Program-made: the position numbers and the translations under genes
NCBI RefSeq assembly: GCF_030845995.1
Contig: NZ_CP132719.1
Span: forward strand, 310,001-374,000
Direction of reading: 5' to 3'
DNA from: Geothrix sp. 21YS21S-4
GTDB taxonomy: Bacteria > Acidobacteriota > Holophagae > Holophagales > Holophagaceae
Length of the DNA stretch: 64,000 bases
The notes under the pieces: model-generated
Databases searched by the model: none
Told to the model about the DNA's origin: nothing
Seen by the model: only the letters and a program-made list of their open reading frames with translations
Shown here: positions 1 to 64,000 of the stretch, piece after piece
Position numbering within the stretch: position 1 is the stretch's first letter
Layout: each line of letters starts with the position of its first letter

Positions 1-1084
1 CGTAGGGGCAGTTCACGGGGATCTGCGCGTAGTTGGGGCCCAGGCGGTGGCGCTGGGTATCGGGATAGGAGAAGAGCCGGCCCTGCAGGAGCTTGTCGGG
101 CGAGGCCTCGATTCCGGGGACGAAGCTGGAGGGGCTGAAGGCCGCCTGCTCGATCTCGGCGAAGTAGTTCGCGGGATTCTGGTTCAGGACGAGGCGGCCC
201 AGCGGGATCCGCGGATAGTCCTTGAACAGCCAGACCTTCGTGATGTCGAAGGGATCGTAGCGGTAGGTCTCCGCGTCCTCCAGGGGCATGATCTGGACCG
301 AGACTTCCCAGGCCGCTTCGAGGCCCTGGGCGATGTGGTCGAAGAGGTCCCGCGTGGCGTGGTCGGGATCCTGGGCCGCGGTGCGGGCGGCTTCCTCGGC
401 GGTGAGGTTCTGGATGCCCGCCTCGGTGCGGAAGTGGTACTTCACCCACACGGCCTTGCCCTCGGCGTTCACCCACTTGAAGGTGTGGCTGCCGAACCCG
501 TGCATGTGCCGATAGCTGGCGGGAATGCCGCGGTCGGAGAAGAGGACGGTGAGCTGGTGCGTGGTCTCGGGGGAGAGCCCGTTGAAGTCCCAGAAGGCGT
601 TGGCGTCCTTCAGGTTCGTCTGCGGATTCCGCTTGTGGGTGTGGACCATGTCCGGGAACTTGAACGCGTCGCGGATGAAGAAGACGGGCGTGTTGTTCCC
701 CACCAGATCGTAGTTCCCCTCGTCGGTGTAGAACTTCAGGGCGAAGCCCCGGGGATCGCGCTCGGCGTCGGCGCTGCCCCGCTCGCCGCCCACGGTGGAG
801 AACCGCGCCAGCACCTTGGTCTTCTGGCCCACCTGGCCGAGGAAGTGGGCCTTCGTGTAGCGGCTGAGGTCGTGGGTCACCTCGAAATAGCCGAAGGCGC
901 CGGCGCCCTTGGCGTGGACCACGCGCTCGGGAATGCGCTCCCGGTCGAAGTGGGCCAGCTTCTCGATGAGGTGATGGTCCTGCAGCAGCACCGGGCCGCG
1001 CTCGCCGGCCGTCAGGCTGTGCTGATTGTCCGGCACCGGAGCGCCGAAGTTGGAGGTGAGGGGTTTGGAGTCGGAAGAATGCAT
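1..1084 (-). CDS. katA: Monofunctional haem catalase, C-terminus cut by window edge
   Basis: Breaks down hydrogen peroxide to water and oxygen in the cytoplasm. The reading frame starts at ATG 1084 and runs off the left edge, so 361 codons are visible. The family is unmistakable: the distal haem-pocket histidine lies in [11 protein letters not shown] (about residue 57), the Asn pair in [12 protein letters not shown] (about 130), and the proximal haem-tyrosine region reads [17 protein letters not shown] close to the edge. It looks like a small-subunit (clade 3) catalase; the usual length is 480-500 residues, so about 120 are missing here. It is last in a minus-strand run of oxidative-stress genes (rubrerythrin, DUF3501-like, Dps). 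The symbol is assigned by family only. Confidence 0.95.
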
Positions 1085-1149
1085 TGGTGCCTCGCGAAAA
1101 GGGGGATGGGAGGGAGGTGGACCCAGATGAACCCCGGGCCCGTCCTCCT

Positions 1150-1173
1150 CCGCCGGTCCGTCAGGACCGGAGG
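1150..1173. terminator. GC-rich hairpin between dps and catalase
   Basis: A 7-bp perfect stem (CCGGTCC / GGACCGG) with a GTCA loop sits in the 146-bp gap between the two genes. There is no T-run on the minus strand, so it may be an mRNA processing or stability element rather than a true intrinsic terminator. Nothing else recognisable is in this gap. Confidence 0.3.
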
Positions 1174-1230
1174 CGAAGGGCGAGCCCGACGAGGAATGCC
1201 ATGACTGATCCGAGCGGGATCCGCCGGGGG

Positions 1231-1674
1231 TTAGCCCAGCATCTCCCGCAGGAACCAGGCTTCCTTCTGGTGGATCTGGATGAAGCGGGTGAGCAGGTCG
1301 GCGGTGCCCGGATCTCCGGCGTCGTCCGCCAGTTCAATGCCTTCGCCCAGGAAGGCGACGACGGCTTCTTCGTTGGCCAGGGCCTCTTCCAGCATTCCCT
1401 TGTGGTCCAAGCGCGAAGCGGGATTGGAGACCTGGGCCTTGGTGAGGGCTTCGATCTGGGAGGGGGCGTGGATGGGGGTTCCGCCCATGATGCGGATGCG
1501 CTCGGCCAGCTCGTCCACGGTGCCGTCGGCGGCGGTGTAGAGCTCTTCGAAGCGCAGGTGGTAGTCGCGGAAATGGGGACCGAGCACGGTCCAGTGGTAC
1601 CGCTTGGCGTTGAGGGCCAGGACGAAGGCGGTGGCCAGTTCGGCGTTCAGGTGGTCGATGACGGAACGGTTCAT
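1231..1674 (-). CDS. dps: Dps-family DNA-protecting ferritin-like protein
   Basis: A 147-residue Dps homologue. Such proteins form 12-mer shells that oxidise Fe(II) with hydrogen peroxide, store iron and protect DNA. The dinuclear iron site of Dps is visible: His27 in [12 protein letters not shown], His39 in [10 protein letters not shown], and Asp54/Glu58 in TVDELAERI. The length is typical of the family. The N-terminus is short and has no lysine-rich tail, so direct DNA binding through such a tail is unlikely. It lies downstream of the DUF3501-like gene and upstream of catalase on the same strand, consistent with a peroxide-defence transcription unit. Confidence 0.95.
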
Positions 1675-1684
1675 GGGGTTCTCC

Positions 1685-2236
1685 TCAGGAAAGCCAGTGG
1701 CTCCAGGCGGCGGGCGCGGGCCAGCGGCCGGGAGCTTCGGCGTGGTTGGAGACGAGGGCGACGGGGGTGCCCCCGTCCGGGATCAGGTAGCGGAGCGCCA
1801 GGACCGACGGAAGCCGATCCTCGGGTCCGGCCGTGCCCCGGTCCACGGCGGGCGCGGCGAGCGTGCCGTCGGCGAGTTCCAGGAACAGCTGGTCGGGGAA
1901 GGTGTGGAGGGCCGCCAGCCGGCGGTTGCGGATGGCATCGGGGAAACCGAGCATCAGCGTGGCGGCCACACTGCATCCGGCGCTCTCGCGCCGGGGCGCG
2001 AGCACGGCGAAGGAGGCGCGGGCCTCCGCCACATCTTCGGCGGGAGCCGAGTCGAGGGTCATGCCCTCGGCCCACAGGGTTTCCACCACCTGGTCCTGCA
2101 CGCTCTCCGCCGTCTCCGGCTGGAAGGTCACGCCCTCGGCCAGATCCAGGCGCAGCGCGGCCTGGCGGCCCAGAAATGCCTGCCGTGCCTCGAAGCGCGC
2201 GCGCTCGGCGGCGGGATCGAAGGCCAGGTTGATCAC
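1685..2236 (-). CDS. DUF3501-like protein, coupled to rubrerythrin
   Basis: A 183-residue soluble protein. I chose the GTG start at 2236 because it overlaps the rubrerythrin stop codon (GTGA), an arrangement typical of translational coupling; longer in-frame starts run back into the rubrerythrin gene. The pattern is charged N-terminal helices, then ATLMLGFPD (about residue 95), then a beta-rich end with SVLALRYLIPDGG. This resembles DUF3501 proteins, which I recall often lying beside rubrerythrin and iron-sulfur oxidoreductase genes. Function is unknown; context suggests oxidative-stress or iron-related work. No membrane segments or metal-binding cysteine clusters are visible. Confidence 0.6.
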   Translation of the reverse strand: MINLAFDPAAERARFEARQAFLGRQAALRLDLAEGVTFQPETAESVQDQVVETLWAEGMTLDSAPAEDVAEARASFAVLAPRRESAGCSVAATLMLGFPDAIRNRRLAALHTFPDQLFLELADGTLAAPAVDRGTAGPEDRLPSVLALRYLIPDGGTPVALVSNHAEAPGRWPAPAAWSHWLS

Positions 2237-2667
2237 TTGGCCACCATCGCTTCGAGCTTGGTGAGGGCCTCCTGGAAGCGGCCGGCGTGGAAGCGCTCGA
2301 CCTTGGCCAGCGTCTGGAACCACGCGGCGATCTCGGGATAGCCCTCTTCCTGCGCCACGCGGGCGAACTCGGGATACATGTCCGTGTACTCGTAGGTCTC
2401 GCCGGCCACCGCGGACTTCAGGTTGGTGAGGCTGTCCCCGAGCGGCATGCCCGTGGCGGGATCCCCGGCCTTCTCCGCCAGGAACATCAGGTGCTTCAGG
2501 GCGTGGCCCGTCTCGCCGTCGGCGCTGTGCTTGAAGAGGTCGGAGACTTCCGGCAGGCCTTCCTTTTCCGCGACCTGGGCCATCCAGGTGTAGCGGCGAT
2601 TCGCTTGGCTCTCGCCTGCGAACGCAGCCTTGAGATTCTGGTGGGTCTTGGAATCAGGGAAGGACAT
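2233..2667 (-). CDS. rbr: Rubrerythrin-type diiron protein lacking the rubredoxin domain
   Basis: A 144-residue rubrerythrin-family four-helix bundle, probably a peroxide reductase with a non-haem diiron centre. The ligand set is visible: Glu19 in AGESQANRRY, Glu52 and His55 in DGETGH, Glu90/Glu93 in AGETYEY, and Glu124/His127 in VERFH. Classical rubrerythrin is about 190 residues with a C-terminal CxxC rubredoxin domain. Here the protein ends after the bundle and has no cysteine pairs, so electrons must come from a separate partner. It is the first gene of the leftward oxidative-stress group, and its stop overlaps the next start. Confidence 0.92.
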   Translation of the reverse strand: MSFPDSKTHQNLKAAFAGESQANRRYTWMAQVAEKEGLPEVSDLFKHSADGETGHALKHLMFLAEKAGDPATGMPLGDSLTNLKSAVAGETYEYTDMYPEFARVAQEEGYPEIAAWFQTLAKVERFHAGRFQEALTKLEAMVAK

Positions 2668-2725
2668 GGGAGTCTCCTATGGGCCGCGGTCGGCGGCCTC
2701 AAGATAGAGCGATCCCTGTGCCAAA

Positions 2726-2745
2726 TCAATAAGTCAAATCATTGA
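2726..2745. promoter_or_regulatory. AT-rich dyad upstream of rubrerythrin
   Basis: In otherwise GC-rich DNA, about 60 bp upstream of the rubrerythrin start is an AT-rich patch. It contains the dyad TCAAT-N10-ATTGA (2726-2730 / 2741-2745) with AGTCAA (2732-2737) between the arms. This is a plausible operator or promoter region for the stress group. No confident -10 box could be assigned. The half-sites resemble those upstream of the isocitrate lyase gene. Confidence 0.35.
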
Positions 2746-2843
2746 ATCAATTCTGAGATTCTTTGAGGTGCCTGATCCGAAGATCCGCGACCCGCCGAGA
2801 GCTTGATCCACGGCATGTCGGGAGGAGCCGCTACCCGCTGGGA

Positions 2844-3020
2844 TCACTCCCCTTCGGGCTCGCCCTCGGCTTCGGTGCCCTCCGGCGTTTCGGCATCGGG
2901 AGCGTCGGAATCCGGCGAGTCCTTTTTCGAAGCCTTCTTCTGCAGCTTCTCTTCCTTCTTCTTCTGGCGGGCGAGATCCTTCTGCCGCTTCTCGAAGTTG
3001 TAGTTGGGCTTTCTGGCCAT
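2844..3020 (-). CDS. Small highly charged protein of unknown function
   Basis: A 58-residue gene from ATG 3020 to TGA. The N-terminal half is rich in Lys and Arg (starts MARKPNYNFEKRQKDLARQK, then alternating KKEEK) and the C-terminal tail is acidic (Asp, Glu, Pro). I recall small proteins with this MARKPNY-FEKR opening as widespread conserved hypotheticals in proteobacteria, which supports a real gene. Codon use fits the surrounding coding regions, whereas the opposite strand gives only low-complexity Ser/Phe-rich translations. It lies between the rubrerythrin promoter region and the YaiI/YqxD gene. Binding to nucleic acid or the ribosome is conceivable but not shown. Confidence 0.7.
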   Translation of the reverse strand: MARKPNYNFEKRQKDLARQKKKEEKLQKKASKKDSPDSDAPDAETPEGTEAEGEPEGE

Positions 3021-3070
3021 GGCGCGTCCGATCCGAAAGGGGGCGAAGCCGATCCAGCCCGGCTTCCAGT

Positions 3071-3598
3071 CTAGGACAATCTCTGCGCTCCACTCGGGTT
3101 CTTCCTCCGCCGGAGGGCCTGGATGAGGTCGTCCAGCCGCTGGAGGAAGGTGGACCGGTCCCGGGCGGTGAAGGGTGCGGGCCCCGTTCCCATCTCGCCC
3201 ATGGCCCTCAGGTGGGTCATCAGTTCGCGGCCTGCCAGGGCATCCCCGATGGATTCCGGGGTGTATACGCGGCCCTTGGGATCCAGCGCCCGGGCGCCCT
3301 TTTCCAGACAGCGCGCCGCCAGGGGGATGTCCGCCGTCACCGCGATGTCCGTGGCCCCGATCCGCTCCACGATCCAGTCGTCCGCGCCGTCGAACTGGCC
3401 CCTCGCCACGGCCACCGCCTCGAACAGGGGATTCCGCGGGATCCGCAGCAGCGCATTCGACACGACGAATACCTTCAACTCGCAGCGCAGGGCCACGCGG
3501 AAGATCTCCTCTTTCACGGGGCAGGCGTCCGCGTCCACGAAGATCCGGATGGCCGGGGCTTCCGTCGGCGCTCCGGTTCCAGCTTCTCTCTCATCCAT
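3071..3598 (-). CDS. YaiI/YqxD family (DUF188, UPF0178) protein
   Basis: A 175-residue member of the YaiI/YqxD family, thought to have a PIN-like/NYN nuclease fold though its substrate is not established. The signature is IFVDADACPVKEEI at about residues 19-32, with further acidic residues in GADDWIVERI and VTADIPLAARCLEKGA, where PIN-like folds place metal ligands. The first 16 residues are a nonconserved extension, so translation might begin slightly later. The DoxX gene ends immediately upstream (3599), so the two are probably co-transcribed. Cytoplasmic. Confidence 0.88.
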   Translation of the reverse strand: MDEREAGTGAPTEAPAIRIFVDADACPVKEEIFRVALRCELKVFVVSNALLRIPRNPLFEAVAVARGQFDGADDWIVERIGATDIAVTADIPLAARCLEKGARALDPKGRVYTPESIGDALAGRELMTHLRAMGEMGTGPAPFTARDRSTFLQRLDDLIQALRRRKNPSGAQRLS

Positions 3599-3985
3599 TC
3601 ATTCCGCCTTGTCCAGGCTCCACCGCCCCGCGCCCCGGCAGGCGATGAACAGGAAGAGAAAGCAGTAGACCACGGCCAGTTCCCCCTGGTTCAACGCGGG
3701 CCAGAACCGCGCGCCCCACGCGAACTTCCAGTGGAACTGGGCATAGGCGATCGCCATCGTGCCGCTGCACAGGAAGGCCGCCTCCCGTGTGCGGAACCCC
3801 ACGAGGAGGGCCAGGCCGCCCGCCAGTTCGATGACCCCGCCGATCCACAGTTGGGATCCTGCCGGCGGCCGGAAATCCGCCAGGAACCCGAAGACCTTCT
3901 GCGCGCCGTGGAACGCGAACAGCAGGCCCGACATCATCCGGAGCAGGGCGTAGGCGGGCTCGGCGAATCGGGCGAGGGCTCTCAT
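3599..3985 (-). CDS. DoxX-family small membrane protein
   Basis: A 128-residue integral membrane protein with about four hydrophobic helices, typical of DoxX (compare LLRMMSGLLFAFHGAQKVFG, LWIGGVIELAGGLALLVGF and the C-terminal VVYCFLFLFIACRGAG). DoxX-like proteins are linked to quinone or thiosulfate redox chemistry and to oxidoreductase complexes, but the precise role here is unknown. The start at ATG 3985 is preferred because GGAG sits five bases upstream; an in-frame GTG eight codons earlier has no ribosome site. It ends one base before the YaiI/YqxD start. Confidence 0.88.
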   Translation of the reverse strand: MRALARFAEPAYALLRMMSGLLFAFHGAQKVFGFLADFRPPAGSQLWIGGVIELAGGLALLVGFRTREAAFLCSGTMAIAYAQFHWKFAWGARFWPALNQGELAVVYCFLFLFIACRGAGRWSLDKAE

Positions 3986-4005
3986 GCGTGCTCCGGGAGG
4001 GAACG

Positions 4006-4314
4006 TCACTTTTTGGGCGCGTCCTTCTTCGCCCTGCGGCGGGAATCCGCTTTCCGCGCGGGCCGGGGCGGGTGGGCCTGGTCGTAGAGGTCCTCCAGCC
4101 GCAGGGCCTTGGCGGAGGTGTCCGCCGCCTTGTGGATCTCCTTCAGGACGGAGGCCACCAGATCCATGTCCGTCGCGTCCCCCTTCAGCAGCTCCTGGAA
4201 GGCCGCCGACTTCAGCGCCTCCAGCCGCTTCGACTGCCGCTTGCCCGCCGCCCAGTTCAGCAGCTTCGAGAACAGCTCGTAGCCCAACCGGAGTTCGGGG
4301 GTGGGGAGGGACAT
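4006..4314 (-). CDS. Hypothetical helical protein with basic C-terminus
   Basis: A 102-residue soluble protein, probably all-helical (LGYELFSKLLNWAAGKRQSK, VASVLKEIHKAADTSAKALR), ending in a Lys/Arg-rich tail (RKADSRRRAKKDAPKK). I chose ATG 4314; an upstream in-frame start would add 28 residues of unconvincing composition overlapping the folE end region. No Shine-Dalgarno match is obvious. It lies between folE and the DoxX gene on the same strand. I do not recognise the family; the basic tail might bind nucleic acid. Confidence 0.6.
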   Translation of the reverse strand: MSLPTPELRLGYELFSKLLNWAAGKRQSKRLEALKSAAFQELLKGDATDMDLVASVLKEIHKAADTSAKALRLEDLYDQAHPPRPARKADSRRRAKKDAPKK

Positions 4315-4406
4315 GGGGGAATGGTATCGGAGGCGGCGCGCCACCGGCTGTCCATTCGGGCGCTCATGAGCCGAGGTGCGCGCCTTCCGCAATTCCATGC
4401 GTCAGA

Positions 4407-4970
4407 TCAGTTCTTGAACGCCGCCGGGGGATTCGCTTCCCACTCGCCGCCGAACAGGCTCGTCCGCACGGGTACGCCGGGCGTCTTGACGCCCCGGTGG
4501 CCCATGCAGGTATGGACGGCGACGAGCTGAACGCCCCAGGCGGCGGGGCGGAGGTAGGTGGCCAGAGCGTCGGCGATCTGCTGGGCCATCCGCTCCTGGA
4601 CCTGGAGGCGCCAGGCGTAGGCCTGCACCACGCGCACAAGCTTGGAAAGGCCCACGGTGCCGCCCTCGCCGGGAAGGTAGCCGATGGTGGCGTGGCCTTC
4701 GAAGGGAGCCAGATGGTGCTCGCAGGTGCTGACGAAGGGAATGCGCTCAAGGATGACGGGAACGGGGGCCAGGGCACCGGGCAGCGGGCGCAGCTCGGCG
4801 GCAAGGTCCACGCCGTAGCCTGCCAGGCGTTCGCCCCAGAAATCGGCCACGCGGGCCGGGGTCTCGCGCAATTCCGGCGCTTCCGGATCCTGACCCAGTC
4901 CCCGAAGCAGCGCCCGGACGGCGGCTTCGGTGGCGGAGCGGTCGAAGGGCGAGATGGGGGATTCGGACAT
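4407..4970 (-). CDS. folE: GTP cyclohydrolase I
   Basis: Catalyses GTP to 7,8-dihydroneopterin triphosphate, the first step of tetrahydrofolate and also queuosine precursor synthesis; cytoplasmic decamer. At 187 residues the length is normal. Zinc ligands and active site are intact: Cys83 and His86 in STCEHHLAPF, and Cys155 in VHTCMGHRG with His153 nearby. SKLVRVVQAYAWRLQVQERM is the conserved substrate-binding helix region. The start at ATG 4970 fits the family N-terminus. The beginning of queD, another dihydroneopterin-triphosphate user, lies at the far end of this window but is not linked to it. Confidence 0.97.
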   Translation of the reverse strand: MSESPISPFDRSATEAAVRALLRGLGQDPEAPELRETPARVADFWGERLAGYGVDLAAELRPLPGALAPVPVILERIPFVSTCEHHLAPFEGHATIGYLPGEGGTVGLSKLVRVVQAYAWRLQVQERMAQQIADALATYLRPAAWGVQLVAVHTCMGHRGVKTPGVPVRTSLFGGEWEANPPAAFKN

Positions 4971-5008
4971 GGTCCGGTCAGTCTACGCCCGGAATGTCCG
5001 CGAAGGGC

Positions 5009-5476
5009 CTAGGCCAGGAGGTTGAGTCCCGAGGCCAGCTGCGTCTGCTGGCCGGCGGCCGCGGCCTGGGCGGCGGTGGCGGAGGGATTCTGGCTCTGAT
5101 CGTAGGCGTAGCGGGCCTGGGCCTCGGTGCTGCTCGCGGAGATGGCTTCCGCGGAGACCGGCAGGCCGTCCGTGCTCAGCAGGGCCGACGTGCCGCCGCC
5201 CAACGAGGAGAGGAGCGACTGGACCGCTTCCGGGCCGTTGCCCGCGGCGTCGGCCGAACTGTAGGCGTAGGACGCCAGCGCCTGGCTGCCACTGGCCCCG
5301 GCCAGGGCGGAAGTGGCGTCGCTGGGGCCGGCGCTGGCCACGAGGCTGCTGGCCTGGGCTGCCTGGGAGCGCCCCGATGCCAGGGCCTGCGTGAGGGCCT
5401 GACCGGAGTTGCCGCCTTGCGAGAGGGTGGACTGGTAGGCGTAGGCCGTCAGGGAATTGCTCGCGCTCACGTCCAT
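5009..5476 (-). CDS. Ala/Ser/Gln-rich low-complexity protein, function unknown
   Basis: A 155-residue protein starting at ATG 5476, preceded by a strong GGAGGAGGCGACC ribosome site; an in-frame start 19 codons upstream is less likely. The sequence is dominated by Ala, Ser, Gly and Gln with recurring motifs: AYAYQS, ASYAYSS and ARYAYDQSQ place a Tyr-Ala-Tyr every 50-60 residues, suggesting about three loose internal repeats. There is no signal peptide, membrane helix or cysteine. I do not recognise it. It shares its Ala-rich style with the next protein at 5764-6426 on the same strand, and the two could be functionally related. Confidence 0.6.
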   Translation of the reverse strand: MDVSASNSLTAYAYQSTLSQGGNSGQALTQALASGRSQAAQASSLVASAGPSDATSALAGASGSQALASYAYSSADAAGNGPEAVQSLLSSLGGGTSALLSTDGLPVSAEAISASSTEAQARYAYDQSQNPSATAAQAAAAGQQTQLASGLNLLA

Positions 5477-5636
5477 GGTCGCCTCCTCCAGCTTCATCTC
5501 TTCGGCAACTACTCCGGGGAAAGATGAGCTCATTCCTGCCGGTTTTCCATTGTTTCTTTGAAAAAGGTTTTTCCGGGCCGGATCGGGGAATCAACCTTTG
5601 GCTTCAGGCCCGCTTCCTTAGGAGAGGGAAGCCTGC

Positions 5637-5762
5637 ATGTTCGAACCATTTCACCCATCGCCCTTGCCCGATTCCCCGCCGCCAGGCGGGATGAGCGGGC
5701 TGGCGCTTCGGGCGGGAATCGCCCTGGTGGCGCTGGCGCTCCTGTGGATGCTGCTGGATTGA
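5637..5762 (+). CDS. Possible 41-residue single-span membrane protein
   Basis: ATG 5637 to TGA 5762. It has a proline-rich start (SPLPDSPPPGG) and one hydrophobic segment at the C-terminus (LALRAGIALVALALLWMLLD). An AGGAGAGGGAAG stretch precedes the start at a somewhat long spacing. It fills the gap between two minus-strand genes and ends two bases from the convergent neighbour. Small size makes it uncertain; conservation in relatives would decide. Confidence 0.4.
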   Translation: MFEPFHPSPLPDSPPPGGMSGLALRAGIALVALALLWMLLD

Positions 5763-5763
5763 C

Positions 5764-6426
5764 TCACGCCAGCAGATCCACCTGGGTCTCGGCCTCGGAC
5801 ACGGCGACGGGCGCGTAGGTTTCGATCGCCTGGTGGGCGGTCTGGGGGCGGGTAAAGGCCCCGGAAGCAGCGCCTTGGCCCTGGGATTGGACCGGGCCCG
5901 TCCGCAGCACGGCTTCCGGCTGGCGAACAGGATTCGGGACCGGGTTGGAGACGGTGCTCGCGAATGCCGCGGCCGTGCCCACCCCGCTTCCGAACCGAAG
6001 CGCCGTCTGGAGCGCGAAGTCGGTGGTGGCGCCGTCCTGGATGGCTTGGGAAAGGGCAGGGAGGTCCACCGCCGGCGTATTTGCTGTGGGGGTGGAAGCA
6101 TTGGAACTAGGAGCGGTCGCGATGGCCAGTTCGGGGGGCGTCGGGGCGGGCGCGTCCGGGGTAACGACTGCGCCGGCGGTCGCTTCGTCGGGGGTCGGCG
6201 AAGGATTGAGGACGGCCAGCAGGGCGAGGCTCGCCTCCTGGGCCACGCTGACGGCGGAGAGGGTATCGCTCGGCGCAGAGGCGCCGCGCTCCGACGCCCC
6301 TCCCAACAGATTGGTGAGGTCCAGCGGGGGTGGAACGGCCAGCGCCTGCGCATCGAAGGGCGTCTGCAGAATCCGCGAGGCGCCGGTGGGAGCCGTTCCC
6401 AGGGGATCAAGCCGGAGCGCGTCCAT
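5764..6426 (-). CDS. Ala/Pro-rich hypothetical protein
   Basis: A 220-residue protein rich in Ala, Pro, Thr and Ser. It has a disordered middle (about residues 75-120, with PAPTPPELAIATAPSS) and short more regular stretches (LSQAIQDGATTDFALQTALR; HQAIETYAPVAVSEAETQVD). There is no signal peptide, membrane helix or cysteine. The start at ATG 6426 has no better alternative. It is divergent from purM and convergent with the small frame at 5637. I do not recognise a family. The composition resembles the 5009-5476 protein, and both may belong to a lineage-specific set. Confidence 0.55.
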   Translation of the reverse strand: MDALRLDPLGTAPTGASRILQTPFDAQALAVPPPLDLTNLLGGASERGASAPSDTLSAVSVAQEASLALLAVLNPSPTPDEATAGAVVTPDAPAPTPPELAIATAPSSNASTPTANTPAVDLPALSQAIQDGATTDFALQTALRFGSGVGTAAAFASTVSNPVPNPVRQPEAVLRTGPVQSQGQGAASGAFTRPQTAHQAIETYAPVAVSEAETQVDLLA

Positions 6427-6512
6427 GACCCCAACATAGGCCTTTTCTGGCGGAAGGTTTGAGGTCGGCGTGGAAAGATCCGTGTGGGATCATGGGAGAT
6501 TCGGGAGGGGCC

Positions 6513-7547
6513 ATGAGCCAGAAGGTCAGTTACGCGTCCAGCGGGGTGGACATCAACCGCCAGGACGAGGCTCTGAAGCGGATCAAGCCCCTCGTGAAGG
6601 CCACGAAGACCCCCGGCGTCCGTAGCGACATCGGCCTGTTCGGCGGGCTGTTCGACGCCCGGTTTTCGGAAGCCAAACCCATTCTCGTCAGCAGCATGGA
6701 CGGCGTCGGCACCAAGATGAAAGTGGCCCGCCGGGCCGGCATCTGGGACACCGTGGGCCAGGATCTGGTCAACCACTGCATCAACGACATCCTGGTGCAG
6801 GGCGCCCGGCCCCTCTTCTTCCTGGACTACATCGCGGCCCAGCGGCTGGAGCCCGAAATCATCGAGCAGATCGTCAAGGGCATGGCCACCGCTTCCCAGG
6901 CGGCGGGATCGGCGCTGATCGGCGGGGAACTGGCTGAAATGCCCGGCGTTTACGCCGAGGGTGAGGTGGACGTCGCGGGCACCATCGTCGGCGTGGTCGA
7001 CGAAGCCGATCTCCTGCCGTGCCTCGAGGCCATGGGCGAAGGCGACGTCCTGATCGGGCTGCCCAGTTCCGGGCTGCACACCAACGGCTACTCCCTGGCC
7101 CGGGCGGTCTGCTTCGAGGTGGAGAAGCTCGACGTGAACGACACTCTGCCCGGCACCAGCCAGACCGTGGCCCAGGCTCTGCTGGCGATCCACCGCAGCT
7201 ACCTGGCCCCCGTCATGCCCCTGGTGAAGGCCCACAAGCTGGTGGCCATGGCCCACATCACCGGTGGCGGCTTGACGGACAACCTGCCCCGGGTCCTGCC
7301 GAAGCACCTGGACGCCGAGATTGACGCCGCCAGCTGGGAGATCCCGGCCCTGTTCCGCTTCCTGATGGACAAGGGCGGGCTGGGAATCGAGGACGCCCGG
7401 CAGGCGCTGAACCTGGGCGTGGGCATGGTCCTGGTCGCGAAAGCCGACCTCGCCGGCGACGTTCTGGCCCACCTCCACGCGGACGGAGAGGCCGCCTGGG
7501 AACTGGGGCGGCTGGTGAAGGGCGCGGGGGTTGTCAGCTACCGCTAG
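6513..7547 (+). CDS. purM: Phosphoribosylformylglycinamidine cyclo-ligase (AIR synthetase)
   Basis: Purine biosynthesis step 5: ATP-dependent closure of FGAM to aminoimidazole ribonucleotide in the cytoplasm. The protein has 344 residues, normal for PurM. The conserved N-terminus SYASSGVDINRQDEALKRIK, the ATP/substrate segment SSMDGVGTKMKVA, the NDILVQGARPLFFLDYIA stretch and the C-terminal GGGLTDNLPRVLP all match the family. I chose ATG 6513 because GGGAGGGG lies just upstream; two earlier in-frame ATGs lack this. The acyltransferase gene begins inside its last 17 bases, so the two may be co-transcribed. Confidence 0.97.
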   Translation: MSQKVSYASSGVDINRQDEALKRIKPLVKATKTPGVRSDIGLFGGLFDARFSEAKPILVSSMDGVGTKMKVARRAGIWDTVGQDLVNHCINDILVQGARPLFFLDYIAAQRLEPEIIEQIVKGMATASQAAGSALIGGELAEMPGVYAEGEVDVAGTIVGVVDEADLLPCLEAMGEGDVLIGLPSSGLHTNGYSLARAVCFEVEKLDVNDTLPGTSQTVAQALLAIHRSYLAPVMPLVKAHKLVAMAHITGGGLTDNLPRVLPKHLDAEIDAASWEIPALFRFLMDKGGLGIEDARQALNLGVGMVLVAKADLAGDVLAHLHADGEAAWELGRLVKGAGVVSYR

Positions 7548-8586
7548 CGCCGCTTCCGGCCGCCACGGCCTCCTGGATCCCCTCCGGGGCGTCCTGGCTC
7601 TCTGCGTGGCCGTGTACCACCTCAGCGTGTGGTTCGACCTGTGGCGCTCCGGCTCCGGGCTGAACATGGCGGCGGCGCGGCTGGGGAACTACGGCGTCTC
7701 GGCGTTCTTCGTCCTGAGCGGATTCGTCCTGTTCCGGACGGCGCCCCTGGATCGGATCCGCCGGGAGGGCCTGGGCCGTTTCTGGCTGCGCCGCTTCCTG
7801 CGGCTGGCGCCCCTCTTCTACGTGGGCGTGGCCGTGAACGTGCTGTTCCATCTGGGCATGGGCCCCGATCCCACCGGCCGCTTCCTGCTGGAAAACGTCA
7901 CCCTCGCCTTCGGGGCCATCCATCCCAACCATGCGCTGGTGACGGGAGGCTGGTACGTGGGGCTGGTGGCCCTCCTGTACGCGGTATACCCGCTGCTGGC
8001 ATGGCTGCGGGAAAAGGCCGGACTGCCCTTCCTGGTGGTCCTGGCCGTGGGCCTGTGGGCCTGGAGCCTGCCGTCGACGCTCCACGACGTCATGGCCCAG
8101 GCCCCCTGGAACCGCTTCCACGCCTACGTCCTGGCGCCCAACCAGGTGTTCCTGCTGGCGTGGGGGGGCCTCCTGGCGCACCTCCACGCGGGGACGGCCA
8201 AGCGGCTGGATCCGCGCTGGACTCTGCTCCTGGCGCTTCCCCTCATGTGGATTCTCGTCCGTCCCACGCCCCTGTTCTTCGACCACCTGGCGGCGCTCAC
8301 GGGATGGATCCGCTACCGCTACCTCCTGGTGGCGACGGGGCTCGTCGCCCTCGCGGCGTTCACCCGGGTGGGGACCCTGCCGTGGCCCGGCCGGGTTCTG
8401 GCCCGGCTGGGGGCGTGGAGCTACGGGCTGTACCTCATTCACCCCTTCACCATGAAGGTGGTGGCGCGGCACGCCAGCGGCTGGGCCGGGTTCTCCCTTT
8501 CCCTGGGACTGGCGATCCTCCTCGCCGCGGCCGCGCACCGGTGGATTGAAGCGCCGGTGGACCGCCTGGGCCGCGGGAAGGCCTGA
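7531..8586 (+). CDS. Acyltransferase family 3 (OafA/YrhL-like) membrane protein
   Basis: A 351-residue integral membrane protein with roughly ten hydrophobic segments. Family members transfer acyl (often acetyl) groups to sugars of O-antigen, peptidoglycan or other glycans on the inner membrane. The N-terminal motif LLDPLRGVLALCVAVYHLSVW holds the catalytic-type His of AT3 proteins, and YGVSAFFVLSGFVLFR is the second hallmark. The C-terminal GAWSYGLYLIHPFTMKVV is also typical. The only start ahead of the conserved region is TTG 7531, overlapping the end of purM. The substrate cannot be told; the large polysaccharide locus in this window is one possible target. Confidence 0.88.
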   Translation: MSATASAASGRHGLLDPLRGVLALCVAVYHLSVWFDLWRSGSGLNMAAARLGNYGVSAFFVLSGFVLFRTAPLDRIRREGLGRFWLRRFLRLAPLFYVGVAVNVLFHLGMGPDPTGRFLLENVTLAFGAIHPNHALVTGGWYVGLVALLYAVYPLLAWLREKAGLPFLVVLAVGLWAWSLPSTLHDVMAQAPWNRFHAYVLAPNQVFLLAWGGLLAHLHAGTAKRLDPRWTLLLALPLMWILVRPTPLFFDHLAALTGWIRYRYLLVATGLVALAAFTRVGTLPWPGRVLARLGAWSYGLYLIHPFTMKVVARHASGWAGFSLSLGLAILLAAAAHRWIEAPVDRLGRGKA

Positions 8587-10029
8587 TCAGGTCCCTTCGA
8601 TCCGGGCGTAGAAGCTCGTGCGGCGGAGGTTCTCGTCCACCTTGAAGGTCTGCTGGAGGGGCGGGAAGGCGCGCTGCTCGCAGTCGGTGCGCTCGCACAG
8701 GCGGCAGGTCACGCCGACGGGGACCGGCGGCTGGTCGAGCCGGAGGCCGTCGGCGTAGATCAGGTCCTTGGCGTAGCCCATTTCGCAGCCCAGCCCCAGG
8801 GCCTGGGTGGCGTGCTGGCCCCGGTAGCCGCCGGTATCCTTTTGGATGGTGCGGGCGATGCAGAAGTACTTCCGGCCATCGGGCATTTCGCTGAGCTGGG
8901 TACGGATCAGGCCGGGCGTGAGGAAGGCGGCGTGGGCGTTCCAGCGGGGGCAGGCGCCGGAGAACCGCGCGAACCGGATGCCCGACGCGGAGAAGCTCTT
9001 GGAGATGTTCCCGGCGATGTCGATGCGCAGGAAGTGGAAGGGCACGCCCTCCGCCCCCGGGCGGCGGAGGGTGGTCAGGCGGTGGCAGACCTGCTCGAAG
9101 CTGGCCTGGAACCGCCGGGCCAGGATCTCGATGTCGTAGCGCTCCCCGCGGGCCGCGCGGAGGAACCGGTCGTAGGGCATGATCACCGCCCCCGCGAAGT
9201 AGTTGGCCAGGGCCACCCGGGCGAGGGCGCGGGAGGCGGCGGTCCGCAGCAGGGGATGGGCGGTGAGGTGGTCCAGCAGGGTACCGTGGTCCAGCAGCGC
9301 CAACTGGTGCGCCAGCTGGAAGCTGCGGCTGCGCTGGGGCAGCAGCTCCGACAGGCTGAGGGTCCGCCGGTCCGGATCGAAGCGGCGGAGGAGCCCCGGC
9401 GCTTCCGAGGCCGGATGGATCCGCACCTGGATGCCCCGGGCCTCGAAGGCCGCCGCGAGGACTGGATAGGGGCCGTTCGCCTCAAGCCCGGCGCGAGCCG
9501 CCAGGGCTTCCGCCGCGGCTTCCAGGTCGGGGAAGTGGTTCATGGCCTGCTGGATGAAGTCGCCCACCTCCTCTGAGGCCAGTCGGGTGGCCTCCGGGTC
9601 GAAGCCCTGGCCGTCGCTCAGCCGGGCTGACAGGGTGCCCAGGCTCCCCTGGACGTGCTGGTAGGCGCGGTACAGCTCGAAGACCCCCCGGGCGAGCTGC
9701 GGGCTGTTCTGGACCAGCTCCCGGACGTCCTGGGCCTGGAGGCCCAGGGGCTCGAACAGGGAATCGCCGAACACCTCCATCAGGTCGTCGGACAAGCGCT
9801 GGTCCTCTTCCGGCGCGAGGGCCTTCAGGTCGAGGTGGAACTGCTGGGCCAGCCGGATCAGGAGCGGCGCCGTCAGGGGGCGCTTGTTTCCTTCGATCAG
9901 GTTCAGGTAGCTGGGGCTGATGCCCAGGGCCTGGGCTAGTTGGAGCTGGGTGAGGCCCTCCTGCCGGCGGAGGAGGCGGATCTTGGCGCCGAGGCGGGCT
10001 GCGGGCTTGGCGGGGGCGACCGAGGGCAT
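8587..10029 (-). CDS. ScfR/RamB-type XRE regulator of short-chain fatty-acid or glyoxylate metabolism
   Basis: A 480-residue regulator with an N-terminal HTH_3 domain (about residues 13-66; LTQLQLAQALGISPSYLNLIEGNKR). A central IrrE/ImmA-like DUF955 domain has a degenerate His region (FQLAHQLALLDHG), and the C-terminal DUF2083 domain ends with cysteines 442, 445 and 450 (VTCRLCERTDCEQ). This architecture is that of RamB, MccR and ScfR, which sense acyl-CoA status and control acetate, propionate and glyoxylate genes. It is transcribed divergently from isocitrate lyase, with dyads between them, so control of aceA and of itself is likely (inference). Confidence 0.88.
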   Translation of the reverse strand: MPSVAPAKPAARLGAKIRLLRRQEGLTQLQLAQALGISPSYLNLIEGNKRPLTAPLLIRLAQQFHLDLKALAPEEDQRLSDDLMEVFGDSLFEPLGLQAQDVRELVQNSPQLARGVFELYRAYQHVQGSLGTLSARLSDGQGFDPEATRLASEEVGDFIQQAMNHFPDLEAAAEALAARAGLEANGPYPVLAAAFEARGIQVRIHPASEAPGLLRRFDPDRRTLSLSELLPQRSRSFQLAHQLALLDHGTLLDHLTAHPLLRTAASRALARVALANYFAGAVIMPYDRFLRAARGERYDIEILARRFQASFEQVCHRLTTLRRPGAEGVPFHFLRIDIAGNISKSFSASGIRFARFSGACPRWNAHAAFLTPGLIRTQLSEMPDGRKYFCIARTIQKDTGGYRGQHATQALGLGCEMGYAKDLIYADGLRLDQPPVPVGVTCRLCERTDCEQRAFPPLQQTFKVDENLRRTSFYARIEGT

Positions 10030-10047
10030 GGGAGGCCTTTACAAGAA

Positions 10048-10137
10048 TTGACTGATAAAAAAGTGATGATTTACAGATATTTTCAATTTAACCCATATCA
10101 AATCAATCGTTCATTGACTCGGATCAGAATAAGTCAA
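10048..10137. promoter_or_regulatory. Operator-like dyads between the ScfR/RamB regulator and aceA
   Basis: The 149-bp AT-rich divergent region holds three TTGACT-type half-sites: TTGACT at 10048-10053, TTGACT at 10114-10119, and the inverted AGTCAA at 10132-10137 (TTGACT-N12-AGTCAA). A shorter dyad TCAAT-N5-ATTGA lies at 10103-10117. These are reasonable binding sites for the adjacent regulator or parts of overlapping promoters. No confident -10 element was assigned. Confidence 0.45.
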
Positions 10138-10178
10138 TCTTTGACACATCGCCACTCTTCCACCTTCCTGGAGCTGCC

Positions 10179-11453
<1,275 letters not shown>

Positions 11454-11479
11454 GTTTCGCCCCGAAGAGCCGGCGGGTG

Positions 11480-12286
11480 CTATTTGATGGCGTCCGCCGG
11501 CTTCGGCGTGGGGGTGGGAACCGCGTAGCGCTTCCCCGTGTGGTGGTAGGTGAGGTACTCGCCGAAGAACACGGCCATGAGATCGGCGCAGTCCGCGAAA
11601 TAGGCGAAGCCGTGGGCCTCGCCCTCCTTCATGTCCACGGCCACCCCCGGTAGGCCCTTCACCGCGAGGGCGTTTTCGGCGGCGTCCTTGTCGTCGGCGG
11701 AAGCGAGCACCAGGACGGAAGCTCCCGCGCGGAGGACTGAGGTCTTCACCCGCTCGCGGGCGTCCGCGCCGAAGACGGGCGTTCCCGCCGGGCTGAGCGC
11801 CAGGACGGCCACGGGCTTCACGTCGGCGGCGGCCAGGAGGGACGAGAAAGCGCCGACGCTGGAGCCCGCGAGGCCGATGCGGCGGCCGTCCACGCCCCGC
11901 TGTTTGCGGACCCACGCTGCGGCCTGGACGAGGTCGGCGGGGATCCGGTCGAAGCCCACCGCCTGCGCGGAGGCCATGAAGTTGCCGGACACGGTCACGT
12001 CGGCTCCGGCCTTCCGGGTGCTGGTGCCGTGGCCGCGCAGATCCAGCGCCAGGGTGCCGATCCCGCGGTCCGCGAGGCGGGTCGCCAGTGGCGCCCAGCC
12101 CGCGCGGTCCTTGGCGAACTCGTGGGCCAGGATCACCACGGGCGCCTTCCCCTTCGCGTCCGGAAGCGTGAGGGTGCCCTTCAGCTCGAAACCATCGGAA
12201 CTGGTGAGGGCCATTTCCGTGGAAACGGGCGCGGAAGCGGTCAGGACCAGGGACGCCAAAGGGGCCAGCAGGCGGAGCGTGCGCAT
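11480..12286 (-). CDS. Secreted alpha/beta hydrolase (dienelactone hydrolase-like)
   Basis: A 268-residue protein with a Sec-type signal peptide (MRTLRLLAPLASLVLTASA), so probably periplasmic. It has an alpha/beta-hydrolase fold: the oxyanion region VVILAHEFAKDR, the nucleophile elbow GSSVG (Ser143), an acidic residue in ASADDKD (about 198-199) and the catalytic His225 in GEAHGF. The start at ATG 12286 is supported by GAGG and the signal peptide; longer frames add unlikely sequence over the frr promoter region. Substrate unknown; esterase or peptidase activity is possible. It is divergent from frr. Confidence 0.85.
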   Translation of the reverse strand: MRTLRLLAPLASLVLTASAPVSTEMALTSSDGFELKGTLTLPDAKGKAPVVILAHEFAKDRAGWAPLATRLADRGIGTLALDLRGHGTSTRKAGADVTVSGNFMASAQAVGFDRIPADLVQAAAWVRKQRGVDGRRIGLAGSSVGAFSSLLAAADVKPVAVLALSPAGTPVFGADARERVKTSVLRAGASVLVLASADDKDAAENALAVKGLPGVAVDMKEGEAHGFAYFADCADLMAVFFGEYLTYHHTGKRYAVPTPTPKPADAIK

Positions 12287-12321
12287 GGGGACCTCGGGGA
12301 AGTGCCCCACTCTAGCACGCG

Positions 12322-12349
12322 TGGAACCGCGGCCTTCCTGAGGTATAAA
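12322..12349 (+). promoter_or_regulatory. Candidate promoter of frr
   Basis: TGGAAC (12322-12327), 16-bp spacer, then TATAAA (12344-12349), a good -10 match in GC-rich surroundings. A start site near 12356 would give a leader of about 20 nt before the GAGG ribosome site and ATG 12378. Confidence 0.5.
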
Positions 12350-12377
12350 AGAGGGTTTCCGATTTGAAGAGGTGCCC

Positions 12378-12953
12378 ATGTCCATCCAGACCCCCGACGC
12401 CGTCCTGCAGGAGACCAAGCGGCGCATGCACGCGTCCGTGGAGGCGCTGAAGAAGGAGATGGCCACCATCCGCACCGGCCGGGCCAACGCGAGCCTGCTG
12501 GACAACGTCCACGTCGAGTACTACGGCTCCACGGTTCCCCTGAACCAGATGGGCACGGTGTCCGTCCCCGAGGCCGGAATGCTGGTGGTGACGCCCTTCG
12601 ACAAGAGCGCCATCAAGGCCGTAGAGACGGCCATCCTCAAGTCCGAATTGGGCATCAACCCCTCCAACGACGGCAACGTGATCCGCCTCCCGATTCCGAT
12701 GCTCACGGAGGAGCGGCGCAAGGAGCTGGTGAAGGTGCTCCACCGCCTGGGCGAGGAGATCAAGACCGGCGTCCGCAACATCCGCCGCGACGCCAACGAG
12801 GACGTGAAGAAGCTGGAGAAGGCGAAGGAAGGGCACATCTCCGAAGACGCGGCGAAGAAGACCCTGGAGGACATCCAGAAGGTCACCGACGCCCACATCA
12901 AGGAGATCGACGAGGCCATGAAGCACAAAGAAGCCGAGATCATGAAGGTCTGA
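12378..12953 (+). CDS. frr: Ribosome recycling factor
   Basis: With EF-G, splits the post-termination ribosome. The 191-residue protein matches the family throughout: EALKKEMATIRTGRANASLLDN, PLNQMGTVSVPEAGMLVVTPFD, GINPSNDGNVIRLPIPMLTEERRKELVK and the C-terminal KEIDEAMKHKEAEIMKV. ATG 12378 has GAGG at good spacing; an alternative GTG two codons earlier is less likely. It appears to be transcribed alone from the TATAAA promoter. Usually pyrH or tsf lies nearby, but neither is here. Confidence 0.97.
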   Translation: MSIQTPDAVLQETKRRMHASVEALKKEMATIRTGRANASLLDNVHVEYYGSTVPLNQMGTVSVPEAGMLVVTPFDKSAIKAVETAILKSELGINPSNDGNVIRLPIPMLTEERRKELVKVLHRLGEEIKTGVRNIRRDANEDVKKLEKAKEGHISEDAAKKTLEDIQKVTDAHIKEIDEAMKHKEAEIMKV

Positions 12954-12964
12954 CCCCGCCGGGA

Positions 12965-13092
12965 CCCGGCGAGGGTCAGAATAACGCCCGAGTGGGACAC
13001 GATCCGGCGCGTGACCAGCCGGAATCGCAGCCCGCGAAGCCGGCCCCCGGCGAGGGTCAGAGCCACGCCGGAGTGGGACGCGCTCCAGCGCG
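12965..13092 (+). repeat. Two-copy 47-bp direct repeat downstream of frr
   Basis: The unit at 12965-13011 recurs at 13046-13092, 81 bp apart, with about seven mismatches (roughly 85% identity). Both begin CCCGGCGAGGGTCAGA and end with GCGCG. The 193-bp gap between frr and the TSUP gene contains no gene that I can support. The units look like an extragenic REP-type element; a genome-wide count would tell. Confidence 0.65.
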
Positions 13093-13146
13093 GGGCGATG
13101 CTCCCTAGCTCATTTGTGCCGTTGAATCGCTTCTCAGAAGATCCCC

Positions 13147-13920
13147 ATGCCCTCCCTCCCCGTCCTCGTCCTCCTCATGCTGGCCGCCCTCCTGGCGGGG
13201 TTCATCGATGCCGTGGTGGGAGGAGGCGGGCTGATCACAGTCCCCGCGCTGATGCTCGGGCTGCCGGCGGGGACGCCCCTGCCGACGCTGCTGGGGACGA
13301 ACAAGGCGGTGGCGGTGACGGGCACCACCTTGGCCGCGGGAACGTTCCTGCGCTCCGGTGCGCTGGCGTGGCGCGAACTGGTGGGACCCGTCCTGGCCTC
13401 GGCCCTCGGCGCTTCCGTGGGCGTGTGGCTCACCTACCGCGTCCACGGGGATTTTCTGAAGCCCATGCTCTTGGTTCTCCTGGTGGCGATGCTGGTCTTC
13501 ACGCTCCTCAAGCCGGAGCTGGGCAGCCTGCACGCGCCGCGCTTCGGGCTCCATCACCAGCGGGGTCTGGCGGCGCTCATCGCGCTGGCCCTGGGCTTCT
13601 ACGACGGGTTCTTCGGGCCGGGCACGGGCTCGCTGCTGATCTTTCTGTTCGTGTCGGTGCTGGGATTCGATTTTCTGCGGGCCTCGGCCCTGGCCAAGGG
13701 CGTGAACTGGGCGTCGAACCTCACGTCCATGGTCCTGTTCGTGAGCCGGGGGAGCTGGATCCCCGGCGTGGCCGTGGGCATGGCCGCGGCGAACGGCGTG
13801 GGCGGCTATCTCGGCGCGCACGTCGCGGTGAACCGCGGCAGCGGGTGGGTGCGCGGGCTGTTCATCGCCGTCGTGGGGGCTTTGATCCTCCGGCTGGGCT
13901 GGCAGCTGCTCGTGCCCTGA
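13147..13920 (+). CDS. TSUP (TauE/SafE) family permease
   Basis: A 257-residue integral membrane protein of the TauE/SafE family, with about eight hydrophobic segments. The family typically exports sulfite or organosulfur anions. The hallmark N-terminal repeat LLAGFIDAVVGGGGLITVPAL (about residues 16-36) and the second-half equivalent LGFYDGFFGPGTGSLLIFLF are both clear. The substrate cannot be inferred from neighbours. The start at ATG 13147 has a weak ribosome site. Likely monocistronic. Confidence 0.92.
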   Translation: MPSLPVLVLLMLAALLAGFIDAVVGGGGLITVPALMLGLPAGTPLPTLLGTNKAVAVTGTTLAAGTFLRSGALAWRELVGPVLASALGASVGVWLTYRVHGDFLKPMLLVLLVAMLVFTLLKPELGSLHAPRFGLHHQRGLAALIALALGFYDGFFGPGTGSLLIFLFVSVLGFDFLRASALAKGVNWASNLTSMVLFVSRGSWIPGVAVGMAAANGVGGYLGAHVAVNRGSGWVRGLFIAVVGALILRLGWQLLVP

Positions 13921-13978
13921 CCGCGGCTCCGGTTTCCCCGGTGGCCGGAAAAGCGGACCCGGGTATGCTGGTCGCTCC

Positions 13979-14269
13979 ATGCCCGCTTCCCGCCACCGTC
14001 CTTTCGCCTGGGACATCCTCTTCCGAGCGCTGCGCTTCTTCTACCTGCTGTGGGGGGGGATGCTGCTGTCGACCCTGGCCTTCTACGGGCGGCTGAAGCT
14101 GCCGCCGGCCTTCTGGCACTGGCCGGACCTGTGCCGAGCGCTGATGGGCCCCTGGGGCCGGGCGGTGGCCCTGGCGCTGGGACTGGTGATGTGCCTGGCG
14201 GCGCTCCTGGAGGTGTGGGAGCTGGTGGATCGCCTTCTGGTTCGCTTCATGGACGATCCGGATTCCTGA
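13979..14269 (+). CDS. Small two-span membrane protein, unknown function
   Basis: A 96-residue protein with two hydrophobic segments (FFYLLWGGMLLSTLAFYG, about residues 20-38; AVALALGLVMCLAALLEVWELV, about 62-84) and an acidic C-terminal tail. I do not recognise the family. The start at ATG 13979 has no Shine-Dalgarno match, but a -10-like TATGCT ends nine bases upstream, which would give a leaderless mRNA if real. It sits between the TSUP and porin genes on the same strand. Confidence 0.6.
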   Translation: MPASRHRPFAWDILFRALRFFYLLWGGMLLSTLAFYGRLKLPPAFWHWPDLCRALMGPWGRAVALALGLVMCLAALLEVWELVDRLLVRFMDDPDS

Positions 14270-14312
14270 TCCTCTTGGTGATCGGGGATCTTTTGGCGAT
14301 CCTGGAGCCTTG

Positions 14313-14339
14313 GGCTTGAACCCTTCGGGGGTTCGGGCC
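14313..14339 (+). terminator. Strong UUCG-type hairpin upstream of the porin gene
   Basis: An 11-bp stem (two G-T pairs) with a TTCGG loop, GGCTTGAACCC / GGGTTCGGGCC. There is no T-run after it, so it may be a terminator for the small membrane-protein gene that works with other factors, or a 5' stabiliser for the porin mRNA. Confidence 0.4.
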
Positions 14340-14371
14340 ATTCAAGAGTCGTGTTTCGGAGGCGGGGCGAT

Positions 14372-15748
14372 ATGGCGCAGGCGGTTCGTGGAATCATCGG
14401 GGCGGGACTCGTACTGGGGGCCGCCGCGCTTCCGGCCGTGGCCCAGAGTCTGGCCCTCCCGGCGGCCGATCCCGTGGGCATCAGCCGGAGCGGGGCCCAG
14501 GTGGCCTACGGCTACAGCCTCGAAGCCGCCGCCCTCAATCCCGCCCTGCTGGCCTCCCTCCGGGAAAAGGGCGGCTTCTATCTCTCCGGTGGAGCCGACC
14601 TGGCGTCCATCCAGCAGAGCCTGGAATCTACCCAGTTCACGCGCTACAGCGCCGACCGCAACCGCGCCCTGGTGGCCTTCGGCGCCGGCTACCACCTCTC
14701 GCCCACGTTCAGCCTGGGATTGAAGCTGGACGAGCCCTTCGCCCGTCACGCCCAGCTCCTGGACGATGCCCCGAGCCGCTTCCAAGGCGACGGGATCGAT
14801 CTCTCCGCCCGACGGCTGGAGGCGCAGGCCGCCTGGGCCCTCAGCCCCAACCTGTCCGTGGGTGTGGGCGTGGGCGCCGCCCGGCTGGGATTCGAGTCCA
14901 GCAGCGTCATGCGGTTCGGGATTCCCCTGGACGCCTCCGTGCCCGCCTCCGGCACCAACCCGGTCAGCGGCCTGGTGGAGCAGCGCGTGGGCCAGTCGGG
15001 CCACAAGACCGTGCCCAGCTACTCCCTCGGCATCCGGTGGGCCATCAGTCCCCGGTGGACCGTGGCCGCCGCGCACCAGTCGGGGCTGAAGGGAGACCTC
15101 GATCTCCAAGCGGGTTTCCGCGGCGCGGACATGGGCGTCTATGCCAATGACGGCCTCAGCCGGACGGCGCCCCTCGGCACGGCCGCGCGGGTTCCCGCGC
15201 TCCTGGCCGCGTCCACGCCGTTTCACGCGGGAAGCGACACCGTGGAACTGCCCTCGCAGACCACCCTCGGATTCCGTCACCGGGCCACGCCCATGGTGAC
15301 CTGGGAGATGGACGTGCGCTGGACCTCGGCGGGCCTCCGGGTGCCCTCCTTCGCGCAGGTGGCCACGCCCAGTGGAACCGTGGTCTCGCCCGCGGAGATC
15401 GCCCAGGGCAAGAGCCACCTCGGGGTCGGCGCTTCCGTGGAAGTGGAACTCGGGAAGTTCTGGACGGTGCGCGGCGGACTGTCCCTGGACCAGCGATCGC
15501 AGGAGGAGGCCCTGACGGAGCCCCTGCTGGACGGGTCGCGGACGGCGGCCTTCTCCATCGGCGCGGGCTACAAGGTGTGGGGCGGCGAACTGAACTTCGG
15601 CTACCAGTACCGGCTGAGCGAGGATCAGGATTCCCGCACGATGGTGGGCAGCTGGAGCTCCTCCGGCTACCGCGTCGTGCAGGCCGACCGGCTGCGGATG
15701 GAGGGAATGGGACACCTCCTGGCCCTCGGCTTCAAGAAGACGTTCTAG
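14372..15748 (+). CDS. FadL/OmpP1/TodX-family outer-membrane channel
   Basis: A 458-residue outer-membrane beta-barrel protein. Signal peptide AVRGIIGAGLVLGAAALPAVAQ is followed by LPAADPVGISRSGAQVAYG, where FadL proteins have the N-terminal hatch. Many amphipathic strands follow (WTVAAAHQSGLKGDLDLQAGF; TTLGFRHRATPMVTWEMDVRW), and the protein ends with the barrel-type terminal Phe (GFKKTF). FadL relatives move hydrophobic compounds such as fatty acids or aromatics across the outer membrane. ATG 14372 is chosen because GGAGG precedes it and the signal peptide follows. The cargo is unknown. Confidence 0.85.
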   Translation: MAQAVRGIIGAGLVLGAAALPAVAQSLALPAADPVGISRSGAQVAYGYSLEAAALNPALLASLREKGGFYLSGGADLASIQQSLESTQFTRYSADRNRALVAFGAGYHLSPTFSLGLKLDEPFARHAQLLDDAPSRFQGDGIDLSARRLEAQAAWALSPNLSVGVGVGAARLGFESSSVMRFGIPLDASVPASGTNPVSGLVEQRVGQSGHKTVPSYSLGIRWAISPRWTVAAAHQSGLKGDLDLQAGFRGADMGVYANDGLSRTAPLGTAARVPALLAASTPFHAGSDTVELPSQTTLGFRHRATPMVTWEMDVRWTSAGLRVPSFAQVATPSGTVVSPAEIAQGKSHLGVGASVEVELGKFWTVRGGLSLDQRSQEEALTEPLLDGSRTAAFSIGAGYKVWGGELNFGYQYRLSEDQDSRTMVGSWSSSGYRVVQADRLRMEGMGHLLALGFKKTF

Positions 15749-15750
15749 CC

Positions 15751-16509
15751 GTGCGCTATCTCGGTCCCCACGCCTGCGAAGAGGCCCTGGTCCGCGGCGA
15801 ACTGCACACGGTCTGGATCGCGCCGGCGGCCTTCGGGCGGCTGGCGCGGTTCATCGCCGAGGCCCGGACCGCCGGCGTCGTGGTCCATCGGGAGCCCATG
15901 GAGGGCCTCGATCGGCGCAGTCAGGGCCAGCGCCATCAGGGCATCCTGGGCGAGGGCGCGGCCTTCGCGTACACCGATTTCGAGGACCTGCTTCCCCGCT
16001 TGACGGCGAAGGGGGACGCGTCCCTCGTCCTGGCGCTGGACGGCGTGACCGATCCCCACAACCTCGGCGCCATCCTCCGCTCCGCCGCCGCGGCGGGCGT
16101 GGATGGCGTCGTGCTGCCGGAACGGCGCTCGGCGGCGGTGAACGAGACCGTGATCCGCGCCAGCGCCGGAACGGCGGGTCGCGTGCCCGTGTGCCGGGTG
16201 GTGAACCTGGGGCGGGCCCTGGACGGATTGAAGGACGCGGGCGCGTGGATCTACGGCCTCGCGGCGGGCGAAGGAAGCCGCGACTACCTGGCGGAGCCCT
16301 TCGACCGCGCCACGGTGCTGGTGATGGGCGCCGAGGGAGAGGGCCTCCACCTCAAGATCCGCGAGCGCTGCGACGGCCTGCTGCACATTCCGATGCCCGG
16401 CGGCGTGGAGAGCCTCAACGTGTCCGCGGCGGCGGCAGTGGCGCTGTTCCGCGTGCTGGCGCGGCGCAGCACTCCGAAGTTTTCCCTTGAGGCGTCCCCA
16501 GGGGTGTGA
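15751..16509 (+). CDS. rlmB: TrmH/SpoU-family 23S rRNA 2'-O-methyltransferase (RlmB-like)
   Basis: A 252-residue SPOUT methyltransferase that uses S-adenosylmethionine to 2'-O-methylate rRNA, most like RlmB (G2251 of 23S rRNA). It has an N-terminal substrate-binding domain (RYLGPHACEEALVRGE), then the knotted catalytic domain with DGVTDPHNLGAILRSAAAAG, VLVMGAEGEGL and PMPGGVESLNVSAAAAVAL (SpoU motifs 1-3). The GTG start at 15751 lies three bases after the porin stop, so co-transcription is likely. The tRNA-tuf promoter overlaps its 3' end. A tRNA target (TrmH) is the main alternative. Confidence 0.9.
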   Translation: MRYLGPHACEEALVRGELHTVWIAPAAFGRLARFIAEARTAGVVVHREPMEGLDRRSQGQRHQGILGEGAAFAYTDFEDLLPRLTAKGDASLVLALDGVTDPHNLGAILRSAAAAGVDGVVLPERRSAAVNETVIRASAGTAGRVPVCRVVNLGRALDGLKDAGAWIYGLAAGEGSRDYLAEPFDRATVLVMGAEGEGLHLKIRERCDGLLHIPMPGGVESLNVSAAAAVALFRVLARRSTPKFSLEASPGV

Positions 16510-16515
16510 TACCTT
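16487..16515 (+). promoter_or_regulatory. Candidate promoter of the tRNA-tuf operon
   Basis: TTGAGG (16487-16492), 17-bp spacer, then TACCTT (16510-16515) preceded by TG as in an extended -10. It overlaps the end of the methyltransferase gene and precedes the three tRNA genes and tuf. Confidence 0.45.
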
Positions 16516-16642
16516 TCGAGTTCCCTGTCAGGAAAGCCCTGCCTCGCAGCGAGCCTGACACGGAGCCCTTTCCGGGCTTCGAGGACCGCCTTACGGGGCG
16601 CCCCTGGGAAGATTGACAAGCCCCGGGAGGGGCGCCGGACAT

Positions 16643-16729
16643 GCCGAGATGGCCGAGTGGTTAATGGCAGCAGACTGTAAATCTGCCACGCATCGCGTTA
16701 CGGAGGTTCGAATCCTTCTCTCGGCACCA
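16643..16729 (+). tRNA. tRNA-Tyr (GTA)
   Basis: 87 nt including encoded CCA. The acceptor stem GCCGAGA pairs with TCTCGGC, and the anticodon loop CTGTAAA gives GTA. A long variable arm makes it type II, and the T-arm GGTTCGAATCC is canonical. First of three tRNA genes leading into tuf. Confidence 0.97.
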
Positions 16730-16760
16730 GTCCTTTGGATCGCATTCAGATCGATCCCTT

Positions 16761-16837
<77 letters not shown>

Positions 16838-16903
16838 CCCTCCCCGTCCTCCGGGCCGCCCGGTCGGACGGAAAGGCCCCCGCTCCCGCGGGGAAGGTTC
16901 CAA

Positions 16904-16978
<75 letters not shown>

Positions 16979-17029
16979 CCCTTTGCATCGTTCCCCTTCA
17001 TTCTCTCTTCCACCCTTCAGGAGGCACCC

Positions 17030-18223
<1,194 letters not shown>

Positions 18224-18255
18224 AGCCGGACCGCCCTCCGACTTAGGAGGTCCCC

Positions 18256-18405
18256 ATGCGCGACATCATTCATCTGCAGTGCCAAGAGTGCAAGCGTAAG
18301 AACTACAGCACGACGAAGAACAAGAAGACCACCACGGGCAAGCTTGAATTCAACAAGTTCTGCCGGTTCTGTGGCGGTTATCGGGTTCACCGCGAGACGA
18401 AGTAG
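18256..18405 (+). CDS. rpmG: 50S ribosomal protein L33
   Basis: A 49-residue large-subunit protein. It has the Zn-ribbon form: LQCQECKRKNYST gives the first CxxC pair and FCRFCGGYRVHRETK the second. The TTTGKLEFNKF segment is typical. ATG 18256 has AGGAGG seven bases upstream. It lies between tuf and tRNA-Trp, as in many bacteria. The zinc-binding (C+) version may take part in zinc economy, but no zinc-regulated site is visible. Confidence 0.97.
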   Translation: MRDIIHLQCQECKRKNYSTTKNKKTTTGKLEFNKFCRFCGGYRVHRETK

Positions 18406-18454
18406 TCTCCGGTCCCGAGGGTTCCCACCCGGCTTCCCGCCGGGTGGTTCCCAC

Positions 18455-18530
18455 AGGGGAGTAGCTCAGCTGGTAGAGCAGCGGACTCCAAATCCGCAGG
18501 TCGCGGGTTCGAACCCTGTCTCCCCTGCCA
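18455..18530 (+). tRNA. tRNA-Trp (CCA)
   Basis: 76 nt with encoded CCA. Acceptor AGGGGAG/CTCCCCT, discriminator G, anticodon stem GCGGA/TCCGC with loop CTCCAAA giving CCA, and T-arm GGGTTCGAACCC. The rpmG-trnW-secE-nusG order is a conserved bacterial arrangement. Confidence 0.97.
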
Positions 18531-18599
18531 CCTTCCCGGCCCCGGCGGACTCGCTCGGGGCCAGGTTTTTCTGACCGAATCCTTACCGCGAGGCCCATC

Positions 18600-18794
18600 G
18601 TGATCGGAGCCATCAAACAGCAGGCCAAGGATCTGTTCGCGGAGCTCGACCGCGTCGATTGGCCGAGCAAGGAGAAGGTGATGACTTCCACCTGGACGGT
18701 GGTGATCGTTTCCGTCTTCGTCGGGGCGTTCCTCTGGTCCGTGGATTGGCTTCTCTCCAAGGGCTTCGCGTACTTCTTCCTGAAGGCCCGTTGA
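18600..18794 (+). CDS. secE: Preprotein translocase subunit SecE
   Basis: A 64-residue single-span form of SecE, an essential partner of SecY in the inner-membrane translocon. The amphipathic FAELDRVDWPSKEKVMTST segment (the conserved VxWPS-type cytoplasmic helix) is followed by one transmembrane helix (WTVVIVSVFVGAFLWSVDWLL). The GTG start at 18600 has GAGG upstream. nusG starts 13 bases after its stop, the near-universal secE-nusG pairing. Confidence 0.95.
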   Translation: MIGAIKQQAKDLFAELDRVDWPSKEKVMTSTWTVVIVSVFVGAFLWSVDWLLSKGFAYFFLKAR

Positions 18795-18807
18795 GCCGGA
18801 GGCAGCC

Positions 18808-19446
18808 ATGACCGATCTCGCGAGCACCCCCCAGGACACGACGATTCCCGTACAGCCCCAGGGCCGGGAGTTGAAGTGGTTCATCATCCACACCTACTCG
18901 GGCTACGAGGCGAAGGTGATGGAGCATCTCCGGCAGCGCATCAAGATGGAAGAGCGCGACGGGAGCTTCGGGGACATCCAGATTCCCGAAGAGACCTACG
19001 AGGAGATGAAGGTCGACGCCAAGTCCGGAAAGAAGGAGCGCGTCGTCAAGAAGCGGAAGTCCTTCCCGGGCTATCTGCTGGTCCAGATCCAGGTGGAGCG
19101 CAAGCCGGACGGCTCTGTGGAGATGGCCGACGCCGACTGGCACCTGGTGCGGAACACGCCCAAGGTCACCAGCTTCGTGGGCGCCAACAAGAAGCGCCCC
19201 ACGCCCCTGACGGACGACGAAGTCCGCCAGATCATGCACCACACGGAAGAGACCCAGGAGAAGCCCAAGCCGAAGTACCACTTCGAGAAGGGCGAGAAGG
19301 TTCGCATCATCGACGGTCCCTTCGCGAACTTCGAGGGCGACGTGGAGGAGATCCACGAAGAGCGGTCCACCATCAAGGTCATGGTCACCGTCTTCGGCCG
19401 CTCCACGCCGGTGGAACTGGACTTCATCCAGATCGAAAAGAGGTGA
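18808..19446 (+). CDS. nusG: Transcription termination/antitermination factor NusG
   Basis: A 212-residue RNA polymerase-associated factor. The NGN domain opens with KWFIIHTYSGYEAKVMEHL (about residue 23 onward) and contains KKRKSFPGYLLVQI and WHLVRNTPKVTSFVG. The C-terminal KOW domain is FEKGEKVRIIDGPFANFEGDVEEI. It is about 30 residues longer than the E. coli protein, mainly from an N-terminal extension of about 20 residues and a charged loop before the SFPGY motif. It precedes rplK in the standard order. Confidence 0.98.
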   Translation: MTDLASTPQDTTIPVQPQGRELKWFIIHTYSGYEAKVMEHLRQRIKMEERDGSFGDIQIPEETYEEMKVDAKSGKKERVVKKRKSFPGYLLVQIQVERKPDGSVEMADADWHLVRNTPKVTSFVGANKKRPTPLTDDEVRQIMHHTEETQEKPKPKYHFEKGEKVRIIDGPFANFEGDVEEIHEERSTIKVMVTVFGRSTPVELDFIQIEKR

Positions 19447-19524
19447 GGCCGGCCGGGGGTCATTCCCCGGCTGCTTCGTTTCATTTCCTGAAGACTTCTT
19501 CGGATTCTTCAGATAAACTGTTCC

Positions 19525-19554
19525 GTCCCGGTCCGTCTGGATCGGGACGTTTTC
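19525..19554 (+). terminator. Hairpin with T-run between nusG and rplK
   Basis: A 10-bp stem (GTCCCGGTCC / GGATCGGGAC, one G-T pair), loop GTCT, followed by GTTTTC. It lies in the 192-bp gap and probably partly terminates or attenuates secE-nusG transcription before rplK. The rest of the gap shows no gene; it may contain an rplK promoter and the L1-binding leader, which I could not place. Confidence 0.6.
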
Positions 19555-19638
19555 AACCCGGTCGGCATCTACGCGGATGCAGGGCCCTCAAGGCGGACGT
19601 CGCCGGCATGCGCCGGAATCCCCCGCGGGAGTAGAGAC

Positions 19639-20070
19639 ATGGCAAAGAAGATCACCGGCTACATCAAGCTGCAGCTGCCCGCGGGCGAGGCCACCCCGGC
19701 CCCTCCCGTCGGTCCCGCGCTGGGCCAGCACGGCGTCAACATCATGGAATTCGTGAAGCAGTTCAACGCGAAGTCCGTGGGCGCGGTGGAGAAGGGCACG
19801 ACCCTGCCCGTCGTCATCACCGTCTTCGCCGACCGCAGCTTCAGCTTCATCCTGAAGACCCCGCCCGCCGCGGTGCTGATCAAGAAGAAGATCGGCCTCG
19901 ACAAGGGCAGCGCCACGCCCAACAAGCAGAAGGTCGGCAAGATCACCAAGGCGCAGCTCGCCGAGATCGCCAAGGTGAAGATGCCCGACCTCAACGCCGG
20001 CAGTCTCGAGGCCGCCGTCCGTTCCATCGCGGGCTCCGCGCGCTCCATGGGCGTCGAAGTCATCGACTGA
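19639..20070 (+). CDS. rplK: 50S ribosomal protein L11
   Basis: A 143-residue large-subunit protein that binds the GTPase-associated region of 23S rRNA. The Pro-rich N-terminal linker [28 protein letters not shown] and the C-terminal rRNA-binding stretch [21 protein letters not shown], ending [10 protein letters not shown], are all typical. Start ATG 19639 follows GGGAG. First gene of the L11 operon (L11-L1), separated from rplA by a hairpin-bearing 131-bp gap. Confidence 0.99.
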
Positions 20071-20077
20071 TGTTTTT

Positions 20078-20112
20078 CGCGCGGGTCCCCAAACCCGTGC
20101 GAGCTGCGTTTT
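20078..20112 (+). terminator. Hairpin in the rplK-rplA gap
   Basis: A 9-bp stem (CGCGCGGGT / ACCCGTGCG, one G-T pair) with loop CCCCAA, followed after a few bases by TTTT. A likely attenuator or processing site in the 131-bp space before rplA; no gene lies in this space. Confidence 0.45.
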
Positions 20113-20201
20113 AGTCTTTCGTTTTTGTTGGAGAGCCGCGTCGTGCGGCGATCCCGGCCACCGCGACCGTCATCGCGGGAGATCGTTCGAATGGAGCCAA
20201 T

Positions 20202-20894
20202 ATGGCAAAACCTGGAAAGAAGTACCGGGCTGCCGCGGCCAAGATCGAAGATCGCCCCTATGAGCTGAAGGATGCCCTCGCGGTCGTCAAGGACTCGGCC
20301 TACGCCAAGTTCGACGAGACGGTCGAAGTGCACATGCGGCTCGGCGTCGACCCCCGTCACGCGGACCAGATGGTCCGCGGGACCATCGTCCTGCCCCACG
20401 GAACGGGCAAGACGATGCGCGTGGCGGTCATCGCCGGTGGCGAAAAGATCAAGGAAGCGGAAGCGGCGGGCGCCGAGATCGTGGGCGGGGACGAGCTGGT
20501 CGAGAAGATCGCCGGCGGATTCCTCGACTTCGATGCTCTGGTCGCGACCCCCGACATGATGAAGGGCGTCGGCCGGCTGGGTAAGGTCCTCGGTCCCCGC
20601 GGCCTCATGCCCAATCCCAAGACCGGCACCGTGACCTTCGACGTGGTCAAGGCCATCAAGGAGATCAAGGCCGGCAAGGTGGAGTACCGCGTCGACAAGA
20701 CCGGCATCATCCACGCGCCCGTGGGCAAGCTGTCCTTCGGTGTCGAGAAGCTGGAAGAGAACGCCAAGGCGCTCATCGATGCCGTCCACAAGGCCAAGCC
20801 CGCCACGGCCAAGGGCAAATACGTGAAGACGATGTACGTCGCCTCCACCATGGGCCCCTCGGTCACCCTCAACACCACAAGCGTTGAGAAGTAG
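20202..20894 (+). CDS. rplA: 50S ribosomal protein L1
   Basis: A 230-residue protein of the L1 stalk, and in many bacteria the translational repressor of its own operon. The conserved [41 protein letters not shown] and [20 protein letters not shown] stretches are present. Start ATG 20202. rplJ begins ten bases after its stop, so there is no separate rplJ leader where L10 normally binds; L10 feedback, if present, must use another site. Confidence 0.99.
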
Positions 20895-20904
20895 GAGGCC
20901 GACC

Positions 20905-21393
20905 ATGGAAAAGAATAAGAAGATCGCCGAAGTCGCCGAGCTCAAGGAAACCTTCGCGTCCGCCACCTCGGCTGTCGTGATCGAGTTCAAGGGCCTCGTG
21001 GTCGTGAAGGACACCGCCTTCCGCAAGAGCATCCGCGAGAGCAAGGCCCAGTACCGCGTCAGCAAGAACACCCTGCTCCGCCTGGCCGTGAAGGACACGT
21101 CCTTCGAGGCCCTCGGCGGTTCCTTCAAGGGCGCCAGCGCCGTGGCCACCACCAGCGACGATGTCATCGCCCTGGCCAAGGCCGTCAATAGCTTCCTGAA
21201 GGACAATCCGGCCGCGACCTTCAAGGCCGGCGTCATGGACGGCAAGCAGATCGACGCCAAGGAACTGCAGGTTCTCGCCGAGCTGCCCAGCCGCGAAGTC
21301 CTGATCGCCAAGCTGCTCTACCTCATGACCTACCCGATCTCCGGTCTGGCGGTCGCCCTCGAGGGCATCCGCAAGCAGAAGGCCGGCGAGTAG
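20905..21393 (+). CDS. rplJ: 50S ribosomal protein L10
   Basis: A 162-residue protein that anchors the L7/L12 dimers to the stalk. The N-terminal rRNA-binding domain runs from [26 protein letters not shown] to [16 protein letters not shown]; a C-terminal helix for L12 dimers follows. ATG 20905 is preferred over an in-frame start seven codons earlier because GTAGGAGG lies just upstream. It is separated by 54 bp from rplL and is transcribed with it. Confidence 0.98.
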
Positions 21394-21447
21394 GCTGTGG
21401 GGCTTTCCCCCGAATCCAAACCTCAATCTCGAATTTAGGAGGCCATC

Positions 21448-21825
21448 ATGGCTCTCACTGCCGACCAGCTCATCGCTGAGATCGAAACCATGACCGTCCT
21501 TGACCTGGCCAATCTGGTCAAGGCCCTTGAGGAGCGCTTCGGCGTCTCCGCCGCCGCCATGGCCGCTCCCGCTGCCGGTGGCGCCGCCCCGGCTGCCGCT
21601 GCCGAAGAGCAGACCGAGTTCAACGTCATCCTGGCTGACGCCGGCGCGAACAAGCTGAACGTCATCAAGGCCGTCCGCGAGATCGTCGCCGGCCTGGGCC
21701 TCAAGGAGGCCAAGGATCTCGTCGACGGCGCCCCCAAGGCCGTCAAGGAAGGCATCGCCAAGGACGAGGCCCAGAAGATCAAGGAAAAGCTCGAAGCCGC
21801 GGGCGCCAAGGTCGAGATCAAGTAG
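21448..21825 (+). CDS. rplL: 50S ribosomal protein L7/L12
   Basis: A 125-residue stalk protein that recruits translational GTPases. It has an N-terminal dimerisation helix ([24 protein letters not shown]), an Ala-rich hinge (about residues 35-52), and the C-terminal domain [23 protein letters not shown] ending [20 protein letters not shown] precedes ATG 21448. Ends just before a strong hairpin that attenuates entry into rpoBC. Confidence 0.99.
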
Positions 21826-21843
21826 CCTCTTCCCAAGCATTGA

Positions 21844-21889
21844 CGCAAAGCGTAGGGTGCACCCCGCACCTTGCGCTTTGCGGTTTTGT
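21844..21889 (+). terminator. Attenuator between rplL and rpoB
   Basis: A long hairpin: outer stem CGCAAAGCG (21844-21852) with CGCTTTGCG (21874-21882), inner GGTGC/GCACC, followed by GTTTTG. It is positioned like the partial terminator between rplL and rpoB of other bacteria. The rest of the 370-bp gap to rpoB (21890-22195) holds no gene; a weak -35/-10-like pair (TTTGCG, 17 bp, TACGAT) just after the hairpin could be a secondary rpoBC promoter. Confidence 0.7.
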
Positions 21890-22195
21890 CTGGATCTGGT
21901 ACGATTATTCCTTCCGCCCGACTTCTCGGGTGGTTCCGCCTCCCACAAAGGCCCCTGGTTGCGAATCGTCCTCAGTCGCCGCTTTCTTCCTTACGCCGCC
22001 GGGCTGCTTCTTTCACCGATCGGTGGCGGAGCGGCCATCGGCGCGTCCGTCCCGGCTCGCCTGTTCCGACCGTAATCCCTTCCCCGGGGCCGCGGCTCCG
22101 GGGGTCCCGCCGTCTTTGCCTAGGGCCCGCAGCACCGGCTTCTTCCGCCGCGGGTCGTCCATAGAAGGTTCCGCCAACTGCATCTGGAGCGAACC

Positions 22196-26587
<4,392 letters not shown>

Positions 26588-26630
26588 TTCTCCCTTCCTC
26601 CCCCTTCCGACGCATTCCGAGAGGTCTCCC

Positions 26631-30854
<4,224 letters not shown>

Positions 30855-30879
30855 CCGAAATCTTCACAGCACTTTTTCA

Positions 30880-30907
30880 GGGGCGGGAGCGATCCCGCCC
30901 CTTTTTT
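30880..30907 (+). terminator. Intrinsic terminator after rpoC
   Basis: A perfect 9-bp stem GGGGCGGGA / TCCCGCCCC with loop GCGA, followed by TTTTTT. It ends the rpo transcription unit and isolates the polysaccharide locus that starts at 30970. Confidence 0.95.
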
Positions 30908-30969
30908 GTGCTCTCCGTTCCGAGAAGCGTGAGAGCGTCTTTGTTGAGACTCTGGTAACCTGTTTCCTT

Positions 30970-31947
30970 ATGTCCGAGATGCCCGAATCTCCAGTCCTGG
31001 ATCTCAAAGCCAGCCTGAAGCGGCCCCTCCAGTGGGCTTTGGCCGCAGGCGTCTTCGCCGCCCTCATCGCCCTCTTCATGCCGAACTACTACCGCTCGGA
31101 AGCGCGTCTCCTGCCGGTGGAATCGAAGGGGCTAGGGGGGAATCTCGGAGGATTGGCCAGTGCCGCGGCCGCCTTCGGCGTCAGCGTTCCCGGCGCTGAG
31201 GGCAACGACGCCAATTTTGTAGATATCCTCAACAGCCGATGGCTTCGGGAGCAGCTCCTGCAGAGTGAATTTCAGTACCCCATGCGCACCTGGCGATTTG
31301 GTTCTGAGCGTGTTGTGAAGGGGACACTCTCGGTCTATTTGGAGGCCAAGAATACAGATATGGCGCTTCAGGCGCTTGGTAAGGTTCTCTCTTCTTCGCG
31401 GGATCTCAAGTCCAAGGTCATCTCCATCAGCGCGGAGACCAGGTCACCAGAACTCTCTTGGGCTGTCGTCCTTCGTGCGAGCAAGCTGCTCGAGGTATTC
31501 CTCCAGGAAAAGGGGAGAACTCATGGGGGAGCCAAGGCCGCCTTTGCGGATGCTCGTCTTGCCGACGCTCGCCGAGAGTTCGAAGAAGCTGAAAACGCTT
31601 TCCGAACATTTCTTGAAAGCAATCGGAACTACTTGGGCAGTGCGGATCCGGGCGTTCGTCTCAAAGGGGCTCGTCTCGAAGGTGAACTCCGCCTCCGCCA
31701 GCAACTCATTACGACCCTTGCCCTCAACCGTGAACAAGCCCTGCTTGAAGAAAAGAACGATATTCCCATTCTAAATGTCTTGGATCCGGGCAATCTTCCC
31801 ATCGAAAAGAGCCGACCTGCAAGAAGTCAGTTGGTGATCGCCTGGGCTTTCCTGGCTGGTCTCGTTGTATGGGGATTTGAGAACCGCAGGTGGATCAAGG
31901 GTCGCCTGTTTGAATCGTCGAAAGAGTCCGAGGGGGAGTCCGCGTGA
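30970..31947 (+). CDS. wzz: Wzz-type chain-length determinant protein
   Basis: A 325-residue inner-membrane polysaccharide co-polymerase. The N-terminal transmembrane helix (LQWALAAGVFAALIALFMPNYY, about residues 20-41) is followed by the periplasmic Wzz domain start RSEARLLPVES, a long helical region (about 190-260), and a second helix near the C-terminus (QLVIAWAFLAGLVVWGF). It sets O-antigen chain length. It is the first gene after the rpoC terminator. No Shine-Dalgarno site is visible, and a TAACCT box ends eight bases before ATG, so a leaderless mRNA is possible. Its stop overlaps the next start. Confidence 0.9.
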   Translation: MSEMPESPVLDLKASLKRPLQWALAAGVFAALIALFMPNYYRSEARLLPVESKGLGGNLGGLASAAAAFGVSVPGAEGNDANFVDILNSRWLREQLLQSEFQYPMRTWRFGSERVVKGTLSVYLEAKNTDMALQALGKVLSSSRDLKSKVISISAETRSPELSWAVVLRASKLLEVFLQEKGRTHGGAKAAFADARLADARREFEEAENAFRTFLESNRNYLGSADPGVRLKGARLEGELRLRQQLITTLALNREQALLEEKNDIPILNVLDPGNLPIEKSRPARSQLVIAWAFLAGLVVWGFENRRWIKGRLFESSKESEGESA

Positions 31948-32993
31948 AGACCATCGCATTAGTGGGTTGTGGACGGATTTCGCTTCGCCACGTGCAAGTG
32001 CTGACCCAAATGTCAAATCTCCGCCTCGTGGCTGTTTGTGACCTCCTAGAGGAGCGGGCCCGTACCACTGCAGGCCCACTGAGCATTCCCTACTACACTG
32101 ATGCGCTGGAGATGGTGAAGCGGGAGAAGCCCGATGTCGTCAGCATCCTGACTGATTCGGGTTCCCATCCTGACGTGGGGTGTCTTCTTGCCCCTCATGT
32201 GCCGGTTCTCGTAGTGGAAAAGCCCATGGCGCTCACACTTGAGGACGCAGATCGGCTCATCGAAAGCTGTGAGACCCATGGGACTCGGCTGTTCGTGGTG
32301 AAGCAGAACCGGTTCAATCCAGCCATCCAACAGCTCCGACGAGCAGTTGACCAGGGCCGCTTCGGTAAAATGGTTCTGGGAACCGTCCGTATCCGATGGT
32401 CCCGGGGCCAAGACTACTATGACCAGGCGGCGTGGCGGGGAACCTGGAAGCTGGACGGCGGGGTTTTCACTAACCAGGCCAGCCATCATATCGACCTGCT
32501 CCAGTGGCTATTGGGGCCTGTGGAATCGGTCAAGTCCTACATCTCCACGCGGCTCGTCAACATCGAGGCGGAGGATACGGGGGTGGCCGTCCTCAAGTTC
32601 AAGAACGGAGCGTTGGGTGTGGTAGAGGCCACGACCGCCACTCGACCTAAGGATCTGGAAGGCAGCATCTCGGTGCTGGGTGAAAAGGGCTCCGTAGTTG
32701 TCGGGGGCTTCAGTGTCAACCGAATGGTGACCTGGAATTTTGTGGAACCATCCCACGAGGATGAGGAGGCCCAGAGAGCCATCACGGATCCGCCGAATGT
32801 CTATGGATTCGGCCACAAGCCCTTCTACGAGGACATGTTGGCCTGCCTGGATTCCGGAAAGCGGTCCATGCTGGATGGACTTCAAGGCCGAAAGTCCTTG
32901 GAGATCATCAATGCACTGTATGAATCTGCCTTCACAGGTAAGGAGGTTCATCTCCACTACGTGCCGCAGAGCGTCCCGCTTGGGCGCGGGTGA
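31944..32993 (+). CDS. wbpB: Gfo/Idh/MocA dehydrogenase, WbpB/WlbA-like
   Basis: A 349-residue NAD-dependent oxidoreductase. The Rossmann motif LVGCGRISLRH (about 6-16), EKP at 92-94 (the conserved catalytic-site Lys93) and GGVFTNQASHHIDLL (172-186) define the family. With the neighbouring WbpA, WbpD and WbpE homologues it fits UDP-GlcNAcA 3-dehydrogenase, which makes the 3-keto intermediate for UDP-GlcNAc(3NAc)A. It overlaps wzz by four bases and abuts wbpA. Assignment to this step rests mainly on context; the family is broad. Confidence 0.85.
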   Translation: MKTIALVGCGRISLRHVQVLTQMSNLRLVAVCDLLEERARTTAGPLSIPYYTDALEMVKREKPDVVSILTDSGSHPDVGCLLAPHVPVLVVEKPMALTLEDADRLIESCETHGTRLFVVKQNRFNPAIQQLRRAVDQGRFGKMVLGTVRIRWSRGQDYYDQAAWRGTWKLDGGVFTNQASHHIDLLQWLLGPVESVKSYISTRLVNIEAEDTGVAVLKFKNGALGVVEATTATRPKDLEGSISVLGEKGSVVVGGFSVNRMVTWNFVEPSHEDEEAQRAITDPPNVYGFGHKPFYEDMLACLDSGKRSMLDGLQGRKSLEIINALYESAFTGKEVHLHYVPQSVPLGRG

Positions 32994-32996
32994 TCC

Positions 32997-34334
32997 ATGG
33001 AGAACGCGGTCATGCCAACCGGAGAACTCGTCCAGAACCTTCTGGAGAAGATCGAATCAGTCACTGCCAAAGTCGGCGTGATCGGGCTGGGATATGTAGG
33101 TCTTCCATTCGCCGTGGAGAAAGGCAAGGTGGGATTCAGAGTCCTGGGGTTTGACCGGAGTGCCCACAGGGTGGGGTTGGTGAACCGAGGGGAGAACTTC
33201 ATCGGGGACGTCGACGACCGTGAATTGCAGACCTTGGTGGCTGGCGGCTTCATTGAGGCCACCACGGATATGGAGCGCCTGGGGGATATGGACGTGCTGA
33301 TTATCGCCGTCCCGACGCCCCTCACTAAGAACCTGACTCCGGATCTGCAATACATCGAGGCGGTCACGCGAGATATCGCCAAGCGTCTCCGACCTGGCCA
33401 GCTCATTAGCTTGGAAAGCACCACTTATCCGGGGACCACGGATGAGGTTATGAAGCCTATCCTCGAACAATCGGGGTTGAAGGCTGGCGTGGACTTCTTC
33501 CTGGCACACAGTCCCGAACGGGTGGATCCGGGCAACCGGCGCTACACCACCAAGAACACCAACAAGGTGGTGGGAGCTTCCGATCCTGCGAGCCGGGAGG
33601 TGGCGGTGGCGCTATATCGGAAGACGATCCTCAACATCGTGCCGGTGAGCAGTGCGGCCACCGCAGAAATGACGAAAGTGTTCGAGAACACATTCCGGGC
33701 GGTCAATATCGCCTTGGTGAACGAACTGACCCTGCTTTGTGATCGTATGGGTTTGAGTGTGTGGGAAGTGCTCGATGCGGCTTTCACTAAACCTTTCGGC
33801 ATCATGCCATTTTATCCGGGACCCGGCGTAGGCGGACATTGCATTCCGCTGGACCCCCACTATCTGGAGTGGAAGGCGAGAGAATTCAACTTCAACACCC
33901 GGTTCATCGCCCTAGCCGGAGAGATCAATCGTCGGATGCCGGAATTCGTGGCGGACAAAGCCATGCGGCTTCTCAGCGATCAGGGGAAAGGGCTCCGGGG
34001 CGCTAAGATCCTCATCCTGGGCGTGGCCTACAAGAAGGACATCGACGACCCCCGGGAAAGTCCCAGTGCGGAAGTGTTGCACCTGCTGATTCAGCGAGGG
34101 GCGATCATCACCTACCATGATCCCCACATTCCGCACTTCACGGAGCACAGCCATGACCTGCGTAGCGTGCTCCTCACTGAGGAGACTCTGCGGAAGGCTG
34201 ATCTGGTGGTGATCCTCACCGATCATACGGCTGTGGACTACGCGCTGGTGTTAAAAATCTCCACCCGCATCCTCGACACCCGGAACGCCCTGAAGCGGGT
34301 AGAAGGATCCAAGGCCAATGTTGTGCTGCTCTAA
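32997..34334 (+). CDS. wbpA: UDP-N-acetylglucosamine 6-dehydrogenase (WbpA-like)
   Basis: A 445-residue UDP-sugar dehydrogenase oxidising C6 to a carboxylate. NAD motif GVIGLGYVGLPFA at 27-39 and catalytic Cys282 in GVGGHCIPLDPHYL. The conserved ESTTYPGTTDEV and HSPERVDPGN stretches match the WbpA/WbpO/TviB group rather than UDP-glucose dehydrogenase. In the Wbp route it starts UDP-2,3-diacetamido-uronic acid synthesis from UDP-GlcNAc. It lies between wbpB and wbpD homologues. Its stop falls just ten bases before the wbpD start. Confidence 0.92.
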   Translation: MENAVMPTGELVQNLLEKIESVTAKVGVIGLGYVGLPFAVEKGKVGFRVLGFDRSAHRVGLVNRGENFIGDVDDRELQTLVAGGFIEATTDMERLGDMDVLIIAVPTPLTKNLTPDLQYIEAVTRDIAKRLRPGQLISLESTTYPGTTDEVMKPILEQSGLKAGVDFFLAHSPERVDPGNRRYTTKNTNKVVGASDPASREVAVALYRKTILNIVPVSSAATAEMTKVFENTFRAVNIALVNELTLLCDRMGLSVWEVLDAAFTKPFGIMPFYPGPGVGGHCIPLDPHYLEWKAREFNFNTRFIALAGEINRRMPEFVADKAMRLLSDQGKGLRGAKILILGVAYKKDIDDPRESPSAEVLHLLIQRGAIITYHDPHIPHFTEHSHDLRSVLLTEETLRKADLVVILTDHTAVDYALVLKISTRILDTRNALKRVEGSKANVVLL

Positions 34335-34344
34335 GGAACTCGCC

Positions 34345-34929
34345 ATGGAGAAACCCGCCTACACACATCCCACCGCCGTCGTCGATGAGGGCGCCCAACT
34401 GGGCGAAGGCACCAAGATCTGGCACTTCTGCCATGTCTATCCCCAGGCCGTCATCGGAAAGCATTCCATTCTGGGCCAGAATGTCATGGTGGCCAATGGT
34501 GTCACCATCGGCGATCACTGTAAGATCCAGAATAATGTGAGTCTCTACGAGGGTGTAATCCTTGAGGACTATGTGTTCTGCGGTCCCAGCATGGTGTTCA
34601 CGAATGTGACCACCCCCCGCTGTCTCTTTCCCCGCAATACCAGTGAAGACTACCGGACCACCCGCGTGAAGCGGGGTGCCTCCATCGGCGCCAATGCTAC
34701 TATCGTGTGCGGGATCACTCTTCATGAGTGCGCTTTCGTGGCCGCGGGGGCCGTGGTGACGAAGGATGTTCCCCCTTATGCCATGGTGGCAGGGGTTCCG
34801 GCCCGGATCATTGGGTATATGTGCGAGCGTGGGGAGCGCCTAGCTTTTGATGACAGGGGCGAGGCGACAACCAGCTATGGCCAGAAGTACAGGAAGCACG
34901 CCCAGGGCCTTGTGGGCAAGGTGGATTGA
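34345..34929 (+). CDS. wbpD: WbpD-like UDP-3-amino-sugar N-acetyltransferase
   Basis: A 194-residue left-handed beta-helix acetyltransferase with hexapeptide repeats (AVIGKHSILGQNVMVANGVTIGDHC; GASIGANATIVCGITLHECAFVAAGAVV). WbpD acetylates the 3-amino group of UDP-GlcNAc(3NH2)A using acetyl-CoA. The start at ATG 34345 follows AAGGAA and is more family-like than the in-frame start nine codons earlier. The next gene (wbpE) begins at its stop codon (TGATG), so translation is coupled. The A-B-D-E enzyme set makes this role likely. Confidence 0.9.
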   Translation: MEKPAYTHPTAVVDEGAQLGEGTKIWHFCHVYPQAVIGKHSILGQNVMVANGVTIGDHCKIQNNVSLYEGVILEDYVFCGPSMVFTNVTTPRCLFPRNTSEDYRTTRVKRGASIGANATIVCGITLHECAFVAAGAVVTKDVPPYAMVAGVPARIIGYMCERGERLAFDDRGEATTSYGQKYRKHAQGLVGKVD

Positions 34930-36038
34930 TGAGTGCGCAGACGCAAATACCCATTCTCGATCTGAAGCCGCAGATCGAAAGCCTGTGGCCGGAACTCCAG
35001 GCCGCCTTCGAGCGGGTCATGAAGTCCGGCCACTTCATCATGGGGCCCGAAGTGAAGGCCTTCGAGGAAGAGGCGGCCGCCTACCTGGGCGTGAAGCATG
35101 CCATCGGTCTGAACTCCGGTACGGATGCTCTGTACATCGCCCTTCGGGCCCTCGGCGTCGGGCCCGGGGACGAGGTCATCACCACCCCCTTCACTTTCTT
35201 TGCTACTGCCGAGGCCATCAGCCATGTGGGTGCGATGCCGGTTTTCGTGGACATCGAAGAAGATTCGTTCAACATCGACCCCGACCTCATCGAGGCGGCT
35301 ATCACGGCGCGCACCAAGGCCATCATTCCTGTGCACCTTTTCGGTCGCCCTTGCGACATGGATCGCATTCTGGCCATTGCCGACAGACACGGGCTGAAGG
35401 TGGTGGAGGATTGTGCCCAAAGCTTCGGGGCCAAGTGGAAGGGGCGGCATACGGGATCCATGGGTATCTTTGGCTGTTACAGTTTCTTCCCCACCAAGAA
35501 TCTCAGCGCTTTTGGGGATGGCGGCATGATGGTTACCAACGACGAGGAACTAGCCGCCACAGCGCGCATGCTTCGGGTCCATGGGAGCCGGAAGAAGTAT
35601 TTCAACGAGACGGTCGGGTACAACTCGCGTATTGATGAATTACATGCGGCGATGCTGAGGGTGAAACTTCCTCATATTGATATATGGAATACCGCTCGAC
35701 GCCGAGCTGCCGATCGCTATAAAGGGTTGCTTGAGAACGTGCCTAGATTAATTTCACCGGAAGTTATCCATGGACATGTCTTCCATCAATACTCCGTACT
35801 GATTCCCGAAGATCGCCAAGATGAGGTACAAACCAGCCTCCAGGAAAGCGGCATCAGTACGATGGTCTATTACCCCGTGCCCTGCCATAAGCTTAAGCTT
35901 TATCAGGACTCTCATGCAGTTGTGACATGTCCGGTGGCCGAGGCTACATCACAGAAAATTCTGAGTCTGCCTATCTGGCCAGAAATAACGGAGGAGATTC
36001 AGCGTAGGATAGCTTTTGCTATTCGGCGATGCCTATAG
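34929..36038 (+). CDS. wbpE: WbpE-like PLP sugar aminotransferase
   Basis: A 369-residue DegT/DnrJ/EryC1-family enzyme transferring an amino group to the 3-keto sugar nucleotide. PLP site: Lys190 in FFPTKNLSAFGDGGM, Asp161 in VEDCAQSFGA, and the phosphate-binding LNSGTDAL (61-68). It follows wbpD with overlapping stop/start. Odd: the first roughly 690 bases use GC-rich codons, but from about 35,620 the gene becomes clearly AT-rich, like the genes after it. The break lies inside the reading frame and suggests recombination within the gene. The frame stays intact. Confidence 0.92.
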   Translation: MSAQTQIPILDLKPQIESLWPELQAAFERVMKSGHFIMGPEVKAFEEEAAAYLGVKHAIGLNSGTDALYIALRALGVGPGDEVITTPFTFFATAEAISHVGAMPVFVDIEEDSFNIDPDLIEAAITARTKAIIPVHLFGRPCDMDRILAIADRHGLKVVEDCAQSFGAKWKGRHTGSMGIFGCYSFFPTKNLSAFGDGGMMVTNDEELAATARMLRVHGSRKKYFNETVGYNSRIDELHAAMLRVKLPHIDIWNTARRRAADRYKGLLENVPRLISPEVIHGHVFHQYSVLIPEDRQDEVQTSLQESGISTMVYYPVPCHKLKLYQDSHAVVTCPVAEATSQKILSLPIWPEITEEIQRRIAFAIRRCL

Positions 36039-36126
36039 ATTCAATTGAAATTCTTGTGAGTGGACAAATGCTATTTGGAGCCGGATTTAAATTTTATTAG
36101 TATGAGAGCAGGAAATTAGGTGAATC

Positions 36127-37404
36127 GTGAGAATTAGAGTATTATATATTGATGGAGATGGGCCTTTTGGAGGAGCCTCGCGAAGCCTTTTTGAGGCCGT
36201 ACGTGCCTTATCTGTTGAAGCAGTAGAACCTTATTTTATCGCAGCACACGGAACAGCATTTGATTTTTATAAATTGGTAGCGAAGGATGCTATTAATACT
36301 CATGGATTGACAAAATTTGATAATACCCGATACGGCTTCTATCGTGGATTACGCTGGTTAGTGCTGCTACGTGAACTGGCTTATATTCCCCTATCAATCG
36401 TCGCAGTTTTTAGAGCATATTTCCGATGGGAGAAGGTCGATTTAATTCATGTTAACGAGTTTGTTTATATATTCCCCGCTTTATTGGCAAAGATTTTATT
36501 TCGCGTTCCTTTGGTTGTTCATATTCGGTCTGTGGTAGAGTCAGGGCATGGGCTGAAGAGGACAAAATGGCTCAATAGGGTATTGGCGAAGCAGGCAGAA
36601 GTGGTAATAGCTATTGATGAAAATACACGGGCTTCGATTCCACCGCATATGAAAGTTGAGGTTATTCATAATTCCTTCACTCCAAAATATATGCTTGAAT
36701 CTGATCTAGTTTTTGAGGAAAAACTGAAAAAATTGCGTTCGAGTTCTCTAAAAGTGGGATTTGTTGGCAACTTACATCATTCTAAGGGAATATTTGATCT
36801 CCTGGACGCCGCGCGAATTCTTAAGAGCCAGAAAGTTGATGTCGAATTTCTTATTGTAGGTTGGGTCACCATCCCAGATACAGGTCTCAAGGCTTGGTTA
36901 TTATCAAGAGCGGGACTGGCTCAAAATGTTCAGAGGGAGTTGGAAAATCGAATAATTCAATATGATATGAATGATTATTTCCATCTGCTTGGAGGGACCA
37001 AGGATATTCAGCGTGTTTACGAGGGTATTGATGTAATTGCTTTCCCTTCGCATTACGATGCGCCCGGAAGACCTGTTTTTGAGGCGGCTTTTTCGTATGT
37101 GCCAGCGATCGTTGCTGTGAATCAGCCGCAGGCTGATACATTGGTCCATGGGGAAACAGGGCTAGCGATTCCTGCAAGAGATCCGGAACAATTGGCAGCT
37201 GCGATTAGATATTTTTCTGAAAATCCTGAAGAAGTGATTCGCATGGGAAATAATGCCAAGGCCCTAGCAGAAGAAAATTTTGAGCCCCTAAAAAATGCCA
37301 ACCAATTGCTTGAAATTTACAAACATCTTGTCTTTTTTGGGGAGAAGGGGGCGAAGAGCGATATCACTCTTGCTTCAGGTGGAAAAAATGACGATGATTT
37401 GTAA
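36127..37404 (+). CDS. Glycosyltransferase family 4 (GT-B)
   Basis: A 425-residue GT-B glycosyltransferase, probably adding one sugar to the lipid-linked repeat unit on the cytoplasmic side. The glycine-rich N-terminal GPFGGASRSLFEAVRAL, the hinge KVGFVGNLHHSKGIFDLLDAA and the C-terminal GIDVIAFPSHYDAPGRPVFEAA (donor-binding E-x7-E type region) match GT4. GTG 36127 is the best start. The gene is strongly AT-rich compared with the flanking chromosome. An 88-bp AT-rich gap separates it from wbpE. Donor and acceptor are unknown. Confidence 0.85.
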   Translation: MRIRVLYIDGDGPFGGASRSLFEAVRALSVEAVEPYFIAAHGTAFDFYKLVAKDAINTHGLTKFDNTRYGFYRGLRWLVLLRELAYIPLSIVAVFRAYFRWEKVDLIHVNEFVYIFPALLAKILFRVPLVVHIRSVVESGHGLKRTKWLNRVLAKQAEVVIAIDENTRASIPPHMKVEVIHNSFTPKYMLESDLVFEEKLKKLRSSSLKVGFVGNLHHSKGIFDLLDAARILKSQKVDVEFLIVGWVTIPDTGLKAWLLSRAGLAQNVQRELENRIIQYDMNDYFHLLGGTKDIQRVYEGIDVIAFPSHYDAPGRPVFEAAFSYVPAIVAVNQPQADTLVHGETGLAIPARDPEQLAAAIRYFSENPEEVIRMGNNAKALAEENFEPLKNANQLLEIYKHLVFFGEKGAKSDITLASGGKNDDDL

Positions 37405-37440
37405 TCATGGTGGAGTGTGATTAATAGAAAGGAGAGTAAT

Positions 37441-38502
37441 ATGAGAATGAGGGATCTGGCTTTCAATCGAGAGATCTGCTTGGGAGGGCGAAAATTGGGG
37501 CAAACTGCCCCCATTTTTATAATTGCCGAAGCTGGGGTAAATCATGGAGGGAACCTTGCAAGTGCGAGGGAATTAATTGAGATTGCACAAGATGCGGGGG
37601 CAGATGCGGTTAAATTTCAGTTCTTTAAGGCCAATGAATTAATCGTTCCCGGGGTCGAAAAGGCGCCCTATCAGTTGGAAACTACGGGTTCGGGAGAAAC
37701 CCAATATGAGATGCTGAGAAAATTAGAGCTTTCAATTGAACAAACGGCCAATCTCCAATCAATATGTAAACAAATTGGGATCACCTTTTTAACCACTCCA
37801 TTTGATGAAGTGAGCCTTGCAGAACTTGATAGGTTGGATATGCCTGCCTATAAAATTGCTTCCACGGACATTACTAATCTTCCATATCTCCGAAGGGTGG
37901 CTCAGAAGGGTAAGCCAATGCTACTGTCCACTGGCATGGCTTATCAGGCTGAAGTAGATCTAGCGCTCACCGAAATTCATCCATTTAATCGAGATGTTGT
38001 TTTGCTCCAGTGTACAGCAAATTATCCTATCCAAGATGATGAGGCAAATTTAGCGGTTCTCGATACCTTTAGGGAATCCTATGACATCCTTCTTGGTTAT
38101 TCCGACCACACTCAAGGAATTGGGGCTGCTCCCTTTGCCATCCCATTTGGAGTGAAGGTAATCGAGAAACATTTCACTCTTGACAAGTCTTTAGCTGGGC
38201 CAGATCATCGCGCATCTCTCGATCCCGATGAATTTAAGGCTTTTGTGACCATGGTACGCAGAGTTGAAACTTATTTGGGTAGTGCAATTAAAATGCCCAA
38301 TTTATCTGAATTGCAGACGAGAAAAGCTCTTCAAAAAGCAATGGTTGCTAGCAGGGATATCGCTCAAGGGGAGATCCTGACGGAGAATAACCTGAAAGCA
38401 ATGCGAACTGGAGGAAAAGGGATCTCTCCGGCCTATTATCATAATATTATGGGCCAAAAAACCCGGCAGGCTTTCCGTAAAGGTGACATCATCGAGCTAT
38501 GA
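37441..38502 (+). CDS. neuB: NeuB-family nonulosonic acid synthase
   Basis: A 353-residue synthase condensing phosphoenolpyruvate with a six-carbon amino sugar to form a nine-carbon acid (sialic, legionaminic or pseudaminic type). TIM-barrel landmarks: IIAEAGVNHGGNL (about 27-39), DAVKFQFFK (55-63), TTPFD, YKIAS, LGYSDHT and VIEKHFTLD. The C-terminal SAF/antifreeze-like domain spans about 285-350 (RDIAQGEILTENNL). ATG 37441 follows GGAGAG. The exact sugar is unclear because NeuC/LegG-type precursor genes are absent here. Its stop overlaps the next start (ATGA). Confidence 0.9.
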   Translation: MRMRDLAFNREICLGGRKLGQTAPIFIIAEAGVNHGGNLASARELIEIAQDAGADAVKFQFFKANELIVPGVEKAPYQLETTGSGETQYEMLRKLELSIEQTANLQSICKQIGITFLTTPFDEVSLAELDRLDMPAYKIASTDITNLPYLRRVAQKGKPMLLSTGMAYQAEVDLALTEIHPFNRDVVLLQCTANYPIQDDEANLAVLDTFRESYDILLGYSDHTQGIGAAPFAIPFGVKVIEKHFTLDKSLAGPDHRASLDPDEFKAFVTMVRRVETYLGSAIKMPNLSELQTRKALQKAMVASRDIAQGEILTENNLKAMRTGGKGISPAYYHNIMGQKTRQAFRKGDIIEL

Positions 38503-39107
38503 GTGAAACTGTTTTGGTTGGAGCTGGAGGGCACGCCCGTGTCGTACTTACGACCTTACGCCTGAACGGCGTAAGGGTTGTAGGCATTTATGACGATGTT
38601 TCTCGCGGCGATCAGGAGTACATTTTGGGGGTTCCGGTCGTAGGTGGGCTTCATCAAGTTCCTACAGATGCCAATGTAATCCTAGCTTGTGGTGATATTG
38701 CCAGTCGAGCGAATTTTGCCGAACGATTTGCAAACCAGTTAGATTTAACCCCTATCATTCATCCTAGTGCCATTCTGGAGGCTGGTATTATACTGGGAGA
38801 CTATGTTCAGATTATGGGAGGGACCGTGATAAATGCGGGTGCGCAAATTGGGCGAGGGACACTGATTAATACGGGAGCGGTGATTGAACACGAGGCTGTA
38901 GTGGGAGAATTCTGCCATGTTTCCATAAACGCAGTTCTATGCGGGCGCGCAAAACTTGGGGATAGATGTTTCCTCGGGGCGGGGGCGGTGGTGCGGGACT
39001 GTGTATCTATCGCAGCTGGAGTGACGGTGGGTATCAACGGCGCCGTCACTAGAGATATTATAGAAGCTGGTATATATGCTGGAGTCCCAGCAAGGAAAAT
39101 TAAATGA
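38499..39107 (+). CDS. NeuD/PerB/PglD-family sugar N-acetyltransferase
   Basis: A 202-residue acyltransferase with an N-terminal Rossmann-like subdomain (VLVGAGGHARVVLTTLRLNGV) and a C-terminal left-handed beta-helix (ILGDYVQIMGGTVINAGAQIGRGTLINTGAVIEHE; His150-region acid/base style). Such enzymes acetylate amino groups of UDP-, GDP- or CMP-linked sugars. Two roles fit: GDP-perosamine N-acetyltransferase (PerB), given the perosamine synthase two genes later, or a NeuD-like sialate O-acetyltransferase beside neuB. Four-base overlaps on both sides show tight coupling. Confidence 0.85.
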   Translation: MSETVLVGAGGHARVVLTTLRLNGVRVVGIYDDVSRGDQEYILGVPVVGGLHQVPTDANVILACGDIASRANFAERFANQLDLTPIIHPSAILEAGIILGDYVQIMGGTVINAGAQIGRGTLINTGAVIEHEAVVGEFCHVSINAVLCGRAKLGDRCFLGAGAVVRDCVSIAAGVTVGINGAVTRDIIEAGIYAGVPARKIK

Positions 39108-39985
39108 TTTTTGTTTCTACATCATGTGTTCGGGCGCGTAAAATTGATGAAGCGGTTATTTTTCTAGCTGAAGCGGGATTCACGAACATTGAACTGAGCG
39201 GAGGGACGCAATATTATCCGTCTTGGAAGAATGATTTACTCAAACTTGCTCGATTATACAATCTTACCTATCGGTGCCATAATTATTTCCCCCCCCCGGA
39301 ACGCCACTTCGTTCTCAATATGGCGTCGCAGGATCAGAACCTTCGTCAACGCAGTATTGCATTTCATTTGGATGCGATTAGACATGCCGCTGACCTCGGC
39401 TCTGATACTTATTCCTATCATGCGGGATTCTATGTGGAAATTCAGCCGAATGAGATCGGTAAACCATTGGATGCTCGTACGGCAGCATCTACAGAATTAG
39501 CTGAATTACTTTATTTCCAAGGTCATGAGCGTGTTGCAAGAGAGGGGGAGCGCTTGGGAGTCCGACTGTTTATTGAGAACAATGTTTTGGGCCGGGCGAA
39601 TTTCATTACCTTTCAAGTGATCCCCTTTATGCTATTGACTTGGGAGGATGCTGAACGTCTACGCGCTAAGTACTCTTTCGACCTTCTTGTGGACTTGGCT
39701 CACCTAAAGGTTACTTGCGGTTCTCTGGGATTAGATTTTCAGGCCCAAGCACGGCGCTTCCTGACAGAAGCGGAATATGTTCATATTAGCGACAATGATG
39801 GATTCGAGGATACTAACGATGGTTTACTATCCGAATCGGATGTCCTCGAAGTTCTCGCAAAAACGCGATTTCTCTCTCGTCATATCACGCTCGAAGTTTA
39901 TAGGGACCTTCCGACCATTAGTCATTCTCATAGACTGGTCGAAGGTCTGGACTGCCCTCCCCCGCACGGAGTCATCTCTCGATGA
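39104..39985 (+). CDS. TIM-barrel sugar isomerase/epimerase-like protein
   Basis: A 293-residue member of the xylose isomerase-like TIM-barrel superfamily (AP endonuclease 2 family). Metal ligands of the fold are apparent: His in TYSYHAGFYVE, Glu in LFIENNVL, Asp-His in DLAHLKVTCG, His in YVHISDNDG and Glu in ITLEVYRD. It is locked between the acetyltransferase and the perosamine synthase by four-base overlaps, so a role on a sugar intermediate is likely. I know no characterised O-antigen enzyme of exactly this type; it might supply an epimer for the NeuB-type synthase. Confidence 0.75.
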   Translation: MIFVSTSCVRARKIDEAVIFLAEAGFTNIELSGGTQYYPSWKNDLLKLARLYNLTYRCHNYFPPPERHFVLNMASQDQNLRQRSIAFHLDAIRHAADLGSDTYSYHAGFYVEIQPNEIGKPLDARTAASTELAELLYFQGHERVAREGERLGVRLFIENNVLGRANFITFQVIPFMLLTWEDAERLRAKYSFDLLVDLAHLKVTCGSLGLDFQAQARRFLTEAEYVHISDNDGFEDTNDGLLSESDVLEVLAKTRFLSRHITLEVYRDLPTISHSHRLVEGLDCPPPHGVISR

Positions 39986-41073
39986 AATACCCGATTTATT
40001 TACCAGAAATTACCACTCGGGAGAAGGAACTTGTCCTCGAGTGCCTCGACAGTACCTGGATCTCATCTCGAGGACGCTTCATTGAAGAGTTTGAACGACG
40101 GGTGGCCGAGTATGTGGGAGTTCGCCATGCTATCGCGGTCATGAATGGAACTGTGGCGCTTCATCTGGCCGTCCTAGCTGCTGGGATTGGCCCTGGCGAC
40201 GAGGTGATTCTGCCCGATTTTACATATATCGCCAGCGCGAATGCAGTGCGCTATGCAGGGGCTGTTCCAGTGTTAGCGGATGTTGATCCCGAAACGTGGA
40301 ATATGGGTGTTGAGCAAATTTTGCCGTGCCTCACTCCGCGTACCAAGGCGATCATGACAGTCGACGTATATGGGATGCCGCCGGATATGGATCCCATCCT
40401 TAAGCTTGCGAGGCAGCGTGATCTCGTAGTCATTGAGGATGCCGCAGAATCTTTGGGGGCTGAATATCGTAATCGCAGGGCGGGGAATCTGGGCAATATC
40501 GGAGTGTTGAGCTTTTTCGGAAACAAGACCATTACCACTGGCGAGGGCGGGATGGTTGTCACGGATGACGACCATTCCGCCGGCGTCATTCGTCAACTCA
40601 GGAACCAGGGGAATTCAGAGACGACTCGCTACTTCCATGATCTCCTAGGGTTCAATTATAGGATGACTAACATTCAGGCCGCCATAGGTTGCGCTCAGAT
40701 GGAGAGGTTGAACCGAATCTTGGAAAGGAAGCGAGAGATCCAGGACCTTTACCGCGAGAATCTGGAGGAATGGTTCACCTTCCAGCGGATCGAAGAGGGT
40801 TGCCGCTCATCCCACTGGATGGTGAGTCTCATGGCTCGGGATGCAGGGACTCGTGAACGCGTTATGTTGGGACTGAATCGCGCGGGAATTGAGACGCGAC
40901 CCTTCTTCCTGCCGGTCCACTCCATGCCTTTCTACCCCAGCCAGGAGGACTCGCCGGTGACGGTGGATATTTCTTCGCGGGGCTTCAACCTTCCCTCCTA
41001 TCACTTACTTCGGGACGAGGATGTCCTTGAGATCTGCAAAGAAGTCCGTATTTGCGCCGGAGCAACCTCATGA
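39982..41073 (+). CDS. per: GDP-perosamine synthase (DegT family aminotransferase)
   Basis: A 363-residue PLP enzyme converting GDP-4-keto-6-deoxymannose to GDP-perosamine. The match to Per/RfbE is close: the N-terminal [39 protein letters not shown], Asp153 in [12 protein letters not shown], and PLP Lys182 in [15 protein letters not shown]. The GDP-mannose 4,6-dehydratase gene follows with overlap (ATGA), which strongly supports this substrate. Codons shift from AT-rich at the start towards GC-rich near the end. A LegC/PseC-type aminotransferase is the less likely alternative. Confidence 0.88.
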
Positions 41074-42098
41074 GTAAAAAGGCATTTATTACAGGTATTA
41101 CCGGACAAGATGGGTCGTACCTTGCCGAGTTGTTGCTTGAAAAGGGATATGAGGTTCATGGCCTCGCACGGCGATCCAGCCTGGAGGTGAAGCTACGGAT
41201 TGATCATCTGCTCCAGGATATCCACGAAAAGGGGAATCGATTCTTTGTTCACTACGGCGATATGACGGATTCTTCAAATCTCGTCCGACTGCTACAGGAG
41301 TTGCAACCCGACGAGATCTACAATCTGGCCGCGCAGAGCCATGTTCGCGTCTCCTTTGAGACGCCCGAGTACACGGCCAACGCGGATGCGATAGGAACCC
41401 TCCGACTTCTCGAGGCAATCAGAATCCTCAAAATGCAGAATTCCGTGAAGTTCTACCAAGCTTCTACGAGCGAGCTGTACGGTAAAGTGGACGAGACTCC
41501 GCAGCGGGAGACCACACGGTTCTATCCCAGGAGTCCCTACGGGGTGGCCAAGCTCTATGCCTACTGGGCCACGGTGAATTATCGGGAGGCCTATGACATC
41601 TTCGCTTCCAACGGAATCTTGTTCAATCATGAATCTCCACGACGCGGCGACAGCTTCGTGACTCAAAAAATTGCTCTAGGGGTGCGCGACATCGTACAGG
41701 GCAAGCGGGATCGAATCTATATGGGGAACATCTATGCTAAGCGGGATTGGGGCTATGCTCCCGATTATGTGGAGGCCATGTGGATGATGCTCCAGCATGA
41801 CCGTCCGGATGATTTTGTCGTGGCGACGGGGGAGACCCACACAGTAAAGGAGTTTATCGAGAAGTGCTTCGCCTTTACTGGGAAAAGCCTTGCCTGGGAA
41901 GGGGAGGGAGTAGAAGAGAAGGCTATTGATACCTCCACCGGAAGAAGTGTGATCCTGATCGACCCGTGGTACTTCCGCCCGACTGAAGTTGACCTTCTTG
42001 TCGGTGATCCTACAAAGATTCAGCAAAAACTCGGCTGGCGGCCCAAAGTAAAATTCGACGGTTTGGTCGAGATCATGATGAGAGAGGTGCTGAAGTAA
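41070..42098 (+). CDS. gmd: GDP-mannose 4,6-dehydratase
   Basis: A 342-residue extended short-chain dehydrogenase making GDP-4-keto-6-deoxy-D-mannose. NAD motif [19 protein letters not shown] (residues 9-27), [15 protein letters not shown], the active site TSELYGKV with [10 protein letters not shown] (Tyr-x3-Lys), and [13 protein letters not shown], all diagnostic for GMD. ATG 41070 overlaps the per stop. No GDP-mannose-forming genes (manA/B/C) are in this window, so GDP-mannose must come from elsewhere. Confidence 0.95.
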
Positions 42099-42138
42099 GC
42101 ATGTCCATGAGTACAGTGTTTGCATAAGGATGTAGAAT

Positions 42139-42867
42139 ATGATCCATGGGAAGATAGTGTTGGCGGTTATTCCCGCGCGGGGCGGCAGCAAGGGATTACC
42201 AGGTAAAAATATTCGTCCGGTGGCGGGCAAGCCGTTACTGGCTTGGTCCATAGAAGCTGGGCTTCAAAGCCGCTATGTAGATTATCTAGTCGTCAGTACT
42301 GATTCTCCTGAGATTGCGGCGGTGGCAGAAAGCCATGGCGCTGAGGCCCCTTTTCTTCGTCCCGATAGCCTGGCCTCAGATACTGCCGGCCACGCGGAGG
42401 TGATGCTTCATGCCCTGGATTGGATGGAGGTGAACCGCAATGTCCAGGCAGATTATTTGGTGATGCTGGAGCCTACCAGTCCCTTGCGAGACGCGAAGGA
42501 TGTGGATCTGGCTCTCGAGGTCATTGAGGCTCGGCAAGAAAATGGAAGCTTGGTAGGTGTTTGCCGAACGGAAGCAGCCCATCCGGCTTTCCTTTGTCAG
42601 CTTGAGAACGGATTCGTCCGTCCGTTCAACAGTGAGCGTTTTGTCTTCAAGCGTAGACAGGAGCTTGATAATCTTTATTTTTTCGAGGGCTCCATCTACA
42701 TCTCAAAAGTATCCCTTTTTAGAACTCAGCGCTCTTTTTATCATGAATGGACTGTTCCGTTTGAAGTCCCCAAGTGGAAATCCTTTGAAGTAGACGATGT
42801 TGTTGATTTATTGCTAATTGAGCGTTTACTGGAGTTAAAACTGGCCCATTGCGAGGCCCTTAACTAG
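42139..42867 (+). CDS. neuA: CMP-nonulosonate cytidylyltransferase (NeuA/LegF/PtmB-like)
   Basis: A 242-residue CMP-sugar synthetase that activates the NeuB product with CTP. The nucleotide-binding motif IPARGGSKGLPGKNIRPVAGKPLLAW (about 11-36), VVSTDSPEIA and MLEPTSPLR are hallmarks. The C-terminal region DNLYFFEGSIYISKV and FEVDDVVDLLLIERLLE match the LegF/PtmB/SpsF-like short group rather than long animal-type enzymes. It is followed directly by a class III aminotransferase. The sugar specificity cannot be read from sequence. Confidence 0.88.
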   Translation: MIHGKIVLAVIPARGGSKGLPGKNIRPVAGKPLLAWSIEAGLQSRYVDYLVVSTDSPEIAAVAESHGAEAPFLRPDSLASDTAGHAEVMLHALDWMEVNRNVQADYLVMLEPTSPLRDAKDVDLALEVIEARQENGSLVGVCRTEAAHPAFLCQLENGFVRPFNSERFVFKRRQELDNLYFFEGSIYISKVSLFRTQRSFYHEWTVPFEVPKWKSFEVDDVVDLLLIERLLELKLAHCEALN

Positions 42868-42880
42868 GTTGGATGGGTAT

Positions 42881-44173
42881 ATGAATTATTCCCAGCGTTT
42901 GAATCGTGTTATTCCTGGTGGCGGACACACTTACAGCCGCGGCGATGATCAATATCCTTCTAATGCACCCCATATCCTACAGCGGGCCAAGGGGGCCTAT
43001 GTATGGGATCCAGACGGCAACCGCTATCTCGATTATGGCATGGCTCTCCGAGCGGTGACCATTGGTTATGGTTACGAGCCCGTCGTCATGGCTGCCATGG
43101 AGCAGGCGCTCTATGGCAATAACCTTACTCGCGCTTCGATAGTAGAGTTGGAGGCCGCAGAGGCCTTCTGCAACCTAATTCCTTCCGTAGAGATGGTCAA
43201 ATTTGGGAAGAACGGATCTACGGTTACTACAGCCGCAGTAAAGCTGGCACGCTCCTATACTGGCCGTTCCTTGGTGGCTATTTGCGCCCAGCATCCTTTC
43301 TTCTCTTATGACGACTGGTTTATCGGGGCCACGGCCCTTCCTAAAGGCGTTCCAGAAGCATTCCAGGAACTCACTAAGAAATTCAGTTACAATGACATCA
43401 CCTCCCTAAGCGCCCTTTTCGCAGAGAATCCTGGCCAGATTGCCTGCGTGATCCTCGAGCCTGCCGCGGCGGTACCTCCCAAGGATGGCTTTCTGCAGAA
43501 GGTACGAGATCTTTGCCACTTGAATGGAGCGGTGTTTATCCTTGACGAAATGATCACTGGCTTCCGGTTTCATCTTCAGGGAGCCCAGGTCTTATTCGAT
43601 GTTCAGCCGGATCTTTGTACCTTTGGCAAGGGTATGGCTAACGGTTTCTCTGTCGCGGCGCTTGCAGGTAAGCGCGAGATTATGGAGCTGGGCGGTATTA
43701 AGCAGGACGGAATGGAGCGTACTTTTCTGGTCAGTACCACCCATGGTGCGGAGATGTGCGGCATGGGCGCTCTATTAAAGACTATCCAGTGTTATAAGGA
43801 ATTGGGTGTCGTGGAGCACCTCTGGGCCTACGGCGAAAAGTTGGTGAACGGAATGAATGATGTGGCCAGAGAACTAGGCATCGAATCCGCTTTTCAAGTG
43901 GAGGGATATCCTTGCTCCCCCAATTACGTTACTCGGGACGCCAAGGGCGAGGTTTCCCTTGAATTCCGGACTCTATTTCACCAGGAGATGATTCGTAACA
44001 AGGTCTTGATTCCCTGGATGGCCTTGTGTTACCAGCATGGTAATGAGGAATTAGATCTTACCCTAACAGCGGTCCGCGCAAGCTTGCAGGTATATCGGAA
44101 GGCTTTGGAAGATGGTGTAGGGGGTTACTTAGAAGGCCGCGCTATCCGACCTGTGTTCCGTCGTTATAACTGA
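42881..44173 (+). CDS. Class III (GSA-aminomutase-like) aminotransferase in a sugar cluster
   Basis: A 430-residue PLP enzyme of the glutamate-1-semialdehyde aminomutase group. PLP Lys250 in CTFGKGMANGFSVAAL, Asp222 in FILDEMITGFRF, and the N-terminal RVIPGGGHTYSRGDDQYP typical of GSA-like enzymes. It is unlikely to be HemL: it sits between neuA and an amidase, in the middle of glycan genes, and the substrate-loop region NGSTVTTAAVKLAR differs from the usual HemL motif. I recall fusions of similar domains to SpsF-like cytidylyltransferases, which would support a glycan role. ATG 42881 is chosen; TTG 42869 is possible. Confidence 0.85.
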   Translation: MNYSQRLNRVIPGGGHTYSRGDDQYPSNAPHILQRAKGAYVWDPDGNRYLDYGMALRAVTIGYGYEPVVMAAMEQALYGNNLTRASIVELEAAEAFCNLIPSVEMVKFGKNGSTVTTAAVKLARSYTGRSLVAICAQHPFFSYDDWFIGATALPKGVPEAFQELTKKFSYNDITSLSALFAENPGQIACVILEPAAAVPPKDGFLQKVRDLCHLNGAVFILDEMITGFRFHLQGAQVLFDVQPDLCTFGKGMANGFSVAALAGKREIMELGGIKQDGMERTFLVSTTHGAEMCGMGALLKTIQCYKELGVVEHLWAYGEKLVNGMNDVARELGIESAFQVEGYPCSPNYVTRDAKGEVSLEFRTLFHQEMIRNKVLIPWMALCYQHGNEELDLTLTAVRASLQVYRKALEDGVGGYLEGRAIRPVFRRYN

Positions 44174-44184
44174 GGAGAGAGCGC

Positions 44185-44922
44185 TTGAGGATCGGTTTGG
44201 TCCAATTAGACACTGTCTGGGAGAAGCCCACAGATAGCAAGACACGCATTGAGAGGCTTCTGGATTCTACCCAAGGCCGCTTCGACCTTCTGGTATTTCC
44301 AGAGATGACGCTGACTGGTTTCTCCATGAAGCGTGAAAGGGCTACGCTTTCTGCTGAGGACCATACCTTCTTCAAGTCCTTGGCCGCCAGAACATCCTGC
44401 TTTGTTGTTTACGGAGGGGTGGAGGAAGATCAAAACCGTTTGATGGTGGTGGGGCCATCCGGCCGGCGCATGGGTTCCTATGCCAAGCGACATCTCTTCA
44501 GCCATGGAGGGGAAAAGGCAGTCTACCGACCCGGTTCGGGCCTCCTTACCCTTGACCTCGGCGGAGTGGAGGCCGGGTTTGCCATTTGTTACGACCTACG
44601 GTTCCCCTACGACTTCTGGGCCATGGCTGAACGCTGTCAAATGATGATTGTGATCGCCAACTGGCCGGAATCTCGACGTGAGCACTGGATGGCGCTGCTC
44701 CGTGCCCGAGCGATTGAGAACCAGGTTTTCATCGTGGGCGTGAACCGTGTTGGAAGAGATCCGGAATTGGCCTATAGTGGGGACTCCAGCGTCCATTCTC
44801 CTCTCGGCGAGATTCTCCTCCAATGTGGTAGTAAGGAAGGCGTTTATACGATAGAAATCGATCCTGCAGAGATTGCCCAAGTGCGAAGTCGGTTCAAGTT
44901 TATGGCTGACCGACTTGCTTAG
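44185..44922 (+). CDS. Nitrilase-superfamily amidase (omega-amidase-like)
   Basis: A 245-residue carbon-nitrogen hydrolase with the full catalytic triad: Glu40 in LVFPEMTLTGFS, Lys101 in YAKRHLFSHGGE, and Cys135 in AICYDLRFPYDFW. The closest pattern is the YafV/omega-amidase branch, which hydrolyses small amides such as alpha-ketoglutaramate. It starts at TTG 44185 behind GAGGAGAG, 11 bases after the class III aminotransferase, so the pair is probably co-translated. It might remove an amide formed in amino-sugar synthesis or recycle an amino donor; this is speculation. Confidence 0.85.
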   Translation: MRIGLVQLDTVWEKPTDSKTRIERLLDSTQGRFDLLVFPEMTLTGFSMKRERATLSAEDHTFFKSLAARTSCFVVYGGVEEDQNRLMVVGPSGRRMGSYAKRHLFSHGGEKAVYRPGSGLLTLDLGGVEAGFAICYDLRFPYDFWAMAERCQMMIVIANWPESRREHWMALLRARAIENQVFIVGVNRVGRDPELAYSGDSSVHSPLGEILLQCGSKEGVYTIEIDPAEIAQVRSRFKFMADRLA

Positions 44923-44937
44923 CCGAAAATTAATTTG

Positions 44938-46254
44938 ATGGGATACGTATTGCCGCTACGACTTGGAGCCTTGAAAAAGCTGTTTGAGAATTCCTTAGTG
45001 CGACATTCCATTCTTTTTATCGGAGCGGAAATTCTCAGCAAAGCCCTGCCTTTCCTGCTTCTTCCTGTTCTGACTCGATTCTTTTCGCTGGCAGACTACG
45101 GACTGGTGGCAACTTTCCTAGCCTTCCAAAACATCATGGCGGTGCTCACCGGACTATCCTCCCATGGAGCAGTCAATGTTGCCTATTTCCGGATGGGAAA
45201 GGAGTATCTCCCGCCCTACATCGCTTCTGTAATGGGGGTGCTTTCCCTCTCTCTCGGTATATCCATTTTGCTAGCTACCGCCATCTTTCCCTGGCTTGCA
45301 CCGCGTCTGGGGCTTGGCTGGGGATGGTTAGCTACCGGCGTGGTTATGTCGGCCGCTCAGTTCGTTACCCAAATCAACTTGGTGCTTTGGCAGTGCGAAA
45401 GGCGACCTCTCCCCTTCGTGATCTATCAACTTGCACAGACATTTGTTGGAGTGGGGCTGACTATCCTTCTGGTCGTAATTTTCCGCTGGGGCTGGCGCGG
45501 ACAGCTCGCTTCCCTGGCTTTTTCCTCTTTTCTCTTCGCCGCTCTCAGTTTAGTGATTCTCTGGCGGAGAGGCTATCTTCAGGCCCGCCCCAATGCTAGG
45601 GACATGAAGGATGCTGTGCGTTTCGGCGCCCCACTTATCCCTCACTCTCTTTCTGGTTGGGTGCTTACAGGAATTGATCGATTTTTCCTCACATCTATGG
45701 TCGGAGCCTCCGCAACCGGCCTTTATGCTGCCGGATTCCAGATCGGGATGATCTTGGGAGTAGCGGCCACGGCGTTCAATCGGGCTTGGATGCCCTATCT
45801 GTTCGAGAAACTGGCTGGGGACGATGCAGCCGCCAAAATCCGAATTGTCAGGATTACATACATATATTTTGGGGCTATTCTCGTAGGAGTAGGTCTCCTT
45901 GCCGTTTTCGCTCCGGTAGTGGCGGGGATCATCCTAGGCCCCAGGTTTACCGGAGCTACAGTTTATATCTTTTGGTTTGGCTTGGCCTTCGCATTTAATG
46001 GGATGTACTTCATGGTGGTTAACCAATTGCTATACGTTAAGAAGACTCATGTCTTGGCTACAATCACCTTTTGCATCGGATTTTTGCACATCGGTCTTAC
46101 CTATGGATTGATCAAAATTCGTGGTCCTTTAGGGGCCTCTCAAGCTGTCGCCATATCCTTCGCATTGCAGTTCTTGCTCGTCTGGATTGCCAGCGCCCGG
46201 GCGTGCCCCTTGCCTTGGAACCTGCTGAAACAGTACGCCACGGAACTCGAATGA
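44938..46254 (+). CDS. wzx: Wzx-type O-antigen flippase
   Basis: A 438-residue polytopic membrane protein (about 12 hydrophobic segments) of the polysaccharide transporter family. It should move undecaprenyl-linked repeat units across the inner membrane. The N-terminal HSILFIGAEILSKALPFLLLPVLTRFFSLADYGLVATFLA is typical of Wzx/RfbX, as is GIDRFFLTSMVGASATGLYAAGFQIG in the middle. ATG 44938 is used. The next gene starts within its stop codon (ATGA). Confidence 0.92.
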   Translation: MGYVLPLRLGALKKLFENSLVRHSILFIGAEILSKALPFLLLPVLTRFFSLADYGLVATFLAFQNIMAVLTGLSSHGAVNVAYFRMGKEYLPPYIASVMGVLSLSLGISILLATAIFPWLAPRLGLGWGWLATGVVMSAAQFVTQINLVLWQCERRPLPFVIYQLAQTFVGVGLTILLVVIFRWGWRGQLASLAFSSFLFAALSLVILWRRGYLQARPNARDMKDAVRFGAPLIPHSLSGWVLTGIDRFFLTSMVGASATGLYAAGFQIGMILGVAATAFNRAWMPYLFEKLAGDDAAAKIRIVRITYIYFGAILVGVGLLAVFAPVVAGIILGPRFTGATVYIFWFGLAFAFNGMYFMVVNQLLYVKKTHVLATITFCIGFLHIGLTYGLIKIRGPLGASQAVAISFALQFLLVWIASARACPLPWNLLKQYATELE

Positions 46255-47660
46255 GGACCTTGGACGAACTGCTCGACTGTGAAGTTCGGGCCGGAGTGTT
46301 CAATGCCTGTTCAACCGATGGGAAAATGTTCTTCTGGCCTTTTATCCGTCATCCTATCCTCCTTGCTTACATAGAACAAGCGACTGGAACAGTGGCAGCC
46401 CACGCCATAGGGGGGCGGGGAAACCCCCTCCGCATGGCTAAGTATCTTGCCCAGACTCTCTGGTGGCACCCCACTCGGGTTCGGGAGGCACCACTCCTCT
46501 TTCTGTCGAGTGGGGCTGTGAACATGCTTCATGGGAAGGTCTACCGGAACCGGCTCCACGACCATTTCTTGCGGATCTTGCCACCAGGTAGCGTGAATAT
46601 AATTGAGGATTCATTTCAGTGGACCTACCGTCGGCCGCGAGAAGTGCCGGTCCTCTACCACGATCTAGCCCAAATTCAGGCCAATATTTTAGGGTGTGTC
46701 AGTGGGCTCCGAAATCCGGATAGGAAGAAAGAGATCGATGCATTCATCGCATATACGCAGGCCTATTTCCCCCAGCCAGCACCTCTTGGGCTATGGGAAA
46801 CCGCACGGGAGGATTTACTTCGTTTCGCTTGCAACCTCCCGCATTATCATGATATATATAAGCGCATCTTAGAACGAGCTCAGCCCCGGCTTCTTTGTCT
46901 TGATAATGCCTGCTACGGCCGCAGGGCATACATTCTCAGAATTGCGCGAGAGATGGGTATCCAAACTGGAGAGTTTCAGCACGGCCTCATTTCTCCCGCC
47001 CATCCGGCCTACAACTATCCGAAGGAGGTAACCGAGAGTCACCCATATACGGTATATCTACCACAAACCATCCTTACTTTCGGTTCTTACTGGTCGGACT
47101 GTATACGGGTTCCGGTGGAGAAGGTTCCAGTGGGGTTCTCCTACTTGCAGGAAGAAGCAGCGAAGAGCGCTCTGTCTCCCCAGCTGGATGTCCTCGTTAT
47201 TTCAGATGGTGTGAATCCGCAGACGTACATCGACCTGATTTCTGCCTTAGCAGAGCAAGATCCCTCGCTCAGGATTTGCTTCAAGATGCATCCGGGTGAG
47301 ATGCCCTTTGCGGAGCGGCGGTACGCCCGGTTGATGGGAATACCTCAGGTACGATTAGCAGGGCCCGAGCCAATCTACGGCCTCATCGGCGCTGCGCGAT
47401 ATGTAGTCGGTTGTTTTTCTACAGCCCTCTACGAAGCTCTGGCCTTCGGTAAGCGCCCTTTTGTCCTGGATAATGAGTTGAGCCGCCAGCACATCCATGG
47501 GGATATCTTCATCCGCTTTCAGGATGCTTCCGATCTCATCGAACGTCTACGACTTGCCCAAGCCCCCGGTGAGGCCAAAAAAGAAATGGGTGCATATTGG
47601 GCCCAGGATGGAGACTTGAGGTTTCTCAATTTAGTGGAGCCATTTTTGAATCATGCGTGA
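46251..47660 (+). CDS. Putative GT-B glycosyltransferase of the surface-polysaccharide type
   Basis: A 469-residue soluble protein. The C-terminal half looks like a GT-B donor domain: VLVISDGVNPQTYIDLI, ICFKMHPGE, then GLIGAARYVVGCFSTALYEALAFGKRPFVLDN. Similar segments occur in polysialyltransferase-like and CDP-glycerol-transferase-like enzymes. The middle segment GEFQHGLISPAHPAYNYP contains a conserved-looking His. It starts at ATG 46251, overlapping wzx. Because a CMP-activated sugar is likely made in this cluster, it is a candidate nonulosonate transferase; sequence alone cannot prove this. Confidence 0.65.
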   Translation: MRTLDELLDCEVRAGVFNACSTDGKMFFWPFIRHPILLAYIEQATGTVAAHAIGGRGNPLRMAKYLAQTLWWHPTRVREAPLLFLSSGAVNMLHGKVYRNRLHDHFLRILPPGSVNIIEDSFQWTYRRPREVPVLYHDLAQIQANILGCVSGLRNPDRKKEIDAFIAYTQAYFPQPAPLGLWETAREDLLRFACNLPHYHDIYKRILERAQPRLLCLDNACYGRRAYILRIAREMGIQTGEFQHGLISPAHPAYNYPKEVTESHPYTVYLPQTILTFGSYWSDCIRVPVEKVPVGFSYLQEEAAKSALSPQLDVLVISDGVNPQTYIDLISALAEQDPSLRICFKMHPGEMPFAERRYARLMGIPQVRLAGPEPIYGLIGAARYVVGCFSTALYEALAFGKRPFVLDNELSRQHIHGDIFIRFQDASDLIERLRLAQAPGEAKKEMGAYWAQDGDLRFLNLVEPFLNHA

Positions 47661-47720
47661 GGAAGACTTCTTCGGATCCGATCCGGTGGTATGGATATGA
47701 GTTAGATAGGAGGAGGTGAA

Positions 47721-48497
47721 ATGGAGAGGCTTCGAGACAAGGTGGTGGTGCTTACGGGTGGAGCGGGCTTGATTGGGCAGGCGCTGGCCCGCGCGATCAT
47801 CGCGGAAGGAGCGATCTTGGTGCTCACCGACATTGACACCTTTAGGGGGCTAGAGGCCATTGAAGCTCTAAAGGCCGAGGGATACCCAGGGCATGCCGAT
47901 TACCACAGCCTGGATATCACATCCAAAGCCTCTGTCCGCGGACTATTGGAGAGAGTGACGGTCGCCCACGGTCGGATCGATGCTTTAGTGAACAATGCCT
48001 ACCCCCGCAATGGGCATTACGGTCGACGCCTCGAAGAAGTAGAATATGAAGACTTCTGTGAGAATGTGAGTCTTCACCTGGGTGGTTACTTTCTGGCTAC
48101 CCAGCAGTTTGCTCTGTATTTTAGAGACCAGGGGTTTGGGAATATCGTCTCCCTCTCATCGATCTATGGTGTAGTCGCTCCCCGATTCGACGTCTACGAG
48201 GGGACCGGAATGACGATGCCGGTGGAATACGCTGCGATCAAATCGGCTCTGCTGCACCTACAACGATATTTTGCGAAGTATTTCAAGGGGAGTCCGATAC
48301 GATTCAACTGTTTGAGTCCAGGAGGAATCTTGAACAGACAACCCGAGGAGTTTGTAACTCGGTACAAGATTTATGCACAATCTAAGGGGATGCTGGACGC
48401 TTCAGACCTCGGGGGAGCTCTGGTATTTCTCCTCAGCGACGAGTCTCGCTATGTGAATGGGCAGAACCTCATCGTAGACGATGGTTGGCATCTTTGA
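47721..48497 (+). CDS. ptmA: PtmA-like short-chain dehydrogenase
   Basis: A 258-residue SDR oxidoreductase. Cofactor motif TGGAGLIG (12-19), NNAY in place of NNAG (91-94), and catalytic Ser146/147, Tyr170 and Lys174 (YAAIK). The segments VNNAYPRNGHYG, HLGGYFLATQQFA, MTMPVEYAAIKSALLHL and VNGQNLIVDDGWHL closely resemble Campylobacter PtmA, a flagellin-modification enzyme tied to legionaminic acid. This supports a nonulosonate product. It is the last plus-strand gene of the locus. Its 3' end overlaps the minus-strand polymerase gene by 29 bases. Confidence 0.85.
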   Translation: MERLRDKVVVLTGGAGLIGQALARAIIAEGAILVLTDIDTFRGLEAIEALKAEGYPGHADYHSLDITSKASVRGLLERVTVAHGRIDALVNNAYPRNGHYGRRLEEVEYEDFCENVSLHLGGYFLATQQFALYFRDQGFGNIVSLSSIYGVVAPRFDVYEGTGMTMPVEYAAIKSALLHLQRYFAKYFKGSPIRFNCLSPGGILNRQPEEFVTRYKIYAQSKGMLDASDLGGALVFLLSDESRYVNGQNLIVDDGWHL

Positions 48498-49743
48498 CCA
48501 ACAGTCCTGCGAGAACTAGGAAGAGAAAGTCATAGGGGGCTAGAAAGCTGCCATAGACCAGCATGGCCGTAAGAAGGATCAAGCCTGTCCCCATGGGAAG
48601 AAGATCCATCGGTTTTTCCAGACCCCGATGGATCATACTCCAGATGTCCGCCATCAGAAGGGCGAGAGGTGCTCCCACTCGAGCGAACATCCCTGTCAAC
48701 CAAGCCTCGGATCCAGTAGTCGCCCCCTCCAATAACTCATCCATAATTGTCACGTTTTTGAGGTTAAAAGTGCCGATGCCAAAAAATGGATTCTGACCAG
48801 CCAAGCGGAGATGTTCGGTCCATAGCCACACCCTGAATATGCTTTTCTTAGCTTCATCTGAGCTGCCGATGCTTTGGGTAGAGCGGAATAAGAACCGATT
48901 CAATGTGTCTCCCCCCCAATCGGAGAGGTAGAAGAGGATCTGGTCGGCTTGGAGGAGGAGGATCAAACAGAGAATGGCTAGGGGAAGGTAGACCATCTGG
49001 AAAGAAGTTCGAACTATAACCCTCCTGCGAACTAGAATTAGAAAAAGTATTGCGAACCCGGTCGCGATCAGGGCCGACCGGACCATGGAGAAAATGAGGA
49101 AATAGGCTCCTATGGTTAGGCATATTCTTCGAAAAGGGGCGGTTTTTTTAATGGCATTGAGAGTGATAATAATGGCAGAAAAAAAACCCGTCGTAGCAAT
49201 AAATGGCGTAAACCCCGCTCGAAATACGGGCTCACCAAGGGGTTCCGTCCCTGGCCATGCTCCATAGGGGGCGAGACCCAGGATGTTCAAAGTAATGCCA
49301 ACTAACACGGAGGTGAGGAAAAGACCGTTTAAGAGTGTTGGTGAAACGGAGAGTTCAAGGGAGAAGATTGTGAAGAAGGTTAAACCGATTAATCCGCATG
49401 CAGTGATAGTCGCGATATCGCCGCGCAGGAGCGCCACGCTAGTGACGAGGGCGGTGAAGCCGAGCGTCAATGCGCCTGAGGTCTTCGTTCCACGCCTCAC
49501 CAAAGCTTGGATTGTCCCAAGAATAGCAAAGAGGGAAACAGGAAACAGCGTCAGGACATACAGGATAGAATCTCGCGCGAGTTCCATCTCTGTTGGTATG
49601 CAATATTGAATAAAGCAGTAATAGATCACTAGCCCCGAAAAGCAGCGTTGCATCAGGGGAGAAGCGGGGTGATGAGCAGGGAATCTCTTCAATGGGCGCT
49701 GGGAGTTAAAGGAAAGAGTTGCGAGAGCCAAGAGGACTCTCAA
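48469..49743 (-). CDS. wzy: Wzy-type O-antigen polymerase
   Basis: A 424-residue polytopic membrane protein with about ten hydrophobic segments and a large periplasmic loop (about residues 270-345) between helices, as in Wzy/O-antigen ligase proteins. The FGIGTFN near residue 325 matches the common loop motif (N-x-F-G-x-G). Wzy proteins are poorly conserved, so the call rests on topology and locus. The start is uncertain: 49743 is the longest; internal ATGs at 49653 and in MELARDS (about residue 53) are alternatives. It is AT-rich and last in the minus-strand arm. Confidence 0.8.
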   Translation of the reverse strand: MRVLLALATLSFNSQRPLKRFPAHHPASPLMQRCFSGLVIYYCFIQYCIPTEMELARDSILYVLTLFPVSLFAILGTIQALVRRGTKTSGALTLGFTALVTSVALLRGDIATITACGLIGLTFFTIFSLELSVSPTLLNGLFLTSVLVGITLNILGLAPYGAWPGTEPLGEPVFRAGFTPFIATTGFFSAIIITLNAIKKTAPFRRICLTIGAYFLIFSMVRSALIATGFAILFLILVRRRVIVRTSFQMVYLPLAILCLILLLQADQILFYLSDWGGDTLNRFLFRSTQSIGSSDEAKKSIFRVWLWTEHLRLAGQNPFFGIGTFNLKNVTIMDELLEGATTGSEAWLTGMFARVGAPLALLMADIWSMIHRGLEKPMDLLPMGTGLILLTAMLVYGSFLAPYDFLFLVLAGLLVKDANHRLR

Positions 49744-50071
49744 GGAGGGCAGTGATATCCTATCATCAGACTACAGGAGATCCTAGGCTTGATCGGAGAT
49801 TTATCAGCATCCCGAATTGTTTTGCATATGTATTGGGGTGATTTCAGAGTTCTCCGTTCCGTAGATAATTCTATCCTGGCAAATTATAGTACCTCCGCCG
49901 ATCTGTTATCTGGATGCCAATTAAACCTCATCTTCCTCCAAGGCGACATGCATCACAGGCGTCGTTACAAGAAAGATCGAAAATATACTTCAGCGGGTTT
50001 TGAATCAAGGGGAATAACTCTTCCAAGTGTGGCCCTATTTCTACGATTATTATAGATCCTTATTCTATTTC
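49744..50071. other. 328-bp AT-rich spacer between wzy and the wbuB-like gene
   Basis: Both flanking genes are on the minus strand. The stretch is AT-rich without a convincing gene: an open frame of 88 codons on the plus strand (49789-50055) has no ribosome site, no family resemblance and a random composition. The gap may hold a promoter for wzy or be a remnant left by cassette exchange. Confidence 0.5.
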
Positions 50072-51334
50072 TTAGGGATGAGTCCTACCTCGCGACGGAA
50101 TAACTACATTAGTAACAACAAGTTCTTCCGTCCAGGCTTCCAGGTCGGAGATCAGGCTTTCCCGATCAAAATGAGTAATGCAGTACTTACGCCCTTGTCG
50201 TCCCATTGAAGCGCGTACCTCTCGACGAAGATCGGCAAGGTTTCTTATGCATTGCGCGAGGGCGACTCCATCACCGGCCGGGCAAGCAAAACCGGCTCCG
50301 GAATCAAGAATAATTTGTGCCCCTTCTCCATCTAACATACCAATAAGTGGCAGACCGGTGGCTAAGTAAGTCTGTAACTTACCTGGAACCGTCAGACTGA
50401 AGATAGGTTCGCGGCGAAGAGTGACGAGAAGTGCCTGAGCTCCTCGCATAAAAGAGGGCACTCGCTCCAGAGGATGTCGACCGAGGAGAATTATCCTGCT
50501 CTGTAGCTTCCGTTCCTCGATTTGGGTCTTGAGAAAGCTCGCCGCTCGTCCGTCTCCAACGATAAGCCAGCGGATATCGCCATGTTCTTTTAGAATTTCA
50601 ACCGCCTTCAATATCGTTGGAAAGTCCTGAGCCTCCCCGATATTTCCTGTGAACATTACATTGAACGTATTTTTAAATGGAACCATCTCCGGGGCTAGTG
50701 GCACATCTTCTAGGGGGATGTGAAAAATTGGCTCAGACCAGCTGGGGAAATAACGAACTTTCGAGATGTTCCCAGTATACCTGGCGATGTTTGGGAAGAA
50801 AGCCCTAGATTGGATAAGTATGCGATCGCAGTGCTGGTAAATGAATGATACTAGGTGACCCACCCATGCCAAAAGGTGTGGAGATTTCAGCACGCCGACG
50901 GCGGAGAGCGATTCTGGCCAGAGGTCCAGCACCCACATCAGCATCGGTGCCCGCTTCAGACGGCGGAACCAGATTGCGGGTAGAGCAGCGGTGATAGGGG
51001 AGGTCTGGAATACGAAGATCGCGTCGTAAGGCTGGCCGCGCAGGCGCCAGGTTCCGAACAACAGGCCGGAGAGGACGAAGCTGAGATAGTTGAGCGCCAA
51101 GCGAAGGTTGCCCTTGCCGCGTGGGAGGATTGGGACGCGCACAACTTTGGCCCTAGCGTATTCGTCGAAGTCGTCTGGAGAGGCTTTGAATGGGGGATAG
51201 ATCTGACCCTCGGGGTAATTCGGGTACCCCGTGAGCACGGTCACCTGGTGGCCCCGGCTGACGAGATTCTCCACCAGGTCATTAATCCTGAAGGGCTCTG
51301 GCCAGAAATACTGAGTGACCACTAGGAGACGCAA
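50072..51334 (-). CDS. wbuB: WbuB-like glycosyltransferase, probable L-FucNAc transferase
   Basis: A 420-residue GT4 glycosyltransferase. The N-terminus VVTQYFWPEPFRINDLVENLVSRGHQVTVLTGYPNYPEG is typical of WbuB/WcaI. The middle has MWVLDLWPESL, and the C-terminal donor domain has VMFTGNIGEAQDF and VPGKLQTYLATGLPLIGML. It follows fnlA-fnlB-fnlC, the same order as in E. coli O26, where WbuB transfers N-acetylfucosamine. Composition changes inside the gene: the 5' part (to about 50,880) is GC-rich and the 3' part AT-rich, a likely recombination joint. Confidence 0.87.
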   Translation of the reverse strand: MRLLVVTQYFWPEPFRINDLVENLVSRGHQVTVLTGYPNYPEGQIYPPFKASPDDFDEYARAKVVRVPILPRGKGNLRLALNYLSFVLSGLLFGTWRLRGQPYDAIFVFQTSPITAALPAIWFRRLKRAPMLMWVLDLWPESLSAVGVLKSPHLLAWVGHLVSFIYQHCDRILIQSRAFFPNIARYTGNISKVRYFPSWSEPIFHIPLEDVPLAPEMVPFKNTFNVMFTGNIGEAQDFPTILKAVEILKEHGDIRWLIVGDGRAASFLKTQIEERKLQSRIILLGRHPLERVPSFMRGAQALLVTLRREPIFSLTVPGKLQTYLATGLPLIGMLDGEGAQIILDSGAGFACPAGDGVALAQCIRNLADLRREVRASMGRQGRKYCITHFDRESLISDLEAWTEELVVTNVVIPSRGRTHP

Positions 51335-51343
51335 AGCTGGCTC

Positions 51344-52477
51344 CTAGGTATATTTGCGCCACACTACCCGGTTCACGTAATCCGTGTAGCTGTGGAGGAT
51401 GCGGACGACCTTGTGGGAAACATCGGGGATGCTGTAATCCGCAACGAGCCGGGGCCTGGGGGAATTCCCATCCACCCCACTCTGAAGGAGGGCTAGGCCC
51501 TGTCGGACGCGGTCCACCTCTAGGCCGACCATCATGACGGCAGCCTCTTCCATGCCTTCCGGCCGCTCGTGGGCTTCCCGAAGGTTGAGGGCGGAAAACC
51601 CCAGGATCGAAGATTCCTCCGTGATGGTTCCGCTATCGGAAAGCACAACTCTGGCCGACATTTGAAGTCGGACGTAGTCGTGGAATCCCAGCGGCTTGAG
51701 CAGGGACACTCGAGGGGAGAATGCGATGCCTTCGGCTTCGATGCGTTTCCGTGTCCTGGGATGAGTTGAGACAATCACGGGAAAGTCGAAATCGGTCGCC
51801 AGAGCGTTCAGAACCGCCACCAGCTTGGCGAAGGCGCGGGGCGACTCGATGTTCTCTTCCCGGTGGGCGCTCACCACGAAGTAGCGTCCGGCCTCCAGGC
51901 CGAGCCGTACGAGAGCGTCGGAGGCCTCGATGTGGGGGCGGTAGTGGTCGAGCACCTCGAACATCGGGCTGCCGGTCTTGATGACGAGGTCAGGGGGGAG
52001 GCCCTCCCGAAGCAGGTACTCGCGGGCGATGGAACTGTAGGTGAGATTCACATCGGCGGTGTGGTCCACGATCCGGCGATTGGTTTCCTCCGGGACGCGT
52101 TGATCGAAGCAGCGATTGCCAGCTTCCATATGGAAGATGGGGATCTGCCGGCGCTTGGCCGGGATGGCCGCCAGACAGCTGTTGGTATCGCCGAGGACCA
52201 GGAGGGCCTCCGGCCTGACCTCCGCAAGGACCTTGTCAACGGAGGTGATGATGTTTCCGATCGTTTCGGCTACGCCGCCGGTAGCGCTATTCAGGAAGTG
52301 ATCCGGCCGGCGGATACCTAGATCTTCGAAGAAGACCTGGTTGAGTTCGTAGTCGTAGTTCTGGCCGGTGTGGATGAGGACATGGTCGCAATGCTCGTCG
52401 AGGCGAGCGAGAACGCGGGATAGCCGGATGATCTCGGGACGGGTGCCGACGACGGTGGCGACCTTGAGCTTCTTCAC
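51344..52477 (-). CDS. fnlC: FnlC/WbjD-type UDP-sugar 2-epimerase
   Basis: A 377-residue WecB-like GT-B-fold epimerase. In the FnlABC route it inverts C2 of UDP-2-acetamido-2,6-dideoxy-L-talose to give UDP-L-FucNAc. Conserved: TVVGTRPEIIRLSRVL, HTGQNYDYELNQVFFEDLGI, LGDTNSCLAAIPAKR, HMEAGNRCFDQRVPEETNRRIVDH and SDSGTITEESSILG. The GTG start at 52477 overlaps the fnlB stop (GTGA). It is the only 2-epimerase in the window, so it might also act on other UDP-sugars here. Confidence 0.92.
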   Translation of the reverse strand: MKKLKVATVVGTRPEIIRLSRVLARLDEHCDHVLIHTGQNYDYELNQVFFEDLGIRRPDHFLNSATGGVAETIGNIITSVDKVLAEVRPEALLVLGDTNSCLAAIPAKRRQIPIFHMEAGNRCFDQRVPEETNRRIVDHTADVNLTYSSIAREYLLREGLPPDLVIKTGSPMFEVLDHYRPHIEASDALVRLGLEAGRYFVVSAHREENIESPRAFAKLVAVLNALATDFDFPVIVSTHPRTRKRIEAEGIAFSPRVSLLKPLGFHDYVRLQMSARVVLSDSGTITEESSILGFSALNLREAHERPEGMEEAAVMMVGLEVDRVRQGLALLQSGVDGNSPRPRLVADYSIPDVSHKVVRILHSYTDYVNRVVWRKYT

Positions 52478-53586
52478 GGGATCACCTTCATGGGGATCGT
52501 GTCCGGCCTGGCCCGGTCGAACGCTTCGTTGGCCCAGAGCATCACGATGAGCTCGTCTTGGCCGATGTTGGCGATATTGTGCGTCCACCCGGGCACGGTC
52601 TCGACGATTCGGCCCTCCCCGCCCGGGACGGTCAGGGTGTGGATCTGTCCCGTGTCCATGTGGCGGAATTCGAATCGGGCGGTGCCCCGGACGACGAGGA
52701 ATTTCTCGGTCTTGGTGTGGTGGTAGTGATCGCCGCGGGTGATGCCGGGGTGGGCCGTGAAATAGGAGAACTGGCCGCAGTCGTGAGTCTTGAGCATTTC
52801 CGCGAATTCGCCCCGGAGATCCACATGGCGGGGGACTTGGTAGTCAAAGTGTTCCGGAGGGAGGTGGCTGAGGTAGGTGGCGTAGAGAGCCCGAACGAGT
52901 CCAGAGCCGGCCTGGGGAGCCGCGAGAGAAATCCGATTCTTGGGGAAAGACCGAATGAGTCCGGCCACCTCGCCTACCGTGGTCTCGAAGACGGGACCGG
53001 CCTCAAGGAAACCTGAGGAGGGGGGGGGCGAGCTCAGAAGGCGCAGGAAGGCGTCGATGACATCATCGATGTAGACCAGCCTGAGCGGGGCCGAGGGGTC
53101 ATGGATGGTGATCGGCAGGGCCCGCGCGACGTTATGGCAGAAGGTGGCCACCGCGGAGTTGTAGTTCGGCCGACTCCATTTCCCGAACACGTTGGCCAAC
53201 CGAAACAGGTGGACCGAGGCCCCTGTAGTGCTGGCGTAGTCATGGAGCACCCCCTCCGCCTGACGCTTGCTCAAGCCGTAAGGGTTGTCCAGGGCCGCCT
53301 GGATAGAGGAGGAGAAGATCACGGGAATGGACCGCCCGGTGGCCGCAAGGGCTTCACACAACTGGCCGGTGAAGCCGGCGTTGCCCGTGGCGAATTCTGC
53401 CGGATCGGTCGGCCGGTTCACTCCGGCGAGGTGGAATACCACGTCCGCTTTGTGGACCGCCTCCTGGAGGGCTTCCTTGGAGGAATCCGCTTCGATCTCC
53501 AGGATGTCCCGATGGCCGACTTCACCCAGGCGGAGCATGAGGTTGCGACCGATGAAACCCTTCGATCCCGTGATGAGGATGATCAT
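52474..53586 (-). CDS. fnlB: FnlB/WbjC/CapF-type bifunctional epimerase-reductase
   Basis: A 370-residue two-domain enzyme. The N-terminal SDR domain (ITGSKGFIGRNLMLRLGEVGH at the start; YGLSKRQAEGVLHDY with Tyr-x3-Lys) reduces C4. The C-terminal cupin (about residues 255-370; GDHYHHTKTEKFLVVRG and VPGWTHNIANIGQDELIVMLWANE) epimerises C3. It makes UDP-2-acetamido-2,6-dideoxy-L-talose. The metal-site histidines in HYHHTKTEKF are present. It sits between fnlA and fnlC in a tightly packed minus-strand operon. Confidence 0.95.
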   Translation of the reverse strand: MIILITGSKGFIGRNLMLRLGEVGHRDILEIEADSSKEALQEAVHKADVVFHLAGVNRPTDPAEFATGNAGFTGQLCEALAATGRSIPVIFSSSIQAALDNPYGLSKRQAEGVLHDYASTTGASVHLFRLANVFGKWSRPNYNSAVATFCHNVARALPITIHDPSAPLRLVYIDDVIDAFLRLLSSPPPSSGFLEAGPVFETTVGEVAGLIRSFPKNRISLAAPQAGSGLVRALYATYLSHLPPEHFDYQVPRHVDLRGEFAEMLKTHDCGQFSYFTAHPGITRGDHYHHTKTEKFLVVRGTARFEFRHMDTGQIHTLTVPGGEGRIVETVPGWTHNIANIGQDELIVMLWANEAFDRARPDTIPMKVIP

Positions 53587-53592
53587 GGAGTC

Positions 53593-54627
53593 TCAGGCCT
53601 CCGCTACGGCCGGTTGACCGTTGGCGATGCGCCGCATGAATTCGAGCTTCAAAAGGAGTTCCTCCATGCCCGTCTGATCCAAGCGGCGCGTGTTGTGTGA
53701 GTTGTAGTCCTCACCGAGGGTGATGGACGTTTCGCCCTGCTCTACGAACTTGGCATAGTTGAGATCGCGGGCGTCCGGCGGAATGCGATAGTAGCCCCCG
53801 AGATCCTCCGCGGCCGCGAGTTCCTCCCGGGTGAGGAGCGATTCGTAGAGCTTTTCGCCGTGGCGGGTGCCGATCTCGCGAATCTGATGATCCCGCTGCT
53901 TCATCAGGGAGAGGATGGCCTGGGCCAAGACCTTGATGGTGGCAGCCGGTGCCTTCTGGACGAAAATGTCGCCGTTTCGGCCGTGGGTGAAGGCGTAGAT
54001 CACCAATTCGACCGCGTCCTCCAGGGTCATCATGAAGCGGGTCATGGCTGAGTCGGTGATGGTGATGGGCGTTCCAGCTAGAACCTGCTCCACGAACAGT
54101 GGAATGACCGAACCCCGCGAGGCCATGACGTTTCCGTACCGGGTCCCGCAGATCACCGTTTCCGTCTGCTCCAGGTTGCGGGAAGTGGCCACCATGACCT
54201 TCTCAAGCATGGCTTTGGAGATGCCCATGGCATTGATCGGATAGACGGCCTTGTCGGTACTCAGGCACACGACGCGCTTCACACGCGCATCGATGGCGGC
54301 TTCCAGCACATTTTCGGTGCCCATCACATTTGTTCGGACGGCCTCCATGGGGTAGAACTCACAGGAGGGGACCTGTTTGAGGGCGGCGGCGTGGAAGCAG
54401 TAGTCCACCCCACGCATGGCCGACTTGACGCTCCTGGGATCTCTCACATCTCCAATGTAGAACTTTATTTTACTATTGTTGTATTTCTTCCGCATATCAT
54501 CCTGCTTCTTCTCGTCCCGACTGAAGATGCGGATCTCGGCCAGATCGGAATCGAGAAACCGGCGAAGGACCGCGTTTCCGAAAGAGCCGGTTCCACCGGT
54601 GATCAAGAGTGTGCGGTTTTGAAACAT
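53593..54627 (-). CDS. fnlA: FnlA/WbjB/CapE-type UDP-GlcNAc 4,6-dehydratase/5-epimerase
   Basis: A 344-residue SDR of the FlaA1/WbjB group, the first step from UDP-GlcNAc to UDP-L-FucNAc. Cofactor motif ITGGTGSFGNAV (9-20), then HAAALKQVPSCEFYPMEAVRTNVMG, the atypical catalytic site NAMGISKAMLEKVM (Met in place of the usual Tyr, as in CapE relatives) and CGTRYGNVMASRGSVIPLF. ATG 54627 is preceded by GAGG; a start 17 codons upstream is less likely. A close relative is PseB, but the fnlBC neighbours settle the route. Confidence 0.94.
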   Translation of the reverse strand: MFQNRTLLITGGTGSFGNAVLRRFLDSDLAEIRIFSRDEKKQDDMRKKYNNSKIKFYIGDVRDPRSVKSAMRGVDYCFHAAALKQVPSCEFYPMEAVRTNVMGTENVLEAAIDARVKRVVCLSTDKAVYPINAMGISKAMLEKVMVATSRNLEQTETVICGTRYGNVMASRGSVIPLFVEQVLAGTPITITDSAMTRFMMTLEDAVELVIYAFTHGRNGDIFVQKAPAATIKVLAQAILSLMKQRDHQIREIGTRHGEKLYESLLTREELAAAEDLGGYYRIPPDARDLNYAKFVEQGETSITLGEDYNSHNTRRLDQTGMEELLLKLEFMRRIANGQPAVAEA

Positions 54628-54681
54628 GGAATGCCTCGTATGGTCCTGGGACGGGAATGAGGACTCGCCTAGCGGCACGGG

Positions 54682-55464
54682 TCAATGTGTAGGGAGGGCC
54701 TTCATGACAAGCTCGTCCTTGGCGGAAGGGTTCGGATAGTTGATCAAGACGGCACGATAGGGCCCTTTGAACACGAATAGGCTGCCGGCGGCGGCACCCA
54801 CGATTCCACAAGCCTCTACGAGAAGGCGAATGTCATGGAGGGATCCAGCCCCGCCGAGAAGAGTGATGGGAACATGGACGGCTTGGCGGACGGTTCGTGC
54901 CAGATCGAGGTCATATCCCTTTCCGATCCCATCGCGGTCGATCGCATTGATGACGATTTCGCCAGCTCCGAGTGATTCGACTTCCTGGGCCACATCCACG
55001 AGGGATCGTCCCGTATTCCGCTGACCGTTGTGTGTCCAGATCTCATAGACGCCCCCCTTGGGTCCGGACCGGACGTCGAGTACCACCACGACACTCTGCG
55101 CTCCGATTTCGCTGGAGGCCTCACGGATGAGGGCCGGGCGTTCGATGGCGGCCGAACTGATGGCCACCTTTTCGACCCCGAGCCCGATGATTTTTCTCGC
55201 CTGGTCGGCCCTCTTGACCCCGCCGCCGTAGCAGAGAGGCATCCGACACTCGGCAGCCAGGTTGGCAATCAGTTTGAAATTAGGCTCGATTTGGTGGACC
55301 GTGGCGTCGATATCCAGGACCGCCAGCTCGTCCGTTTCCTTTTCGTTGAAGATTTTGACCGCGTTGATGGGATCGCCGACGTATCTCGGCGCCTTGAATT
55401 CAACTGTCTTGACTAGTCCACCTTGGTGGACGAGCAGACAAGGGATGATCCGGGGACGGAGCAT
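54682..55464 (-). CDS. hisF: HisF2-type cyclase subunit for sugar amidination
   Basis: A 260-residue (beta/alpha)8 protein of the HisF family. Catalytic acids: Asp in LAVLDIDATVH and Asp in INAIDRDGIGKGYD. GGGVKRADQARKIIGLGVEKVAISSAA is the phosphate-binding half-barrel. It is divergent from housekeeping HisF and sits with HisH- and WbpG-like genes inside a glycan locus, as in Pseudomonas aeruginosa O5. There HisH2/HisF2 are thought to supply ammonia to WbpG for forming an acetamidino group. No other his genes are nearby. Confidence 0.9.
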   Translation of the reverse strand: MLRPRIIPCLLVHQGGLVKTVEFKAPRYVGDPINAVKIFNEKETDELAVLDIDATVHQIEPNFKLIANLAAECRMPLCYGGGVKRADQARKIIGLGVEKVAISSAAIERPALIREASSEIGAQSVVVVLDVRSGPKGGVYEIWTHNGQRNTGRSLVDVAQEVESLGAGEIVINAIDRDGIGKGYDLDLARTVRQAVHVPITLLGGAGSLHDIRLLVEACGIVGAAAGSLFVFKGPYRAVLINYPNPSAKDELVMKALPTH

Positions 55465-55466
55465 CG

Positions 55467-56081
55467 TCAGAGTTCTCCGAAATTCTTGAGGAGCTGCTGT
55501 CCGTAATGATGGCTCTTCTCGGGATGGAATTGGACGCCGTAAATGTTGTCATGGTTGACGGCGCATGGGAAATCGAACCCGTATTCGGTGGTGGCTGCAA
55601 TGTCTTTGGGGTGGTTGCACTCCATGAAGAAGGAATGGAGGAAGTAGAAGCGGGACCCCTCCTCCAATCCACGGAATAGCGGATTCCCGGCCATGGGGTA
55701 AACATCGTTCCATCCCATATGGGGAAGCGGGAGATGGTCGGGGCGGGGGACGGAACGAAAATTCCGAACCCTCCCCGTGATCCAGGAAAGCCCCGGAGTG
55801 ACACCCTCCTCGCTGGATTTCGCCAACATTTGCATGCCCACGCAGATCCCAAGAACGGGGATCCCTCTGTTCGTCACCAGATCATGGAGGGAGGCTCGCA
55901 TACCCGATCGATCCAGTCGCTCCATGGCATGATCGAAGGCTCCGACGCCCGGAAGGATGATGCGCTGGGATCCATCGAGATCCTTGGCTTCTCGGGCGAA
56001 TCGAACTGCCATGTTGAGGCGCTTGTAGACATTGGCGAATGCTTGGATGTTCCCCAGGCCATAGTCGACGATGGTAATCAT
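55467..56081 (-). CDS. hisH: HisH2-type glutamine amidotransferase
   Basis: A 204-residue class I glutamine amidotransferase. Catalytic Cys80 in LGICVGMQML, with His186 and Glu188 in YGVQFHPEKSHHYG; the N-terminus ITIVDYGLGNIQAF and LPGVGAFDHAM are typical of HisH. It would release ammonia from glutamine and pass it through the HisF2 barrel to the WbpG-like enzyme. Its ATG overlaps the upstream wbpG stop (ATGA), and hisF follows two bases after its stop, so the trio is coupled. Confidence 0.92.
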   Translation of the reverse strand: MITIVDYGLGNIQAFANVYKRLNMAVRFAREAKDLDGSQRIILPGVGAFDHAMERLDRSGMRASLHDLVTNRGIPVLGICVGMQMLAKSSEEGVTPGLSWITGRVRNFRSVPRPDHLPLPHMGWNDVYPMAGNPLFRGLEEGSRFYFLHSFFMECNHPKDIAATTEYGFDFPCAVNHDNIYGVQFHPEKSHHYGQQLLKNFGEL

Positions 56082-57232
56082 CGGATGATGGCCCGCTGGA
56101 TGCCGACCGCCCGAAGGACCTGCGTCCCAAAATCGATCATAGCCATGCTGTTCTTGTAGTCTCGGTAGGTCTTATTGGGGCTATCCATGATCTGCTGGAG
56201 TTCCGCGACAGTGAGATCGAGCTTCGTCGCGATGTATTCGAAATCCTGGGCAATGGTTTCTTCGCTGTAGGCTGGTTCGGAAACCTTGCGCAACGCATTC
56301 TCGCGAGTCAGCTGTCCGGTGAGAATTAGGCTCGAGAAGTGCGCCCGTCGTTTGTCGTAGCCAAATTTGCGCGGGAGCCAGAATCCTTCATAGAACCGAG
56401 TGAACCTGGACTCATAGTGCTTATGGGCATATTTCTGCCATTCGAAGCGATCCACCAATTCCTGCATGGCCTCCTCCTTGTGGAAGGGGACGCAGTTCAA
56501 CGGCTTGACGACCCGTACGCCTTTGACGAACCGAAAGTAGAGCTTGTACTTGAAGATGTCAGCCAGGGGGAAGGTCGTCAGCGGGCGCGTGCCATGGATG
56601 CGATGAATGTCGAGCAGTTGCCTGAGGTCCGAAGCGTGGTAGTGCCATTCTAGGGGCTCCCGGACGCACTCGGTGGAGTAATTGGCGCCGGTGAGGATGT
56701 ACTTGAACCCGTGCTTGGCTGCGAAATTGTATAAGCCCGCGAAGAAGGCGTGGTCCTGCGGTGTATCAAGGTGAGGAACCTGTGCCTTGAAGAAAGCGAG
56801 CTGCAGGTCTTTCATCTCGAGCCAGTCGATAACCTCGGTGTGGAGATCCACTCCGAGCCCATCGACCAGTTTCTCGATGTTGTTGACAGCCTGCTGGGAG
56901 TTCCATCCTGCATCTACATGGAATAGCAGAGGCTTGAGCCCCATCTTCTCCTTGGCCAGGTAGGTGACGTAAGAGCTGTCCACACCCCCACTGATTCCAA
57001 TGAGGCAATCATGATCCCGTCCGCGTCCATCCTTTCGGATCTGATCGGCGATGGCGGCCAGTTCCCGCGCACCCCGTTCGTCGGGATGCCAATTCGGAAC
57101 AATGTTCTGGTGGTAGTTACTGCAGTAGTCGCACCACCCGCGGTCATCGAATCGTATGTTCGAGTCACTGGTGTCCATGATGCAGTTCGAACAGATCTGA
57201 TAAGCACGCTTTGGATGGGTGGTGCGATCCAC
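56078..57232 (-). CDS. wbpG: WbpG/PseA-like N-acetyl sugar amidotransferase
   Basis: A 384-residue PP-loop enzyme of the N-acetyl sugar amidotransferase family, converting a sugar acetamido group to acetamidino. PP-loop motif ISGGVDSSYVTYLAKE (about 80-95). Zinc-ribbon cysteines at about 14, 17, 34 and 37 (QICSNCIMD; WCDYC). I chose GTG 57232 because GCGAGG precedes it; GTG 57247 adds five residues without a ribosome site. With HisH2 and HisF2 it matches the P. aeruginosa O5 and Campylobacter PseA systems. The substrate may be the WbpABDE product or a nonulosonate. It is 50 bp downstream of pnp, same strand. Confidence 0.92.
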   Translation of the reverse strand: MDRTTHPKRAYQICSNCIMDTSDSNIRFDDRGWCDYCSNYHQNIVPNWHPDERGARELAAIADQIRKDGRGRDHDCLIGISGGVDSSYVTYLAKEKMGLKPLLFHVDAGWNSQQAVNNIEKLVDGLGVDLHTEVIDWLEMKDLQLAFFKAQVPHLDTPQDHAFFAGLYNFAAKHGFKYILTGANYSTECVREPLEWHYHASDLRQLLDIHRIHGTRPLTTFPLADIFKYKLYFRFVKGVRVVKPLNCVPFHKEEAMQELVDRFEWQKYAHKHYESRFTRFYEGFWLPRKFGYDKRRAHFSSLILTGQLTRENALRKVSEPAYSEETIAQDFEYIATKLDLTVAELQQIMDSPNKTYRDYKNSMAMIDFGTQVLRAVGIQRAIIR

Positions 57233-57297
57233 GGGTAACCTCGCCACTAAACACTGAACGTTGGTGGGTGCCTTCTTAACTCTCTAATCCCTGAGCC

Positions 57298-59478
<2,181 letters not shown>

Positions 59479-59637
59479 GAAATCTCCTGGGCCCTGGGCC
59501 CCTTGGGTTCCCCTGAGTCCGGCTCGGCGGCCAGCTCTCCCGCGATCGCTCCATGAAACCCGTCCGCCGGTCGGGCCGGGGAAGTGGGCTTCCTGCAGAG
59601 GTCGCCGCCGAAGGGAACGGATGAATCGGCAGTTCTG

Positions 59638-59646
59638 AGCATACCA
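59638..59646 (-). promoter_or_regulatory. Candidate extended -10 promoter of pnp
   Basis: On the minus strand TGG precedes TATGCT (59638-59643), an extended -10 pattern, 160 bases before ATG 59478. No good -35 hexamer was found. The long leader could host the RNA structure through which PNPase often controls its own mRNA, but I cannot show it. Confidence 0.4.
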
Positions 59647-59825
59647 GGGGAGAATCGGTTTTCTTCTCCAGGAATACCTCGGAACGCGTGGCACAAACCG
59701 AAGGAGGATTGATCGATTTACGGCTTTTTCTCTTGGTCCTGTTTTGCCCATCTGGGACGATAAGACCTCATGCTCCTCTTCGGATGGATCGAGGTGGGAA
59801 GGTCGCTATCGAGGGTGCTGTGCCG

Positions 59826-60902
59826 ATGTGGATCGAAGCCTTGGTGGGAATTGGGATTGGGGGAGGCCTTGCGCTGGGGCTGATCCGCTGGGTGGGGCCT
59901 CTCGGATGGATGGACCGTCCCGACGAGGCTCGCAAACATCACACCCGCCCCATTGCCCGGACGGGAGGCCTTGCCCTTTGGCTGCTGTTCGCGGGGGCCC
60001 AAATTACGGGACGGATGCCCTTCCACCTGAATGCAATTCAATGGATGGGTATTCACGCGATGGCACTGGTGGGATTGCTCGATGATCGCTTCAACCTGCG
60101 CCCTCGCTACAAGGCCTTGGCGGGCCTTGGGGTTTCGCTGCTGCTCGCAGCGGAGGTCGTGCGGACCTCTCCCCTGGCGGGAGGAACCATCTCCCTTTGC
60201 GGAATCAATCTGCCCAATCATCCCGCCATGATCTTTCCTCTCATGGCTCTGTGGTTCTGGGCGCTTCCCCAGGCCTATAACCTGATCGACGGTATCAATG
60301 GGCTGTCCATGGGCTTCGCGGCCCTACTGCTGGGCGTCATTGGCTGGAACCTCGGCGGACAATCCGCGCTTCTATGGGGCGGTCTGGCCGCGGTTTTCCT
60401 CCTGAACTTCCCCAAGGCCCGGCATTTCCTCGGGGATTGCGGGGCCCTCATGCTGGGGACTTTCTTTGCCGTCCTCGGGGTGAAAGCCTTCGCGTTGCGC
60501 GACCCCAACCTGCTGTTGTGGGTCTTCGCTTACCCCATCGTCGATGTGAGCCTGGTGGTGGGCATCCGCCGATGGAAGGGGCTGCCCCTTGCTGGCGCCG
60601 ACCGGAGTCACCTCCATCACTGGATGATGGATCAGGTGGGCGGCCGTTCCTGGGTAGCGACTCCCATTCTCTTGGGTGTCGCGGTACTTCCCATGCTGCG
60701 GGCCTCTGGGATTCCCGGGGGAGACGCCGTCTCGGCGCTCGGACTGGCCTTCCTGCTCCTGTTGGCTTTCAAAGCGTTCAAGGATCGGGTGACGCGACTG
60801 GAAAAGGGGAAGGAATCTACACCTACCCGTGTGCGGCGCGCCATCCCCTTCATGGCCCCGGCGGGGGCCCGGGAGCCTTCGGGATCGCATTCCCAGCTGT
60901 AG
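59826..60902 (+). CDS. wecA: WecA/MraY-family undecaprenyl-phosphate sugar-1-phosphate transferase
   Basis: A 358-residue polytopic membrane enzyme that loads the first sugar-1-phosphate (often GlcNAc or FucNAc) onto undecaprenyl phosphate, starting repeat-unit synthesis. Hallmarks: DEARKHHTRPIARTGGLAL (cytoplasmic loop 1), ALVGLLDDRFNLRPRYKALAG (Asp-Asp), YNLIDGINGLSMGFA, NFPKARHFLGDCGALMLG and the His motif SHLHHWMMD. ATG 59826 is taken as start; a start 14 codons earlier is possible. It is divergent from pnp and followed by the export protein. Confidence 0.92.
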   Translation: MWIEALVGIGIGGGLALGLIRWVGPLGWMDRPDEARKHHTRPIARTGGLALWLLFAGAQITGRMPFHLNAIQWMGIHAMALVGLLDDRFNLRPRYKALAGLGVSLLLAAEVVRTSPLAGGTISLCGINLPNHPAMIFPLMALWFWALPQAYNLIDGINGLSMGFAALLLGVIGWNLGGQSALLWGGLAAVFLLNFPKARHFLGDCGALMLGTFFAVLGVKAFALRDPNLLLWVFAYPIVDVSLVVGIRRWKGLPLAGADRSHLHHWMMDQVGGRSWVATPILLGVAVLPMLRASGIPGGDAVSALGLAFLLLLAFKAFKDRVTRLEKGKESTPTRVRRAIPFMAPAGAREPSGSHSQL

Positions 60903-61004
60903 TTCAATGAGGGAAAGGGCGTTGGGGCATACTGGAAGCCCGTGTCTTTCCGCCCATTGAAGAACGATTCCCTTCTTCCTGGCCCTTCCGACAGGACTGC
61001 CCTG

Positions 61005-63791
61005 ATGCGCACGTACTTCCGATCCGTAATTCCCTTTCTGGCCGCTTCTGCCCTTTTGGCCCAACTCCCCCAGGGAGTGGACCTTCAGGCGTTGAAGCAG
61101 GCGGCTGCCAGTCAGGGAGTGGGAACGGCAGCTCCCGAATCGACTCCTACGCGCTCCGCGGTCAATCCCCTTTCGGGAGTCTCTCCGGAGGAGACGCTTC
61201 GCCAGCGCACGGAGGACGAGAAGCTGGACGAGGAAATTCGGGCGCTCAAGCGGCAGGAGAAGGGACCTCGCCGCTTCGCCGCGGACCTGTTCCTGATGCG
61301 CCAGCGGGGCTCCGCCGCCACCGAAGGGGGCGTTGCGGAGGACTATGTTCTGGGCACGGGCGATCGATTGAACTTGAACGTCTTCGGGAGCGCCACCTTC
61401 GATCTTCCCGTGCAAGTGGATGGGCGGGGAGAGATCGTCATTCCCAAGGTGGGGAGCGCAAAAGTCGGGGGGCTGACCCTGGGCAAGGCCAAGACGGTGG
61501 TACAGGGACTGGTGAACCGCAATTTTTCTCGCTCTACGGTGGATCTGCAGGTGGTCAAGCTCCGGGAAGTGCGCGTGTTCGTGCTGGGCGAAGTCTACAA
61601 GCCCGGCAGCTACCTCGTGTCCAGCCTCAGCTCCCTCGTGAACATTCTTAGCCTCGCAGGGGGCCCCACGGCGACCGGAAGCTATCGGGACATTCGTGTG
61701 ATGCGAGGCGGACAGCGGGTGTTCAGTCTGGATCTCTACCCGCTACGGGCGGAAGGGTTGGGCAATCCCAATATCGCTCTCCAGAACGGCGACACCCTCT
61801 TCGTTCCCCTCGCCCAGAACCAGGTGCTTCTGGAAGGCGCTTTCCAGCGGGTGGCCCTCCAGCCCCAAAAACCAGCCAAACGGGGAGAGCAGCGGGAAAC
61901 GGAAGACTCGGTAACGGATCCTCTGAAGAGTCAGCGGGAGCGGATCCAGCGGGAAATCAAGGCCATCGAAGAGCAGCTGACGCCCCAGCGGACAATGAGT
62001 GAGTCGGTGCCCGAGGAACGTGCGCTCCGAGCGGATGGGCGTGAGGCCGTTCCGGTAGCGGCGGTTCAACCTCCAGTGCCTCTCACGCTCACGGAGCGGG
62101 CCGCATTGGAAGATCGTCTTTTCGTGCTCAAGCGGCAGCTTGCCACGCTGCAGGAACCCCCCATCGGGGACTATCGCCTGCGGATCAATCCCGAGACCAA
62201 CGAGCCCGTCTTCTCGCTCGAGGGAGAGGAAGCCGCTCCCGATTGGCTTCGTCGGTGGGAGCGGACCGGGGTCGCTCCCCGTATGCAGTTCGATCTCCGT
62301 GAGGGTGAGACGGCGGCGGATCTCCTCCGTTTCGCGGGTGGCTTCGCGCCTGAGGCGGGCCCAGGCACGTTGACGTTGCGGCGGCGGGAGGCCTCCGGCG
62401 CCCTCAGCGGGCGGGACGTGGCTTTGGCTTCGGCGGCGCGGACGGCCCTGCAGCGGGGGGACGTGCTTTCGGCCCTGCCCGAGCGGGATCGGCAGGGCGC
62501 CCTGGTCCAGATCGCTGGGTGGGTCCGGGTTCCCGGGATGTTCGCCCGCACGGAAGGGCTGAGGATAGGCGATCTGCTCCGCCGCGATTCCCAGGTCCTG
62601 CCCGACACCTATCGCCTGCGAGGCGAGGTGGTACGGACGGGCGTGGATGGGGTCACCCGCTTCCTTTCCTTCGACCTGGACAAGGCCTTGGCGGGAGATT
62701 CGACCCACAACCTCCTCCTGGAGGACCGGGACCGGATTGAATTGTTCCGGATGGAAGCGCTCCGTCTTCCCCGGACAGTCACCGTGATGGGTCCGGTGGC
62801 GCGGCCTGGCACCTATGCCTTCCACGAGGGCATGCGGGCCTCGGATCTCCTGTTCCGGGCCGGCGTTCCCGCCAAGTCCTCGGACCGCCTCGTGGCGGAA
62901 TTGGCCCGGACCCGGGAGGGCCGCCCCAGCGAGGTCATCCGCCTGGACCTGACGAAACTGCTGTTCACGGAAGCCGCTAGTCCCGTCGCGCTGCTGGATG
63001 ACGCGGTCAACCCCCGGGTCCAGGAGGACGATCAGCTGAGTGTCTTCGAGAAGCCCGACTACAAGCCCCACCGCACGGTGCGGATCTCGGGCCAGGTCCT
63101 GCGGCCCGGCTCCTACGCCCTCGATTCCGCCAAGCCCTCCCTCAGCGCACTCATCCAGCGGGCCGGCGGGTTGACCGCGGAAGCGATGCCCCACGCCGGG
63201 ATCTTCCTCCGCCGTCTGAGCACCCAGGACGCCTCCCTCCAGCGGGCGGCGGAGGAATCCGGGCTGGCCGGGAAGGATCCCACCGCCAAGGGCGTCAACG
63301 AGATCCTGGAGCGCCTGAACGAGACCAAGCGCCAGCCCACCACGGGTCAGCTCCTGAAGAACCCGCTCCTCCACGGGCTGCTGGCGGGCAACCTGAACCG
63401 GATGGTGGTGGACTTCGGCGGTGCGCTCAAGGGCGACGCGCAGGCTGACGTGGAACTCCAGGATGGGGACGAGATCATCATTCCCCGGGCGACGGAGGCG
63501 GCGTACGTCGTCGGCGAGGCCGCGAGTCCCTTCGCCACCTACAAGGTTCGGAAGGGGATGAAGGTCTCCGACCTGATCAAGCTGGCCGGCGGGACGACCC
63601 GCAACGCCGACACCTCGAACATCCGTCTCCTGAAGGCCGACGGCCGCATCCTCGACAGCTGGGTGGGCAGCAAGGACGTGGATCCCGGGGACACCGTCCT
63701 CGTGCCCCAGCGCTTCCGCCGCGACGTGAGCTGGCAGGAGAACCTGCAGGCGCTGACGCCCCTGGCGCTGATCCTGAACGCCATCAAATAG
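61005..63791 (+). CDS. Very large SLBB/Wza-like polysaccharide export protein
   Basis: A 928-residue exported protein, more than twice the size of Wza (about 380). Signal peptide MRTYFRSVIPFLAASALLA without a lipobox cysteine. The polysaccharide export domain starts at about residue 108 (YVLGTGDRLNLNVFG) and leads into SLBB folds (VRVFVLGEVYKPGSYLVSS; later VTVMGPVARPGTYAF, VRISGQVLRPGSYAL and AYVVGEAASPFATYKV). A charged, probably coiled region with QREIKAIEEQL lies between. ATG 61005 is chosen for the signal peptide. It should form or line the outer-membrane exit for the glycan. Confidence 0.9.
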   Translation: MRTYFRSVIPFLAASALLAQLPQGVDLQALKQAAASQGVGTAAPESTPTRSAVNPLSGVSPEETLRQRTEDEKLDEEIRALKRQEKGPRRFAADLFLMRQRGSAATEGGVAEDYVLGTGDRLNLNVFGSATFDLPVQVDGRGEIVIPKVGSAKVGGLTLGKAKTVVQGLVNRNFSRSTVDLQVVKLREVRVFVLGEVYKPGSYLVSSLSSLVNILSLAGGPTATGSYRDIRVMRGGQRVFSLDLYPLRAEGLGNPNIALQNGDTLFVPLAQNQVLLEGAFQRVALQPQKPAKRGEQRETEDSVTDPLKSQRERIQREIKAIEEQLTPQRTMSESVPEERALRADGREAVPVAAVQPPVPLTLTERAALEDRLFVLKRQLATLQEPPIGDYRLRINPETNEPVFSLEGEEAAPDWLRRWERTGVAPRMQFDLREGETAADLLRFAGGFAPEAGPGTLTLRRREASGALSGRDVALASAARTALQRGDVLSALPERDRQGALVQIAGWVRVPGMFARTEGLRIGDLLRRDSQVLPDTYRLRGEVVRTGVDGVTRFLSFDLDKALAGDSTHNLLLEDRDRIELFRMEALRLPRTVTVMGPVARPGTYAFHEGMRASDLLFRAGVPAKSSDRLVAELARTREGRPSEVIRLDLTKLLFTEAASPVALLDDAVNPRVQEDDQLSVFEKPDYKPHRTVRISGQVLRPGSYALDSAKPSLSALIQRAGGLTAEAMPHAGIFLRRLSTQDASLQRAAEESGLAGKDPTAKGVNEILERLNETKRQPTTGQLLKNPLLHGLLAGNLNRMVVDFGGALKGDAQADVELQDGDEIIIPRATEAAYVVGEAASPFATYKVRKGMKVSDLIKLAGGTTRNADTSNIRLLKADGRILDSWVGSKDVDPGDTVLVPQRFRRDVSWQENLQALTPLALILNAIK

Positions 63792-63814
63792 CCGACGGAA
63801 AGCGTAGAATGAAG

Positions 63815-63841
63815 GGCCCCGCTTCCGCGGGGCCTTTTCTT
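63815..63841 (+). terminator. Intrinsic terminator after the export protein gene
   Basis: A perfect 8-bp stem GGCCCCGC / GCGGGGCC with loop TTCC, followed by TTTTCTT. Ends transcription of the wecA/export unit 24 bp after the stop codon. Confidence 0.93.
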
Positions 63842-63851
63842 CGTGAGTGCC

Positions 63852-64000
63852 ATGATCCTGCGCAAAGAGTACTGGTTCGAAGCCGCCCATTTCATCTACA
63901 ACCATCCGGGCAAGTGCCGGAACCTGCATGGCCACAGCTACAAGCTGTTCGTGTCGCTGGAAGGGGCGGTGAACCCGGAGACGGGGATGATCATCGACTT
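63852..64000 (+). CDS. queD: 6-carboxytetrahydropterin synthase (QueD/PTPS), start only
   Basis: The first 49 complete codons are in the window. They include the catalytic Cys22 in GKCRNLHGHSY and zinc ligands His13 (FEAAHF), His26 and His28, which define the PTPS/QueD family. QueD converts dihydroneopterin triphosphate to 6-carboxytetrahydropterin for 7-deazaguanine (queuosine) synthesis; full length is normally 120-140 residues. ATG 63852 lies just after the terminator. A pterin-making PTPS role is the alternative. Confidence 0.92.
   Translation, partial: MILRKEYWFEAAHFIYNHPGKCRNLHGHSYKLFVSLEGAVNPETGMIID

Follow-up and report, generated by a model that had tools for sequence, protein, structure and literature searches.

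In the described glutamine transaminase/omega-amidase tandem, a class I aminotransferase of the KAT/YbdL type (or MtnE) is coupled to an amidase of the YafV/MtnU/Nit2 kind, as in methionine salvage. KAT and omega-amidase have been named as a working pair (PMC9309667), and a review of methionine salvage presents the hydrolysis of ketoglutaramate as a ratchet whose scope 'may go far beyond' this one pathway (PMC6302742). Among surface-sugar loci, the legionaminic acid clusters of Campylobacter and Plesiomonas (PtmA, PtmF, PtmE, LegB-LegI) are tabulated without a class III aminotransferase or an amidase (PMC4481668). In the O-antigen cluster of Legionella pneumophila serogroup 6 (Lp6_763-768), a 'glutamate-1-semialdehyde aminomutase' adjoins an acylneuraminate cytidylyltransferase and PseG, and no nitrilase or amidohydrolase is named (PMC3694923). 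Within the open-access literature, of which our coverage is incomplete, we found no paper linking an omega-amidase with surface-sugar aminotransferases. Neither the ratchet nor the two enzyme superfamilies are new; what appears to be new, within the literature searched, is the pairing with a class III enzyme and its place in a surface-sugar locus.

We analyzed a stretch of 64,000 nucleotides from Geothrix sp. 21YS21S-4 (NZ_CP132719.1, positions 310,001 to 374,000), hereafter the window. It carries, on the + strand, a gene for a class III (HemL-like) PLP aminotransferase of the PRK06209 family (AT3; 42881-44173; NF004856, PF00202), followed by a gene for a nitrilase-superfamily amidase (NIT; 44185-44922; PF00795, NF007757) that, judging by model scores and a tree, belongs to the YafV, omega-amidase-like branch. 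The AT3 frame runs from an ATG start through 430 codons to a TGA stop, and the NIT frame from a TTG start behind AGGAGAG through 245 codons to a TAG stop. The genes point in the same direction and are separated by 11 bp, while 12 bp separate NIT from the flippase gene starting at 44935. Both frames are real genes, with family scores far above chance. The first-pass annotation had described two genes 11 bp apart, placed after neuA and equipped with full catalytic residues, and all of this is borne out: the preceding gene encodes a CMP-sugar cytidylyltransferase (42139-42867), and the PLP lysine Lys250 of AT3 and the Glu40, Lys101 and Cys135 of NIT are all in place. NIT also has Glu110, the fourth nitrilase glutamate, which is invariant across six aligned sequences.

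The + strand run of genes from NeuB to a PtmA-like short-chain dehydrogenase (SDR) is a nonulosonic-acid (NulO) operon, for a surface sugar resembling sialic acid, in a low-GC island. It starts with a NeuB-type nonulosonate synthase with NeuB and SAF domains (37417-38502; PF03102, 286 bits; TIGR03569, 384 bits, just under the cut-off of 399.65), which is 58% identical to the NeuB of locus L255 (G171:C30). There follow a NeuD/PglD-type sugar N-acetyltransferase (38499-39107; TIGR03570, 172.9 bits, passing the cut-off of 160.8), a xylose-isomerase-like TIM barrel (39104-39985; PF01261), a DegT-type sugar aminotransferase closest to LegC (39982-41073; PF01041; TIGR04181, 367 bits, under the cut-off of 420), a GDP-mannose 4,6-dehydratase (41052-42098; TIGR01472, 556 bits, passing the cut-off of 415) and a NeuA/PseF-like CMP-nonulosonate cytidylyltransferase (42139-42867; PF02348; PseF model TIGR03584, 155.5 bits, under the cut-off of 206). 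Downstream of AT3 and NIT come a Wzx-type flippase (44935-46254; PF01943) and the PtmA-like SDR (47721-48497; NF006619, 335 bits, passing the cut-off of 255). Between these two lies an open frame of about 490 amino acids (46176-47660) without a Pfam match; in locus L234, a flippase gene is followed by a gene weakly similar to it.

The GC content is 50% in the 36-48.5 kb region, against 66-69% in two stretches sampled elsewhere in the 3.08-Mb genome, and none of 46 other genomes of the genus carries an AT3 scoring over the family cut-off. Inside the window, GC is 42-54% between 36001 and 50000 and 61-71% in the first 32 kb. The region 36001-50000 is likely a horizontally acquired O-antigen island. 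Other sugar genes lie on both sides of the operon. Consecutive + strand genes at 31944-36038, encoding a Gfo/Idh oxidoreductase, a UDP-sugar dehydrogenase, a hexapeptide acetyltransferase and a DegT aminotransferase, resemble the WbpB-A-D-E set for UDP-2,3-diacetamido-glucuronic acid. On the - strand, at 54682-57247, HisF-like, HisH-like and PseA/WbpG-type N-acetyl sugar amidotransferase genes follow one another, a trio thought to convert N-acetyl into acetamidino groups on sugars; many related loci also have this trio in the neighborhood of AT3 (L035, L043, L088, L256).

The operon shares a PtmA-like SDR, NeuB, NeuD, a LegC-like DegT enzyme and NeuA with the legionaminic clusters, but it has a GDP-mannose dehydratase and a TIM barrel, and no PtmE/LegG-type gene next to NeuB. 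The Ptm/Leg pathway set is incomplete here: from 37.4 to 48.5 kb we saw no LegB and no gene of the PtmE or LegG type. The TIM-barrel gene occupies the slot that a LegG-type epimerase has in legionaminic clusters, as it also does in L037, L093 and L255. A related locus, L035, encodes a LegB-like dehydratase, a LegC-like DegT enzyme, a NeuC-type epimerase, NeuB, NeuD, a PtmE-like protein and NeuA, along with a PtmF-like Gfo/Idh oxidoreductase, AT3 and a PtmA-like protein. L255 matches the window closely in gene order without NIT (NeuB-NeuD-TIM-x-DegT-NeuA-Gfo/Idh-AT3-SDR, x being another gene).

AT3 belongs to a family that is usually labeled HemL. In HemL (glutamate-1-semialdehyde 2,1-aminomutase), E406 is catalytic and R32 is the substrate arginine, and the N217 loop and the gating loop are further features of the enzyme. 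AT3 resembles HemL in fold, PLP lysine and R32, but lacks the E406 segment, the N217 loop and part of the gating loop. It scores 666 bits against NF004856/PRK06209, above the curated cut-off of 486, versus 196 bits against the true HemL model TIGR00713, below the cut-off of 527.3. In all 11 aligned members of the AT3 family, deletions remove the E406 segment and the N217 loop, the gating loop is shortened by nine residues, and the position of R32 holds R or K, being R in the window AT3. The same genome has a hemL elsewhere as a separate gene, with E406 and a full gating loop. On the missing HemL residues and this separate gene, we rejected AT3 as a second HemL. In a VIA fold search, the AlphaFold model of AT3 (pLDDT 81) matched the FumI aminotransferase with Z 43.8 (rmsd 2.1, 398 aligned residues) and HemL with Z 41.8 (rmsd 2.2, 391 aligned). 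By its sequence, AT3 is best classed as a class III PLP enzyme that is not a HemL. Nor is it a KAT/YbdL- or MtnE-type aminotransferase: the known tandem uses class I enzymes, whereas the window's predicted enzyme is class III and HemL-like (PF00202), and sits in a nonulosonate operon.

We collected 61 AT3 loci from a scan of a genome collection, and 43 more stretches from four phyla and three plasmid records. AT3 occurs in two settings: NulO clusters that also hold NeuB, a cytidylyltransferase, DegT and a PtmA-like SDR, and CDP-deoxysugar C-methyl clusters, which include a DUF4910 protein. Loci of the second kind (L045-L055, L218-L222, L257, L258) encode glucose-1-phosphate cytidylyltransferase, an NAD epimerase, a C-methyltransferase, an RmlC-like epimerase, a PIG-L deacetylase and DUF4910; they are common in Nitrospira and on Rhizobium and Agrobacterium plasmids, where AT3 is annotated as HemL. 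Among homologs of the window genes, the most frequent same-strand neighbor of AT3 is the PtmA-like SDR (11 loci), followed by NIT (7 loci).

NIT is a member of the CN_hydrolase superfamily by score (PF00795, 125 bits, cut-off 23), by its Glu-Lys-Cys triad and by fold. Its best NCBIfam model is NF007757/YafV, at 137 bits with the next best at 83, a score below the equivalog cut-off of 249; the AT3-linked NITs tested against this model scored 129-170 bits. In a nitrilase tree of 38 sequences, NIT shares a supported clade (97/92) with X. campestris 2e11 and with E. coli YafV, annotated as a 2-oxoglutaramate amidase, and the deaminated-glutathione amidases (represented by a partial ybeM frame, a pseudogene in E. 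coli MG1655, and by the L043 gene) and the Pyrococcus nitrilase lie outside. Inside this clade, NIT comes together with YafV and with the NITs adjacent to YbdL/KAT at 92/88, although the exact inner positions are uncertain owing to several long rows. The 97/92 split thus places NIT in the YafV-like branch and excludes the deaminated-glutathione amidases, an identity that we also rejected for the window NIT on model score (63 vs 137 bits). Fold does not separate the nitrilase activities, several of which fall within about one Z unit: the top VIA matches of the AlphaFold model (pLDDT 84) were 3p8k and 2e11 (Z 29.6) and mouse Nit2 (Z 28.8).

The likeness to the known tandem lies in an aminotransferase gene standing beside a YafV-branch amidase gene, and relatives of NIT in the same class have exactly the arrangement of that tandem. 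In the genomes read, the closest of these (40-43% identity) lie directly downstream of YbdL/KAT-type aminotransferases. The neighbor in L142, from the same class, scores 404 bits against the PRK09082 methionine-aminotransferase model, nearly reaching the cut-off of 420, and that in L141, from another phylum, passes it with 594 bits. Together with the literature pair, this agrees with the starting premise that omega-amidases elsewhere partner glutamine transaminases. The Geothrix genome encodes a second YafV-type nitrilase, 37% identical to NIT (G000:917334-918089; L098:9278-10099, - strand). Its gene adjoins that of an FAD oxidoreductase, without an aminotransferase, and is present across the genus.

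A YafV-type NIT lies within about 10 kb of AT3 in 10 of 103 loci (fetched as stretches of about 20 kb), and is directly adjacent on the same strand in seven of them (L036, L061, L062, L066, L073, L217, L232); in L050, L060 and L225 the distance is 7-9 kb. This count leaves out a gene of the deaminated-glutathione-amidase type 10 kb from AT3 in L043. In Brocadia (L055/L129), NIT is found 17 kb downstream of AT3 on the same strand. Control NeuB loci from AT3-less genomes, drawn from only two of the same phyla, had no NIT (0/40), a modest contrast with the AT3 loci (Fisher p = 0.033; 0.064 with near-copies collapsed). Since 32 of these 40 controls encode a DegT aminotransferase, NIT tracks AT3 and not DegT. 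The acetamidino genes (HisH/HisF) showed no consistent pattern with NIT. Where NIT is present, it adjoins AT3 more often than expected if about 17 places per locus are equally likely (7/10, p ~3e-5; collapsed, 5/8, p ~1e-3). From genome averages, 0.37 NITs would be expected against the 10 seen, a yardstick only, as it ignores operon clustering and relatedness. Besides the window, the pairing recurs in Victivallales, Nitrospirota, Bacteroidota, Gemmatimonadaceae and Nitrosomonadales. At E<=1e-20, no NIT was detected anywhere in 17 of 46 AT3 genomes tested, incomplete drafts among them, so NIT is an optional partner of AT3.

The pairs do not share one origin. On the NIT tree, those linked to AT3 occupy at least three distinct branches: the window's own, one with L036, L217, L060 and L232 (and weakly L050, L129 and L225), and the Gemmatimonadaceae trio, which lies near S. 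aureus 3p8k outside the main clade and scores equally against the YafV and deaminated-glutathione-amidase models (138 vs 138 bits). The NIT of L073 was unplaced. Mapped onto the AT3 tree, the presence of NIT requires at least seven changes. The gene order NeuA-AT3-NIT-PtmA of L217 (Nitrospirota), and NeuA-AT3-NIT-x-PtmA of L036 (Victivallales), is shared by the window, where PtmA also comes later, with a NIT from a different lineage. That the same type of amidase has been recruited again and again next to a single aminotransferase family argues most strongly for coupling; the recurrence of separate pairings suggests, at the level of gene context, that AT3 and NIT work together, and the recurrence statistics and trees favor functional coupling over chance. 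The first-pass view of the pair as a coupled unit in a glycan operon stands in part: AT3 is a non-HemL enzyme of sugar clusters and its pairing with NIT recurs in other phyla through several independent recruitments, but adjacency is limited to 7 of 103 AT3 loci and many AT3 genomes lack NIT. Conservation of the pair, on which the proposal had been staked, is recurrent but restricted.

We propose that AT3 arose from a HemL-like class III branch and acts as a sugar-pathway aminotransferase in nonulosonate biosynthesis, probably working with the PtmA-like dehydrogenase and perhaps on a keto-sugar intermediate made by it. AT3 would transfer the alpha-amino group of glutamine (or asparagine) to the keto-sugar, and NIT would hydrolyze the leftover alpha-ketoglutaramate (or ketosuccinamate) to 2-oxoglutarate (or oxaloacetate) and ammonia, which would pull the reversible transamination towards the amino sugar. 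The gene anatomy, the family placements, the loss of HemL-specific residues and the recurrent independent pairing are observed; from them we infer the glutamine donor, the sugar position aminated, the keto-sugar acceptor, ketoglutaramate as NIT substrate and the ratchet role. We consider such a ratchet in nonulosonate synthesis plausible, if somewhat short of probable. Against it, the second YafV-type nitrilase of the Geothrix genome could clear ketoglutaramate, and most AT3 loci are without NIT, so that AT3 does not generally need it. In NIT-less genomes AT3 may work alone, since ketoglutaramate also cyclizes spontaneously (PMC6302742), or may use other donors.

Other roles for the pair fit parts of these data. 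NIT might act on the nonulosonate, or on an amino acid decorating it, by trimming or editing an N-acyl, carbamoyl or carboxamide group, with AT3 making or using the same side chain. The nitrilase fold takes many amides, the solved neighbors of the NIT model are tied in Z across activities, and AT3 clusters frequently hold acyl- or amidine-modifying genes (HisH/HisF/N-acetyl sugar amidotransferase, e.g., in L035 and L256) as well as the DUF4910 protein. We nevertheless find this rather unlikely: the AT3-adjacent NITs are mostly of the YafV-like branch and not of other nitrilase branches, relatives in the same class pair with aminotransferases outside sugar clusters, and acetamidino genes are present in many NIT-less AT3 loci. 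It is also unlikely that NIT is an omega-amidase for general glutamine/methionine metabolism or for the DegT enzyme, placed next to a glutamate-using AT3 by co-transfer of a small module. The clusters are mobile, as the low GC and the absence of AT3 from the 46 same-genus genomes indicate, and NIT lies 7-17 kb from AT3, without adjoining it, in L050, L060, L225 and Brocadia. Yet the control NeuB loci lack NIT despite their DegT aminotransferases, NIT sits beside AT3 above random placement, and with at least three NIT lineages a single transferred module is insufficient.

We give little credence to a chance neighborhood, in which an O-antigen island picked up a nitrilase gene and retained it for unrelated nitrogen scavenging; the recurrence across the taxa listed above, with 10 NITs where about 0.4 are expected, outweighs for us the varied gene content of such islands and the lack of the pairing in some 90% of AT3 loci. 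Least credible of all is a HemL-like aminomutase that moves an amino group within a sugar intermediate with no external donor. HemL enzymes are the closest sequences to AT3 and among its closest folds, and R32 is kept in the window AT3, but the deletions and the shortened gating loop are found in 11 of 11 aligned family members, and an omega-amidase would have no role beside an aminomutase.

We keep the glutamine-driven ratchet as the preferred reading for the window. The wider claim, that bacteria have repeatedly recruited an omega-amidase ratchet for glutamine-dependent amination of nonulosonate or deoxysugar precursors by a misannotated HemL-like aminotransferase family, is possible, and we hold it more tentatively. 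The proposal yields simple, testable enzyme predictions. If it is true, a widespread family of aminotransferases, whose members in surface-sugar clusters are routinely called HemL, would gain a role, and the transaminase/omega-amidase ratchet would extend to surface glycan synthesis.
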